From assembly GCF_026914265.1 (NCBI RefSeq), contig NC_069135.1, positions 26,392,167 through 26,456,166 of the forward strand: a stretch of 64,000 nucleotides of DNA, in the 5' to 3' direction. Made by a program: the position numbers and the translations under genes. This DNA comes from Mya arenaria (Eukaryota; Mollusca; Bivalvia; Myida; Myidae). Shown here piece by piece: positions 1 through 64,000 of the stretch; within the stretch, counting starts at the first letter, position 1, and each line of letters begins with the position of its first letter. The notes below the pieces were generated by a model, which saw only the letters and a program-made list of their open reading frames with translations, was not told where the DNA came from and ran no database searches.

Positions 1-190
1 TTTTGTTATGTCAGTGTTTCGGAGCGAAAGGTGTTGGCGCGAAAACGCCAGGGAAAGCGAAAGGGCGAAAGCAAATTAGTATGATGTCAGGATTTTCGAC
101 GCGACACGCGAATAATAAAATCATTGATATTGTGACGTGTGCTTGTGTGCTGCAGACGCGAGTAAACAATACAGAGTTGTTTTTCCGATA
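1..190. repeat. GC-richer purine-biased repeat tract
   Basis: The first 75 bases are built from short variations on gcgaaa/gggaaagcgaaa, unlike the AT-rich surroundings, and resemble the GAAGGCGAAG-type tract near 22.5-23.0 kb. Both strands are open through it, giving low-complexity Phe/Ala/Pro-rich reading frames that I do not regard as genes. Probably an edge of a dispersed repeat cut by the window start. Confidence 0.3.
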
Positions 191-313
191 ACGCGGAAGA
201 AAATTCAATAAACTTGTTTTCGAACAATATTTGAAGTCCATCGGTATACCTGGTAATCACTATTCATGTTTTATCGAGTATCGATTTTTAAGAAATATTC
301 AAAATTATGTTAC

Positions 314-607
314 CTATCTTGGAAATGTTCAGAACGTTATATTCTGTTTTTATCTGTGTCAAAGAGTCGTTGTAGCCATCTTTCTTTATGATGATGTCTG
401 TGCCAGTACATGTTGTATCAAGAATGAAAAAACCTGTCGAATTCGTCATTGCCAATGGTCGTGTCGGGGCGGCAGCAGCGAAAATTGATGCTCCAGTCAC
501 TGGCTTACTGGTAGATGCTGATAGCACGCGTCCTTTGATTGTTAAAGAACATTCACACGTGTCGCATTCACCATTCAGTGTCCCGACAGGACAGGTTTTC
601 GAACAAT
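314..607 (-). CDS. Gene A exon: Cys-rich segment plus CILP/carboxypeptidase-regulatory-like domain
   Basis: Minus-strand exon of 294 bp bounded by TTGCAG/AT and ATAG/GTAAC, phase 1 at both ends. It encodes 98 residues: a cysteine cluster (DCSKTCPVG, then CDTCEC), followed by a beta-sandwich-like stretch with the pattern GRVLSAST-KPVTGASI, a TNSTGFF turn and a GYNDS motif. This layout is typical of the cartilage intermediate layer protein and carboxypeptidase regulatory-like domain, where the G-F and GY positions are conserved. It follows the two TSP1 exons of the same gene in the same phase, so it would be the next extracellular module. The exon ends in an open donor, and the next exon must lie left of the window. 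Family assignment is by eye; a related beta-sandwich is possible. Confidence 0.7.
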
Positions 608-724
608 CTGCAATGAGTTCATAAATACTGAATTAACATATGTCTGATACCTGATATTTAAGTTGTGAATATACATTTAAAATTGGAAAAAGAACAGATA
701 TCTTAAATCCTTGAAAAATTAAAC

Positions 725-889
725 CTGGACAATCCCAAGTCGAACATCTCTGTTGCTGCAAATTTCCACCAACACAATCGATGTCGGAGGGATTGTTCTT
801 TTGGCAGTCTCTTGTACGCGTTTGAGCACCGCCGCCGCAGGATACGTCACAAGCGCCCCATGGAGCCCAGGTTATCCATTTTCCAAACA
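725..889 (-). CDS. Gene A exon: thrombospondin type 1 repeat (second)
   Basis: A 165 bp minus-strand exon, TTTCAG/TG at the acceptor and CCAG/GTTTAA at the donor, phase 1-1. The 55 residues show the TSP1 signature: W at WITWAPWGACDVSC (the W-x-x-W ladder), a CGGG turn, the R of RTRDC, then paired cysteines ending CSTWDCPG. Six cysteines are present, as expected for three disulphides. TSP1 modules are extracellular and bind glycans or proteins. The exon sits between the first TSP1 exon and the CILP-like exon and keeps the reading frame with both. No disabling change is visible. Confidence 0.85.
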
Positions 890-1932
890 CTGAAACATTA
901 CAGTTTGTTTGACAATATCATTAGAATTGAACTGTTATATATGACTATGCTATCTAAAATAACGTTTTATATTATTTTGTTTAGCAATCTGAGTACGATA
1001 TGTTTCGTTGACCTTTTATATTTAATCATACATAATGTATGTTTTGAACATAGCAACGAGCACATGATCATTTTAACAGCAACACATGTAGTTGTATATA
1101 AATTCTTTGTTAACCATGTATGTTAATACTTGAGTAACCTCAATCACATTCGACAATATGTAGTTATGCTACCTCATTATGAAAAGGGTCAAGAAGATGA
1201 GAGTCAATCGCCACACCGCATCAATTTAAAATATTAAAGCGTATAATTGTAGGCAAATTGGGTTAAAAAAGCAACATAAAACAAATATTAACTCTTTAAA
1301 TATGCAATGTTCTTTAGATTCTCTTTGTTAACTGTTATTTCAAATTATAAAGTAAGTAATGACCGAAGCACTATTGATGAAATGTACAAAATTGTATTTC
1401 AACCTTGATAGTTAGTAGTAACAAAAATAATAGCCATGCGTTTCCGTCACTGATGGAACAATCCGCTCTAGTGGCATATAACCATTTTTGAGTGCCCACA
1501 GGTCGGGTGATTTTTATTTTCGTCGGAAACATATGTTTTACTTTTATTGACAACAAATATTCCACAATATAAGATTACGTTTTTCGGTGAAATTGCATGT
1601 CCAAAGCAGTAAAAATAACAGCAAGGAATTTATAAATTTTGATATCTTCACTTTTCTATGGTTTCCGTATCGATGGACAAAAACGTTTTAGCTGTTACTG
1701 TGCCGGGTTGAAAAAAAACCAAATGATGTAAAAAAATGACACAAAATGTGTTGAATTTCGTGGTATGATCAAAACATACTTTACTCGTGATCACAGAAAA
1801 TTATGTTTAAAGTTTATTGCTTCCTGTTTTCAATAGGTTAATTAAATTTCGATCCTTCACCGATATTCAACAAATTTCTAGCATGACATAATTACGAATA
1901 CGAGATTACTAATACAGTGTAGCCAGCAATAC
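890..1932. other. Gene A intron between TSP1 exons
   Basis: No coding signal. From about 1110 to 1930 this intron is clearly related to 9955-10826 in copy B (shared landmarks: TTGAGTAA-CTCAATCACA near 1130, a GGTCGGGTG block near 1500, TTTCCGTAT-GATGGACA near 1660, CTCGTGATCACAG near 1785). About 1630-1800 also matches 20.40-20.67 kb in copy C. It is a good alignment guide for the duplication history. Confidence 0.6.
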
Positions 1933-2079
1933 CAGGACAAGGGGATGAAGTACAAATGTCGGTTTCTATGTAGTCGCCGATGCACGGACTTGCAATACAT
2001 TGACGGTATCGCTTGTGGATCCCTGATGCACAGGTAGCTGAGCACTGTGTCCAGTCACCCCACAGTGACCAGCTTCCGG
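1933..2079 (-). CDS. Gene A exon: thrombospondin type 1 repeat (first)
   Basis: A 147 bp minus-strand exon with TTTTACAG acceptor and CCTG/GTATTG donor, phase 1-1, encoding 49 residues. It begins GSWSLWGDWTQCSATCASG, the WxxWxxC..TC pattern of TSP1, continues with an RQC-type arginine/cysteine step and ends in CTSSPCPG. Near-identical exons occur at 10827-10973 and 16345-16491, which shows that this module was duplicated with its introns. Expected to lie in the ectodomain just beyond the stalk encoded by exon 1. Confidence 0.85.
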
Positions 2080-2629
2080 CTGTAAAATAATACAACACAT
2101 TTGAAGATGATTTTCATTTGAAAATGTGGAATTAAACATTGATAAAGCACAACTACAAAAACAAAATACTTTACACACACACATTGATAATTCAACTTGT
2201 GATTTGAAATGACAAACGCCATAGGCACCTGCAACAAAGAAAAGGGCATTTCTCGACACGACGATCACATATCCTAAAAATATCGCAAAATGAATAAAAC
2301 GAATGATAATTATTACATTTTGTAATTGCAATGACGTGATATTTCTACTGAAACAATGTCCGCACTCGACAGAACCAATGACATCCATAAACGCCTGTCA
2401 GGGTTCGGGAACCTTGTTATTCGAGAGGCAGATCAACCCGGAGTCCCGAGCAATGCGCCTAGCTAGGAAGGCTCGGAAAGTCGGATAGTAGGTATGGTTG
2501 TAGATTGGCTACGTTAAAGTACGGGGAAGGCTTTGAGAAAATGTCAGGCTGATCGGGGACTCATATATACTTAATGCTTCGTCCCATCTCGACGATCTAA
2601 GTTCCATCTAAAAGCTGTCTGGTCTGCTC
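2080..2629. other. Intron, no gene seen
   Basis: Intronic sequence of gene A. At 2390-2530 lies a GC-richer stretch (GGGTTCGGGAACC, AACCCGGAGTCCCG) that is not low-complexity and may be an insertion of a dispersed element. I could not assign it. Confidence 0.35.
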
Positions 2630-3400
2630 GGAAAATATAGAAGCAAGAGCAGCTCTTGTTCACTGCACTTACCCTCAATGAGATATATCAACATATGAAA
2701 TTTCAAGTTGATACCACTAATAGTTTACGTGATATGCCTCGGAAAAGTGAAAACGGGACGCGGACGCCAACAAACGTCAATAACTCTAAAAATATGGAAG
2801 CAAGAGTTACGGTTCAAAGTTTCAAATTGATACCTCTTATATTATTAAAGATATGCCCCGGAAAAAACTATAAGCCTGAAAATTAACAAAGAGCAAAAAC
2901 TCTCAAACTAAAAAAGTCAGAGTAACTGTTATTGTGCACTGCACTTGCCCTCCATGAGATCAATCTAGATATGAAGTTTCAAGTAGATAACGCTTAAATT
3001 CTACAAGATATGCCCCGGACAAAACTTTAAGCATGCAAATTAACAAAAGGCGATAACTCTACAACTAAGAAAGCAAGAGGTACTCTTATTGTGCACTGCA
3101 CTTGCCCTCTATAAGATCTGTCTACATATGAAGTTTCAAGTTTATAACATTTATATTCCACAAGATATGCCCCGGTTAAAAAACTTAAAGCATGAAAATT
3201 AACAAAGGGCAATAACTCGGATAATATGGAAGCAAGAGTAACAGTTTTTGTGCACTGCACTTGCCCTCAATGAGATCTATCCACATATAAAATTTCCAGT
3301 TGATACCACTAATAGTTTACGAGATATGCCCATGACAAGTGAAAACGAAACGCGACCGCCACCGCCGACAAAAGTAACCCCTATATGTCGCGACACAAAA
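2630..3400. repeat. Tandem repeat, about 150 bp unit, roughly five copies
   Basis: The phrases TGCACTGCACTTGCCCTC, GAGAT-TAT-ACATATGAA-TTTCAAGT and ATATGCCCCGGA recur at about 2660, 2940, 3095 and 3250, with a shortened copy near 2800-2880. Units have drifted by substitution but stay in the same orientation. It lies in gene A intron 1. Such AAG-TTTCAAGTTGATACC repeats are common in bivalve genomes; here they form a local array. Confidence 0.75.
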
Positions 3401-4359
3401 ATGGTCAGCACTATAATTCAAGCATGAGTTTTTAGAACCTAGTGTTAACAGCTGGACAACAAAGGCAGTTTGGTTAAACGGTTGTAATATGAAGTTACCT
3501 AAGCAGACCTAAAATTAATGTTATGCATTCCACATGAAAATAAAATCCAACAAGTGGTACAGCTTAACTACAGTTAATAATTTTGATTCTTTTTCTTCTA
3601 ATGCATAGCATTAATTCGCAAACCCAACCAAAATATTATAAATTTCAGAGTCAAAACCACATACAATGTAAACTTTTTCCTTATTTTGAACACAAATATT
3701 GAGTGTTTTACGTAATTGAAATTCCGTTCGGTGATTTTCAGTGAGGAAACAGTCAGTGTTGCATACACAGTAAAATGTATTATAAATTGTAAAAACCGAG
3801 CTAATAACGTTTTTCATCATGGCATAACATTGGATTTAAAGTGACCCTTTATTCAAAATCAATACATACACATGTATAACAAACATAATGTTTGACTGAT
3901 AAACCTTTAACTGCTTACTAAATAATGCATTTATGGAAAATATTAATTACTGATAACAAGATTGTAACTGTGTATTTAATAGCAGAAAGCGCAAAAATAT
4001 TAAATGATTGGTGAATGCTAAAAGAGTGTGGTGTATTATAGTCTCATAAGGTAGAAATGCCGTGTTTTATGCCCATTTCTTCCAAATTAAACTCAGTATC
4101 CTTCATAAGAACCATTTTTTTCGACATTTATTCATCCTTTTTGGAATACTAAAACAATATTATTAATTGTAGTAAATCTTATTTGGGAGTAAGAGGGCAT
4201 CTTTAAGAGGTAACAAGTTATTTCGTATAATATTCTTAAGATTGCATGCACAGCTTGGTCACGGATGAGTTATTTCAGCAGTCAGGATGACGTTACTTGT
4301 AATCACAACTATTGTTTATGTTTTGATAATCAAATTACAATTATGACAAATATTGTTAC
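3401..4359. other. Gene A intron 1, remainder
   Basis: No coding signal. About 3895-4035 (AATAATGCATTTATGGAAAATAT-AATTACTGATAACAAGATTGT) has a clear relative at 47238-47365 inside the foldback element. About 4255-4330 (GTTATTTCAGCAGT-A--ATGACGTTA) matches 11175-11235 in copy B, just beyond where copy B has lost the membrane-span coding part. Confidence 0.5.
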
Positions 4360-4842
4360 CTGATAAACTTGTTGTCGGTCCTGGTCGAACAGTCGAAGTG
4401 TGGACTTTGTGTGTATCCGTTGTTGTACCTGTTATGTTTGTACTTTTGCTTGTATGTGCAATGGTACTCTCAACACCTGTCGAAGTCGATACTGTTGATG
4501 ACGTAGAATCGGTATCATTAGACGTTCGCAATAGTTGAACATAAATAACAACAGCAACTGTAGTAAGTACAGCAATAATTGCAATTACCATTAGTATTTT
4601 TTTGCGGTCCAAAATCCTTTTGGCGATGTTACCCCAGCGAAGAATGTTCCTTTTTCTATATACAACGAATTGTCATAATGTTTATTCTCATTCTGGCAAC
4701 TGATATCTGTCGAAGACCTTCTATCAATTATATTAAGATCAACATACTCATTTTCATGTTTAGAATGAAATAAATCGTCGTAGATATTCCCAAGCCCGCC
4801 ACTGAATTTCTTTTTTGGCGGACACTCCCGTCCGTACTCCAT
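4360..4842 (-). CDS. Gene A exon 1: ITAM-like cytoplasmic segment, membrane span, Ser/Thr stalk (frame broken)
   Basis: The start ATG at 4842 opens MEYGRECPPKKK, the same opening as gene 2 (MNNGKECPPRS), which supports this start. Tyr21 and Tyr33 lie in YDDL and YVDL separated by exactly 8 residues, the spacing of an immunoreceptor tyrosine activation motif. After residue 82 (FWTAKK) the frame runs into a stop. The hydrophobic span (ILMVIAIIAVLTTVAVVIYV) and Thr/Ser-rich stalk (DSTSSTVSTSTG onward) continue in another frame. The break falls on a run of seven A (about 4597-4603 read on plus); gene 3 shows the related FLTAK-IRLIAF junction, so the two parts clearly belong together. The exon ends TTATCAG/GTAAC in phase 1, matching the TSP1 exons. 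Lysines before the span predict N-terminus inside (type II). The break may be a sequence error, an allele defect or true loss. Confidence 0.75.
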
Positions 4843-4849
4843 GATGGTT

Positions 4850-5300
4850 TTCGGCGTCTAGCAAAAGCCTCAGTTTTAACATTCTTTTAAACAAGAATAC
4901 GTACCACCTTAAACATGAAATATTTTAAATAATCAATTCAGTATAGCTTGAAATTACAAAACACTCTTTTTGATTGGTTTGAAATCAACCAGGAAGAACT
5001 ACAAATATTACCTCATGCAACTACAAAACAACCCCTTTCGATTGGTTCAAACCATACATATATAGAAAAATACGAAGTATTACTCATTGCCGACGTAATT
5101 GTAACTCCAAACACTAAAAACAACTAAACATTATGCAAATTCAGTGCAAATACAGACAGGTGAGATTAAGTCAATAGCGGACTCAATGCAATTGATCTTC
5201 TCCATTGTTTGTTGTGAAATTTTACCGACAATGTTTGAATAGGTTTCACCAGGAAGATGAGATTTCAAGTTTTAAAATACACTGAGAGGGGTATTTTTCA
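4850..5300 (-). promoter_or_regulatory. Conserved upstream/5' noncoding block of the receptor family
   Basis: Immediately upstream of gene A exon 1. It is recognisable in copy B (11640-12060), B' (15304-15680) and, more diverged, copy C (21500-21850). Shared landmarks are two CCAAT-type boxes on the minus strand (ATTGGTT near 4973 and 5040), a TATA-like TATATA near 5060 (TTATAA in copy B) and GACAATGTTTGAA near 5225. Conservation across copies that have lost coding capacity may simply reflect duplication, so promoter function is inferred from position and the TATA/CCAAT elements only. Confidence 0.4.
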
Positions 5301-5398
5301 TATTCATATTTTATATTTAGATAGCTCAGTGTGCATTTGGTTGCTTGTGCCTTTTCAAAATAGAAATATGCAACGACGCCAACAAGTACATAGTGAAA

Positions 5399-5440
5399 AT
5401 ACAATTCAATTGATTCAGCCTACTCCTAGACTATACTTAG

Positions 5441-5530
<90 letters not shown>

Positions 5531-5570
5531 AAGTATAGTCAAGGACTAAACTGAATCAATTGAATTGTAT
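5399..5570. repeat. Long hairpin: 44-bp inverted arms around a (TA)n core
   Basis: Arms 5399-5442 and 5527-5570 are near-perfect inverted copies (ATACAATTCAATTGATTCAG at the outer end, ACTATACTTA-CAATATA at the inner end) flanking an uninterrupted TA tract at 5443-5526. The whole 172 bp could extrude as a cruciform. A further short TA run follows at 5569-5597. Confidence 0.9.
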
Positions 5571-5597
5571 ATATATATATATATAATATATATATTG

Positions 5598-7219
5598 GTT
5601 TTCGGTATTTTTCATAGTATGTTGCAAATTAAAATTGGTAAGTCATACTATTTATGACCATTTACTGACTATAAGAAAGCACACATTTAAACATTTTCAA
5701 ATAGAGCTTTCATATGTAAAAATGTCATGTCAATAAAGCGCATTTAATTTCGTCAATTTTTAATTTCTGGCTCAGCACGGTAGGAGAGATTTAATGTCTC
5801 GTACATTTATGAGGAATATATTTTTGCTTATAATAAATGTCATTTTTTTGTAATGTGACCTTAAACATTCTTAGGTCAAACATTTGCTGCATTCGTCATT
5901 CCTTACATTGAACATATTTACGCAATGCATTTGATTGAGCGCCATGCGATCATTTAAATCATAAAGAGCATAGAAATTTATTTAATAATGCAAGTGGGTT
6001 TCTTTATGCTATATCAATACTGAAATAGCTGTAAGCGAATAACTGGAACGCGTATCCACAATCAATTATATGTATTGCCAATTGCCTTTAAAGAAACAAA
6101 ATAAAAACCTATACAGAAGAAGCATACACAATTGACCGGCTCTCTCCTGGATAGTATCATATTGCATATTTACTTCTAAACTTATATAATCATCTATTGA
6201 ATTGACTGAACAGAATCTAGTACAAAGAAGTATTTCATGTAAAACACTACACCACACACATGTAAAAAAGTTTATTATTTTACATATTTATCTTAAAAAT
6301 GAAAATAGCACTTACGTTCTTACTGGAGAAGAACTTTAATGTGTCGAGAACGAAATAAAAGTGTATGCTTACACCTGAACACAGTGGGTTTAATTCTCAT
6401 AATGTATCATTGCATTGTTCATTTTATCACAAACTGCATTTTAAAAACATGAATACTAAGATTCTAAAAATCTATATTGTGTGTGTCATACTAACACACA
6501 ATAATACAATTAATTAAACGTATACACGTTACAGTCATTATAAAATACATGAAATGTAGAGTTTATGTGCAAAGACGAGAGAAAAACACCAGAAATAAAA
6601 CCCAACGACAACAATACAAAACATTTTCTCTTTTTTTTGAGTTGTTAATCTTTGGTACAAGCAATTGTGTTTTTTTTATTTCAAAGTATATGAGTATGAT
6701 TAAATATTTGATTTTAAATTGTTTTATTTTAATGAGTTGTACATTTTATTTATAATAGTGTTTAATACACAAATCATTAATTAGCATTTGTTTTGTCATT
6801 TATTATCTAACTATCCTAAAAACACGATGCCAACTTAGGAGCTCATCAGGGTATCATTGGTCTCTATCTTTAATAGCTTTATTAGATCCGTGAAATTATG
6901 GCGTAGAGTTAAATAATATAAGTAACAATCTGTTATTGTATGCTTGTCTAAATAAGAAAAGATAAGAAAAGGGGAGTGCATTATGGTCATTTGTTTCATA
7001 AGCCTCTTAGTCTCCTTGAATTTCTTTGGAACAAATCATTATTATTTGTGTCGATTTTCAGGCTTTTGTCTAAATTAAGTACTTCTGTATGCTGTGAAAA
7101 CAACGTGATTTTACTATTTTGTGCCTTAATAAAAAAAGACAATGCTTTGCAAGACGCAAAAGATTTTTCACATACATGTAGTTTAATATCATGAACTGCC
7201 TTGGTGCAAATAATCTATT
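5598..7219. other. Intergenic, no gene seen
   Basis: AT-rich noncoding sequence. About 5640-6075 is the outer part of the duplicated upstream region: CGCAATGCATTTGATTGAGCG and AAGCGAATAAC-GGAACGC recur at 12370-12510, marking the far edge of the gene A/copy B duplication. Beyond 6100 I see only unsupported short frames. Confidence 0.4.
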
Positions 7220-8200
7220 TTCATGTGATATCGGTACAAGACTGGGGATAAGTCAAATTCGACAATCTTTGCCCTAATCATAAATCTGCCCTTTAACGCG
7301 AAAATTGTGGTTCTGGTATATTCATTACTATGGAATACCAGATAGTATATGCCTATTGTTCGCAGAAAACGTAGCATATTGTGCAGAAACAGTTTCCAAA
7401 TTACAACAACAGTTAAACGTAATTCATGACTTTTGTTCAAATACAGGTATTGAAATCAACCTTGAAAGGAATGAAAGAAGTGTTGCTTGGAATGGCGATC
7501 CTCTACTAAATAATGAGAAATGGTTCGTTCGTGATATAAATTTAAAAAAACCCATATATTTATAAATCCTCGGGTTAACTGTTTAATCCAAACTCATCAT
7601 GGACACCAGCTCAAGACAAAATGCCAGCTCAATCCTTGAAAAGATATTTTTGCTATCAAACTTTATCAAAAACCGTTGGTTATTTTCCAACAAGAGACTT
7701 GTTTAAAATGTTTGATACTATGATTAGACCCAAACCTAATTTGAGGCTATGTTTTAATTCCTAACATTGAATATTTACAGAATGAATTTTGCAGGAAGCA
7801 TAGCGGTGTAAATAAGAGTAATAATACATGTATGATTCTTGGAGAAAGTGGAATATTTCCGTTGTGCGTATCCTATTTTTCTAACTGTATTGGGTATTTT
7901 TCGACTTTCTAGTAATAGGTACCCATACAATGTTACTTATTGCTTAAGTCTTTTGATGAAGATAGGCGTGCTTGCTGGGCTACTTATATAAAAATATGTT
8001 TTTTGGTTATTTGGTTATATCTGGATATCTCAAGATGTTGGCGACATAAATATATTTCTTAGCATGCGAACGCACTCCTTCTTTAATTGGTATTCTAATG
8101 TCGTGATGGTACGGAATCAAAAGATATTTACAGCTTTTTAGGCACAAATCAGTCTGAAGATCACCGCACACTAGCAAACTATGTTTACACTCTCCTACGA
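7220..8200 (+). pseudogene. Decayed LINE reverse transcriptase
   Basis: Fragments in several frames read like a non-LTR reverse transcriptase: a degenerate FADD box (LLFAENVA) followed by ETVSKLQQQLNVIHDFCSNTG and INLE at 7350-7470; a GGPLRNNEKW-like stretch at 7490-7530; then after frame changes YKSSGLT, SWTPAQDKMPAQ and, near 7690-7740, TRDLFKMFDTMIRP; later RYPYNVTYCL and SQDVGDIN at 7915-8050. These match the order RT active site, thumb, C-terminal region of bivalve LINE ORF2. The catalytic Asp pair is lost and stops are many. The part from 7473 onward lies in the inverted repeat and recurs at 19094-19821. Confidence 0.75.
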
Positions 8201-9954
8201 ATTTAAATAGTTAAAGCTAAAGGGCAGTTATCATGTGTTAATAAATATACTATGCATGTATCGATTAACAACCGTGACACAACTCATGATGTTGTGTTCA
8301 CGTTGTATGTTATGCATTTTGTTTGGTCTGGTGGCCCGTAACTACTAAATAATTGTTTACTTGGCTTGACTTCACTTCACTACCATACGTCTTAGTAATG
8401 TATTTTGTTAATGACATATGCTTAAATATGCAACAATGGACCTGTGAGCTATTGAAGATGACCATATTCAAAAACTAACTAGTCAACAAGTATTTTAATA
8501 TAATTATGACAATTTCTAACATATCTGCAAGAGGATAACATAATGTCATTTTGATTCCGGAAATATCAATAGATTGGTTCCCCATTACCTTTCTAGCGAA
8601 CAAACAAATTGACTAACTATTAATAAAAAAATATCGATCGCTTTAAATTCTATTTTTAGATCAGTCTTATTGGAAAAACCCAAGTGAATATGACATGTAT
8701 ATTGGTTCGTCGATGGCTGTCTAGACCAATGAGAGACTCGCCATTTATAGGTCATATAACAGTATCGTTATTGTTCACGAATAAACAGCTATACGACCTT
8801 TAAGCATTTAGTAGTAACTTGAACCGACTAAATAGCAAATAATAAGCATTGTTTTTGTGTGTTTTTGAAACCTTCGGTTTCTATTTAACAATGATCACTT
8901 ACTGAAACAAAATTTTTGCACCAAAATCCTTACCCTATATCTGTAACGGAATGAAACTTATTGAGGAAAGAAATAATACAAAGCACTTAAAAATCTATAT
9001 TCTCCATTGTAACATAGACTTTAAGTATACTAAAAGGTTGGTTTGGAAAATTGTAACCTGGTCGGTACCATATTTTTTGGACCTTTAACTAATTCCGTCG
9101 GTCAGTAAAATGTTTCTAAACGCTGGCTCTCCTAAGCTCTGTGATTGTTCTTTACCTTTTTCCATCAAAAGCGATTTTGTTATATTTCAACCTTGAATGA
9201 TTTCATTCATTTCAATTTACACATTGGAATACATATTAACAGCGGCGTTGTTGAATAGACTTCATTTTGGCCACGGTTGAAATAATGCAAGATTGAGGCA
9301 GCAATTTTGTTCACTGGTCAGTTTCCAAAATAGCAACAAGGCACATCACTCTGGGTTTTATCTCTATTATCAAACCGTTAAAGAGCTTTTAGATTGTTTT
9401 ATTATCATTATGTCAACCTTAACTGGTTGTTTTGTTTTGCTGTTAAGAAATAATCCCCGCCCCCTCTTACTTCTTCTTGTTTTACCGAATATGTGAATCC
9501 CAGTGGGTATAATTTTTAATGGGATGAGGGGGTGGGGGGGGGGGGGGGGGGGGGTTCTGCGCTCTGAAATGCAAATAAACGTTTCGTTCCAGGGTTTGGT
9601 TAAAAGTGTTGCTTAGTATACAAATAAGAAAGTCCATAGTTGTTACAGGATTATGTTATGATGAAGAACTTGCAACTTACCAAATCCACTAAAACCCGCT
9701 ACTATGAAGTCATCCCAAAAGGTGATTAATCATAATTGTTATAGAGCTAGTACAACATGAAAAGGGTGTTGTCACGTTTAGAATAATGACAAATAGTGAT
9801 ATTCCGACTGACAAAAAGTTGCATGTAGTTGCACTCCAGTTAAAAGTAACTCGATTTTATTTGAAAATGCTGTTGATAAATTCATGTACCCGTTGTCCAT
9901 CCTTGCTTCAAATATCGCTAGTCTGCTAAAACATATATTAAATTCTTTGATAAC
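8201..9954. other. Noncoding part of the left arm, with a poly-G tract
   Basis: No gene seen. A run of 21 G lies at 9534-9554, preceded by GGGGGGT; the right arm has 14 C at 17764-17777. Otherwise AT-rich sequence without clear family. Confidence 0.4.
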
Positions 9955-10826
9955 CATATATGGTAATGCTTGAGTAATCTCAATCACAATTGACAATAGG
10001 TAGTTGCAACCTCATTATAACTTTCTTAAATGAAAGAATTACTTTAAAGGTATATATGATTAAGATATTGTGTTTTGAATACAAGATAAGTGCTGCCAGT
10101 CATGTGGGTTATGTGCTGGATAAGGGTTAAAAAGATAAGAGTCAATCGCAACAACGCAAAAATTTATACATTTATGCGATAAAACTATGCAAATAGCTTT
10201 TAAAAAGCAATATAAAACAAATATTAACTCTGTAAATATCCGATGCTCTTCAAGTTCTGTTTGATTCAACTGTGATTTCAAATTATTGCACATCAAAGCG
10301 TAAATGAAATGACGGAAGCACCTTAAGTGTTATAAAGAATGATGGTTAAGGATAACAAAAATAATAATTATGCGGGCACATAATCAATTTTGAATGCCCT
10401 CAGGTCGGGTGTTTTCTTTTTTTCCGGAAACTTATGATACTTTTAATGACAACGTATGTTTCAGATGTCATATGTAAGATTGCGGTTTTCGGTGAAATAT
10501 CATATCAAAAGCAGTGAAAATAACAGCAGGTCATTTCTAAATGTTTATATCTTCACTGCACCATGGTTTCCGTTTTGACGGACACAAATATCTTAGCGTT
10601 AACTGTGCTGGGTTGAAAAAAACCAAAATGATGTCAAACTGGTGTTAAATTTCGGGGTATGATAAAAACGTATTTCACTCGTGATCACAGCAAATTATAT
10701 TTAAAGTTTTTTGCTTCCTGTTTTCGTTAGGCTAATTAGATCTCATTCCTACATCGAAATTCAACACATTTCTACCACAACATAATTACGAGTACGCGAT
10801 TACTTATACAATGTAGCTTGCTATAC

Positions 10827-10973
10827 CAGGACAAGGGGATGAAGTACACAATTCGGTTTGCATGTAGTCGCCGATGCACGGACTTGCAATGCATTGGCGG
10901 TATCGCTTGTGGATCCCTGAAGCACAGGTAGCTGAACACTGTGTCCAGTTACCCCATAGTGACCAGCTTCCGG
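10827..10973 (-). pseudogene. Copy B thrombospondin type 1 exon (relic)
   Basis: The exon is 147 bp with an intact TTTGCAG acceptor and CCTG/GTATAG donor and an open frame encoding AGSWSLWGNWTQCSATC onward, about nine-tenths identical to gene A's first TSP1 exon. The exon itself is not broken. It is called a relic because copy B's first exon has lost its frame and its membrane span and no second TSP1 or CILP-like exon is found downstream. Confidence 0.75.
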
Positions 10974-11383
10974 CTGCAAAATAATAAAATACATTAAAAG
11001 ATGATTTTCATGTCACAATGTGGAATCAAACATTGATGGAACACAACAACATAATACTTTACACACGCACATTGATAATTCGAACTGAGAACTGAAATGA
11101 CGAACGCCACGACAAGCCGCGTTACCTGGCAACGCGGACGCCCTCGGATCGGGTTTTTCTATCCGGACCGGAAACTCATGACGGATACTGTTATTTCAGC
11201 AGTGACTATAACGTTAATTGAAGCCTAATTTTTATTTTTTAAATTTGACTGCTGGGGCGGTTACATGATTTGATGTCAGATGGTCGCACTTTAAGGGATC
11301 ACTTTGCGGACATACACCGCACAACCCCAAAACATGTTGTTCTCATTTCGGCGTGTGTGTATGGGTCCTCCCAAAAGAAAACG

Positions 11384-11634
11384 TTATAAGTTAAAGGTAC
11401 ACTCTTTAAAACAAAGCTTTTTATCGACACTGTTTGGAATTAGATACTGGTTAAATGGTTTTATATACAACGCGTTTTCAATATGCACATTCACATTGTG
11501 GCAACTGAGATCTGTCGAAGACCTATCAATTATATTTAGATCAACATAATCATTTTCATGTTTAGAATGAAATAAATCTTGGTAGATATTCCCAAGACCA
11601 TTTTTTTTGGCGGGCACTCCCGTCTGTACTCCAT
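11384..11634 (-). pseudogene. Copy B exon 1 (ITAM-like segment, broken)
   Basis: The matching ATG at 11634 opens MEYRRECPPKK, then an A-run shifts the frame; the homologous sequence continues in another frame as NGLGNIYQDLFHSKHENDYVDL, with YQDL and YVDL still 8 residues apart. Homology with gene A ends near residue 62. The following sequence is unrelated and stops without a membrane span. Two defects, so not a working receptor exon. Confidence 0.75.
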
Positions 11635-12014
11635 GATGGGTTTTGGCGTCTAGTAAAAGCCTCAGTTTTATTGTTATTTTAAACAGGATTACGTACCATC
11701 TTAACAACAAATTAAATATCTTAAATAAATAATTCAGTTTGGCTTGAAATTACAAAGCTCTATTTTTGATTGGTTTTAAATCAACCAGGAAGAACTGCAA
11801 ATATTACCTCATGCAAATAAAAAACAACCTGTTCGATTGGTTCAAACCATGGTTATAAAGAATAATATGCACTATTTATTGCCAACGTAATTGTAACACA
11901 ATACGCTAAAACAACTTTACATTGTGCAGATTCAGTGCACATTCGGACGGAGGAGAGTTTGTCGACAGCAAACTCAATGCAATTGATCTTCTCCATTGTA
12001 TGTTGTGAACTTTT

Positions 12015-13043
12015 ACCGACAATGTTTGAAAGGGTTTCATTAGCACGATGAGATTTCAAATTGTAAACTACACTGAAATGGGTCTATTTATATTTTAATA
12101 TAAATACAGACCAAAATATTATTCAATAGCTTAAGAAAGCATTTACTGAAGATAAAAAGCACACATTTAAACATTTTCAAGTAGAGCTCTCAAAATGTCA
12201 ATTAAACGCCTTTAAATCCGTCAGGACGTAAGGATATATTTATGTTTTTGTATACAATTATGAGGAACATATTTCTGCATGCAATAAATGTCATTTTTTT
12301 GTAAATTGAGCTTAATCATTCTTAGGTCAAACATTCGCTGCATTTGTCATTCCTAATATTGAATGTATTTACGCAATGCATTTGATTGAGCGCCATGCGA
12401 TCATTCAAATTATAAAGAGCATGGAAATTTATTTAATAATGCACGTTGGTCTCTTTCTAACCCACCAATACTAAAATACCTCTAAGCGAATAACCGGAAC
12501 GCATATCTACAATCTATTATATTTATTTCCATTTTGTTAATATTATATTGAACAAACAAGATATTTCAGCCGTAAATTTAAGTTTTTAATAAACATTTAT
12601 AGACAACGTCTGTTATGTTGAGCCGTGAGCTGTTTGTTTAGGCATGCTGTGCATTTCACTACAGTCTGTATGGCTATTAGTTTTAATATTTTTTATCACT
12701 TTTAAGACATTTACTTTTGAAAACAATATATACGTGTCTTTATGTTTTGAAAAACAAACCAGACCGTTATCGGATAACTATATACTGCAAAGAAAAGACG
12801 ATGATACTGTATAGTCAATGTGCGTTGTTGTGAAAGCAAATTAAAGAAATAAAACATATTTAATTTATTTTATGCTTGCAACGTCTAGTTTTAAGTTTGT
12901 TCGACTTGGAAACTCTAGAGTATGGGGTCAAGATTTCAATTCATGATACATGTTTAGTTTAGTTTAAACTTATTTATTTTACAATGATTGTGAAACAAGT
13001 TATTACAACATTAAATTTATCACTCTCGTTTGCACGATTTTAC
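12015..13043. other. Inverted-repeat spacer, left part
   Basis: About 12015-12540 is the diverged counterpart of 5230-6075 upstream of gene A (see ATTTGATTGAGCGCCATGCGATCATT near 12385). It lies outside the arm, so copy B's full upstream region exists only on this side. 12541-13043 shows no gene. Confidence 0.5.
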
Positions 13044-13141
13044 GCGAGAGTGTGGTATTGTGTTGTGGGCGAGAGTGTGGTCTTGTGTTGTGGGCGAGAG
13101 TGTGGTCTTGTGTTGTGGGCGAGAGTGTGGTCTTGTGTTGT
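13044..13141. repeat. Minisatellite, 25-bp unit, four copies
   Basis: GCGAGAGTGTGGTCTTGTGTTGTGG repeated four times nearly perfectly (first copy has ATT for CTT). Open frames on both strands through it are by-products of the repeat. Confidence 0.9.
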
Positions 13142-14049
13142 GATACATGTGATAGACGATTTAAGGAACACTCTGTTAGGCCGTATCCGGCCTGTTTTTC
13201 GTTTTGCACTTGTAGGTGTTCCAGCAACGAGTACATAACTACCCGGATGGTCTGTAGGAATTTTGAGTTTTCTCGGATTTCTTTGCTTCGTGTTGATAGC
13301 CTGTATCATTTACCTCGAAGTCAGACGACAGCGTAGTTGAGCTTAAAATGCTGTGCAGGCCGAATTAGATGTTGGTTGGGTGTATGCCACCTAGAATATG
13401 TTTTATGTTTAAGGTGCATTTTTTGCGCCGTATATTTCTAACCCTTACATTTACGAATACACCAATTTCTTACATAGGGGCCTTCTGAAACTTAATTTAT
13501 ATGTTGGCATTTTTATTATTTTCAACTTTTCGGATAGAAAATGTAGGCTACGGCCAAACAGTTCCACACAGAATTCTTTTTCCCATGGCAACCGAAAGGA
13601 ATACAACTTTGATAATCTTCTTTTCAGGATATGCTGGCCCGTTTTTGAAATATGTTCACTGAAATGTTTCTAAGGTTACCATATACCAATGTCTTCACCA
13701 GATGTTGTTTCGATAAAAAGATGGCCGCCAGGAGGCTGGCTAACTTCTTCACTATATGTCTTTTATGGAAAATTTTGAAAATCTTCTCTTCAGAAAACAG
13801 TAGCCCGATTTATAAACAATTTATTGTTTATCTTAACATATACTTTGATGTAACTTGTCTTTGTAGTGAAAAAAGATGTTTGTATTATATTTATACGTTA
13901 GTATTACAATAACTGTTGTTATTCAAGTGCTAGCGAAGGACTCGCGGAGGGTAGTTTAAATTAAACTGATTGATTTTTCCCGCGTTATTGGCATAATTTT
14001 ATTTACTGTTTCCGGTTACGGTCGGGTCGTTGTATTTACAGAATTGGTG
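13142..14049. other. Spacer, no gene seen
   Basis: Contains a probable dispersed element around 13560-13830 (AAGATGGCCGCCAGGAGGCTGGCTAAC), a wording I know from molluscan repeats. No supported coding sequence. Confidence 0.35.
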
Positions 14050-14575
14050 ACAAAAAATTCAAAGGGGGAGACGTAATTTCGTTTCTGGCAAACATTAAGT
14101 GAGAAAAATGTTTCATAAATAACATTGGGGGTTAAGTTACAAAAAAATCGACAAGGAAACGTAAACAGTCGAGTAATAACCATGATGTTTGGAAGATAGG
14201 AATATATACATGAAATCACGGTTACAACATGCAGAGATATGCCATATTTGCCGAAAAAATACGAAAAATTGAGGATAAATTCAACACATTTATTTGTAAA
14301 CTTTGTCTCCCGAACCACAATCTGTTGAATAACTTTTTTATCTTTAAAGTTATGATACCAAACTAAGATGTCGATAGAAGAATATGTTTTACCCCACACA
14401 ATGGACGCATTTATTTTTCAAAATTATAAATAAAAGACAACTTTCCAGGCAAAAAAATGTCCAAGAATCGGTATTTATCAATCCATATACGCCATTTTGT
14501 TTGCAATGAAACATATTTCTCACTTAATGTTTGCCAGAAACAAAATTACGTCCTCCCCCTTGAAAAATTACCATA
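14050..14575. mobile_element. Foldback (MITE-like) element with about 70-bp terminal inverted repeats
   Basis: Sequence at about 14055-14125 (AAGGGGGAG-ACGTAATTTCGTTTCTGGC, AACATTAAGTGAGAAA-ATGTTTCA) is the inverse of about 14502-14572. The 370 bp between the arms has no convincing reading frame. Inverted ends and no transposase are the marks of a MITE; a target-site duplication was not identified. Confidence 0.65.
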
Positions 14576-15117
14576 TTGTTATTTAAAAATCCTTAGGAAC
14601 GATAAACGCAGAAAACAATGTATGTATGTATATCTGCGCTCTATTACTTTGTCAATATATCAATTAAGTCTTTATTTTTGTCCACTCACGTTCTTAAATG
14701 TCCTATCATGACAATATATTTGGCCATGCACATACTCACAAACAAGACGCTGACTTCTTATATGTTGACTAAATTCGAAGACACACTTATGTAGTGATGG
14801 ATTTTGAGTTACTATCAATTGGGATATTTGAATGAATGGACTATTGTGACATCTGAAGGATAGACGTCTCGTCCAATGCTTAGCCAAAGTTCAAGACTTT
14901 GTATCTTTTTCAAAACATGGACAATCCAAATAATTACATCTTCAGAAAAAGAAGTTCCAAACCGCGTAAAGCCATATTAACCGGAATTTTCTCCGACGCA
15001 TTTATGAAACACCAACTTCTTTGCCTAGGTTTGCCCCGTACAGCGGAAGTTACAAGAGGCATCAACGCATATGATTTGCAATGGACAGATGTCCTGGTGA
15101 CAAATTTGGTATAGAGA

Positions 15118-15303
15118 CTGGTATACATCTTGAAAACGCTTTGTGCTTTTTGTTTTGATAAAGATTTACATGTAGCTGAAGATGAGTACCATATTTTGTT
15201 ATGCAAGGAGTATGATATAAAAGTAAATACGATGTTTTTATTCAGACATTATTACAACTGCATATTCCTCGGGAAAGTATTTTATAGCAATATGTTATTT
15301 TAA
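15118..15303 (+). pseudogene. LINE ORF2 C-terminal relic
   Basis: Reads LKTLCAFCFDKDLHVAEDEYHILLCKEY: the C-x-x-C / EDEYHFLL zinc-knuckle-like signature found near the C-terminus of many animal LINE ORF2 proteins. It abuts the inner end of the right inverted-repeat arm at 15304. Upstream sequence (about 14740-15117) may be more of the same element but is too decayed to read. Confidence 0.6.
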
Positions 15304-15683
15304 AAAAGTTCACAACATACAATGGAGAAGATCAATTGCATTGAGTTTGCTGTCGACAAACTCTCCTCCGTCCGAATGTGCACTGAATCTGCACAATGTA
15401 AAGTTGTTTTAGCGTATTGTGTTACAATTACGTTGGCAATAAATAGTGCATATTATTCTTTATAACCATGGTTTAAACCAATCGAACAGGTTGTTTTTTA
15501 TTTGCATGAGGTAATATTTGCAGTTCTTCCTGGTTGATTTAAAACCAATCAAAAATAGAGCTTTGTAATTTCAAGCCAAACTGAATTATTTATTTAAGAT
15601 ATTTAATTTGTTGTTAAGATGGTACGTAATCCTGTTTAAAATAACAATAAAACTGAGGTTTTTACTAGACGCCAAAACCCATC

Positions 15684-15934
15684 ATGGAGTACAGACGGGA
15701 TTGCCCGCCAAAAAAAATGGTCTTGGGAATATCTACCAAGATTTATTTCATTCTAAACATGAAAATGATTATGTTGATCTAAATATAATTGATAGGTCTT
15801 CGACAGATCTCAGTTGCCACAATGTGATTGTGCATATTGAAAACGCGTTGTATATAAAACCATTTAACCAGTATCTAATTCCAAACAGTGTCGATAAAAA
15901 GCTTTGTTTTAAAGAGTGTACCTTTAACTTATAA
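15684..15934 (+). pseudogene. Copy B' exon 1 (ITAM-like segment, broken)
   Basis: Mirror copy of 11384-11634 with the same A-run frame loss after MEYRRDCPPKK and the same missing membrane span, so the defects predate the inverted duplication. Substitutions relative to B include one in the CPP codon region and one in the segment after the second YxxL. The Tyr pair spacing is retained. Confidence 0.75.
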
Positions 15935-16344
15935 CGTTTTCTTTTGGGAGGACCCATACACACACGCCGAAATGAGAACAACATGTTTTGGGGTTGTGCG
16001 GTGTATGTCCGCAAAGTGATCCCTTAAAGTGCGACCATCTGACATCAAATCATGTAACCGCCCCAGCAGTCAAATTTAAAAAATAAAAATTAGGCTTCAA
16101 TTAACGTTATAGTCACTGCTGAAATAACAGTATCCGTCATGAGTTTCCGGTCCGGATAGAAAAACCCGATCCGAGGGCGTCCGCGTTGCCAGGTAACGCG
16201 GCTTGTCGTGGCGTTCGTCATTTCAGTTCTCAGTTCGAATTATCAATGTGCGTGTGTAAAGTATTATGTTGTTGTGTTCCATCAATGTTTGATTCCACAT
16301 TGTGACATGAAAATCATCTTTTAATGTATTTTATTATTTTGCAG

Positions 16345-16491
16345 CCGGAAGCTGGTCACTATGGGGTAACTGGACACAGTGTTCAGCTACCTGTGCTTCA
16401 GGGATCCACAAGCGATACCGCCAATGCATTGCAAGTCCGTGCATCGGCGACTACATGCAAACCGAATTGTGTACTTCATCCCCTTGTCCTG
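16345..16491 (+). pseudogene. Copy B' thrombospondin type 1 exon (relic)
   Basis: 147 bp between TTTTGCAG and CCTG/GTATAG, indistinguishable by eye from the 10827-10973 exon in inverse. Open frame, conserved W-x-x-W and cysteines. Orphaned like its partner. Confidence 0.75.
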
Positions 16492-19093
16492 GTATAGCAA
16501 GCTACATTGTATAAGTAATCGCGTACTCGTAATTATGTTGTGGTAGAAATGTGTTGAATTTCGATGTAGGAATGAGATCTAATTAGCCTAACGAAAACAG
16601 GAAGCAAAAAACTTTAAATATAATTTGCTGTGATCACGAGTGAAATACGTTTTTATCATACCCCGAAATTTAACACCAGTTTGACATCATTTTGGTTTTT
16701 TTCAACCCAGCACAGTTAACGCTAAGATATTTGTGTCCGTCAAAACGGAAACCATGGTGCAGTGAAGATATAAACATTTAGAAATGACCTGCTGTTATTT
16801 TCACTGCTTTTGATATGATATTTCACCGAAAACCGCAATCTTACATATGACATCTGAAACATACGTTGTCATTAAAAGTATCATAAGTTTCCGGAAAAAA
16901 AGAAAACACCCGACCTGAGGGCATTCAAAATTGATTATGTGCCCGCATAATTATTATTTTTGTTATCCTTAACCATCATTCTTTATAACACTTAAGGTGC
17001 TTCCGTCATTTCATTTACGCTTTGATGTGCAATAATTTGAAATCACAGTTGAATCAAACAGAACTTGAAGAGCATCGGATATTTACAGAGTTAATATTTG
17101 TTTTATATTGCTTTTTAAAAGCTATTTGCATAGTTTTATCGCATAAATGTATAAATTTTTGCGTTGTTGCGATTGACTCTTATCTTTTTAACCCTTATCC
17201 AGCACATAACCCACATGACTGGCAGCACTTATCTTGTATTCAAAACACAATATCTTAATCATATATACCTTTAAAGTAATTCTTTCATTTAAGAAAGTTA
17301 TAATGAGGTTGCAACTACCTATTGTCAATTGTGATTGAGATTACTCAAGCATTACCATATATGGTTATCAAAGAATTTAATATATGTTTTAGCAGACTAG
17401 CGATATTTGAAGCAAGGATGGACAACGGGTACATGAATTTATCAACAGCATTTTCAAATAAAATCGAGTTACTTTTAACTGGAGTGCAACTACATGCAAC
17501 TTTTTGTCAGTCGGAATATCACTATTTGTCATTATTCTAAACGTGACAACACCCTTTTCATGTTGTACTAGCTCTATAACAATTATGATTAATCACCTTT
17601 TGGGATGACTTCATAGTAGCGGGTTTTAGTGGATTTGGTAAGTTGCAAGTTCTTCATCATAACATAATCCTGTAACAACTATGGACTTTCTTATTTGTAT
17701 ACTAAGCAACACTTTTAACCAAACCCTGGAACGAAACGTTTATTTGCATTTCAGAGCGCAGAACCCCCCCCCCCCCCTCATCCCATTAAAAATTATACCC
17801 ACTGGGATTCACATATTCGGTAAAACAAGAAGAAGTAAGAGGGGGCGGGGATTATTTCTTAACAGCAAAACAAAACAACCAGTTAAGGTTGACATAATGA
17901 TAATAAAACAATCTAAAAGCTCTTTAACGGTTTGATAATAGAGATAAAACCCAGAGTGATGTGCCTTGTTGCTATTTTGGAAACTGACCAGTGAACAAAA
18001 TTGCTGCCTCAATCTTGCATTATTTCAACCGTGGCCAAAATGAAGTCTATTCAACAACGCCGCTGTTAATATGTATTCCAATGTGTAAATTGAAATGAAT
18101 GAAATCATTCAAGGTTGAAATATAACAAAATCGCTTTTGATGGAAAAAGGTAAAGAACAATCACAGAGCTTAGGAGAGCCAGCGTTTAGAAACATTTTAC
18201 TGACCGACGGAATTAGTTAAAGGTCCAAAAAATATGGTACCGACCAGGTTACAATTTTCCAAACCAACCTTTTAGTATACTTAAAGTCTATGTTACAATG
18301 GAGAATATAGATTTTTAAGTGCTTTGTATTATTTCTTTCCTCAATAAGTTTCATTCCGTTACAGATATAGGGTAAGGATTTTGGTGCAAAAATTTTGTTT
18401 CAGTAAGTGATCATTGTTAAATAGAAACCGAAGGTTTCAAAAACACACAAAAACAATGCTTATTATTTGCTATTTAGTCGGTTCAAGTTACTACTAAATG
18501 CTTAAAGGTCGTATAGCTGTTTATTCGTGAACAATAACGATACTGTTATATGACCTATAAATGGCGAGTCTAGACAGCCATCGACGAACCAATATACATG
18601 TCATATTCACTTGGGTTTTTCCAATAAGACTGATCTAAAAATAGAATTTAAAGCGATCGATATTTTTTTATTAATAGTTAGTCAATTTGTTTGTTCGCTA
18701 GAAAGGTAATGGGGAACCAATCTATTGATATTTCCGGAATCAAAATGACATTATGTTATCCTCTTGCAGATATGTTAGAAATTGTCATAATTATATTAAA
18801 ATACTTGTTGACTAGTTAGTTTTTGAATATGGTCATCTTCAATAGCTCACAGGTCCATTGTTGCATATTTAAGCATATGTCATTAACAAAATACATTACT
18901 AAGACGTATGGTAGTGAAGTGAAGTCAAGCCAAGTAAACAATTATTTAGTAGTTACGGGCCACCAGACCAAACAAAATGCATAACATACAACGTGAACAC
19001 AACATCATGAGTTGTGTCACGGTTGTTAATCGATACATGCATAGTATATTTATTAACACATGATAACTGCCCTTTAACTTTAACTATTTAAAT

Positions 19094-19821
19094 TCGTAGG
19101 AGAGTGTAAACATAGTTTGCTAGTGTGCGGGGATCTTCAGACTGATTTGTGCCTAAAAAGCTGTAAATATCTTTTGATTCCGTACCATCACGACATTAGA
19201 ATACCAATTAAAGAAGGAGTGCGTTCGCATGCTAAGAAATATATTTATGTCGCCAACATCTTGAGATATCCAGATATAACCAAATAACCAAAAAACATAT
19301 TTTTATATAAGTAGCCCAGCAAGCACGCCTATCTTCATCAAAAGACTTAAGCAATAAGTAACATTGTATGGGTACCTATTACTAGAAAGTCGAAAAATAC
19401 CCAATACAGTTAGAAAAATAGGATACGCACAACGGAAATATTCCACTTTCTCCAAGAATCATACATGTATTATTACTCTTATTTACACCGCTATGCTTCC
19501 TGCAAAATTCATTCTGTAAATATTCAATCTTAGGAATTAAAACATAGCCTCAAATTAGGTTTGGGTCTAATCATAGTATCAAACATTTTAAACAAGTCTC
19601 TTGTTGGAAAATAACCAACGGTTTTTGATAAAGTTTGATAGCAAAAATATCTTTTCAAGGATTGAGCTGGCATTTTGTCTTGAGCTGGTGTCCATGATGA
19701 GTTTGGATTAAACAGTTAACCCGAGGATTTATAAATATATGGGGTTTTTTAAATTTATATCACGAACGAACCATTTCTCATTATTTAGTAGAGGATCGCC
19801 ATTCCAAGCAACACTTCTTTC
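19094..19821 (-). pseudogene. Decayed LINE reverse transcriptase, right-arm copy
   Basis: Inverse copy of 7473-8200, reading SVAWNGDPLLNNEKWF on the minus strand. The FADD-box part of the relic (7220-7472) is absent here because it lies outside the inverted repeat, which places the outer breakpoint inside the LINE. Confidence 0.75.
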
Positions 19822-19972
19822 TGTTTGTGGAGGTTTGTGTTGTTTTTCAGTGTTTCTTGTATGTGTTTTTTTGTGTGTTTGTGTTCTATGTCTTTGGCGT
19901 TTACCATGTGTCATTAAATTATGTTAAAACGTTTTGCTACTGAGTTTGTTTCTGTAGTTTTCGCATAAGTAT
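19822..19972 (-). repeat. Dispersed repeat, copy 1 (also 24061 and 24369)
   Basis: On the minus strand it reads ACTTATGCGAAAACTACAGAAACAAACTCAG, then TTTAATG-CAC and GGTAAACGCCAAAGACATAGAACACAAACAC, matching the two direct copies near 24.1 and 24.4 kb. It starts exactly where homology of the inverted-repeat right arm ends. Confidence 0.75.
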
Positions 19973-20074
19973 ATATACAAACATTTATTTAATTTAAACT
20001 TATATTCGACAATGAATATTTACACTGTAAGACAACGTTTTTGGTTTAAGGCCTAGTTTAAGCCTTCTATAAGT

Positions 20075-20086
20075 GACCCCCCCCCC

Positions 20087-20118
<32 letters not shown>
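20075..20118. repeat. Poly-C/poly-A tract
   Basis: A C-run directly followed by a long A-run, ending in CCCAAAAAAAC. Simple sequence. On the following 200 bp the minus strand is open (LHNKISKIAQQDTQIGDLIRQLGDKIKIN at its end) but nothing else supports a gene. Confidence 0.7.
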
Positions 20119-20120
<2 letters not shown>

Positions 20121-20379
20121 CAAAAAAACGTGTGCACAACCTCTGTTAATTGATCTTAATCTTATCGCCTAATTGTCTTATCAGATCTCCAATCTGGGTA
20201 TCCTGCTGTGCAATTTTCGATATTTTATTATGTAATTGGACCCTAAATGGCCCTGAGCCAATACACGAATACAAAAGAAATTGGCCCCTACTGTGAACCA
20301 GTGCAATTACAGGAGCTGCACAGCAGGGGATTATCATGCCCGACATTCCTTAAACTAAGCCTTTAAGCTTTTTACTCAA

Positions 20380-20680
20380 ATCTCGAATTAAAATCAGTTA
20401 TAGTAACAGCAGATATTTTCACTACTCTCATATATTTTGGTTCCCGTATTTGTGGCCAAACGTATCATAGCGTTCGAGTGCCGCATCGATAACGATTTGA
20501 AATGATGTCAACAAAATGACCTCTCGACATTGCATTGATCACTTAATTTTCCATTTAACGCCAGTTCAATTGATTTTTCGTCAATATTTGCAAAAAGAAA
20601 CTGAAAAAGCTGAATTATGGAGTATGATCAAAATTTATTCGGTCGTTATCACAAAAGTGATCGATCGAGCCGTATACGCG
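20380..20680. pseudogene. Copy C intron remnant of the receptor family
   Basis: TAACAGCAGATATTTTCACT, GGTT(C)CCGTAT-TGTGG-CAAACGT, AAATGATGTCAACAAAATGAC and GGAGTATGATCAAAA-TTATTCGGTCGTTATCACA follow the order and spacing of gene A intron 1630-1800, in the same orientation. Identity is lower than between A and B, so this copy is older. No exon is recognisable. Confidence 0.55.
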
Positions 20681-20748
20681 AGAAACTATGGGAATGATTC
20701 AATTTCCGGCAGCCCGAGCGAGGTCCCAACCGTAACATTACAATAGTT

Positions 20749-21184
20749 ACATATTGATTATGTCAGTAGTAATATGCTTGTCTAAAAGATTAAGATTCAC
20801 ATGTCTAAGTACGCGCATTAACACGGCTTATCTGCGAATATGTCTCTTAAGACAGTAATGCCTTATTGGGTCGTTCTGTCCAACAACCAATGCGTCGCTC
20901 TGAGGCGGCGCTACTAACTGTGAACCTGTGCCGATCGCACAACCCTAGTGTCGTCGGCAGCGTATCCTTATCAGATAAGATGGTACGTGCTTTACCTACC
21001 ATGGTGATAAATGGTGAATCAGGGTTCTACTTCGGAAGGGGAGCTTGAGATATGGCAACATGCGCGGAAATTACGCAATCGCGACACGGAGGGGTAGTGG
21101 CGAAAAATAACAATACGGTACTATTTCGAGGCCCAGTTATTGGAATGAGTATAATTTAAAGCCTTTAACGAGGAGGATGCATTG
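20749..21184 (+). pseudogene. 18S ribosomal RNA 5'-domain fragment (pseudogene)
   Basis: The segment follows eukaryotic small-subunit rRNA from its 5' end: CAGTAGTAATATGCTTGTCT, AAGATTAAG, CATGTCTAAGTAC and GCGAATATG-CTC-TTAA near 20764-20852; GTGCCGATCGCAC, CGTATCCTTATCAGATAAGATGGTACGTG near 20927-20990; TACCTACCATGGTGATAA, GAATCAGGGTTC and GGAGCTTGAGA near 20995-21050; CGACACGGAGGGGTAGTGGCG, AAAAATAACAATACGG, GGAATGAGTA and CCTTTAACGAGGA near 21082-21173. It corresponds to roughly the first 580 bases of 18S with an internal deletion in the variable region, and carries many substitutions, so it is not a functional gene. It lies within copy C, between its intron and upstream remnants. Confidence 0.88.
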
Positions 21185-21479
21185 CTAAACTATCCATATA
21201 CTTTTCATACGTGTAAGATTTGCTGACAAACTGCCTCAAATAGACCTGCTAACAACCTTCATAGCATTTTAATTGAGAGCTCTGAGAACACCAAAACTTT
21301 GATCCCAAACTGACCAGGGTGAGCATTAAATGAATTTTTAAGGTTATGTCAAGGATGTAAATACCAATTACCGCCTATACATTTGGCTACAAACTAGGTA
21401 AGTTCAACTTAGGAATGATTTGTCTTTCATTTAATCTAAATATATTATTCATAGAAAAGGTTTTAAAGAGATATTACAT

Positions 21480-22350
21480 CTGTGCTCCATTTTGCTTTAT
21501 TGACGTCTTTCAAAAGTCTCAGTATAGCTATCGTTTAAACAGAAATACGTACCACCTTAACAACAAATCAATAACTTGAAATAGGCAGAACGAACTAAAG
21601 CTATTACCTAATGCAATAACAAAACAGCCCGTTTTGATAGGATCAAACCATTGTAATACAGAAGAATACAAACTTTTATTCATTGCCGAAGTAATTGTAA
21701 CTCAATTCCCCTCAAATATTCTCTTCATTGTGCCGGTTGTGGTATGTTAGTTGACAATATTTGATCTTCTTATTGAGATTGTACCGACAATGCTTGAATG
21801 GGTTTCAAAAGCCAGATGATATTTCAAGATTTGAAGGGGCATTTTCATATAGATATTTATGATAGTTTACTTAGTGTGAATTGTGTTGCATATTGGAATA
21901 TAAAGTGTATTTGGTGATTTTTAAAATGTCCTCACAAAGATTGTCGCAAAACGAAATAGTTGAAAAAGTTGAGTATGGTGGTCATATACGATAATTCCAT
22001 ACTATTCATGATAATTCATCAAAGATAGAAACGCACACTTTCAACATTTTCACATATAGCTCTCACACGAAAGGAAACGTATAACACGTCATGTTTATAA
22101 AACAAATCGGATTTAAATCAGTAAGGTTTCAATTTCCTGTAGAGCCAGAAAGGAGATATGTATCGTACCTTTAGAAAGAATTCCGCAAAAACTTGTCATG
22201 TTTTGCATCATGAAATTAAACATTTTGAACTCGGACTCCCGCTACATAATTTTTTAAGGTTTTCTTTCTTTGCATTGAACACATTTACCTTATGTCTTTT
22301 GTATTTCTGTGTGCTCTGAACAAAAAAAGTTTGGTTTTACTGTTTTTGCA
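21480..22350. pseudogene. Copy C upstream-region remnant
   Basis: Matches 4860-5300 upstream of gene A: GTACCACCTTAA-AACAA, TTACCTAATGCAA-AACAAAACA-CCCGTTTTGAT, CATTGCCGA-GTAATTGTAACTC, TGATCTTCT and ACCGACAATG-TTGAATGGGTTTCA in the same order and orientation, then weaker similarity to the 5.6-5.9 kb region. No ITAM exon survives. Confidence 0.6.
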
Positions 22351-22493
22351 CATTAAACCAAAACCAAAACCGTGTGATACGCGAATTAACAGATTGATTT
22401 CAATCACGTTCATTTAATTAACTGTCATATAACATTACATTATGCTTTCTGTATGTATTACATATGTTGTTTGGTCAGGACCATCGTGTACGA

Positions 22494-22965
22494 AAGTATG
22501 AACTGAGTACAAAGGACAATAGGGACGAAGGCGCATACACGCAGGGACAGAGGCGAAAATACGAAAGTACAACGATGAAGGAGCAAAAGGTAACTTCGCC
22601 CCTTCGCCTCCGTCCCGTCGCCTTCGCTTTCGTTCTTTCGTACTTTCGCGTGTTCGCTTTCGTGTCTTCGCCTTCGCACTTTCGTAAATTCGCTCCTTCG
22701 CATTCGAGGTGTGTCTCCGTTCTTATCCTGATGTATAATGATTTACTTTTTAAGCAGTCTGGGTCATTGTATATAACTTAGATTAAATTCCTTTCGGCAT
22801 CGTACATAAATATAATGATAGTGTTCTGTAAGAGCAATCGGGTTTTCACTCTTCCGTTAAGGAGCAAAGACGCGAAGGGGCAACGGCGAAGACACGAAAG
22901 GACAAAGAAGAAGGAGTGAAGGGAAGAATGCTAGGACGCGAAGACACGAAGGCGAAGACGCAAGG
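22494..22965. repeat. Degenerate GAAGGCGAA / TTCGCCTTC repeat in opposing orientations
   Basis: Purine-rich GAAGG-CGAA words at about 22494-22580 and 22860-22965 face pyrimidine-rich CTTCGCCTTCG words at 22588-22705, so the tracts can fold on each other. Open frames on both strands across it are artefacts of a repeat with few stop codons. Confidence 0.65.
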
Positions 22966-24060
22966 TTACTAAAATAACATCAAATAGCCATTTTCTTGAT
23001 ACAATTAAATAATTGTCCAATCATATCGTGACAAAATGTTACCATATGGGGCATTTTGGGTTAATATTATTAATCTTTGCCTTATGAAACATAAGCATGC
23101 TAAGGTTGAAAAAAGCTCAGGACCCATTTAACGATAAGATGGTTATAGTCATTTCAAGGTAAAATAGGAAAAAATCAGCACAATCTCCTCATATCTTTTT
23201 AGTTTATTTTTTTAAGTTTTGTCAAAAAATTATGATTTGAAAATAGTTTTTTCCTCCCTTGCTCGGAAGATGAAGCATTGAAATGTTTGAAATAGCGTGT
23301 CGTTTTTTTATTTAAATATTTGATTTTCAAGTTTAACTATTTGGTATATTTTTGGAGACGCATAATCTATCAAATTAAATGCTTTAAGTTCAAAACATTA
23401 AATTATAAACGCTATCGCACTCCCATATCAATTGATACTGTATATATCATCAACTTAATACATTCATGATTCTCGTTTTGAATAAAATAAAGGTGAAGTC
23501 GTACAGGTTTATGACATTTCTGTTTTTGAAAGACAGATATCTTTTGTACTTACATTTAATTACTGCAACATAATATCGCTCTAGTTTTATTAAATACAGC
23601 AATTAAACGCTTGCGTAAGAAATATTAGCTTCATCATTGCCAAATGTTCTTTTCATCACAAACTATTTGCAGTCTATTAAATCATTCCAATGTTCTAAAT
23701 TAGCATATAAACGCGCCGAAAGTAAACCCCAGGTGCAAATTTGCCCATGTTGCATTAAAACATATTATCTTTATGAATATGTGATATAAATGTTTTATAA
23801 AACACCTTTCCAACTCTTTTCCAATATTAAAAGCCAATCTAACCATAAAATATCCCTAACGCATCCAGGACTTAACCAGCTTAATGTAATATATATATGT
23901 GAGTTTCCTGCAGTCCTATCTAGACCGAAGAATCACGTTTTATCCAGTGTTTCTCCATCCTGATCTGTTATTATTGCAGTACCACATAACCCACAAACAA
24001 CATCTTGCCAGGTATTATAAGTATTTAAAAAGCAAAATTGTGTCCATTGAGTGCCTCAAT
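22966..24060. other. Intergenic, no gene seen
   Basis: AT-rich sequence with no supported coding region or recognised element. Confidence 0.4.
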
Positions 24061-24196
24061 ACTTATGCGAAAAGCTACAGAAACAAGCTCAGTTGCAAAA
24101 AGTTTAAACATAAACCCGGTTTAATGGCACTGGGTAAACGCTAAAGGCATGAAATCACAAACAAGAAACATAGAAGAACAGCACAAAACTCCACAA
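24061..24196 (+). repeat. Dispersed repeat, copy 2
   Basis: Contains AAAAAGTTTAAACATAAACCC and GGTTTAATGGCACTGGGTAAACGC, shared almost exactly with 24369-24503. The two direct copies are about 308 bp apart; each continues into an A/C-rich tail with GAAGAACAGCACAAAAC. Confidence 0.8.
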
Positions 24197-24368
24197 GCAG
24201 CACAGTGTATACATACTATATAAATTTATCAAGGATTGTTAGGTACCGCCTTGGAACGGTCAGTAAAATGTAAATGTAAACATCATAAAAGGGCAATTTC
24301 TAATAGTCTCTTGTAGCCACAAAAGGGCCCCAGCAGTCATCTGTATCCAAATCGTGGTTACAGTCGAT

Positions 24369-24503
24369 ACTTATGTAAGAAACTACAGAAATAAGCAAAA
24401 AGTTTAAACATAAACCCGGTTTAATGGCACTGGGTAAACGCCAAAGACATATAACACAAAAACAAAAAATACAAACAAAAAACATGGAAGAACAGCACAA
24501 AAC
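24369..24503 (+). repeat. Dispersed repeat, copy 3
   Basis: Direct repeat of copy 2. The A/C-rich tail ACACAAAAACAAAAAATACAAA and flanking by a second copy would fit two insertions or a tandem duplication of a retroposon. Confidence 0.8.
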
Positions 24504-27500
24504 ACCAAAAACAGCCAAATCACTATCAAATAAGCATCAGCCGGGGTTTATCAATGTCAAACCAGAGCTCATTCAACCAAATTTTGGATACCATCTACCA
24601 AAATATGTTATGCAGCCACCATAGATTGACTTTTGTCAAGTTCATTGTGTGTCCAAAAAAAAAACTTTTGTCAGTCCATATTGCACCAACTGACAATAAA
24701 GAGGCTATGATGCGCAGAACCATAACTCGACAGTGCTATTACTAACGCAACAACGCCACCACTTTTAGTCTATGCATATTTCCTTTTCAAGACGTGCTTA
24801 TGACTTTTGTTGTGTTCCGGCGTGAGTAATTCACATAACAGTTATAGTTGCATGCGCCAGAATGTTATTACGATGTGTGTAAGCAAAGAAGTGTACTTAA
24901 AATGCTAGCAGATCTCAAAATATGCACAAATCCGATTCGGGATAAAAGCTCCTGGTACCAGATGTTCGCACAATATTGAAACGAAATGGTTGCCAACCTG
25001 CAGTAAAAGTGTTCTTACACAGTACCATATTCTCCGATTTTTGAAATATATCCGTTTAATGAAATTATCAAATAAAATATAAATCGTATTCACCTATGTA
25101 CAAATAAACATAAGGCACAACTGCACCACGGAAGTGTCGACAGCTCATTTTCTTTGCAACACCGTTAAGTGGTGGAGCTGGCGTTAAGGAGCCGTTTAAT
25201 GGCCGCGAGTTAAGTCCATCATATGTCAAGGAAACACATAAGCAGCATTCTTAACCACAGAAGGCTTCTATACAAAGTTTAGAGCGTCCGACAATTGCTT
25301 TAGTGAATACAGTTCAGTATGTCCATATATAAACACACCTACAGAGGGTCTCTATTTAAGTCAGTCCAATTCTCCTTTTATTTATTGTTTTAATTTGACT
25401 GCAATAAAGCTCATTCAGAGCCTAACAAACGCATGTGTAGCTCCACTGTGCCGAATTGACTACATTTTCGCATTCGAAGCCAAACAAGCTCATGTGCAAC
25501 TATCATAAAGCATTGTCAGGACCTACAAGACCACACATTGTCAGCAATTTAGCTTATTTAGATCCATGTTCTTTTCACATTAAGCCTTTCCAGTGCCAAA
25601 TACTGCACATTTTGGCATCCATAAAGCCCATTTAAAGCCAACCAAACCAATGTTCTGTTTTTTAGTTAAGACAAGTAGTCAATTCCACGTAGTGACCATA
25701 TTGGATTTGGTAGACAGTTTTGATTAAGTCTGAGAAGGTCCTTACCCTAACCAAATTATAGCTCGTTTACTAAATTATGTAAAAAGTAAGCTGATGTTAA
25801 TAAAAAAAACATTCAATTCATTTTTGTTCTACCCATATTTGATATTTACAAATTGCATTAGCATCAAATACAAGAAAAATATACGGGAAATATCAAACTA
25901 AGTGGCATTTTCGTCCATTGGCCATAAAATGTCCCTTACCTTTACTTTGAGATAACAACAACAATATACATCGAAAGAAACAGTTTTATATATTAGAGAT
26001 ACTCAATTATTTATTGTGACCATCTTTAACTCCATCTTGTATTTCTAGGTCCTCAACATACATAGCAGTGCTCCACCGAGGCCTTAATAAGCGGGTTGGG
26101 TATGCTACAGACCTTTTCCGCCATCCTGTTGCCTGTTCAATACACCCAATTTTACCGTTTTGTTTGACAGAGTCATTTTGTTTTAAAAATACGCATATAA
26201 ACACTGAAACAAATTCAGTTGTAGTATACATGTACATACTATTTTGATTTTACTGAGGTGCGAACCCACGCCAGTAAAGCAAACAAATAATACGAAAATA
26301 GAATCCAAAACCAAAAGGCCACCGGTAATTATGCTACATATAAAGTTAACTAGATCCAGTGCAATTTATGGCAAATTCATTCTTTTTAGGCGAAAACCCT
26401 GCGATAAAACGACCAAATATAGCAAGAATTCTTGAATTAGGAAACGTTACAGAGTAGCGCGTTATTGCACTTAACGTTATCGGTAAGTATAAGAAGTTTT
26501 CATATTACGATTCAACAAGCTGAGTAAATTATTTTAAATAATTATCCTGACATTCTAACAAATTCATTTTACGTTATGTACAATTGGGCAAGCAACGAAC
26601 CCCCCCCCCCCCCCCCCCCCCCCCGCCCCATGACGAAGTTATAAAATGTTATATGGCTTCACATTTTGAAGTTATCAATACTGGATCCCATTTAAATGCA
26701 GTACTAAATATTTCTCCTAAAATGATTTTAACCATACCAATATCCCTTTTTAGTCAACAGTACGTTTCAATGTGGTTTCACGGTTTTGCTTTCGCAAAAC
26801 TGTTACAGTCACCCAAGCAAAATTGAATTTCGCCGTCCTCAAATTTCAGAACACCAGTGCTGGAAGTTACAGAATTGTCCAGTCGATTATTGTTAATCAA
26901 ACAATAAATGAGTAACATTTTGTAATCTATTAAAGGATTTACTGAAACCTCGCAAAATGATAACGAAAAACTGAAATCATATTTTAGTGGCTTGTCAATT
27001 ATTACTCATACCAATACTTACAATTTGAGGGAGCATTAAGCATAGCGCTGTCGTGCTCTCACATATATGTGACAAACATCACATATTTGCAAAACATATG
27101 TGGCCAGCTAAGTGATCTAATCCTGCTTGCTCTACCGATTGAGTTTACCGATCCAGATATCTAAACTCGAGATCGCGACCTGGGCGATTAAGTACTATGA
27201 CCCTCCTATGAATGAATCTAAAACGGTAGAGAGAACCTGAGTGCGATAATGGGTCAGCTGCAGATCTTGAACCCAGGACTGCTGGAACACTAAACGTGTA
27301 TTCAGTATCAACTGAGCATAAACAGCAGCTTGTTAAAATGGCAACACCCTTGCATACTGAGACACTTTTTAGCATATATTTATAATCTAGAAGTAGTATA
27401 TATAACTTATGCTTTTCCCCCGATATGCTTATTGGTTCAAGATAAAAGAAACTATGCAAATCGAAAGGTCTTACAGCTAAAGAAATAAAGAATTGTTTTT

Positions 27501-27539
27501 TTTTTAAATTGCCTGTTTATTGTTTCTGCTTTTCTATTA
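24504..27539. other. Intergenic, no gene supported; poly-C and SINE-like pieces
   Basis: A run of 25 C lies at 26600-26624. At 27108-27165 the minus strand contains CGGTAAACTCAATCGGTAGAGCA, close to a tRNA A box, suggesting a tRNA-derived SINE head. Short open frames here have no family resemblance. Confidence 0.4.
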
Positions 27540-27718
27540 AGAAGCGAATCAAAGTTACTGCACCTGGTACCTGCGCTATACGCTATGGTAATACTACGAG
27601 CGCAAAGCAAACTGACAATGAAACGAACGTAAGCATTCCCATGCAAAATCCGACATATAGAGAAAAAAACTCCCTATATGAATTAATGTGCGTACCATAT
27701 TTGTTTAAAGCAGATTGA
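27540..27718 (+). CDS. Possible orphan terminal exon with tyrosine motifs
   Basis: After a pyrimidine-rich stretch ending TTTCTATTAAG, an open frame reads KRIKVTAPGTCAIRYGNTTS and onward to a TGA at 27716. Near the end is NPTYREKNSLYELM, with an NPxY-type and a YELM motif, as in receptor tails. No preceding exon is recognised and no homologue is known to me, so this may be chance. Confidence 0.2.
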
Positions 27719-28582
27719 ACGGAAATGAAGCCATTTATGTTTAAGATATGTATACCGTTTTCGTAAGATTTCAGAAAAAAACACTATTTATTTAAAGGTG
27801 TACGGCATGAATTATGCCAGTGGATATGTATGTCAATAATGTATGCAATGCTCTAGTAAACCTGAAAAACTAACGGTCTTAAAATATTTTTTGCATGTTT
27901 CAAAGAAACAAAGTAAAGGTAATTCGATATATCCTTTGAGGCGTTTTCATGTTTTCTTCTGTAATCAAACCCGTTCAAGCCATTACAAAGTCGGATACAA
28001 CTGTCCGGACAGTATAGTTTGCTCAACGACGCTCTTGTTCTAATTCAAATGTACAGGTTTACAGAGAAGTGTCCCTGTGGAATATTTTGTTTGAAAACGT
28101 TTTAAGGTTTAAATGTAACAGGCTTTCTCAATAATTTATCTTGTCATTGTTTTGCTTTTTTACTTTTAAATAAGTGATGATATTCTGTGCCAGAGAGCAT
28201 TTATTGTGTCACACATGTTTCTTAACCAAAGCTCACTCCTCTTGCATTGATCTGAACAACATTTGACATTATTTCGTTTTTGTAAATAGTTTGAACCTTA
28301 AGACTTATGTCATCAGACAACTCACATAGCTAAGTACAACTTACAATGATGTTTACTCTATACATTGAAGAAGAGACAACATAAACACTTGTTGGTAGTA
28401 ATAAGTTCCAACTTTCATCATTAACATGTGCACTTTTATTAAAAAAAATGTTTTTATTGAAGACTGAAACTAAACGTTTATTACATATACAAATACATGC
28501 GAGAATAACTTTGCCTATATTACCCACTAACGCGACACAATTAAAAAATATTTACCGGGTATAGAAAATTATGTTTTCTTAC
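27719..28582. other. Region downstream of gene 2 exon 1, no exon found
   Basis: If gene 2 continues like gene A, ectodomain exons should lie left of 28583. I searched for WxxWxxC and CILP-like patterns on the minus strand down to 22 kb and found none, so the rest of the gene is lost, far away or of an unfamiliar type. Confidence 0.35.
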
Positions 28583-29036
28583 TTTTTCTCTCTGTGCTTT
28601 TGGATGTTGTAGTTATAATTTCTTCCGTTACTGCCCGTATTGAAGTCATCTCTGTGGAAATATCCAGCGTAGGAGGCGTCGTCGTTCTGATAATTCTTTC
28701 ATTTTCTGAGTTTTGTGAAATCAGTACAGCCACAATAGCCACAATGGCTACTACAATCGCAATTGAGCCCAATATAATTATCGTCTTTTTCGTGCTACTG
28801 ATTTTCTTTGCTGATGTCGCAGCTGCAGATCCTGCATTGGTGTCAAGGTATCTGGACCCTTTTTCATGCACAAGAATATATTTGTTTCGATAGTCCTCCT
28901 CTGACGACGATTTCAGTTCAACACCAATGAGTCCAGCGTAGGTGTTGTCGTTTTTAGTCCGAAAAAGATCCGTATAGACATTTTCACTGGGTTCTTTTAA
29001 TGTACTCCGCGGAGGACATTCTTTTCCGTTGTTCAT
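28583..29036 (-). CDS. Gene 2 exon 1: ITAM, membrane span, Ser/Thr stalk
   Basis: The start ATG at 29036 (MNNGKECPPRS) is chosen over upstream in-frame codons because it aligns with gene A's MEYGRECPPKK. Residues 18-36 form a canonical ITAM: Glu three residues before Tyr21 in YTDL, 8 residues, then Tyr33 in YAGL, at the same positions as gene A. KK pairs at 77-78 and 83-84 precede a clean span at 86-106 (IIILGSIAIVVAIVAIVAVL), predicting N-in type II topology. A Thr/Ile/Ser-rich stalk follows. The frame can run a few codons to a TAA, but AAAAA/GTAAG at 28583 is a good donor in phase 1, as in every other member, so splicing onward is likely. The unspliced product would be a 155-residue tail-anchored-like ITAM protein. 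Confidence 0.75.
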
Positions 29037-29770
29037 GCTTGTCGTAAACAACCAAATGTGTAGCACAATCACTATTATGAAACTTATAAAGCTTTATTTT
29101 TTTCCCAAGATTTAAAGCGGAGTATCGTATTACCGTGGTTTTGTTATTCATGCCTATTCTATAACTTCGTCTCTTTTATCCAAATTGCGCATTCATGACG
29201 GCCTTTAGATTTGATTGCATGTTTCATACATCGGTAAAGGGGTATAGTTTAAGATAATTGGCCTCAGTATTTATCATACATAGGTTTATAAGATATAATT
29301 ACACACATCTACAATTAATTGATTCGTAAATAAAACTAAATATCATTAAATTGTCTAAAAAGTCAAGGAACACTATTATTTTTACATGTTCTATTCATGC
29401 TATGCTTTAACTATATTAGTATATCTACCATATAGTGAAGGTCGTATTTTATATTTAAACATTAATTTTCGAATGGAAATATGAAAATCTACGATCTGAT
29501 GTTTTGTCAGCAATCTTAAATCATTGGTTTGTAGATATTTATGCAAGAATTTGCTCTTTCCAAGACAAAAAATAAAACAGTCGTAAAAATGGTATATCTG
29601 TGAGAGTGCAGCTTTAAAATAAAATGCAAATTAACTTAGTTTGTTGAATTCATGTACTTAAGCACTGTGATTATTCAGTTCATGATTTGGTAATATGGTA
29701 GGTAAATATATATAATTAGTGTGCGGTTCTTTGTATAGCCAAATTTGTTTTATCATCAATTGCTGTAATG

Positions 29771-30130
29771 TGTATGTATACGTTATTTCTATGCTAATAT
29801 TAGGTGAATGTATATATGAATATCATAAACATTTCCAAGTTATGTAGACTGTCATTAAACCCAACGTTTGACTGTGTTCGCTTTTTAACAAAGTAGTTTT
29901 TATGCAATCACCATCAAAATCTGTTTATATTTGCATGCTTCTCAGACAAGTTCGATAAATAACAATATCGCTTCAAGTAACGTCCGAGGTATCGCCATTT
30001 ATTGGTGTAATAACCAAACTCACTTTATCCCCTTTCTCACATACGCAACATTTATTATAACATCTCAACATTTTGAAAAGTGATCTGGTAATGTTATCTA
30101 TGAAAAGTTCGATACACCATACAATTTGGC
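29771..30130. repeat. Segment duplicated at 46331-46420 and 48931-49180
   Basis: TTATTTCTAT-CTAATATTAGGTG-ATG through TGTAGACTGTCA (29771-29858) matches 46331-46420. TCGCTTTTTAAC, GACAAGTTCGATAAA, CAATATCGCTTCAAGTAACG, ATCTCAACATTTTGAAAA and ATCTGGTAAT (29879-30130) match 48931-49180. Same order and orientation. Confidence 0.8.
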
Positions 30131-30152
30131 TAATATAATATTTTATCCATAC

Positions 30153-30154
<2 letters not shown>

Positions 30155-30238
<84 letters not shown>
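30155..30238. repeat. (TA)n microsatellite
   Basis: About 80 bp of uninterrupted TA. It produces an artefactual Tyr-Ile reading frame on both strands. Confidence 0.95.
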
Positions 30239-30240
<2 letters not shown>

Positions 30241-31979
30241 AGTAAAAGTGATGTCACCATAATGAAATAACGACATTATATAGAAGATAATTGTTTGTTT
30301 CAGTGTAGTTTCGTAATGTGTATCACTGAGTGAGCTTTATAAATTATATATTTATGGTGTAGACACAAGTGAAATGTTCACGTTTTTTCAGTGCACAAGT
30401 GCATCCGAAGGACTTTTCTACTTACCATTTTTTTGTACACGGATTAACCGCATTTCTTAACTTTGATAAACCTAATACGTTTTTCTGTGATGATCAGATT
30501 ACAGCGTTTAATCTAAAAACAATCAAAAACAAATGAACGTATAAGACATTTACTGTTTGAAGAGCGACAGGGACGTGTTGTTACGGTTTCACAGACATTT
30601 TACTGCTATAAAGCGGCATTTGTTCGGTCACACGCGTCGTTTTTCTATTATAAGTGGTATTTCGAAGATGTTGCACTTACCGGAAAAGTACTTTAAAGGA
30701 TATGCTTTGATTGATGAAAGCGCAATAGGAGTGTAAATATTTGATATTTTGCGTGTGAAATGTTGATATCGGGGGTGCGGGATTACTTTCAATGATCTTC
30801 GAAACGATCCTTCTTATATCATTGAACTTCATCATTTTTGGAAAAACAACTCCTCTTAATCTATCCCTTATTATAAGACCATTCCTGTTATATTCTACAT
30901 AACACCCAAACCAATCAGTTCTATAAACAAGACCATTGATTTGTTTAAATCGACTGTTATATGTTTCTTATTACCATGAAGAATAGTATTTTGTCAAGAG
31001 TCGTATGTTTTCAGGGGTAAAATTGACTCTTTTCTTTTAAGTGTATTTTAATAATAAGCATAACGTTAAACATTCTCTGTGATTTTTAAGGAGATAATCT
31101 AATCTGCGTAAAGATCTGAAAGAAAACCTCCCACAACCAAGTGAGATGATTTGTCTTTTCTGAATCATCAATCATGAAAGAAAGAAAGAATAAATGTCAG
31201 GAGAATGTTTGTCTCGGTATTTTTTTTATCGAAGTCAGTTTTAAGCTTATATTTTGTTGTCCATTTTGAATTTTCGCGGGTTAGACTTTAAGTCGCCCGA
31301 AAAGAAATTACGAAGGGTATGATTAAACGAGAAAACACTTGCTTTATTAAAACACTTATTCAGTGTGCGTCATTTTTCCATGAATAGATTTGGTGGAGAA
31401 AACACGTGTATGTATGCTACAAGTCATGTCAACCGGAATGGTATTTGCAATAAAGGTAATTTTGCAAAATATTTTAAAAGCATTTTAGTATTTAAAGGAT
31501 TGAATGTTTATGATATGCGGTTCATCGGCAATTGAACGTAGTATAAATTCAGTTTTGACATTTCAAGCACATCAATACATTCATGAACTATTAACTTTCA
31601 GAAAAACGACCAGTAGTAAACAAATATTTGATTATGTTCAGTCTGTAACACGATATTTTCTTCCTGGTTGTTTTATAGAGTGAACTATAATATACTAGGT
31701 ACAAATAATGGCATGTTTCGATACGCTGTGTTAGACAAAGAATGAACAAAGGATCTGAATGGCCTGTTTTACATTATTTCAAGCATGAACAGACACTTAA
31801 TACATTAAATGAATACAATGAATACAATTCTGCTTAAATCTAAACACCGTGGCTGAACAGAATGTTTAATATACCAGCATCGAGAACGATATGAAGAATT
31901 TAAGCAGTAAAAAACTACATGAATATTTGTAATCTATAAGCCGACCATTCCGCTAAAGATCAGCTTAAAAGTGCATCTG

Positions 31980-32102
31980 AGAATGAAAGAAAGACTTTTG
32001 AGAAGGACTATTGTGAAATAGAACTTAATTGTAGGTATATGAACATATTTGTTTACTAAGATTGAATGGCTCATACAGATCAGTAATTGTGAAACTGAAC
32101 TG
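31980..32102 (+). pseudogene. Degenerate ITAM-repeat units upstream of gene 3 start
   Basis: Reading upstream of the start codon, GAATGAAAGAAAGACTTTTGAG-AAGGACTATTG parallels the intact unit GAATGAGC-CC-AGAAA-GGACTATAC, and CATACAGATC-GTAATTGTG-AACTGAAC parallels TATACAGATCTTGGTAATCGTGGAACAGAAC. In-frame stops and a deletion exclude coding. The 81-bp array therefore once extended at least one to two units further 5'. Confidence 0.55.
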
Positions 32103-32724
32103 ATGTACAAAGACATTTCCAAAGATAGAATGAGCACCACAGAAAAGGACTATACAGATCTTGCTATTCGTGAAACGGACCATGTGTATATAGATGTTTC
32201 CCAAGATAGAATGAGCTCCCAAGAAAGGGACTATACAGATCTTGGTAATCGTGGAACAGAACATATGTATGGAAATATTTCCAAAGATGAAAAGAACGCA
32301 CCAGAAAATAACTATACAGATCTTACTGCTCGTGGAACGGAACATATGTATGGAGATATTTCCAAAGATGGAATTATCGTTCCTGAAAATGACTACACAA
32401 ATCTTGGTAATCGCAAAGCGGAACATATATATGGATCCTTGAATAAACATGTTGTAAATGATGAAGCGAAACCAGGGAGTGGTGCTTTCCTGACTGCAAA
32501 GATACGCTTGATCGCGTTTGTCTCCATCTTTGTTATGTGTTCGGTAACATCGGTTGTTGTTATTGTTTTGCTAACACAAAACTCGGGAGAAGAATCCACC
32601 ATATCAACACAAAGCACAAGTGATTACATCACCGGCACAACTAATGATATGGAGACAACCACAAATTTAAACAAAAAGACTTTGAGCGCCACACAATTTC
32701 TAGCGCCGAACACGACAAATGAAG
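32103..32724 (+). CDS. Gene 3 exon 1: four tandem ITAM-like modules, membrane span, stalk
   Basis: From the first in-frame ATG (32103), the N-terminal 113 residues are tandem 27-residue repeats. Tyr pairs 17/29, 44/56, 71/83 and 98/110 sit in YTDL or YTNL followed, after exactly 8 residues, by YIDV, YGNI, YGDI and YGSL; each first Tyr has Glu at -3. Three pairs fit the strict ITAM consensus, and the first ends in V. A TAKIR-type basic edge then precedes a span at 136-157 (LIAFVSIFVMCSVTSVVVIVLL), followed by a Ser/Thr-rich stalk with TTN glycosylation-type sites. Predicted type II. Ends ACAAATGAAG/GTAAAT, phase 1. ITAM tyrosines in animals are phosphorylated by Src kinases and bind Syk tandem SH2 domains; that role here is inferred. 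An upstream start in another exon is not excluded. Confidence 0.8.
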
Positions 32725-33687
32725 GTAAATACAAACTCAACATACTATTTAAGGCAATAATATGGTACGTTGCAGAAAAGGGTAGTAGCAAAAGTAATAT
32801 ATATTGAATACTTTTTCTCGTTTTTTCCCTCGAAAAAACAACAACGGATGGGTATCACAATTCTAAAAATAAGTGGTATAGACCAAATGTTTCGAGGTTC
32901 CTGAGAAGATGTGACGCCTGCGTAAAAAGGCAGACATTAGGGATCATGTTCGGCGTCGACGTCCGCTCTTTTACTTAAGTGTTTCTAATTCAACCATTAC
33001 CAGTGGAACAAGAATCTTTATAAGCATTATATCATGACTAGGTTTGATCAAAAGCCATCCTATTGAGCAATACAGTTTTGCAAATACAAATTTTACACTC
33101 TAAAAATCATTTGTCTAATCTTCACCAAACTTGGAATCAAATCTTTTTGGGCATAATATCTTCCGAATTCAATTAGGGTTTGGCACTTCATTTTTCATAA
33201 TTTAAGAAAAAACTCAATGTTTGTGCTCTTTAACTTGAGTCTTTACAATTTCATATCTTACTAGATACTGACACTTGATTTGACAAAATTTAAGAGAAAA
33301 AAAGAAGGAAGCAAGAGGGATGGTTTAACATTATATTGTGTTACCTTTTTAAAATCATTTTTGCCTAGATACGTAAAGACATCGAAGTCAACTTAGCACC
33401 TATCAGTTGTTGTTCACTTAATAGTAAAGTCAGGGAAGGAAATACATTTTTTCAGTGCTTTATTGAAAAATATCAGTTGATTATAACCTGAATAACTCAC
33501 CCAATTTCAAACAGTGAGTTTGTCGATATCTAAGTTCACTGTTTCTCCTATATTCATCCATATCTCTTTGAATAACAAAAGCTAAACGAACACATTGCTT
33601 GGAAGAAAGTATTTGTTTACTCTTTGTTCATATTCGTTGAAATGTATTGCTATCTTCACTGTATCAAACGCACAATTTCAGTTTCAG
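32725..33687. other. Gene 3 intron 1
   Basis: No coding signal. About 32930-33200 (GACGTCCGCTC, CTTCACCAAACTTGGAATCAAATC, AATTAGGGTTTGGCACTT) looks like a dispersed bivalve repeat. Confidence 0.4.
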
Positions 33688-33759
33688 TTACGACAGGACA
33701 GTTACCAGCGAAAACAACTGAATTAACAACACCTCCTACACCAACCGCGATTATTGAAG
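33688..33759 (+). CDS. Gene 3 exon 2: Thr/Pro-rich stalk segment
   Basis: A 72 bp exon between TTTCAG (an alternative acceptor lies 6 bp upstream, also in phase) and GAAG/GTACAC, phase 1-1. It adds 24 residues, TTGQLPAKTTELTTPPTPT and so on, typical of an O-glycosylated stalk. Its length and phase let it be skipped without frame change. Confidence 0.65.
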
Positions 33760-36700
33760 GTACACTTTGTAACTAAATAAATCACAGTCATTCAATAATA
33801 TTTTGTTTAGAATTATAGAACGTATCAGAAAATTGGTAGAAATGTATATACCTATTCCGCCACTAAATTCTGATTAAACAGAAGATAACACGAATGAGTA
33901 TGATTTTTTTTTCACGAAAAAATAATTGCATTGTGTGTCTAAGATTTCAAAACTAGTATTACTAATTGACCAATAATCTGAAACTAAGCATCTGCTTTAA
34001 TAATTCGCTTCAGTGTTTTTAAAAATAAATCTTCTAATTCTTGCGAGGCAGAGCTTTTTACCTTCTCTGCATCAGACCAATATCCGTGTATCTTTGAATA
34101 TTCTACAACATTCGACACTTAAACATCTGAATAACTTCCCCAAGAACACGGATATCTTCAAGGAGCCTGCCTTTGAGACAAAAAGACGTCTCATTCTAAC
34201 ATACTAGGAGACTACGACTACGTTAACCAAGTCATGTTAACAAAAACGTAAGCTACTAATCTGACAATACCTCTCTCGCGGGAGCAAATCGTCACCAAAA
34301 CTCTCTATGCGTGCGGTGTAATTCGCTACGTCATCTAATGACGTCACTTCTTGGTCCCCTAGTAAGCTTGAGGTTTAATTACTTCATGTTAGACATCTAC
34401 AAGTGATCGCTTACCAAACGCTATTCGCTTATCATGTATACGCCGTAGCCATCACTGCTTGCGTCTGATCATATTAAACTCAGTCGTTTAAACCACAGTA
34501 ACCTGGTATTTGGACAACATTTTTGGCCAGTCGAGCTACCTGATTTGAGCGATTGGGTCCCTAGGGTAATCTCTTGGACTGAGAATCGTAAAAAAAATAC
34601 GTTCTAGTACACTATGATACACATAAATAAATAAATAATCCACTTTTGGTCGTTTATTTTTGCATATTTTGTTTTATATTTCAAACAATCTTTATCATTC
34701 ACAAGTTATGAAGGTTAGCAGATTTCGGATTGAGACATTTTTTTTTGATAAAACAACTGTATACGTCAGGTGCATGTTCAGAAGGAAGTTTTCCCCAAGG
34801 TGCAAAAGCTGAACAAGAACAAACTAATTGCGTTTTCGCAATTTTCTTCGGTTACTCTGCCAAAAATACTGTTTATTTACCGACCGGGGATATGTTTACC
34901 TTGTGACTGGTACCCGTCTGTGCGTAAAGCCAAAAAGCCGTGCCAGGTTTGGCCCGTGTGCTTACTCAAAAGTACTGGCGAAGATCTGTGAGTCGGTATA
35001 TAAACAGTATAGTTTAAGCTTAATTAAATAAGAGTATTATGTATTTATGTGCGACTTATCCAGATACGGTTTCAAATTTTTTATGCATGTGGTCTGAAAT
35101 TTCGGTAACACATTCATAGCCACACTGCAATTGCCTGCGTGATTTATATAGACACAATTAACAAGCCATTGGGGAGAAATTTATATTTGGATATGATTGT
35201 TTTTAATGATATTTAATAGTCGTCATAGTGGTTCGTATCATTGTAATTTCTGAATACGTAAATATGAATGGATTAATTTACAATCAACCTCCAAGAGTCT
35301 TGACTTATGATGTCTGCGAGTTCCAGAAAGCTGTGTAGCACATATATAAGTTGGTAGTGACACATATCCCCATATATACCCGAGTTGAAACCTAGAATTT
35401 ACTTGGTGTGCTTTAAAAGCCTTTGTACTTTTGTTTAAAACATGCGGCATAGTTATCCGAAAAACAACAGTTTTCTTTTGTCTATTTATGTTTCGTGAGA
35501 ATATATCCCTCCGCAGTTTAGAGCAATATCGGTTCAGGTGAATACTGGCATAGTTTTCATATGCATGCTTATACCAATTTATACCGGCTCTTTCAAATGG
35601 ATCTGGTTGTCATGTAGGGCATTCCATAGCTCCTTATCCATAGATGGCCTCTGAAGCAAAGTGTTTAGATATAGCTTTTCAATGGCAAATCAAACCAAAA
35701 TACGTTCGCATAATTTTGTATGGAAAATGTAAATATATTTGTTTAAATCAATTATTGCGCAGTTCTCCAAGATGCGCAAAAATGATGGACTCCGTTGAAA
35801 ATGTAAATTTATGAACCATTTTCTTTTTGTGGTCTTTGAAATTCACCTTCTTTTTCATTTAACGCGATAACGGTGCATTTGTATTGGTTGTTCTCATATA
35901 GGTCAATGTTAAGATCATACGCCAATAATTATACGGATCTGAATTTCAAGTATTCTAAAAATGAGTAAAATTATGCTTTTCAACCTAGAGCTTGAAAGCA
36001 TTTGATTTTCTAAAATGCAGTAGACCTTCCAAAATATTAAACCTCTCTTAAATAATTTTCAAAAGAACATGCTTTATTTGTCCCTGGTAATTTCATCGCT
36101 TTACAAATGTCATCATTTGTAAATGTAGTGTTGGGCTCTTCTGTTGAAGTGTCACAATATGTGTATTTGATATTTGTCAGTCCCTTCATAATTTTGTTTT
36201 CACAAAACCATGGCCTTCTATACTCAAAAAGGAACTACTGTAGTATATTAATGTGTTCGCTTCCATCGTTCGTTGGTGACCGTCGAAACATTTTCCCAAC
36301 TTCCTTTACGTTTATCTTAATTATTATAGCACTCATTTTTGTGCTTGTGACGGATAATACTTTACCTGAAGTAATTCATTTCGACTTTCATTATATTTTG
36401 TTCAAAGTGTATATGTGTTAAAACTGGTTAAACATATTTCATGCATCACGACATTCTTGATTTAACCATGATATCATAGTGTTGTCGCTTAATATAAATG
36501 CATGTATTTCTATCATTTTAATGCGCATTTCAAAGAGCTTCTTTCCTTCAGAACGAGCTTAAAGAACGCACAAGTTTGAAACATGTCACCCGAATTACAA
36601 TAATTTCATTTCATTTTTATTATGTGTACAAAAATTGCATCTCAATATCTAGGCTTAAGTCTTATATATTCAGTCGTTAAAACTTTCAGATCAAAATAAC

Positions 36701-36989
36701 ATGGAACGTGAATAGAGAAAACATCGTGATATTAAAGTTGTTAATATATTCAAAATCCGAACCTTTAGTTAATAGATAATCTAACGAGTTTTCTCCGTTG
36801 TGCGTGCATTATATTGGCTTACCTTTGTCAGCGTAACTTCCAAGACATCCGGCGCAACCATGTAAGCCCTGAGCTTAGCAAGGCTTCACAAAAATGGTTT
36901 GACTTGGTTTGATTTATTTAAACACTTCCCCGGTGAAACATTATCAATATCTACTCCCAAGGTATGATTATTTGTCGCAACATCGGCAT
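33760..36989. other. Gene 3 intron 2, no exon recognised
   Basis: Open frames at 34.0-34.2, 34.8-35.0 and 36.1-36.4 kb lack family resemblance, codon regularity or credible splice context. Confidence 0.4.
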
Positions 36990-37300
36990 TTTACCAGATT
37001 TAAGAGTAGTCTGAATGTTGAACTGAATTTGGTCTTGAATGTACAACATTGCTCTTGTCAACTTTACAGTTTGAAGTGTACCAAGAATTTAGAGTTGTCA
37101 ACACCATTTGCAGATTTCGTTTATGTTCTGCTATAAGTACAATACCTTCATTGTCTACGCCAATACATGTTCCTACACTTAAACTTATTGCCAAGTTATT
37201 AATATTAGGACCAAATAATATTGTTGACAACGAACAGCCCTGTCGGATGCCAGTTGAACTATTCCGTGTAGTGACTATTAATACGAACACATGACGAAAT
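36990..37300 (-). pseudogene. LINE reverse transcriptase relic inside gene 3 intron
   Basis: Minus strand reads STGIRQGCSLSTILFGPNIN followed by NLAISL, then EGIVLIAEHKRNLQMVLTTLNSW, and KVDKSNVVHSR. This is the GIRQGCSLSP-ILF to YADDIVLIA to LN-W-VN-KSKV order of non-LTR reverse transcriptases; a deletion has removed the YADD catalytic box. A different LINE subfamily from the one at 7.2-8.2 kb. Confidence 0.75.
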
Positions 37301-37974
37301 ATCCTGACCACAAAAAATAACTGTTCATTTTTATTGCGAGTGTAACAATATGTGTATTTGATATTTGTCAGACTTGACAAGTGATATATTGTGCTACGTT
37401 TCCTCATTTTTCAGAGTACACAAAATTACAAAAGAATTCGATTTCCTCGATAGCCTGAAATCGACACAAATCAAAACAATCAGTCTTCTAAAAATCTAAT
37501 GAGACAAGGATGTTTATCAAACAAACAGTTCTGATTAATTCATTGGTTCTAATCAGCTCTTAAAAGCCAAGCGTACAATAAAACTGCTAAACTAGCCTAC
37601 GTATATGTTAGTACTTTTCGCAGCAAAATTTGTAAATTTCTATTTTGACATCGTTTACTTAAGACATTCAATAGTTAAAGCACTGCTTATAAGTTGAATG
37701 TTGAATGAACACTTTTTCAAAATTATAATTTATCGATAGACGTGTAAGTAATATTTATCACTTTTTCAAGTCATACTAAAATCAAAAGTAAATAATTAAA
37801 ATTTGTGTATTTAAAGGCAATTATCACCAAAATGTGAGACATTAAATCAAGTTATAATGGCATAATCTAGTAATAACAGTCAAAACCCCAAGAATACACT
37901 GAAAAAAGAGAGAAGAAATCCAAAATTATAAGAGAACGGTCTTTAAAAGTAATTTTATGCCATTTTATATTCAG

Positions 37975-38687
37975 GTTCGATTTCAAGCTGGGTGGATTGG
38001 ACATCTCGATATATACCGGTACAACTTTGTTCTCATTTTGCTTCAAGTCCTCCTTGGGAGCTAGCGGCTCTTTGTCGTCTTGCATGGTATCCATACAAAA
38101 ATGAAGATGGATACACAAAAGATGGCTATAAAGTTTGTAAAGCAAAGTTCAAAGTAAGTCTTGGTGAAGGATATCTACTCGCTTCAGGGCAATTCATCTC
38201 TCTTAAAGTAACAAGCTATGGTGGAAAAGAGTCTGCAATAGCAAACACAACTCTTGGTGTTTTAGAATATGACATAGGTCGTATCGACGGTGATAATATT
38301 ATCTGTGTTGAGTATAAATGCAGCGGAATGTACGATCCGGGTTTTCGAAATAACTTTGATAATACAGAGGTTAAAGTAATTCTTGAATATAACAATAGTG
38401 AAATTCGGTGCGTAGTTGCTGAGGAATCAAAAGATCTACTGAATTTGAATGGTATCACACAAGTAAACCGAAGCGATGGCATATACGAGTTCGTTGCACC
38501 AGACATATACGGCTCAAGCAATGGCTTGTACTCGGCAACATCTGGGTTAATCGGCGAGGTCAATAGCGTCGAAGAGCTTGACATCTTACATCAAGAGTCA
38601 AATCTGAGATGCCTGTCTTCAGAACAAACGACAGAGAATAACGATCCTGTTGATGGGGGATATGCCGCTCATTTTACCTGCTTCTGA
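37975..38687 (+). CDS. Gene 3 exon 3: cysteine-containing ectodomain, terminal exon
   Basis: Acceptor TTATATTCAG/GT in phase 1 and stop TGA at 38685-38687 give 237 codons; together with exons 1 and 2 the coding length is exactly 469 codons (468 residues plus stop). It starts GSISSWVDWTSRYIP, reminiscent of the W-x-x-W beginning of TSP1, but then leaves that family: LCRLAWYPYKNEDGY, a beta-rich middle, ICVEYKCSGMYDPGF and a C-terminal half ending HFTCF. Cysteines are about nine and no C-terminal anchor is seen, as expected for the outside end of a type II protein. I do not recognise the domain. An AATTAAA near 38748 may serve as polyadenylation signal. Confidence 0.75.
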
Positions 38688-38821
38688 TGTTGCTTGATTT
38701 ATTTTGACAACATTTATTTCTGCTATTCTTGCTGATGTTATATTTTGAATTAAAACACGAGTTCGTTAAACATGCTATTTACAATGAAGTACACATCTGT
38801 CAGTCTGCAACTACTCATCTG

Positions 38822-38970
38822 CGGTGAAGTGAGCCTGCAATACCTTACATAACTTTTGGGTGCTTTGAATACGACGTAAATCCAATGATAACATTCTCTG
38901 TGTTGAGTTCAAATGCAGCGGAGTGTATAATCCGGGCTTTGGACATAACTTTGACTCTAACTTGGCACAA
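38822..38970 (+). pseudogene. Partial duplicate of gene 3 exon 3
   Basis: CTGCAATA-C, ACTTTTGGGTGCTTTGAATACGAC, TGTGTTGAGTTCAAATGCAGCGGAGTGTA and AATCCGGGCTTTGGACATAACTTTGA follow 38233-38365 of the real exon, with a deletion and frame loss. It lies 135 bp beyond the stop codon, so an extra copy of this exon once stood in tandem. Confidence 0.75.
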
Positions 38971-41338
38971 GTATACTAAGAAGTCATTGGAAATTGTCAA
39001 GTTTTTAAGTGTTTTACAAATAGGAAAAACAAGACGTAGTCAGTTATCAGACAACTCAATATTTGCCCTCGTATGAACCTCTACCTGTCCAATCATAAAA
39101 AATGCCCCATTTGTCAAATTTGAGCTGTGGCTATTCAACAATTAATAAACAACTTCCAATATATACACATGACTTTGCTATCTAAAACATTTTTATTTCA
39201 GTACTTGTCAATAACTTGATGCCGGATAGTGTGAAATCATCAATGTTCGTTGGACATAAATGTTCGTGGTTTTCGTGGGTTGGGTGATCCACGAATTCAA
39301 GAACCAACGAAACACAGACCCTTTATTCACTTTTTCAATTACCATGTTATGTACATACTCTATTATATTCTATACAGAGGATGCAGTATACAGCGGTACA
39401 CGGTGTAAATACCGAACTTACTGTATATCTTACTATTATTGTTTTGTTAATATATTATATCAAATTAATATTAAACCAAATCAATCATTATGTTTTTTAT
39501 GAACCAACTGACAAAAACACGTGCTCAAACGTGTGCTGTTCATAAAAATCTCCAGGTTTACAAGATGTGCGTGTTGAGTGTCGGTACACGTTCTTTTCTT
39601 TAATGAAATATTTATACCCGGGTATGCGCAATACAAGGATATTCTCGGAGCCCGGGTCGCAGTTGGACCCGTTTTCAACCATGCCCGAAGTGCCATTGCG
39701 ATTTGAACGTAAGACTTTATTAAGGTTCTTAAAATGGTCACATTTAGTAAGTCTTTGCCATGTATACGGATATAGGGAAATTGACCCCGATTGATTAAGG
39801 TTAACCCGAAAAACTAATACCGACGCCAACAGTGGCTATGTGACAGCGCTCGATATCTGGCCCGATAACGGCATGGAGCATATTTTCCTAAACTGGGTTC
39901 GCGTTTGCCTCTCTTTACGATTTTCATTTTTAATCTGTTCAAGCAGATCATTTTATTTAGATTTTTTAAAATAATACATTATATACAGTCGCAAATTTCG
40001 AGCTTACGAACGTTCTTTGCGCCGCAAAATGATAAACAGATAATCGCCGAATCATGCAAAAACACTGCATAAATGTGTTACTAAAACTTACTATATATAG
40101 TAACATTTGTATTAACATTTAATATTGACTATATCCTCATGGTTTGTGCACGAATATTAAACTGAATTGTTCGAGACGCCCTTTTGAGCTGCACTTATTT
40201 ATTTCTGAACATATTAGTATATTACAAAATAGTTCACATTTTAGAATTAAAAACGATGCTGTTAACAAAGCTGTTAGCTTTCACAAAGTTCTGGACAATC
40301 GGCTTAGTGTTGGTTTATTAACAAGAGTTGTATAAAATTGATAAACTCTTATTGTCGAATGACTATGAGGGGCAATTTTTCTTTCTCTCTTATTGCATTC
40401 AGAACTAAATTGTTTGAAATAAAGTGACTACACACAAGATGGTCCAAAATCGGCAAATACAGTTTTTCCTCAAATCAAGCCTAGAATTGTCATTACGAAC
40501 TAGTATGAGGTCGATAATACAACACTTCACATTATTTAATGAATATTTCGTCGCTGTCTCAGCTGTGTTTACCCGTTTAAAAATAGCGCGTAATGGTTTT
40601 CGAGTTTATAGTGCGTAAGTAAGCATGTGAAAGTCACGGTCATAGGTCTGCTGGAGTTTTTTAAAAATTTCCAAATCGACCACGGTCATTGGTCTTCTCG
40701 TATGGAAATGTGTATGTTGGAAGAATAAATGAACATGATTTATACATAGCATACATGGGGTGTAATGTTTGTAACAAAGTAAATAAGCATTTTACTTTGT
40801 TTGAATTGATCATGAATAATTGGCTGTTTTGAAAATTGAATTAAAAATATTATCCTGTTTGGTGCTAGTATGACATAATTTATTATATTAAAATATGAAT
40901 GTTTTCATTTGCTGGACAAAATGTCCTTTATTAACTATTTACAATAATGAAACATTTTCAGTGCGCCTTGTTTGTTAATACTAAAACTATTTGGTTGAGA
41001 AAAAGGAACAAAATATTATAATCACTGAATATTTATTTTCTGAAAATGGTTGGTTGACTTAACCATACTGCATACAGATATACATATTTGCAAAATACAA
41101 AGTATGTAAAAATAATTCAATTTTAAGAGATCTAGACGGCCTATGAGATGTGCAGTGGCCCTGATGATTGGCGACGCAAAGAGCAATTATTGTGCTTCAG
41201 CGGCACATCCTGAATAGTGAAAAAAAGTAAAACCCGATTCGGAAATGTAGCGAAAATATAACTCATGGAAAAAAGCAAGTTATGTTATATCGTATTTTGG
41301 TATCGACGAATTATTAGTAGTGACTAAATTGTCAGGAC
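38971..41338. other. Intergenic, no gene seen
   Basis: AT-rich. A GC-richer patch at 39.6-39.7 kb (CCCGGGTATGCGCAATAC, GAGCCCGGGTCGCAG) may be an inserted repeat. Reading frames on both strands there lack support. Confidence 0.4.
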
Positions 41339-41350
41339 GTCGACGACGAC

Positions 41351-41404
<54 letters not shown>
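41339..41404. repeat. (GAC)n(GAT)n microsatellite
   Basis: Four GAC followed by about eighteen GAT triplets, ending at TGATCAATCA. Confidence 0.95.
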
Positions 41405-43182
41405 CAATCAATTAAATTATTCGTAACGTTTCATGCTCTGTCATATTTTTTTATTTTTTTATCAAAACCAATTTGTTATATTTCGACACTTATTTTATTT
41501 TTTTCTGAGCTCCCAATGCTACTTTTTGTCATAGGTACTCTGAATTTTCAGTTCAAAACGTATCTAGTGAGCAGTTTTGCTAGGTGTCCGATCCACACAC
41601 CGCTCATATAAAATGTTGCCTTAAAAAGTCAGTTGCAAAAAAGAGCAACAACTGATAAAGTATGTATCGAACGATTGTGGTATTTGAATGACTGGGAGTT
41701 TATTGAAGTTTTAGCAGAACAACACAGTCATTATACTCAGATAATAACACCCTATTTCTTTAGTTCTCCAACTATTGGTTAGTGTATAAATTACTTGACG
41801 AACACTAAACATGTTGAAGTTGTTCCCCAATATACCATTCAATACAACTGTATGTCTCCAAAATAATATCAAACATTTAAATGTCCTCTAACACTCAAAA
41901 TTTAAGTCTGCAATAGCATGCAGCGAGTATAATAGAGGGCAGTATGCAGACATACGTGGTTATTTCGGAGTCGAAAGGAACTTTTCCCCCGTTATTGTAT
42001 AATGAAAACATGTTTGTCTTGATTTTTGAAAAAAGGTTTATGAACATCTTTATCGTGAGACGTCCGAGGGACTTATATTGCTCGTAAGTTGTAACAATAT
42101 TTACGAGACATTCTAAAAGTAACGACAATTTCGAGAAACCGGGAAATGTGCCTTCTACCTTTTTACGAGAGTAGTTTATTTTGGTGTAGATTTGATTTGC
42201 TTTTAAAGAAATCAAAGCAGACATCTAGTTTTTATTAAAAAAAAATAGAAGAGCCGTATCCGCCGTCGGCCTAGGTTACTACACTTCTTGGCTTAACAGT
42301 TCCTTTTTACATGCATATTCTTGTATATATAAAATATATGAACTGTACTATTGCTATGTTCGTTAATAATTTACGTTACCCTTGATCTTTGAAACACCCG
42401 GAAGTGGAGAACGTTTATTATATAAACTCAAAATAAGCTTACTCATCTTAGATCCAGTGTTGCGAGTCGTGAACATACTTGGGTATGACTTGATTTATAT
42501 CAGCGCATATCGTTATTTAATATAGCATACGATTTGAAGATGTTACCAGAATAAATTCAAAATACCACTGATATGTTCAGAAAGTTGATTATTATTACTT
42601 ATAATTATAACAAATAAATTTATTCAACGCGACCAAATATTAATTCAATAATTTAATTTATCATAAGCCTATCAATTTTTCATATTCAACAGTGAACATA
42701 CAGCGCGCCGTATTCACGGTGAAGAACCCACGTGACTTATTGGTAAAATGCACGGCAAAAAATGTAAACAAAAGGTCTCGGTTCAGGTAGTTTATTATAT
42801 CTTTCTTAATACCAGGATAAAGACCATGACCCCATAATAAAGAACACTTTCCACTGTTATATAAAAAATTCTCTAAAATTCTATTTTTTTTCTGAAAATC
42901 ATGACCCACTGATTTCTCAGAGTTGTAAATGTTGGTATTGGTTTGAGCGATAATTGACAAGCCGCCAAACCAATTTTGCAACATATCGTGTTTATTTGGC
43001 GATTTTCAGTTGATTTATAATAATTAACAAAATAGAACTCTTGTTGTTCATCTATTTGTTTTACTTACAATTGTCGATGTGACAATTATGTTACTGTTAG
43101 CACCGGTGTTCTAAAATTTGAGGACGAACGTCCAGTTTCCTGCGGTGAATGTTCCGTACAGGCCGGAGTATATGAGTTATAC
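41405..43182. other. Intergenic, no gene seen
   Basis: Minus-strand open frames of about 105 codons at 41.9-42.2 and 42.7-43.0 kb show no recognisable motif and no splice context; treated as chance. Confidence 0.4.
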
Positions 43183-43255
43183 AGGTCAGTTAGCTCAATT
43201 GATAGAGCACGCAACTTGCAAGAACCAGTTAAATCTCAGGACTATTCACAATCTT
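43183..43255 (+). repeat. tRNA-like SINE head
   Basis: GGTCAGTTAGCTCAATTGATAGAGCACGCAACTTGCAAGAA followed by AGTTAAATCTCAGGAC resembles a tRNA A box (TAGCTCAATTGATAGAGCA) and a weak B box. The 3' acceptor half does not pair with the 5' half, so this is not a working tRNA; a tRNA-derived retroposon relic is the simplest reading. Confidence 0.45.
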
Positions 43256-45964
43256 TTTGGAATGTAGAGTGAAATTGATGAGGGGTGCAAAGCAGTTCGG
43301 TACATACCAGCTCCCCAATTTATTCAATCAGTGCTTATCTTCCTGCTATTGTGGTTTATGAGCCCTCCCCATTCCGCATCCAACCAACCGTTTAAAGCTT
43401 TCTAAAGCACATACCATGAAGCTAAGGTTATACATGGCAAAGCAAATTATTGCTACTAATCAGCTTTTGAAAAAATGAAATAACCATTAGTATTAAAACC
43501 ACGGATAGATGTATACAACAGTCCGTTTGAAGGTCTATATATTTACTTAAAAAAACTGCAAAATGCACATAACCTGAGCGTGATGTTTTGTTTTGATACG
43601 TCATAAAACAAAACAGTGTTGATAAAAATGGCAAGCACTATGGAAGAATATGTCCATTATGTGATTTAAACCAGTAATGTATAGTGTACGTCGTCTTTAT
43701 ATTATAATAAAAAGGGTCATTAGTACTGCGCTTTGATTTGTAATGTCCCATTCGACGCTCGTGGATTTCCTAAGGTTTTGATTTTAAAATCCGAGCCTGC
43801 AAGAATCCATTCGTGTCGAATACAACCCTCCGGATCAGAAGGAAGTACTAATAACCCTGCTATATATTTCTTTCAGAATAGAAAATGCAGAATGTATAGG
43901 TCAATGCTTGATTGGAATTTATTTTGAAAAGAAAGAGGAAATAAACTGCTAACAATGCTTATCTGTTATAACATTCTTGAATAGATATTTCTTGATTTCA
44001 GTGTTTTAATGTAGTAAATTTCATAACTGTCCTAGCCCAAACTATATTATCAAGAATGGTGAAGCCACGAGTGAAAATATATTTTTTTCTATGATCACGA
44101 ATAAAATAGAAATAAGGCGTATGAAAAACAAATAACCATTTTTCTAATAAACGGTGAGCTGTTTACTTCAATTAATATCTTTATTTAAAAGTAAGCAACC
44201 TATTTTTTTAATTAAATTATTATTTTCGGCAACATTTTCTGGTTAAAAGTGGTGTGTTTAGATTTGATCAAGGAGAAGTAACTACAATGAATGTAATTGT
44301 AGTTCTAAAAGTTGGTATTTTCGTCCCTTAATTTGCAATGAAAACTGATGATACGTCATTGATAAAACTCCATACTTCATTGAAAAGCATAAAAGAAACT
44401 CGAAATTCAAAATCAAGATATTTAACTTTCGTTAAGTCATTTAAGAGTATAATTATTTGATATTATCCATTCATGTATGAGCTCTTCGTAATAATTGGCC
44501 TAACATAGCAAACTCAACTATGCATCAAAACGTCCCTTTTTTATCGAATCCTTGTCATTAGGTAACATATTACCAGTATTACAATGTATATTTACATGTT
44601 TTAACATTGAAACGTAAATTTTAATAAGCGCGGGAAAATGAGGTTTGGCATTGCGTGTCTATCTTGGCATTTGATGCAACATATGTTGCCTATCATATAC
44701 GATTGTCCAAGTATGAATATGATAAACTATGTGTATATGTTTAAGACAAAAACAAATTGGCTCCTTATTCTGATTTTTTAAAAAAAAAAACACAAAAAAC
44801 ACGTCAACCGAAGTTATTATGTATTATTTGTAATTACAGTACAAGAGATGCAATATTTTCACTTTTGGAATTGTTTGTATGTTGACTTTGAGCAAAACAA
44901 TGTTACAGACTATTTGTACGGCAACCAAGTGGAATAAAAAATATTTGCATATTAAAGTGTCGAATCGTAAAAAAATATATATGAAAAACTACAGAACAAA
45001 TCCAATAGTCGGAAGTTTAAATATAAAAGCAACTTTATAAAAAAAATAAAAAATGAAAAGATGAAATGAAAACAGAAACGTCATACTTCCGAGTAATGGA
45101 ATTTTTTCGACGAGCCGGTTTTCATAGGAGGAGAAGCATTTGATATTTAATTTAGGCCTGAAATAGAAAAAAATGAAACAATTACCTAAACGACGTTCAA
45201 ATACAATAGTTATATAAAAAAAACTACAATAACATGCTGAGTAACTTTATATATTGGTCTAGAAATGACACCACCACCTTATTGTAAGCACGGAAAATGT
45301 TATGTGATATTAAAAGTTTCTTTCTTTCGATTGCGATGTCTTCGAGTACAAAAACATAATTATTATACGTTCCTATTTTAAAACTTGTTTTGGAAATGTG
45401 TGTGCGTCTTAAAGAAGTTCCTGTATAAACTCAACGCAAATACAGATTTGCACAATACCCCAACGTTTAACTAAGACAACAATTTGTTTATATATGTTGT
45501 CTTGTAGCGCTGTGTCACTTGTTTGGTGTTTGGTTGGCTTTAAAGCCTTAAGACAGGCCAGACCCTTTAGCCTTCCTTAAATGCTATTTATCTTATAATT
45601 AATATATGTTATATTATATGAAATGTTACATAGTTAATAGGTAAAATCCAAAATCTGCAGAATAAAGTAAATACGCGATACATTTCAAAACTAATATGGA
45701 AATTGCCAAGAAGTCACTTGTTTGATGTAACTGATGGATTTCGTATCCGAATGTATAATGTAAAACAGATGCCTATCTAATGTTAACTAGATATCAATCA
45801 CATGCAACTTGCTATCTAAAGAGGGATGATGTTATCGACGTACATTAATGATATACAAACATATACAATCAAATCTTCCTCTTTGCGCCATATATTTTAC
45901 GCTTTATTTCAATATTAAAACACCTGTTGCATGGATTCCCATCGATCAGTAGGACATTGAAACA
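43256..45964. other. Intergenic, no gene seen
   Basis: Very AT-rich sequence without supported features. Confidence 0.4.
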
Positions 45965-46335
45965 GATGCAGAAGCTGTAAACAGCTCTTTTCGCTCAATT
46001 TCTTCCAAAAGTTCATTTAGTGATTTGTCCGCCCATGGTGTTTTTCGTCAGTCCTCACCGGTTGTGCATGGTCGTACCAGGACGATTTAATCTGAATTAT
46101 ACAAAACGAGACAAAACGATGCCAATAAACAATTCGCAGAGGTCGACTTGAACTTGGCAACAGGTCTTCGGCGATCAATAAAATGGGGCTCTTCAAAAAA
46201 TCCATTTAAAGACATGAAGAACATGAATAAAAGAAAAAAACAAAAAGAAATGTGGCATAGTTGATGACCAACTTCAGCAAGAACGGACAATAAACAAAGC
46301 ACTCCAAGAAGAAATAACAAGACTGAAATGTGTAT
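45965..46335 (+). pseudogene. Possible coiled-coil gene relic
   Basis: An open stretch reading DAEAVNSSFRSISSKSSFSD is followed, after stops and frame changes, by DMKNMNKRKKQKEMWH and QLQQERTINKALQEEITRLK, a plausible coiled coil. Many disruptions over 370 bp argue for a dead fragment. It borders the duplicated intergenic segment that begins at 46331. Source gene unknown. Confidence 0.3.
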
Positions 46336-46420
46336 GTACATTTTATTTCTATTATAATATTAGGTGTATGGATTGTATGAATTTCATGAACATTTCAAGG
46401 TCGGTGTAGTCTGTCAATTA
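46331..46420. repeat. Left part of the duplicated gene 2/3 intergenic segment
   Basis: Counterpart of 29771-29858 (AATATTAGGTGTATGGATTG-ATGAATTTCATGAACATTTC). The match breaks near 46420 and resumes at 48931. Confidence 0.75.
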
Positions 46421-46888
46421 CCATATGCATTTCTAGTTAAACCGCTACCTAGAAGTAAATGATTGACTGCACCTCGCCGTTTTACGATAAACTCTCGGAT
46501 ATGTCCATAATGGTTTGAAGTCCGAATACGCCAATCCAGATTTGGGTTGACTATGAGTAAAAATATGGAAAAAACTTTTTTATTTTTATACTAGTTTTGG
46601 TTGCAATAGATAAATCTTTCACGTAAACATGTGTTTCAATCTAAAATGTCGTTGGCATGTAACGGATACGTTATTTTAGACGAAAAATATTTTTTGAGAT
46701 TTCTGGCGCTCGCCGACTCAATTTGGTAAACATGACATAAAACATCAACGTATTGAAATACATTATGTTGTTGTAATTGCTATTCAAAGCTAACTGCACT
46801 TTGCACAGAACTCTTAAGCTTATTTATCAAGCTCATTTTCATTTACTTTTATCGGCGTTGTCTTAATTACGTGTTTTTTACACTCGCC

Positions 46889-48726
46889 CATAATCAGTGT
46901 AGACATACCACGTGGTTTGTGACGTCACATTTGGACATTGCAGGAAGCAAAATACATCTCGATTCAGATAGGATAATCGTTGTAAGTTTGTTATTTTCAT
47001 ATCATTGTTGACACAACATAGCACAGGCTAAGGGAAAAAATGGACACTATTCTTTGTTACTGTGCGATATGTTGAGCAATTCACTTTTTTTTAAATCGAG
47101 GGAGCAATGCTCAGAATGTATAAACTATTGTTTGCGAAAAGCAAAATAAGTTCATGGTATTCACCTTTAAAACAGAAGTCTCGGAATGCATAACCTATCC
47201 ACCAGGTATGTACATACCTACAAATGAGGCTCAAATAATAATTGAGTGATAAGCCTTAAACTACTCACAAAATAATGCATTTATGGAAAATATCAATTAC
47301 TGATAACAAGATTGTTACCATGTGTAAAGACATGAATATTAAATGACTGGTGGATCCTAAACGATTTACGGATATCAACGATCGTCTGCGTAAAAGCGTT
47401 CGGGTGATCGCATCGTATATGCAAATCTTTTATGTTGGTGTAAAACACAACCGATGTTCATATTTATTGTCTTTTTTAAACATTTATTGGAAATCATAAA
47501 AAAATCGGGCTCATGGCAAGTTGGAGAGAGGTTGAACATTGTACCTCCAATAACTGCTTTTCGCTATAACCAAATGTATTTTGCTTTTCGTAATAACAAA
47601 ACACAAACATTACATGTTTCTATATTATATGAAACTTACTTTTGGGTATGAGTAGTGTTGTGAATCGGACAGAAAAAAATACTATCGATTATCGGTTTAT
47701 GAAACCGATCAATGATCAATTTTCAATCAATTTAATTATTATTTAATTATCTTTGGTCATCATATTAAGGCATACAGTTACAGTACATGCATCCGTTTTA
47801 GCATCAATGTTCCCTTACAATATTGTTTGTGCATTTATTTGTATAAATTACATTATTTATTCAGAACGCTACTATATTTTAGTGTTTACAAGTTACTATT
47901 ATGGATCACATACTGTAATTTTTGTCTTACAATTTCTTTTTAATAATAAGTGTGTAACAAGTACAAAAAGAAGTTGAATAATCTATATGTTTTACAAGAA
48001 CATTTTCTTTCAGAAAACTGAGAAAACTACATTCTTACATGGTAAAAAGTAAACGGTTACATGTTTTAAAAATCACTTTTAAACCACAAACATGAGAAGT
48101 TGAGAACTAATCCTTTAGCAGTTAAGTTACAAAGACATTTTGTAATAATGTACTGTAGTGACTTACTGACTTGATAAGAATATGACTAGATAACTTAACA
48201 AAGTAACACCTTAACATTTCTAGATTCACTAGCATAAACCAGGTAAAGGAAATTAGTCGGTAGCGGTTACGTCCCTTTTTCTATAATCGATTGTTCAAAT
48301 TTCACTATCGATTGTCGCCGACGTAGGCCTTTCCGATCAATTGTCGATTATAATCGATCATCGGCACAACACTAGGTATAAGTATACCCTGTGGATAGAC
48401 TATGTATTCCGAGCCTTCCGTTTTTAAGGCAAACATGGTGAATATGTATATAAACATATTTTTGGACCAGAAACGTAATTTGCTTTTCGTTTTAACAAAC
48501 AATATTTAATATATTCTGAGCATTTGTCCACGATTTTTAAAAAAATGTAAAATGCTCAATTCATCGCTCAGTAACCGATTTTACCTTAGCCTGCGCTGTT
48601 TTGTAAAATTTGATATGAAAATTACAAACTTACAGCGATAATTCTATCTGAATCGAGATGTATTTTGCTTCCTGCAATATCCAAATGTTACGTCACAAAC
48701 CTCATGGTATGTCCACACTGATAATG
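46889..48726. mobile_element. Foldback element with about 330-350 bp terminal inverted repeats
   Basis: About 46889-47219 and 48374-48726 are inverted copies: outer ends TAATCAGTGTAGACATACCA / TGGTATGTCCACACTGATAAT, then GACGTCACATTTGGA-ATTGCAGGAAGCAAAATACATCTCGATTCAGATAG and its inverse at 48645-48700; further in, AATGCTCAGAAT, TTCACC-T, GGAATGCATA-CCTATCCAC. No transposase is seen inside. It lies within the 2.5 kb that interrupts the duplicated intergenic segment. Confidence 0.75.
47654..48373. mobile_element. Nested smaller inverted-repeat element
   Basis: Starts AGTGTTGTGAATCGGAC and ends GATCATCGGCACAACACT, with ATCGATTATCGG / CGATTATAATCGAT words near both ends. Placed inside the foldback element, beside its right arm. 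No convincing target-site duplication, so the boundaries are approximate. Confidence 0.45.
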
Positions 48727-48930
48727 AAAAAAATGATGCCGAGGACGCGCCGGCCAAAATTTCATTATAAAACCTAAACAATAGCAATTTTGTTACTATA
48801 TAGTAGCATACGTATTAAAATCTGTGTTGGCATGATATCGGTGGATGTATAATATATAATCAGTAAGATCTCTTCATTCACACCCGAGTTATGACCTTTT
48901 AATTTGCTATATTTGACCATATTGATTTTG

Positions 48931-49180
48931 CTCGCTTTTTAACTGAATAGTTCTAATGCAATCTTTACAGAATTTGCCTATATTTGCACGACGTCTCTGA
49001 CAAGTTCGATAAACATCAATATCGCTTCAAGTAACGTTCGAGGTAAAGCCATTTAATGGTTTATTGACCAAATACACTTTGTCCGCTCTCTCATATAAGT
49101 AAAGTTTATTCTAAGATCTCAACATTTTGAAAAACAATCTGGTAATCTTATTTAAGACACGTTCAATTCATCATACAATT
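48931..49180. repeat. Right part of the duplicated gene 2/3 intergenic segment
   Basis: Counterpart of 29879-30130, including GACAAGTTCGATAAAC-TCAATATCGCTTCAAGTAACG and ATCTCAACATTTTGAAAA. The TA tract of the 30 kb copy is absent here. Confidence 0.8.
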
Positions 49181-49293
49181 TGGTTTATTTGCATAGGAAA
49201 AGTTATCGCACTTTGTTGAAATATATATTTATAAGCTTATAGCGATAAGGTCAAAATTAAAAGCATGTCTCTTTGCCATTTCTATTCAAACAG

Positions 49294-51398
49294 GTTGTAA
49301 CTCTCTATCAAGAAAAGCTTGAATCCTTTGAAGAGGGGCGCGTCAACATTTGCACAAAGAATTACCAGTGTGGCGATAACAATTCTATTTACGATGTCAG
49401 TAATGAGTGCGAGACGGTTTTGTTTGGGTACTTTGAAAACCTTTAAACGAAGATGGAGCGCCTTGATGAACTTCAGTCAACGACGAATGTAAATATGTAT
49501 CACAGTATCGCCCTACTCGCTACATTGATAAAAGCTCTTCCGTGTGTGTACTCAGAATGTTCTTTCTTTTCTTTAAGTGCTTTGTGGTGGCTGTGAAAGC
49601 CGTCCAAATTGTGAAGGTCCTTCGAGATAATTTAGTATGCTTTCATGATTCTTGAAAATATAATAAAGCTGAAGGTATTTGATGTACCAACAACCTTTTC
49701 ATTTTATTGAGTAATTGGCATGTACACTAACGTTTATTGTCAGCTGACCGAATGTAATTAAAAGGATATAACTTACTAATAACTTATGCATGTATGTAAA
49801 ACAAATTACTGACAATACGGTACAGATAAATATATGGCAGTGTGTGTCATTGTTCTTTATTTCAACTAATATCAGAAGTGAATTGACTGATTGTTCAATC
49901 TTTCAATATCAAAACAGCGTGTTTAAAATATTTGTATCTGCATAGTTTTTTCATATTATTTCTCTTAACGTTAGACTTTATCAAAGATACCAAACTTATA
50001 TAGGTTCGCTTGGCATATTTTGAAGCGTATTGTCAGTTTCATTACGTCAGAGGGAAACCGGTCCGCTGAGGGTGACAACAGAGTGAATCAGCCTATTCCT
50101 TGATTGCTATTGCTTATTCATAGAAACCGAAACATAGATATCACTATTGAAAATTTTATAAATGAACCAGCGATTGTTTCTCTACGGCGCACTTTCTTCT
50201 TACAAATTCGATTCTTTACTAATTAGCAAATTCGTGCGATCGTATCTAAAACATTCATGTTTTAATCTATTATAATAATCTATTATAATATAAGTACTGT
50301 ATTTCTCTTTTAGGAGATGACAGAAAAATTCAAATCATTAAAAAAAGAAATGCAATCTGAGTCTGCCCATGTTAAACTACACAATAAGCCTCACTGATGA
50401 AAGAGTTATGGTTCGTTGTATTGAAGAGATTAGGATGATGATAGAAATTCCAGTTAGTCAAGATGCTTTTAGAAGCCTTCCCGAAAATGCAAAATTTGGA
50501 GTGATTCGAATAATCAAAAAGTATTGCCAAGGTCAAGGTAAGCGAACGAGTTATACAAATCGTCTGTGACAGTAAATAATGTGTTGTAAATGTTTGCAAT
50601 GCTCAAACATTGTCACCAATTGGAGGTTCTTTTTATATCGCACTTGATTGTATATATCAGTTCTGCATCAGCTTGATCACAGCGATAAATAAAACATTTA
50701 TGTCATGGTCCGGTTAAAAAGAAAACAATGCTGAGTTTACATGTTTTAGACTCGCCTTACACAGTCTGGCGCCTGCGGTCCATAATAAACTTGACAGACA
50801 AAGCAGAGTTTGATTCAGAAATGCTCCAGTCTATCCTTACAGAGGATACATGCTCACTGCTCTCGTCCATTGGGTGAAATTGTCTTCGGCAAATACAGCC
50901 GACATGCTCTGTGGACTTTTACCAAAGATCAAAAGATACGGAACACGTAAGTCTGTAGTTACCAGATTTAGTGTAAGACATACATTCTATTATATGCTAT
51001 CACATATTTCATTACTTTAAAAGTTTTCAATAGTATTGTATGCATACTAGTCTATTTCTACAGTTTCAAGTTGAGCAACTGGAGCAAGTACAATTTCAAT
51101 ACCGTGTTGGCCTGGAACTGAAACAGTAGCGGATCTAAAGAATGAAACTACTTGTTTAGGGCATGATGTCAAGGAAATTTATAATGGCATAAAATCTCTA
51201 ATGGAATTGAAATCAGTGACTCAAAGACCAGCTTTAACAAGCATGCTGAGCGAAAAAGGACCTAATAAAAAAAGCTGGCACAAAAGAAAAACGTCGAAGA
51301 ACATATTAGCGCAATTTATTCTTCGTGATCAAAGATGCTATAGAGACAAAAAAGATAACATGTTTTTAGTTTGTTTTAGTGTGCGCAATGCAAATTAG
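49294..51398 (+). pseudogene. Decayed multi-exon gene, unidentified, partly coiled coil
   Basis: Exon-like pieces with reasonable splice sites: 49294-49490 (after TTCAAACAG; VVTLYQEKLESFEEGRVNIC then, past an in-frame TAA, KMERLDELQSTTN before GTAAAT); 50314-50538 (after TCTTTTAG; EMTEKFKSLKKEMQSESA, then a frame change into LTDERVMVRCIEEIRMMIEI, before GTAAGC); 50745-50947 (two frame changes; INLTDKAEFDSEMLQSIL, then IVFGKYSRHALW); and about 51080-51398 (ISIPCWPGTETVADLKNETT onward). The order gives a coherent coiled-coil-like start, but at least one stop and three frameshifts make it non-functional as read. Family unknown. Confidence 0.4.
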
Positions 51399-54300
51399 TA
51401 TTTGAATATTTGAATGAAGTCTATATAAGCAAATTTTAACTCGTTAATCATGTCACCAGTTTAAATAGAGTTCGATAGATGTTACAAGTCGAATTCAAAA
51501 CTTAAAGTTTTAATACAAAAATCGTCATATTTGCATTCCTATATCAATATCCATGATTGTAAGCCTGTTGTTTGTCGGTTGGACAAACTAAAACAAAATA
51601 ACATTCATCTTTAATATCGTTTAAACTCCACAATGTATATTTCCTTTATTCTCCAGAAATATGGTTTTATCTACCTAGCTAGTTCAATAGTTAATTCATG
51701 GGAGGACAATCTGAGCCATGCTCGTACTTTTTTACAAACTAATGACATAAGGAACTTTTCCGTAGATGTACCATGTCATTAATATATGAGATTGATATTT
51801 TTCATATCACATTGTTTTTCATTTTTCATTTGCCTTTTTTGTATGACAACGTGCGCTATTCAATAGTCTGTTTGACATATATAAGTGGATATTTTATTTT
51901 AGGTATACGAAGTTGAGGTTCGTTTTTTGGATAAAGATTTGTTTTATTGTTTATCATATGCTGTGTAAGATAAAAGCAGTAGGCACAGTCTTCAGATATT
52001 GAACTGAACGATAGTAACTCGTTTTATTATTTTGTGCTTTGTGGATACTTAAATATACATCCGCCAGGTAATGCAGATGTCGTTACCGACGATTTTTGTG
52101 ATCGCGCGTGCATGATTTGTTCCCGGATGCACCGATAGTGCGATGTTTGAATGATAAAGGTACGGATAAATGTTATCAGATTTGTGTAAACAAATAGGAT
52201 AACCCAGTTTAAATGGTCGATTATTTTTCAAGGTAAAGGGGGTAGTTTTATAATTGTTGGAAGTCGAGAATCAAGTGTTGTATGTTTGACAACACGGAAT
52301 GTATTTAAGCGTGTTTCCAGTTTTTCATTTGATTAACCCAATTTGAATTCAGATTACTGTGCTGTTAAATTTATAATGATAGTTATCATTTTTGAAATAG
52401 GAATATTTTTTATAATAAACTAATTCATGTTTGAGCATTTATGACAGGCAAACGTTTAAATCACCATGGTAATGCATACCCGACGCAGTCCAGTTTTATG
52501 GTATTATGCTTCAAATATGTACGCTAAATTCAAACGTAATTAACCCATTCTGGAAACTTCGATTGTTTTGACATTACACTGGTATTTTTTGGAATCATTT
52601 GGGTGAAATCGAACTATCAGTATATCATGCACGGAAAAAAGAAATGGCTTTTGTGATCTGTATTTAGTTTGTTTTATCATCAACGCCGAGATTTTCCATA
52701 ATGTAGTTACTGTAACACTGCAAATTATGCCGAAAACTATTGTTTAACTGTTCACCAATTGCAGTCCAAATACAAAGTCTTTTTCAGATCAGTAGACAAT
52801 ATCATCCATAAAGCACTTACAAGCTGCTTTTTGGATTGTTAAATATTTCGAGTGGTAATATTATTGCTATGCTTACGGAAGTGCATCACTATATAATGCA
52901 CACTAATCGTTTCCAGAACACTACACAATAAAGACAAGGAAAACACCACTAACAGCTTGTTTTCCCCTTTTTCCATATTTCCTTCTTCTCTCAAACATTT
53001 TGTTGTTACTGTTGCGGTGTCAATTTGATATGCTCCTTGTTTTGGTATCTGCCTTTGGATGTGTCATATATTCTTTTTTAAGATGTTTACACCATCCGTT
53101 GTCATAACTTCAAAGTCCATTTTTCCTTTCATTCCATAAACTCCTTTTCATTCTATTCCGGTAATTCCTTTCATTTTTGTTAACCTATATCCAATTTGCT
53201 AGCACTTTCATTGTCATATTAAGATTTAACCTATAATTAGTACGCTTAGTAAACGTAATATCTGGTGAAGGGTTTCCCCTGCACGGTGCTCATGGACGAT
53301 AGTCTTCGATGAGTAAATTTTGTGGTTTATTTTGTTTTTCCTTTAATCTCTTTACTAGCGTTCCGGATGTTTTCTTGTATGACTTTTGTTATAATGTCGC
53401 GTGTTATTCTCAAGTTGCATTTATTAACACTTGAGCGAATGCATTTTATGATTATGAGTACACATCATGGTTTTTTTTAACCGTATCCGGGGCATTCGCG
53501 ACAGTACATCTAGCATCTAATATTACTTTCTATTGATTGCTATTTTATATATTGCAATAACCAGCTTAATTAACCATAGACAACTAGGAATCAATGTTCT
53601 CGTAGTTATGGAAATTATTCGTTCTAATTATGACAACGTAAGAAAATTGCATCTGTTATTATAGAAATATCATATGGCAGCATTTGTGGCATTGATATTG
53701 TCAACCCGAGAGCAGAATGTCATTTTGTTTCGAGGGTTGACAAAATCAATGTCACACATGCTGCCATATGATATTTATTTTATTATACCGAACAAAATTA
53801 AGTAAATACAAACGTTTAAAATGTTTTTGATTCATTTAAGAAAACAAGTTTAACAAGGTAAACAAAATATAACATAAACTTGTCACTGGTGACAGTTCCT
53901 GACATCTGATTTTGTGTGTACACATTTACTAGTGACTGATGTATGTATAAGGAAGGCAATCACGTCATGATTAAATCTAAAATATTGAAGCAGTTATTTG
54001 CCCTTATGTGACATTCAAAATATCACTGTGGTCACATGACCTGACAAAAAGGTTAAAAATGTTTCTGATAGTCAAAATATCTCTTTTTCGGGTAATGGGA
54101 TTTTACCATCATCGACAAAAAAGTGAGGTATAATAAAACCATTTACCTTATTTTGTGACGTATTCAAAAAGGGCATTTACTGATGCCCAAGCCATTTGCA
54201 TGTCGTTTCAGATATGTTGCGGATAAACGTACGAAAATAGAGGGGGGGGGGGGGGGTCCGTGTTACTCTATTAGTATGTTCATTGTTTCCATAGATCTGA

Positions 54301-57300
54301 TCAATTGTTGCTTAGAAAGTAGATAGTTCTTCTGTGGAAATAATTTCGATCAATGTTGTTCGCATCTTTGTCTTTTTCAATTGCAAAATTGAAACGATTA
54401 ATTCAAATAACTACTAAGAAAGGACTTGCAATACTGAAGTATTTCTTCACTGGCCACATTTAACCGTTTACCCGTTTTTGGTTTACCATTGAATGCTCAA
54501 TTGTTTGCCGTTTTGTTCTATTTTTGTTCCACCATTTGGTGTATTTTCGAATTTGTAACAAAAATACAAGATTGCAGGAATCAGCCATCATAGGTACAAG
54601 TGTAGTAAATTGCTTTGATGATAAAGCTTTTAGTACATTATCGTTCTGAATGTGCAAAATATGCAAAATTATATAAGACATGATAAGTGCTGTCATAAAA
54701 TTAGGTATTTCGGCATTTATGTACATAATGTTTCGTGTACACCTAACTGCCTAGGATACACTTACAAGTCGTGATCATTGTGCTTCTATACAGGGTTTAT
54801 ATTTAAATGTACGACACCTGGGCATGTCCCTGCTGTTTTCAGTGCAGTATTGATAAATGTGCAAATGAAACTTTTATTTCGAAGATCTATCTGGTAGGTT
54901 GTAAACACTTGTAGCTCAAACCTATTGTATATAAAAATTACTATGATATACCTGTTGCCAAACAGCCATTATACTGAGTAAAGTTCATTCATTTCTTCCA
55001 TTGAATACCGGTAGGTTAAAATGTTTTATTACACGTATTCAAAACAATTACATATGTATACTGTTTTCAAAGTAAATATGGTATACCGGTGATCTTCGCC
55101 ATGTTTTTTGTTTCAAATTCAATCAATTAATCGTCAATAAGACATTAAAGCCGCCACACAAAACGTTTCGATGAATGTTTTCGATGGTCCATACAATTTG
55201 AAAGGCATCATATTACCTTCATTGTGCCTGTATTTTGTAACATTATTTCGTTTAACCTTAAAAATATTTTGATCACAGAGCTTTGAAGAACAACCGCTGC
55301 CTGCACATCGCCAATATGGCATGTGGCTCACTAGGAGGCATTGTCTTAATCGGTCTCCGACTAAATCCTGTCGGCGACTATTCAAACGGTACCTTCTTTT
55401 ACGAATTGTTCAAACAACCGATTATGTCTGTCGAGAAAACACTGGTCCAAAGAATGACATTTATAAATGATATCGGATCTAAAAGAACTAATGTGTTAAG
55501 TCTATTTCATTCAACCCTCTCATTTGATTATATCAATGTTCACCATTCATACATAAAAGTTAGTTTAAATGCCAACCACGACGTTCATGATATGTTTAGA
55601 GATTACCAGCTTGTATTTCATTTTATCCGTACGCAGTTGCGTATTACCTAGGAAAACATGAAACGCTTTACCGAAGTAAGCTTTCTCTTAACAAAAGACA
55701 TATACACGGTGCGCCATTTATCATACGATGTCCACCTTGAAGTGGCAGTCGAGGTTGATCCAGCAAATAGATGGCCTGTGAGCACAAAAGCCAGTCTATC
55801 ATGCGATCGGCGTACTCCTATAAAATATACAAAATAAATGAAGTACAAAAACCTAGCATTCCATAATCATATGCACACCTCATAGCTAAGCTACAATTAA
55901 TCCTTAAAAATTTCAGCGATGACTTTGGGTTAGAGACGCAGCACACACAAGCTTTTACAATAAATTGTATATCTGGAAATGTAATAATTGTAGTTATTGC
56001 ATTGTTAATAAATATTGTTTGCTTTATTCCTAATTATCAAAGTTTGTGTATCACATACGTTAAGTGATTCCCCATGACGGCGTAGTTTTTGATACTCCTC
56101 TCTTTGTGCACACTTGCGAATAAAAAGATCCTGAAAAAAAGGCTTACATAAGTAAACTGTTAAGAATATGGCGGACCGCTTTATACTCCCTAAAATTGTG
56201 TTTGAACTGTATCGCCCGACACCCAAATCACCAGGTTCCCTCCCTCCATTTGTTTTAACAAAATACAATCTGAAAGAGAAATCCCTCAAACGCTCAGAAT
56301 GCACTTATAGCATCGCTTTGATTGAAACCCGTCCCCGGCAGTACTTAAACGGTACAAACTGTTGACACCTGATTTAATTAAGCCACATTAAGTTAATGTT
56401 TTTTTTTCATCGAGTTTACAACGAAAAAATAAATAACATACGCTCGGTTTTATTTTCTTAAAGAAGATCGGGCGATTTAAGTTAATATATTTAGCAAAAG
56501 TGCCCAATAAAGTACTTTTTCAATGAATAGGTGCCGTTAACTCGACGAACAACATATCAATCGTTTGTGGCCTGAAGATATTGTAGTTGTTTTTTAAGAA
56601 TCAGACAAATTATTTAACAATAACCTCGCTTGTTGTAAGGACGGACAGTAATATTTTTTTTTAAATATATTATCAAATGTCAGAAGAATTCCCAATGCTT
56701 GTTTAGTGTGCTTGCTCTCAATCTATGTACAACAAAGCCAAGAGCGGATCAATAAATTGACGTAAGTGTGTTGTGAGACACGCCTCCACATACTTTCTTT
56801 CATATCAACAATATTAACGAAGGCGAAATTAGGGAGGTGCGCGCTGGATGCACCCCTGCTAGATCTGATTGTAAAATTACAGCATATGTATGTCCAAGGA
56901 AATAGTGCAAATATATGTGTATGACCTTGCATCTGCTGAACTTGATAACGATTATGTTCATTGTTGCTGGTGTGTCCAAGCGGGTGAAGAGCTATGTAAA
57001 AATTAAGGAAAATATTTCTCGTCTGACCATATAGACAATCTGGATTTTTTAAGAATCTCAGGGTATATGAGTTACGCTTGCAAAATGAGTGTCAATCATA
57101 ACCCCTTAACCAGCATATGCATTTGAATTAAAAAACTGAGCCAAATTCCAACGCATTCAAAAAAATAATTCGAATTTAATTTAAATAAATACAAAATAAA
57201 ATAAAACTAAATACATGTACGTATGTTTTGAACTATCAATACCAAATGATTTTGTATGACAATTTGAGACAGAAAATTGCAAGAAAATCAAGGTATGTTT

Positions 57301-57379
57301 GTACAGAACAGAACAGAACAGTTCTGTTCTATGTTTTTACCGAAACTCTGTTTCAAACAACAGCTATTGACAGACAATA
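51399..57379. other. Intergenic, no gene supported
   Basis: Six kb of AT-rich sequence. Open frames at 55283-55651 (plus) and 56005-56304 (minus) are the longest but have no recognised motif. A hairpin (53665-53776), a G15 run (54242-54256) and a short GAACAGAACAG...CTGTTCTG palindrome near 57305-57332 are the only structures noted. Confidence 0.4.
53665..53776. repeat. Hairpin with 43-bp arms (MITE-like)
   Basis: AAATATCATATGGCAGCATTTGTG-CATTGATATTGTCAACCC (53665-53707) is inverted at 53734-53776 with a few mismatches; the loop is 26 bp. Probably the remnant of a short foldback element. Confidence 0.8.
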
Positions 57380-59117
57380 CACTTTGCCGAATTTCTAATT
57401 GGCCACCATATAAAATATGATCCTTTGCGTAATTTTAAATCAATAAATCTCATTTTTGATTCTTTTTGTATTGTACACACCAATCTATCGATTTACTTAA
57501 ATGAAACACGTAATCATGTAAAAAATCATCCATGCGGAACGGTCGGTGCGAAAATAGGCTATGTGCTCGAATATCTCGTGCACGGCAGGGTGGTTGTCGA
57601 CTATGGTGGGAATGAATTCTTCGTGGATTTTCTTTTATGAAAACATTAAATATGGCGAGAATGAGCATTGCAGAACGCGCTCAAGCCGTCGGAATGATTC
57701 GTGCCGGCACCCCCATCAGACAGGTATGTTACGCGTCGTTATAAAAGTTGCAACATGTGCTATTATTTGTTATTAAGTGCAAAATATTGACAGAAACATG
57801 TTTATATATTAATCTGTTGGTGATTCTTATTTACGAAAAAACACTACCACGGGTGGTCAACAATACAATGCCTGTGTAATATCGGATTGACCAATCGTAC
57901 AATGAAATACATTGTAATTTTTTAACATTCACCTTTGAATCAACTTTCAAGTGATAACAGAGCTTTCAAGTGGATTTTATTATTTTCCAGATTGCACGTT
58001 TTTTTAATAGGCGACATTTCAGTATTGAAACTCTTTGGGCGAAATTCGTACAAACCAGAAGTGTAGCAGATCTCCTACGACGCCCCAAAAGAAGAGTGAC
58101 GACTCCCCAACAGGACATTCAAATTGTCAATGACCACCTTCAGGATCGTTTTACTACGGCAGCGACGACGGCCCGTTATACAGTGGGCAGACACAACCGC
58201 GCAATCCACCCACAGACAGTGCGCAATCGCCGTCGGGTTCCGTCTTTTACTGCAAGACACAGGCAGGCAAGATTATTGTGGGTCAGGCGTCATTTGGGAT
58301 TTACAAGGGCGGACTGCGCCAATGTTTAACTTGTTGATGAGACACGCATCACACTACGTGGGAATTACAGACGTGCTCGCGTTTATGGCCGTCGGGGTGA
58401 ACAACGAGAACTGTCTGGTAGAATTGGATAACTGTGGGTGGTTCCATTATGCTGTGGGCTGGAGTTTCCATGCACACGAAAACTCCAATTGTACCCATTC
58501 AAGGAAACATGAACACGATGAGGTATCAAAATGACGTCGTTCGACCGGTTCTTCTACCTCATATCCGCGCCAATCGCGGTATGATGTTGGTACAGGATAA
58601 AGCACCATGTCACGCGGCTAGAAGCACACAAGTTATGCTTGTAGCAAACAACGTGCGAACACTCCAATGGCCTGCAAAAAGTCCAGATTTAAATCCAATA
58701 GAACACGTGTGGGACCTTTTAAAGCGCAAGGTGCGTGCCCAGCCGCTGCAACCAAAACTCAGGGTGCTCAAGCGTGTTATTCATCAGATTTGGGCAGCCA
58801 TTCCACAACAGTATCTTCATAGATACGGTATATCAATGAGGACAAGGTGCCTCGCTGTAATTGCCGCAGCAGGTGGACATACAAAGTATTAAAAAAGTCA
58901 AATACGACGTGATTTGATCTTGCAGTTTTTGTTTTAAGGGTGTCAATGTTAACCCTCTCTGTTAATTTTATTCCTGGCTCATATTTTAATGAAGTTTTGT
59001 TTTACCTATTAGGAATAAATCGTATTAACCTTATATTTGGTTATTTGTATTTTTCTCCGAATAATTTTCCTAAAATATGATAAAAACTAGGTGGCCAATT
59101 AGAAATTCGTCGTACTG
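57380..59117 (+). mobile_element. Tc1-type DNA transposon
   Basis: Terminal inverted repeats: left 57380-57407 and right 59090-59117. The inner 20 bp (CGAATTTCTAATTGGCCACC) is identical and the outer few bases differ, the right end giving CAGT as in Tc1 elements. TA dinucleotides stand at 57378-57379 and 59118-59119, the expected target duplication. Length 1738 bp. It encodes the transposase relic listed next. Confidence 0.9.
57652..58892 (+). pseudogene. Tc1-family DD34E transposase, broken
   Basis: Starts MARMSIAERAQAVGMIRAGTPIRQ at 57652-57723; after a GT...AG interval of 267 bp it resumes at 57991 with IARFFNRRHFSIETLW (first helix-turn-helix) and an RRPKRR linker into a second DNA-binding part. 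The catalytic domain follows: VDETRITL near 58333 (first Asp), QDKAPCH near 58610 (second Asp) and PDLNPIEHVW near 58690, with 34 residues between the second Asp and the Glu. The triad is present, but an in-frame TAA at 58327 and a frameshift near 58429 disable the frame. The 267-bp interval is either an intron or an insertion; most Tc1 transposases lack introns. Ends at TAA 58890. Confidence 0.88.
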
Positions 59118-59770
59118 TACAGATCTGAGTTGATTCGATACTTATACATATATATAATTCAAGTCAACCTTAAGGTCACGTGACAACATTTAATGAATAT
59201 TTTGTGTTCCTGTTTATCCAAATAAAATGGAAGATTCACGTTTGAAGTAAGACTAACATATACCACACATTTTAATTATACAACAATTCAGGATACTGTT
59301 GAACGGAAGACAACGATCGCATCTTTATCTTGCCAGTTTTTGTTAAAACTCCAAAGTTTCCTTTGAACGGCCTTGGTTGCCTGGAATGTATAATAAGTAT
59401 GAATCGGGGGTATTATTTAAATTTCCACTTGTTTAAATTCTATGCAATGTTCGGTCAATGACTATATCTTAAAGAACGAATTGAATGTTAAGCCTTTGAG
59501 TTATCAAGTACATAGTTAAAATAAAAAAAATGTTTTGGCATGATTCGAGAGTACAACAAAATGATATATGAGATTTGAAACCTAACACGCTAGCCGCCGT
59601 TATTTCAATAACCACACAATACTGAACAGTTTGCTTAAATATCTTTCTGAATTTTTTTTGGCCCAGCAGCATGCTTTGCCAAAGACATTCTTTAATTAAA
59701 CTCGACTATCATTAGTCCACAATTAAACACACCACTGAACTAAATAATGGTTATGCATATCTTTAACGTT

Positions 59771-59821
59771 CTACACAAAAAAGAAGACCTCATTCAGGCT
59801 GCGCCCGTATTTTCGGGGGAG
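59771..59821 (-). CDS. TIR gene exon 4 (short terminal exon)
   Basis: After AATCTCAG the minus strand reads LPRKYGRSLNEVFFFV then TAG. Phase 0 matches the preceding exon and makes the total coding length exactly 312 codons. An ATTAAA about 80 bp further on could be the polyadenylation signal. The exon is short, so another terminal exon is possible. Confidence 0.5.
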   Translation of the reverse strand, partial: LPRKYGRSLNEVFFFV

Positions 59822-60005
59822 CTGAGATTAACGTTTAAAATATACCTTTTATAGTTTTAATTGCTAATGTTATGAATAAATTAGAGCAAAAAGACTGATA
59901 GGCATGGTGTTAAAGTTATGTCTAGCCATTTATGTAAATTACAAACCGTTCGGGCTTGATATTTTTAACAGTAAATAATCAATTAATATGTGAAAGTAAA
60001 ATTAC

Positions 60006-60311
60006 CTTTTCCATAAAGTGTTTAGGTTTTGTCGAAACATCCCAGCAAAAACATCCCACACATAAAATAAGCGCAGAAATAGGGCTTAAGATACTAACAA
60101 GCATTATCACAAACCCTCCATAAGCACTATCCTCTTTTGATCGACCAAGCATTGTGCAGGCTAACAACATTATAACCGCCAGACAAAACAGCAGCAATAA
60201 AAAGATGATCAAATGCGTTATTCGTTGTAAGAAGATGCGGATGTGAAGGCCTTTCATATATAATGATTGGTTTGCAATTTTCTCGATGTATTCAATATCT
60301 TCACCTGTTAG
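60006..60311 (-). CDS. TIR gene exon 3: two membrane spans
   Basis: A 306 bp exon, phase 0-0, after TATCATAACAG and before GTAATT. It encodes LTGEDIEYIEKIANQSLYM, then a first span (LIIFLLLLFCLAVIMLLACT), a short loop GRSKEDSAYGG, a second span (FVIMLVSILSPISALILCVGCF) and a charged end. With the TIR domain N-terminal and a short loop, both termini would face the cytosol. Confidence 0.8.
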
Positions 60312-60481
60312 CTGTTATGATAAAATCGTTAAACATTGGATAGGTAGTATTAGAAATACACAGGTTGGTTTAAAACGTCAGTTTAAATGGAAGAGTATGT
60401 CTAGGATTAAGAACACTATTTTAGAAGTATTTAATGTTATAATCATCGCTTAATTAACATTTACTTATCAGTTATACGTAC

Positions 60482-60600
60482 CTTCGTCTTCCTAATAATT
60501 TCTACTCTTTTTTCTCGATCGCATTCCAGTTTGAATCGTGGTAGTGATAGGAATTCAGATTTCTTAGACAGTGAAATTGAAATCACTCTCCCACTTGCAT
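60482..60600 (-). CDS. TIR gene exon 2: linker
   Basis: 119 bp between TATTTTAG and GAAG/GTACGT, entering in phase 1 and leaving in phase 0. It encodes DASGRVISISLSKKSEFLSL then PRFKLECDREKRVEIIRKTK, a basic linker joining the TIR domain to the membrane part. No domain recognised. Confidence 0.75.
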
Positions 60601-61331
60601 CTAAAATATGTGAAACATTTGTTTATGTATCATTATTTATGAACTGAAATAGTCATTATGTATAAGGTAAGGTATTATGTAAGAAACATTGAACGGGAGA
60701 GAACAATATTAGCCATGCATAAGTATTGACATACCTTTTTTCAGTTGTGTTTTTAGTCCTACAACATAGAAATGATAAAGAAATGAATGTACATGCATGT
60801 ATAGAAAAGTACTAGAATGTCAACATAATAATAAGTACTAAACAATAAAGTAATCTATTTTTTTTTTAAGTTCTAATCATATTACTTCAACTGTTTATAC
60901 TACAATGATTTACTGTAAAATGATAATTCTTTAAATGTATTACTAAACTCTTTCAATCAGATAGCGGATAGGCATTTCTGGTGAATTCAGTCCTGCTGGA
61001 AAACTTTATCTGCCGCCCTCCATGCTAGATGAGTCACGCGCTGTGACGTTATACTTTCAATTTATTTTATTATAAACTTTATGTAAGCACAATTATGACA
61101 TTTAAATAGATGATTTCCATACTTTTACAAAAAATAGAGCTACAAAACTATAACCTTTAAAAGACGTTACATTAATGGAACTTCTTGACGAATGCAGTGG
61201 ATAAAATACTGCGCGTCATAACGTCTTCGCTTCATAACGCGCTTTCTGGTGAAATGTACAAAAATGAATGTTTGCTATGTCGTTTATTTTTACAAAAAAG
61301 TAGTTTAAGGTATGCTAGAAAAAAATATCAA

Positions 61332-61465
61332 TCATGTGTGTCCGGTCCGGATAGAAAACTCCGACCCTCGGGCAAGCTGCTTGGCCGTTAACTCGGCAAG
61401 CTTCGTTACCTGCCAACGCAGGTGCTCTCATTTCGGAGTTTTCTATCTGGACCGAAAACACATGA
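61332..61465. repeat. MITE-like hairpin in TIR gene intron 1
   Basis: TCATGTGTGTCCGGTCCGGATAGAAAACTCCGA (arm 61332-61364) is inverted at 61433-61465; the GC-rich centre includes GTTACCTGCCAACGCAGG. The same wording (GTTACCTGGCAACGCGGACGCCCTCGGATCGGG...TCCGGACCGGAAACTCATGA) occurs at 11120-11185 and its mirror 16140-16200, so this is a repeated element family. Confidence 0.75.
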
Positions 61466-61651
61466 CATACTAGTATATTACTATTCTTTATAGATGTGTC
61501 ATGACCAAAGCCTTGATATTGCCAATATTGCTAATAAAACTTGAAACTTTAATCTTCCATCTAGATCAAATGTTTAACAAAATATGTATAGCTGACAAGC
61601 ATAGTGAATTGATGTCAAATATTTAATGATGTATGATAAAATATACTTAAC

Positions 61652-62111
61652 CATTATCAATAAGAGCGCCGATGATTGTGTGATGAACGTTCGTGATATC
61701 ATCGTTTTCGCAGTCGATGTATGTTTTGTTTTTCAGTATATCTGGTACATCACACGGTTCGATTTTCAGAGGAATAATACTGAAGTCTTCTCTAATTTCC
61801 TGATGTATTGCCTCTTTTAATTCATGTTGTGCAAAGTCACTTTTTGAAAAGTCTTCCGACAAGACTACAAGCATATGTAGGCTTGCATTGATTTTGTCAG
61901 CCATGTTTTCAAATATTCCATGTCCAGGAGTAAAATCTCTTTCATGGTTGCAACATTTTACGCCTCCCTTTTCCAAATTTTCCACGATCATACGAACTTC
62001 GTTTACGTTTTCGCTAGCGTAACAAACAAACACATGATAATCCTTTTCGGGTGGTAACTGCGGTATATAAACATTATTGTGAGTTGTTACCCCCGTATCG
62101 TAAGAAGCCAT
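61652..62111 (-). CDS. TIR-domain protein, exon 1
   Basis: From ATG at 62111 (MASYDTGV) the exon gives 153 residues ending ALIDNG/GTTAAG, phase 1. TIR motifs: box 1 YHVFVCYAS (25-33), box 2 RDFTPGHGI (58-66) and box 3-like DFAQHELKEA (92-101). Glu97 falls where NADase-type TIR domains carry the catalytic Glu, though many signalling TIRs share a Glu there. The box 3 Phe-Trp is Phe-Ala. An upstream in-frame ATG at 62216 would add a hydrophobic MPWRLVIFTLINLAVF leader; a cytosolic TIR makes the inner ATG more likely. With exons 2-4 the product is 311 residues: TIR, linker, two spans. Likely a membrane-tethered innate-immunity adaptor; partner unknown. Confidence 0.88.
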
Positions 62112-62216
62112 GTTCGATTTTGAAGTTATCTTCACTACGAAGCATGCACAATAAACAGTATGGTGGCTGAAAACTGCCAGATTTATTAAGGTGAAGATCA
62201 CAAGGCGCCATGGCAA

Positions 62217-62899
62217 AATGACGGCAGTTCTAAAGCGATGCTATAAAATAGTTTTGATTTATGAACTCTCAGACTTTCGGCGCTACGTTCTGACGCTCGC
62301 GACAAACTGAAAAGATAACAAAACGGCATGCATCGTCTCTTTTTGCTGGGGCAGATGCGATTCAAAAAGGCGAATCTGGCAGAAATAATTCACCATAGGG
62401 AAGTGCAAAACTGTTATCAACTGAGCAAGGTTTATAGCAGGGTATTATTAATCTTTATCTTATCGCGGTTTGTTTGACATACATTTTTCGAAAATCAAAA
62501 GATACGCTGAATTCTGAATATTTTATAAATTTAAAATGAAACAAACACTTTTGAGGAATCTCTTGCTTCTTTTGAATGTAATAAGATATTGCTTAGACTT
62601 AAGACAAATGCTATAAATGTTCTTTATCACGTACACATTCGCTATATAATTAGTCGTAAAATGTATTCATCTACAATTGACATACATGTACGTTACTGAT
62701 TGAAGGCACAATAACTATAATTTTAACGCCATCAATCTAAATACATATGGAAATTACAAAAAGTAACCTGGTTATTAGAAGTACAAACGTCGTTGTTCGA
62801 GCGGGAGGGCGGGCTGCGACAAATTCACCTATCGTATTGAATAACTAGTATTATTACCAAACTTGATTTCTAGACATAGCTTTTAGAGACATTTTAAGT
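62217..62899. promoter_or_regulatory. Upstream region of the TIR gene
   Basis: No coding signal; presumably contains the TIR gene promoter on the minus strand. No clear TATA or CCAAT element at a convincing distance. Confidence 0.3.
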
Positions 62900-63760
62900 G
62901 ATAGTGTTTAGGGTCCCTAGGGTCATGGCAAAGGTCACTGTTACTAAAAACGAACAAAAAAACAATTGGTACAAAATAACTTTAGTTTAGTTTCACATAT
63001 TGTGACTAAACTTGGTATGTAGGAAGGGTTAATGAATACCTTTTACGGTTTTGCGTTTGATGGCTCTAGGATCAAGGTCAATGTCACTGCGACTAAAACA
63101 GAATAACGGTTGAAACTGAATTACCTACGTTTGGGTTGACATATTGTGACCAAACTTTGTATTCGGGAAAAATTTAAAAATACCTCTTCTGGGATTGTGT
63201 TTGTGGCCCTTAGGGTCAAGATCAAGGTCACGGTTACTTAAAATAGAAAACGGTGGCACTGAAATACTGAAGGTTGAGTTGACGTATTGTGACCAAACTT
63301 TGAAAAATGGTAAAAAATAAGAATACCACTTATGGCATTTTGTTTGTGGCCCCTAGGGTCAAGATCAAGGTCACGGTTACTCAAAAAAGAAAAACATTTG
63401 CACTGAATAACTTAAGGTTGGGTTGACATATTGTGACCAAACTTTGTATATGAGAACGGTTTATATAGATCATTCATGGGGTTATGTTTGGGGTCCCTAG
63501 GGTTAAGTTCAAAGTCACTGTTACTAAACTATAAAAACGCTTGAAACTGATGACTTAAGTTTGACAAATGTTGACAAAAAATTTATCGAGACCTTTCTTG
63601 GGATTAGGATTGGGACCTCAAGGATCAAGATCAAGGTCACTCTTACATAAGGTAGAAGAACGGTTGAAATTCAATATCTTCAGTTATGGTTGCCTTATTG
63701 TTAGTTGTTTGGACGAAGAGTCAATGGAAACCTATCATGGGATTGGATTACCAAACATAC
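62900..63760. repeat. Tandem repeat, about 142 bp unit, six copies
   Basis: GG-CCCTAGGGTCAAG-TCAAGGTCACTGTTACT recurs at about 62911, 63061, 63206, 63348, 63491 and 63613, each paired with TTGACATATTGTGACCAAACTTTGTAT about 80 bp later. Head-to-tail copies with drift, shorter at the right end. Resembles repeats scattered in bivalve genomes. Confidence 0.85.
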
Positions 63761-64000
63761 AATACCCAAAAATAAGCTTACAAATAATTCTCACAACATA
63801 GGCTGAAGATCTTCTGTCAACCATTGAAAACCTGGTTTCGTCGTTTCTTGTATTTATATAAAACCGATTCCATTGGATAAAATGATTGAAAAATAAAAGG
63901 ACGTAGCAATTACGTTAAATTAATTTTACTTTTAAATTTTACAATTCTATTCGATGTTTTTTTTAAAAGATGTAATTATTTTGTTTAAATTGACAGTATG

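What the first reader, a model, noticed from the sequence alone, without database searches (positions are those of the whole stretch)
32103..38687. Gene 3: a predicted type II receptor with four tandem ITAM-like modules
Seen: four YTDL/YTNL-x8-YxxI/L/V pairs, each with Glu at -3, in exact 27-residue repeats, ahead of one membrane span with basic residues on the N side, a Thr-rich stalk and a cysteine-containing terminal exon; three exons sum to an exact reading frame. Known: ITAMs recruit Syk-family kinases; in vertebrates multi-ITAM chains such as CD3-zeta have three and place them C-terminally. Inference: an amplified-output immune receptor of inverse topology that I do not know from any described family.
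Basis: partly seen in the sequence, partly recalled or inferred. Interest (0 to 1): 0.92.

Follow-up and report, generated by a model that had tools for sequence, protein, structure and literature searches.

The report
Clam matrix-protein receptor with four ITAMs
A soft-shell clam gene appears to encode a cell-surface protein that joins the tail piece of a cartilage-type matrix protein, outside the cell, to four copies of an immune-type activation motif inside it, which would be an unusual route from sensing matrix or damage to a strong signal; nothing about its function has been tested.

Summary
The sequence observation holds. At 32103-38687 lies a Mya arenaria gene, catalogued by NCBI as LOC128217914 (uncharacterized). 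It has four YTDL/YTNL-x8-YxxI/L/V modules 81 nt apart, one membrane span with N-side positive charge, a Thr-rich stalk and a cysteine-bearing last exon. Two corrections: in NCBI isoform X2, exon 2 starts 6 nt earlier, and a donor after 38153 removes most of the last exon. The last exon is the C-terminal domain of cartilage intermediate layer protein (CILP). Two other Mya genes on this chromosome (one beside it, inferred from exons; one 1 Mb away, NCBI-named) are CILP-like proteins with the same type II layout and a single ITAM with the same x8 spacing. Six Mercenaria/Ruditapes CILP-like proteins share the topology; none has an ITAM. So the ITAM was probably gained in the Mya lineage (or lost in venerids) and quadrupled in a shortened CILP. 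Against function: the closest copy shows 17 nonsynonymous to 1 synonymous change, its CILP exon is broken, and no four-ITAM relative was found. Best reading: a CILP-derived type II receptor feeding Syk-type kinases (0.55). A Mya Syk was not identified. N-terminal ITAM-type tails are known in type II Dectin-1-cluster receptors.

The parts
32103..32724 (+). exon 1: cytoplasmic four-ITAM tail, membrane span, start of Thr-rich stalk; ATG at 32103
   Evidence: same start and sequence in NCBI P0001
32151..32198 (+). ITAM module 1, YTDLAIRETDHVYIDV
32232..32279 (+). ITAM module 2, YTDLGNRGTEHMYGNI
32313..32360 (+). ITAM module 3, YTDLTARGTEHMYGDI
32394..32441 (+). ITAM module 4, YTNLGNRKAEHIYGSL
32508..32570 (+). 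single membrane span, residues 136-156, N-side positive
   Evidence: hydropathy
37975..38687 (+). exon 3, long form: CILP C-terminal domain (PF23599) to TGA; ATTAAA signal 64 nt from the stop codon's first base
37975..38153 (+). exon 3, short form of NCBI isoform X2 (donor GTAAGT at 38154)
39202..39219 (+). coding part of last exon of NCBI isoform X2 (YLSIT, stop)
38797..39021 (+). decayed second fragment of the CILP domain, with three stops, lying in the isoform-X2 intron
   Evidence: L012
28602..29036 (-). first exon of the neighbouring single-ITAM CILP-like gene (YTDLFRTKNDNTYAGL, span, Thr stalk)
10828..10980 (-). TSP1 exon of the CILP-like gene on the minus strand (or of a duplicate)
1934..2086 (-). 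TSP1 exon of the CILP-like gene on the minus strand
315..890 (-). second TSP1 and carboxypeptidase-regulatory-like exons of the same gene, whose Ig and CILP exons lie left of the window

Best explanation
The gene encodes a shortened, CILP-derived type II membrane receptor of the soft-shell clam. Shown by sequence: an N-terminal tail with four ITAM-like modules, one span, a Thr-rich and probably O-glycosylated stalk, and (long form) one extracellular CILP C-terminal domain. Shown by comparison: its relatives are CILP-like proteins (two TSP1, carboxypeptidase-regulatory-like, Ig, CILP domains) with the same topology and, in Mya only among the proteins seen here, a single ITAM with the same x8 spacing. 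Inferred: the ectodomain binds a matrix, damage or microbial ligand and clusters; Src-type kinases phosphorylate the tyrosines; a tandem-SH2 kinase of the Syk family docks, so that one chain can seat up to four kinases and give a stronger or more graded output than its one-ITAM siblings. The splice form lacking most of the CILP domain would act as a ligand-blind regulator or is a by-product.
For: Motifs, spacing and topology. CILP_C domain. Family context: the paralogue at C14:27479455-27489519 is NCBI 'CILP 1-like isoform X1' with YTNL-x8-YTEL, and the window's 29036(-) exon has YTDL-x8-YAGL. The three strict ITAM residues all fall among the 7 of 27 invariant columns of the four repeats (chance 0.012; 0.007 with the second copy added). 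0 of 9 Tyr changed, and 1 of 18 Tyr/+3 codons changed conservatively, between the two copies. The cytoplasmic parts of the two single-ITAM paralogues give omega 0.40 (whole first exon 0.72). CILP_C exon omega about 0.45 on this gene's branch, against 0.61 and 0.32 on its sisters'. Syk/Zap70 homologues go with CARD-CC/Bcl10 in invertebrates, by implication in molluscs (PMC5978004, passages), and oyster has Syk (PMC4883820, one passage).
Against: Exon 1 of the two copies differs by 17 nonsynonymous and 1 synonymous change, as expected without purifying selection (one-sided P=0.07 against omega 1; omega 0.5 rejected, P=0.004); dN 0.036 lies between the two neighbouring noncoding divergences, 0.031 and 0.043. 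Between repeat units 1-3 omega is 1.2-3.8; only pairs with unit 4 fall below 1 (0.53-0.73). The B copies' CILP exons carry deletions, one of them also a stop. The only NCBI product seen lacks most of the CILP domain, and Pfam finds no domain in it. No four-ITAM relative elsewhere: 1 protein, itself, of 376 candidates at E<=10. I did not find a Mya Syk: 71 SH2 matches, 13 read, none Syk-like by eye. No expression or phosphorylation data.
Confidence: 0.55

Rival explanations
1. A decaying relic: a truncated duplicate of a CILP-like gene whose ITAM repeat expanded by slippage and is no longer under selection. It is transcribed but has no receptor function.
For: N:S of 17:1 between the two copies, close to neutral divergence; both B copies share a deletion of about 115 nt in the CILP exon and have further losses; TSP1, Ig and the other CILP domains are absent from this gene; the NCBI isoform is truncated; no orthologue found.
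Against: A 207-codon exon is open in both copies with all nine Tyr kept; the full 236-aa CILP_C frame is intact here and its branch omega is 0.45; an ATTAAA signal follows the long-form stop at nearly the same distance as in L005, though B5 has none there.
Confidence: 0.22
2. A membrane protein whose tyrosine motifs work mainly as YxxPhi sorting signals (AP-2) or as docking sites for adaptors such as Grb2, not as paired ITAMs for a Syk-type kinase.
For: All 9 Tyr are YxxPhi, including an unpaired Tyr2, and two read YxN (YTNL, YGNI). Sorting and adaptor motif rules are recalled, not from a call.
Against: Pairing at exactly x8 is kept in all four units, in both copies and in the single-ITAM paralogues; sorting signals need no fixed pairing. 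Glu at -3 and Leu at +3 match the ITAM consensus (recalled).
Confidence: 0.2

Closest known systems
Mya arenaria 'cartilage intermediate layer protein 1-like isoform X1' (P0002) and the minus-strand CILP-like gene starting at window 29036
   Same: N-terminal tail with YxxL-x8-YxxL, one span, Thr stalk, CILP_C at the end; same chromosome, 1 Mb away and adjacent
   Different: One ITAM instead of four; P0002/B5 carries two TSP1, carboxypeptidase-regulatory-like (below cut-off), Ig and CILP domains that this gene lacks
Venerid CILP-like proteins (P0003-P0008, Mercenaria and Ruditapes)
   Same: Span near the N terminus, Thr-rich stalk, CILP-type ectodomain; CILP_C in 5 of 6, not in P0008
   Different: 0 of 6 have an ITAM; their tails have 1-2 Tyr, and one (P0006) has a single YxxPhi
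Dectin-1 cluster type II lectin receptors with hemITAM (Dectin-1, CLEC-2, CLEC9A)
   Same: Type II, intracellular activation motif in the N-terminal part, stalk, C-terminal ectodomain (PMC11624271 passages)
   Different: C-type lectin domain and half an ITAM; here a CILP domain and four full ITAM-like pairs
CD3-zeta and other multi-ITAM vertebrate chains
   Same: Several ITAMs in one chain (recalled)
   Different: Type I, three ITAMs, almost no ectodomain (recalled)
ITAM/ITIM-bearing allorecognition receptors of Hydractinia and Botryllus
   Same: Invertebrate receptors with ITAM-type motifs and a Syk-type pathway (PMC12065747 passages)
   Different: The Botryllus receptors in those passages have Ig/Sushi regions; no CILP domain is mentioned in the passages read

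Membership tests
CILP | CILP C-terminal domain PF23599 | tested here: met
   33.1 bits, cut-off 27; 34.9 bits in genome scan
CILP | TSP1, Ig, CILP_5th and CILP domains upstream | tested here: not met
   no such match in the 468-aa model at E<=1; present in paralogue B5, its CILP match just below cut-off
CILP | secreted by a cleaved signal peptide, as in vertebrates (recalled) | tested here: inconclusive
   the strongest hydrophobic segment is at 136-156 behind a charged tail; 6 of 6 venerid relatives also have an N-terminal span; no signal-peptide predictor was run
ITAM receptor | YxxL/I-x6-8-YxxL/I in the cytoplasmic part | tested here: met
   4 matches with L/I/V allowed; modules 2-4 fit strictly, module 1 ends in Val
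ITAM receptor | ITAM conserved by selection | tested here: inconclusive
   single-ITAM paralogues' tails omega 0.40; four-ITAM copies 17 N: 1 S; unit-to-unit omega 0.53-3.8; repeat invariance P 0.012
ITAM receptor | tandem-SH2 Syk-type kinase in the same genome | tested here: inconclusive
   71 SH2 matches, 13 read, none Syk-like by eye; Syk reported in oyster
ITAM receptor | phosphorylation and kinase recruitment | not testable with these tools
   needs biochemistry
Type II hemITAM lectin receptors | type II topology with N-terminal tyrosine motif | tested here: met
   (hydropathy and charge only)
Type II hemITAM lectin receptors | C-type lectin-like domain | tested here: not met
   no lectin match at E<=1
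Draper/MEGF10-type engulfment receptors | EMI and EGF repeats (recalled) | tested here: not met
   no such match at E<=1

The most novel reading that the evidence does not exclude
In the Mya lineage a matrix protein family (CILP) was turned into a set of ITAM receptors. ITAM dosage (one to four per chain) and stalk length (one exon here, twelve tandem 351-bp stalk-exon units in the copy at C14:27.42 Mb) then evolved by tandem duplication while recognition domains were pared down. This would be the first in-line four-ITAM receptor known to me and a non-lectin, non-Ig route into Syk signalling.
Probability: 0.38. Interest if true: 0.82.

Novelty: new variant of a known kind. Interest (0 to 1): 0.6.

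Why it matters
Invertebrate Syk/Zap70 homologues go with the CARD-CC/Bcl10 complex, which molluscs have, and ITAM-containing upstream receptors have been inferred from that pattern (PMC5978004, passages). None of the listings of my paper searches (titles and abstract starts only; open-licence papers only, long lists cut) names a bivalve CILP receptor with ITAMs. If this reading holds, Mya offers a concrete receptor family for that pathway, with natural variation in ITAM number from one to four. That makes the question of what ITAM multiplicity does testable outside vertebrates. It would also link matrix sensing to immune-type signalling.

Full report
What the sequence shows. The window is G000:C14:26392167-26456166 of a 1.216-Gb genome in 18 contigs; NCBI's name for the protein gives Mya arenaria. 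Exons 32103-32724, 33688-33759 and 37975-38687 join in frame to 468 aa with GT-AG borders. The tail holds YTDLAIRETDHVYIDV, YTDLGNRGTEHMYGNI, YTDLTARGTEHMYGDI and YTNLGNRKAEHIYGSL, 81 nt apart, each with Glu at -3. All 9 Tyr before the span are in YxxPhi; 20,000 shuffles of the tail never gave four ITAM matches. The units are duplicates of one another, so the sensible question is whether the motif was kept. Of 27 columns, 7 are identical in all four units and both Tyr and the first +3 Leu are among them (chance 0.012; with the second copy 6 columns, 0.007). The span is residues 136-156 by hydropathy, net +2 before and -2 after.

Known gene and its splice form. The full-protein search returned one protein, NCBI LOC128217914 isoform X2, 298 aa (4665 candidates). 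Fitted to the DNA it confirms the ATG and the borders 32724, 33759 and 37975. It starts exon 2 at 33682 and leaves exon 3 after 38153 for an 18-nt coding exon at 39202. The donor lies in codons that also read AAAGTAAG in both full CILP paralogues and in two broken copies. In paralogue P0002 the frame is read through. Whether isoform X1 of this gene keeps the long exon I could not see.

The last exon is a CILP domain. Pfam gives CILP_C, 33.1 bits over a cut-off of 27, residues 267-467. A genome scan with that family gave four matches: this exon, two CILP genes on C14 and one on C4. A protein search of the genome with the exon gave 12 matches, itself included; the best others are 65% (C14:27488797) and 64% (C14:26388631) identical.

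The family. Paralogue B5 (C14:27479455-27489519, about 1 Mb away) was assembled from seven phase-compatible exons. It matches NCBI 'CILP 1-like isoform X1' (96% identity, 100% coverage), which has extra stalk. Its domains are TSP1 x2, carboxypeptidase-regulatory-like (below cut-off), Ig, CILP_5th, CILP (just below cut-off) and CILP_C. Its tail has one ITAM, YTNLFQTRDDHTYTEL. The minus-strand exon at 29036 has YTDLFRTKNDNTYAGL, 52% identical to B5's first exon over 128 aa. TSP1, Ig and CILP exons lie downstream of it on the minus strand, running out of the window, so it is probably the first exon of a second full gene; its transcript was not seen, and a frame-broken exon of the same kind at 4842(-) is an alternative. 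Of the 11 proteins found with B5, six are Mercenaria or Ruditapes CILP-like proteins. All six have a span near the N terminus and a Thr-rich stalk, and none has an ITAM; 5 of 6 have CILP_C. A hemichordate relative (P0011) also has an N-terminal hydrophobic segment, and a fish one (P0010) shows no such span; P0009 was left out of that scan. Mya is in Myida, Mercenaria in Venerida. The simplest order is: type II CILP first, ITAM gained in the Mya line, then four modules in a shortened gene. Loss in venerids is not excluded.

Selection, for and against. Single-ITAM tails of B5 and the 29036 exon: dN 0.284, dS 0.714, omega 0.40; whole first exon 0.72; against the exon at 4842 dS is saturated. CILP_C exon: pairwise omega 0.37-0.51; by three-point subtraction 0.45 on this gene's branch, 0.61 on B5's, 0.32 on L005's. 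The four-ITAM exon against its copy at 27423948(-): 97.1% DNA identity, 17 nonsynonymous and 1 synonymous differences; noncoding neighbours 95.7% and 96.9%. Omega 0.5 is rejected (P=0.004) and omega 1 is not (P=0.07). Between repeat units omega is 2.3, 3.8 and 1.2 among units 1-3 and 0.53-0.73 against unit 4. Of 18 Tyr/+3 codons one changed between copies, V to I; the span has no change. So there is no sign of purifying selection on the exon as a whole between these two copies. That fits either relaxed constraint in one copy or diversification.

The copies at 27.36 and 27.42 Mb. Both lack about 115 nt at the same place in the CILP exon and have further losses; one stop was counted in the 27.42-Mb copy, and a decayed downstream fragment in both carries three. 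The 27.42-Mb copy has the stalk exon in 12 tandem units of about 351 bp by BLAST. A strict splice-site pattern recovered 11 of them, all open and a multiple of three.

Mechanism. By analogy with ITAM receptors, clustering by an extracellular ligand, Src-type phosphorylation and Syk-type docking are inferred. Support from print: Syk/Zap70 homologues in invertebrates go with CARD-CC/Bcl10, by implication in molluscs (PMC5978004, passages); oyster has Syk (PMC4883820, one passage). In this genome 71 SH2 matches were listed. I read 13 of them; by recalled family sequence they look like Csk-type (3), SHP-type (1), RASA1-type (2), SH2B-type (2), STAT-type (2), SOCS-type (2) and one unclear, none Syk. 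This is inconclusive.

Verdict. Real, well observed and more than chance; filed as a new variant of a known kind. It is a CILP_C-bearing, type II, four-ITAM protein, not a member of CILP proper (upstream domains absent) nor of the lectin hemITAM receptors (no lectin domain). Function is inferred only.

Noticed in passing
window 28602-29036 (-) with exons at 10980, 2086, 890 (-) and left of the window to about -3538: Probable full CILP-like gene with a single ITAM tail; NCBI record not seen.
   Followed up: partly
window 4842 (-): Another first exon of the family (YDDLFHSKHENEYVDL); the ITAM and the membrane span lie in different frames.
   Followed up: partly
window 7473-12014 and 15304-19821: Inverted repeat of 4.5 kb, 99.3% identical, each arm carrying an ITAM exon fragment (11584-, 15734+).
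   Followed up: no
G000:C14:27418514-27422553: Twelve tandem 351-bp units, each with the Thr-rich stalk exon: a stalk-length minisatellite made of exons.
   Followed up: partly
genome-wide: Many SH2 matches come as pairs of equal or near-equal score 1-2 Mb apart on one chromosome, often inverted: recent segmental duplication or uncollapsed haplotypes in the assembly.
   Followed up: no
window 61650-62240 (-): TIR-domain protein (PF13676, 70 bits), with a copy at about 27463371-27464081 in the duplicated block.
   Followed up: no
window 58422-58889 (+): Transposase piece with DDE_3 domain.
   Followed up: no
G000:C3:87265490-87268472: Three SH2 exons in tandem within 3 kb, all Csk-like by eye.
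   Followed up: no
G000:C14:26456404-26458854: Long cysteine-rich open frames with a C-terminal hydrophobic stretch just right of the window, with relatives at 27.38 and 27.46 Mb.
   Followed up: no
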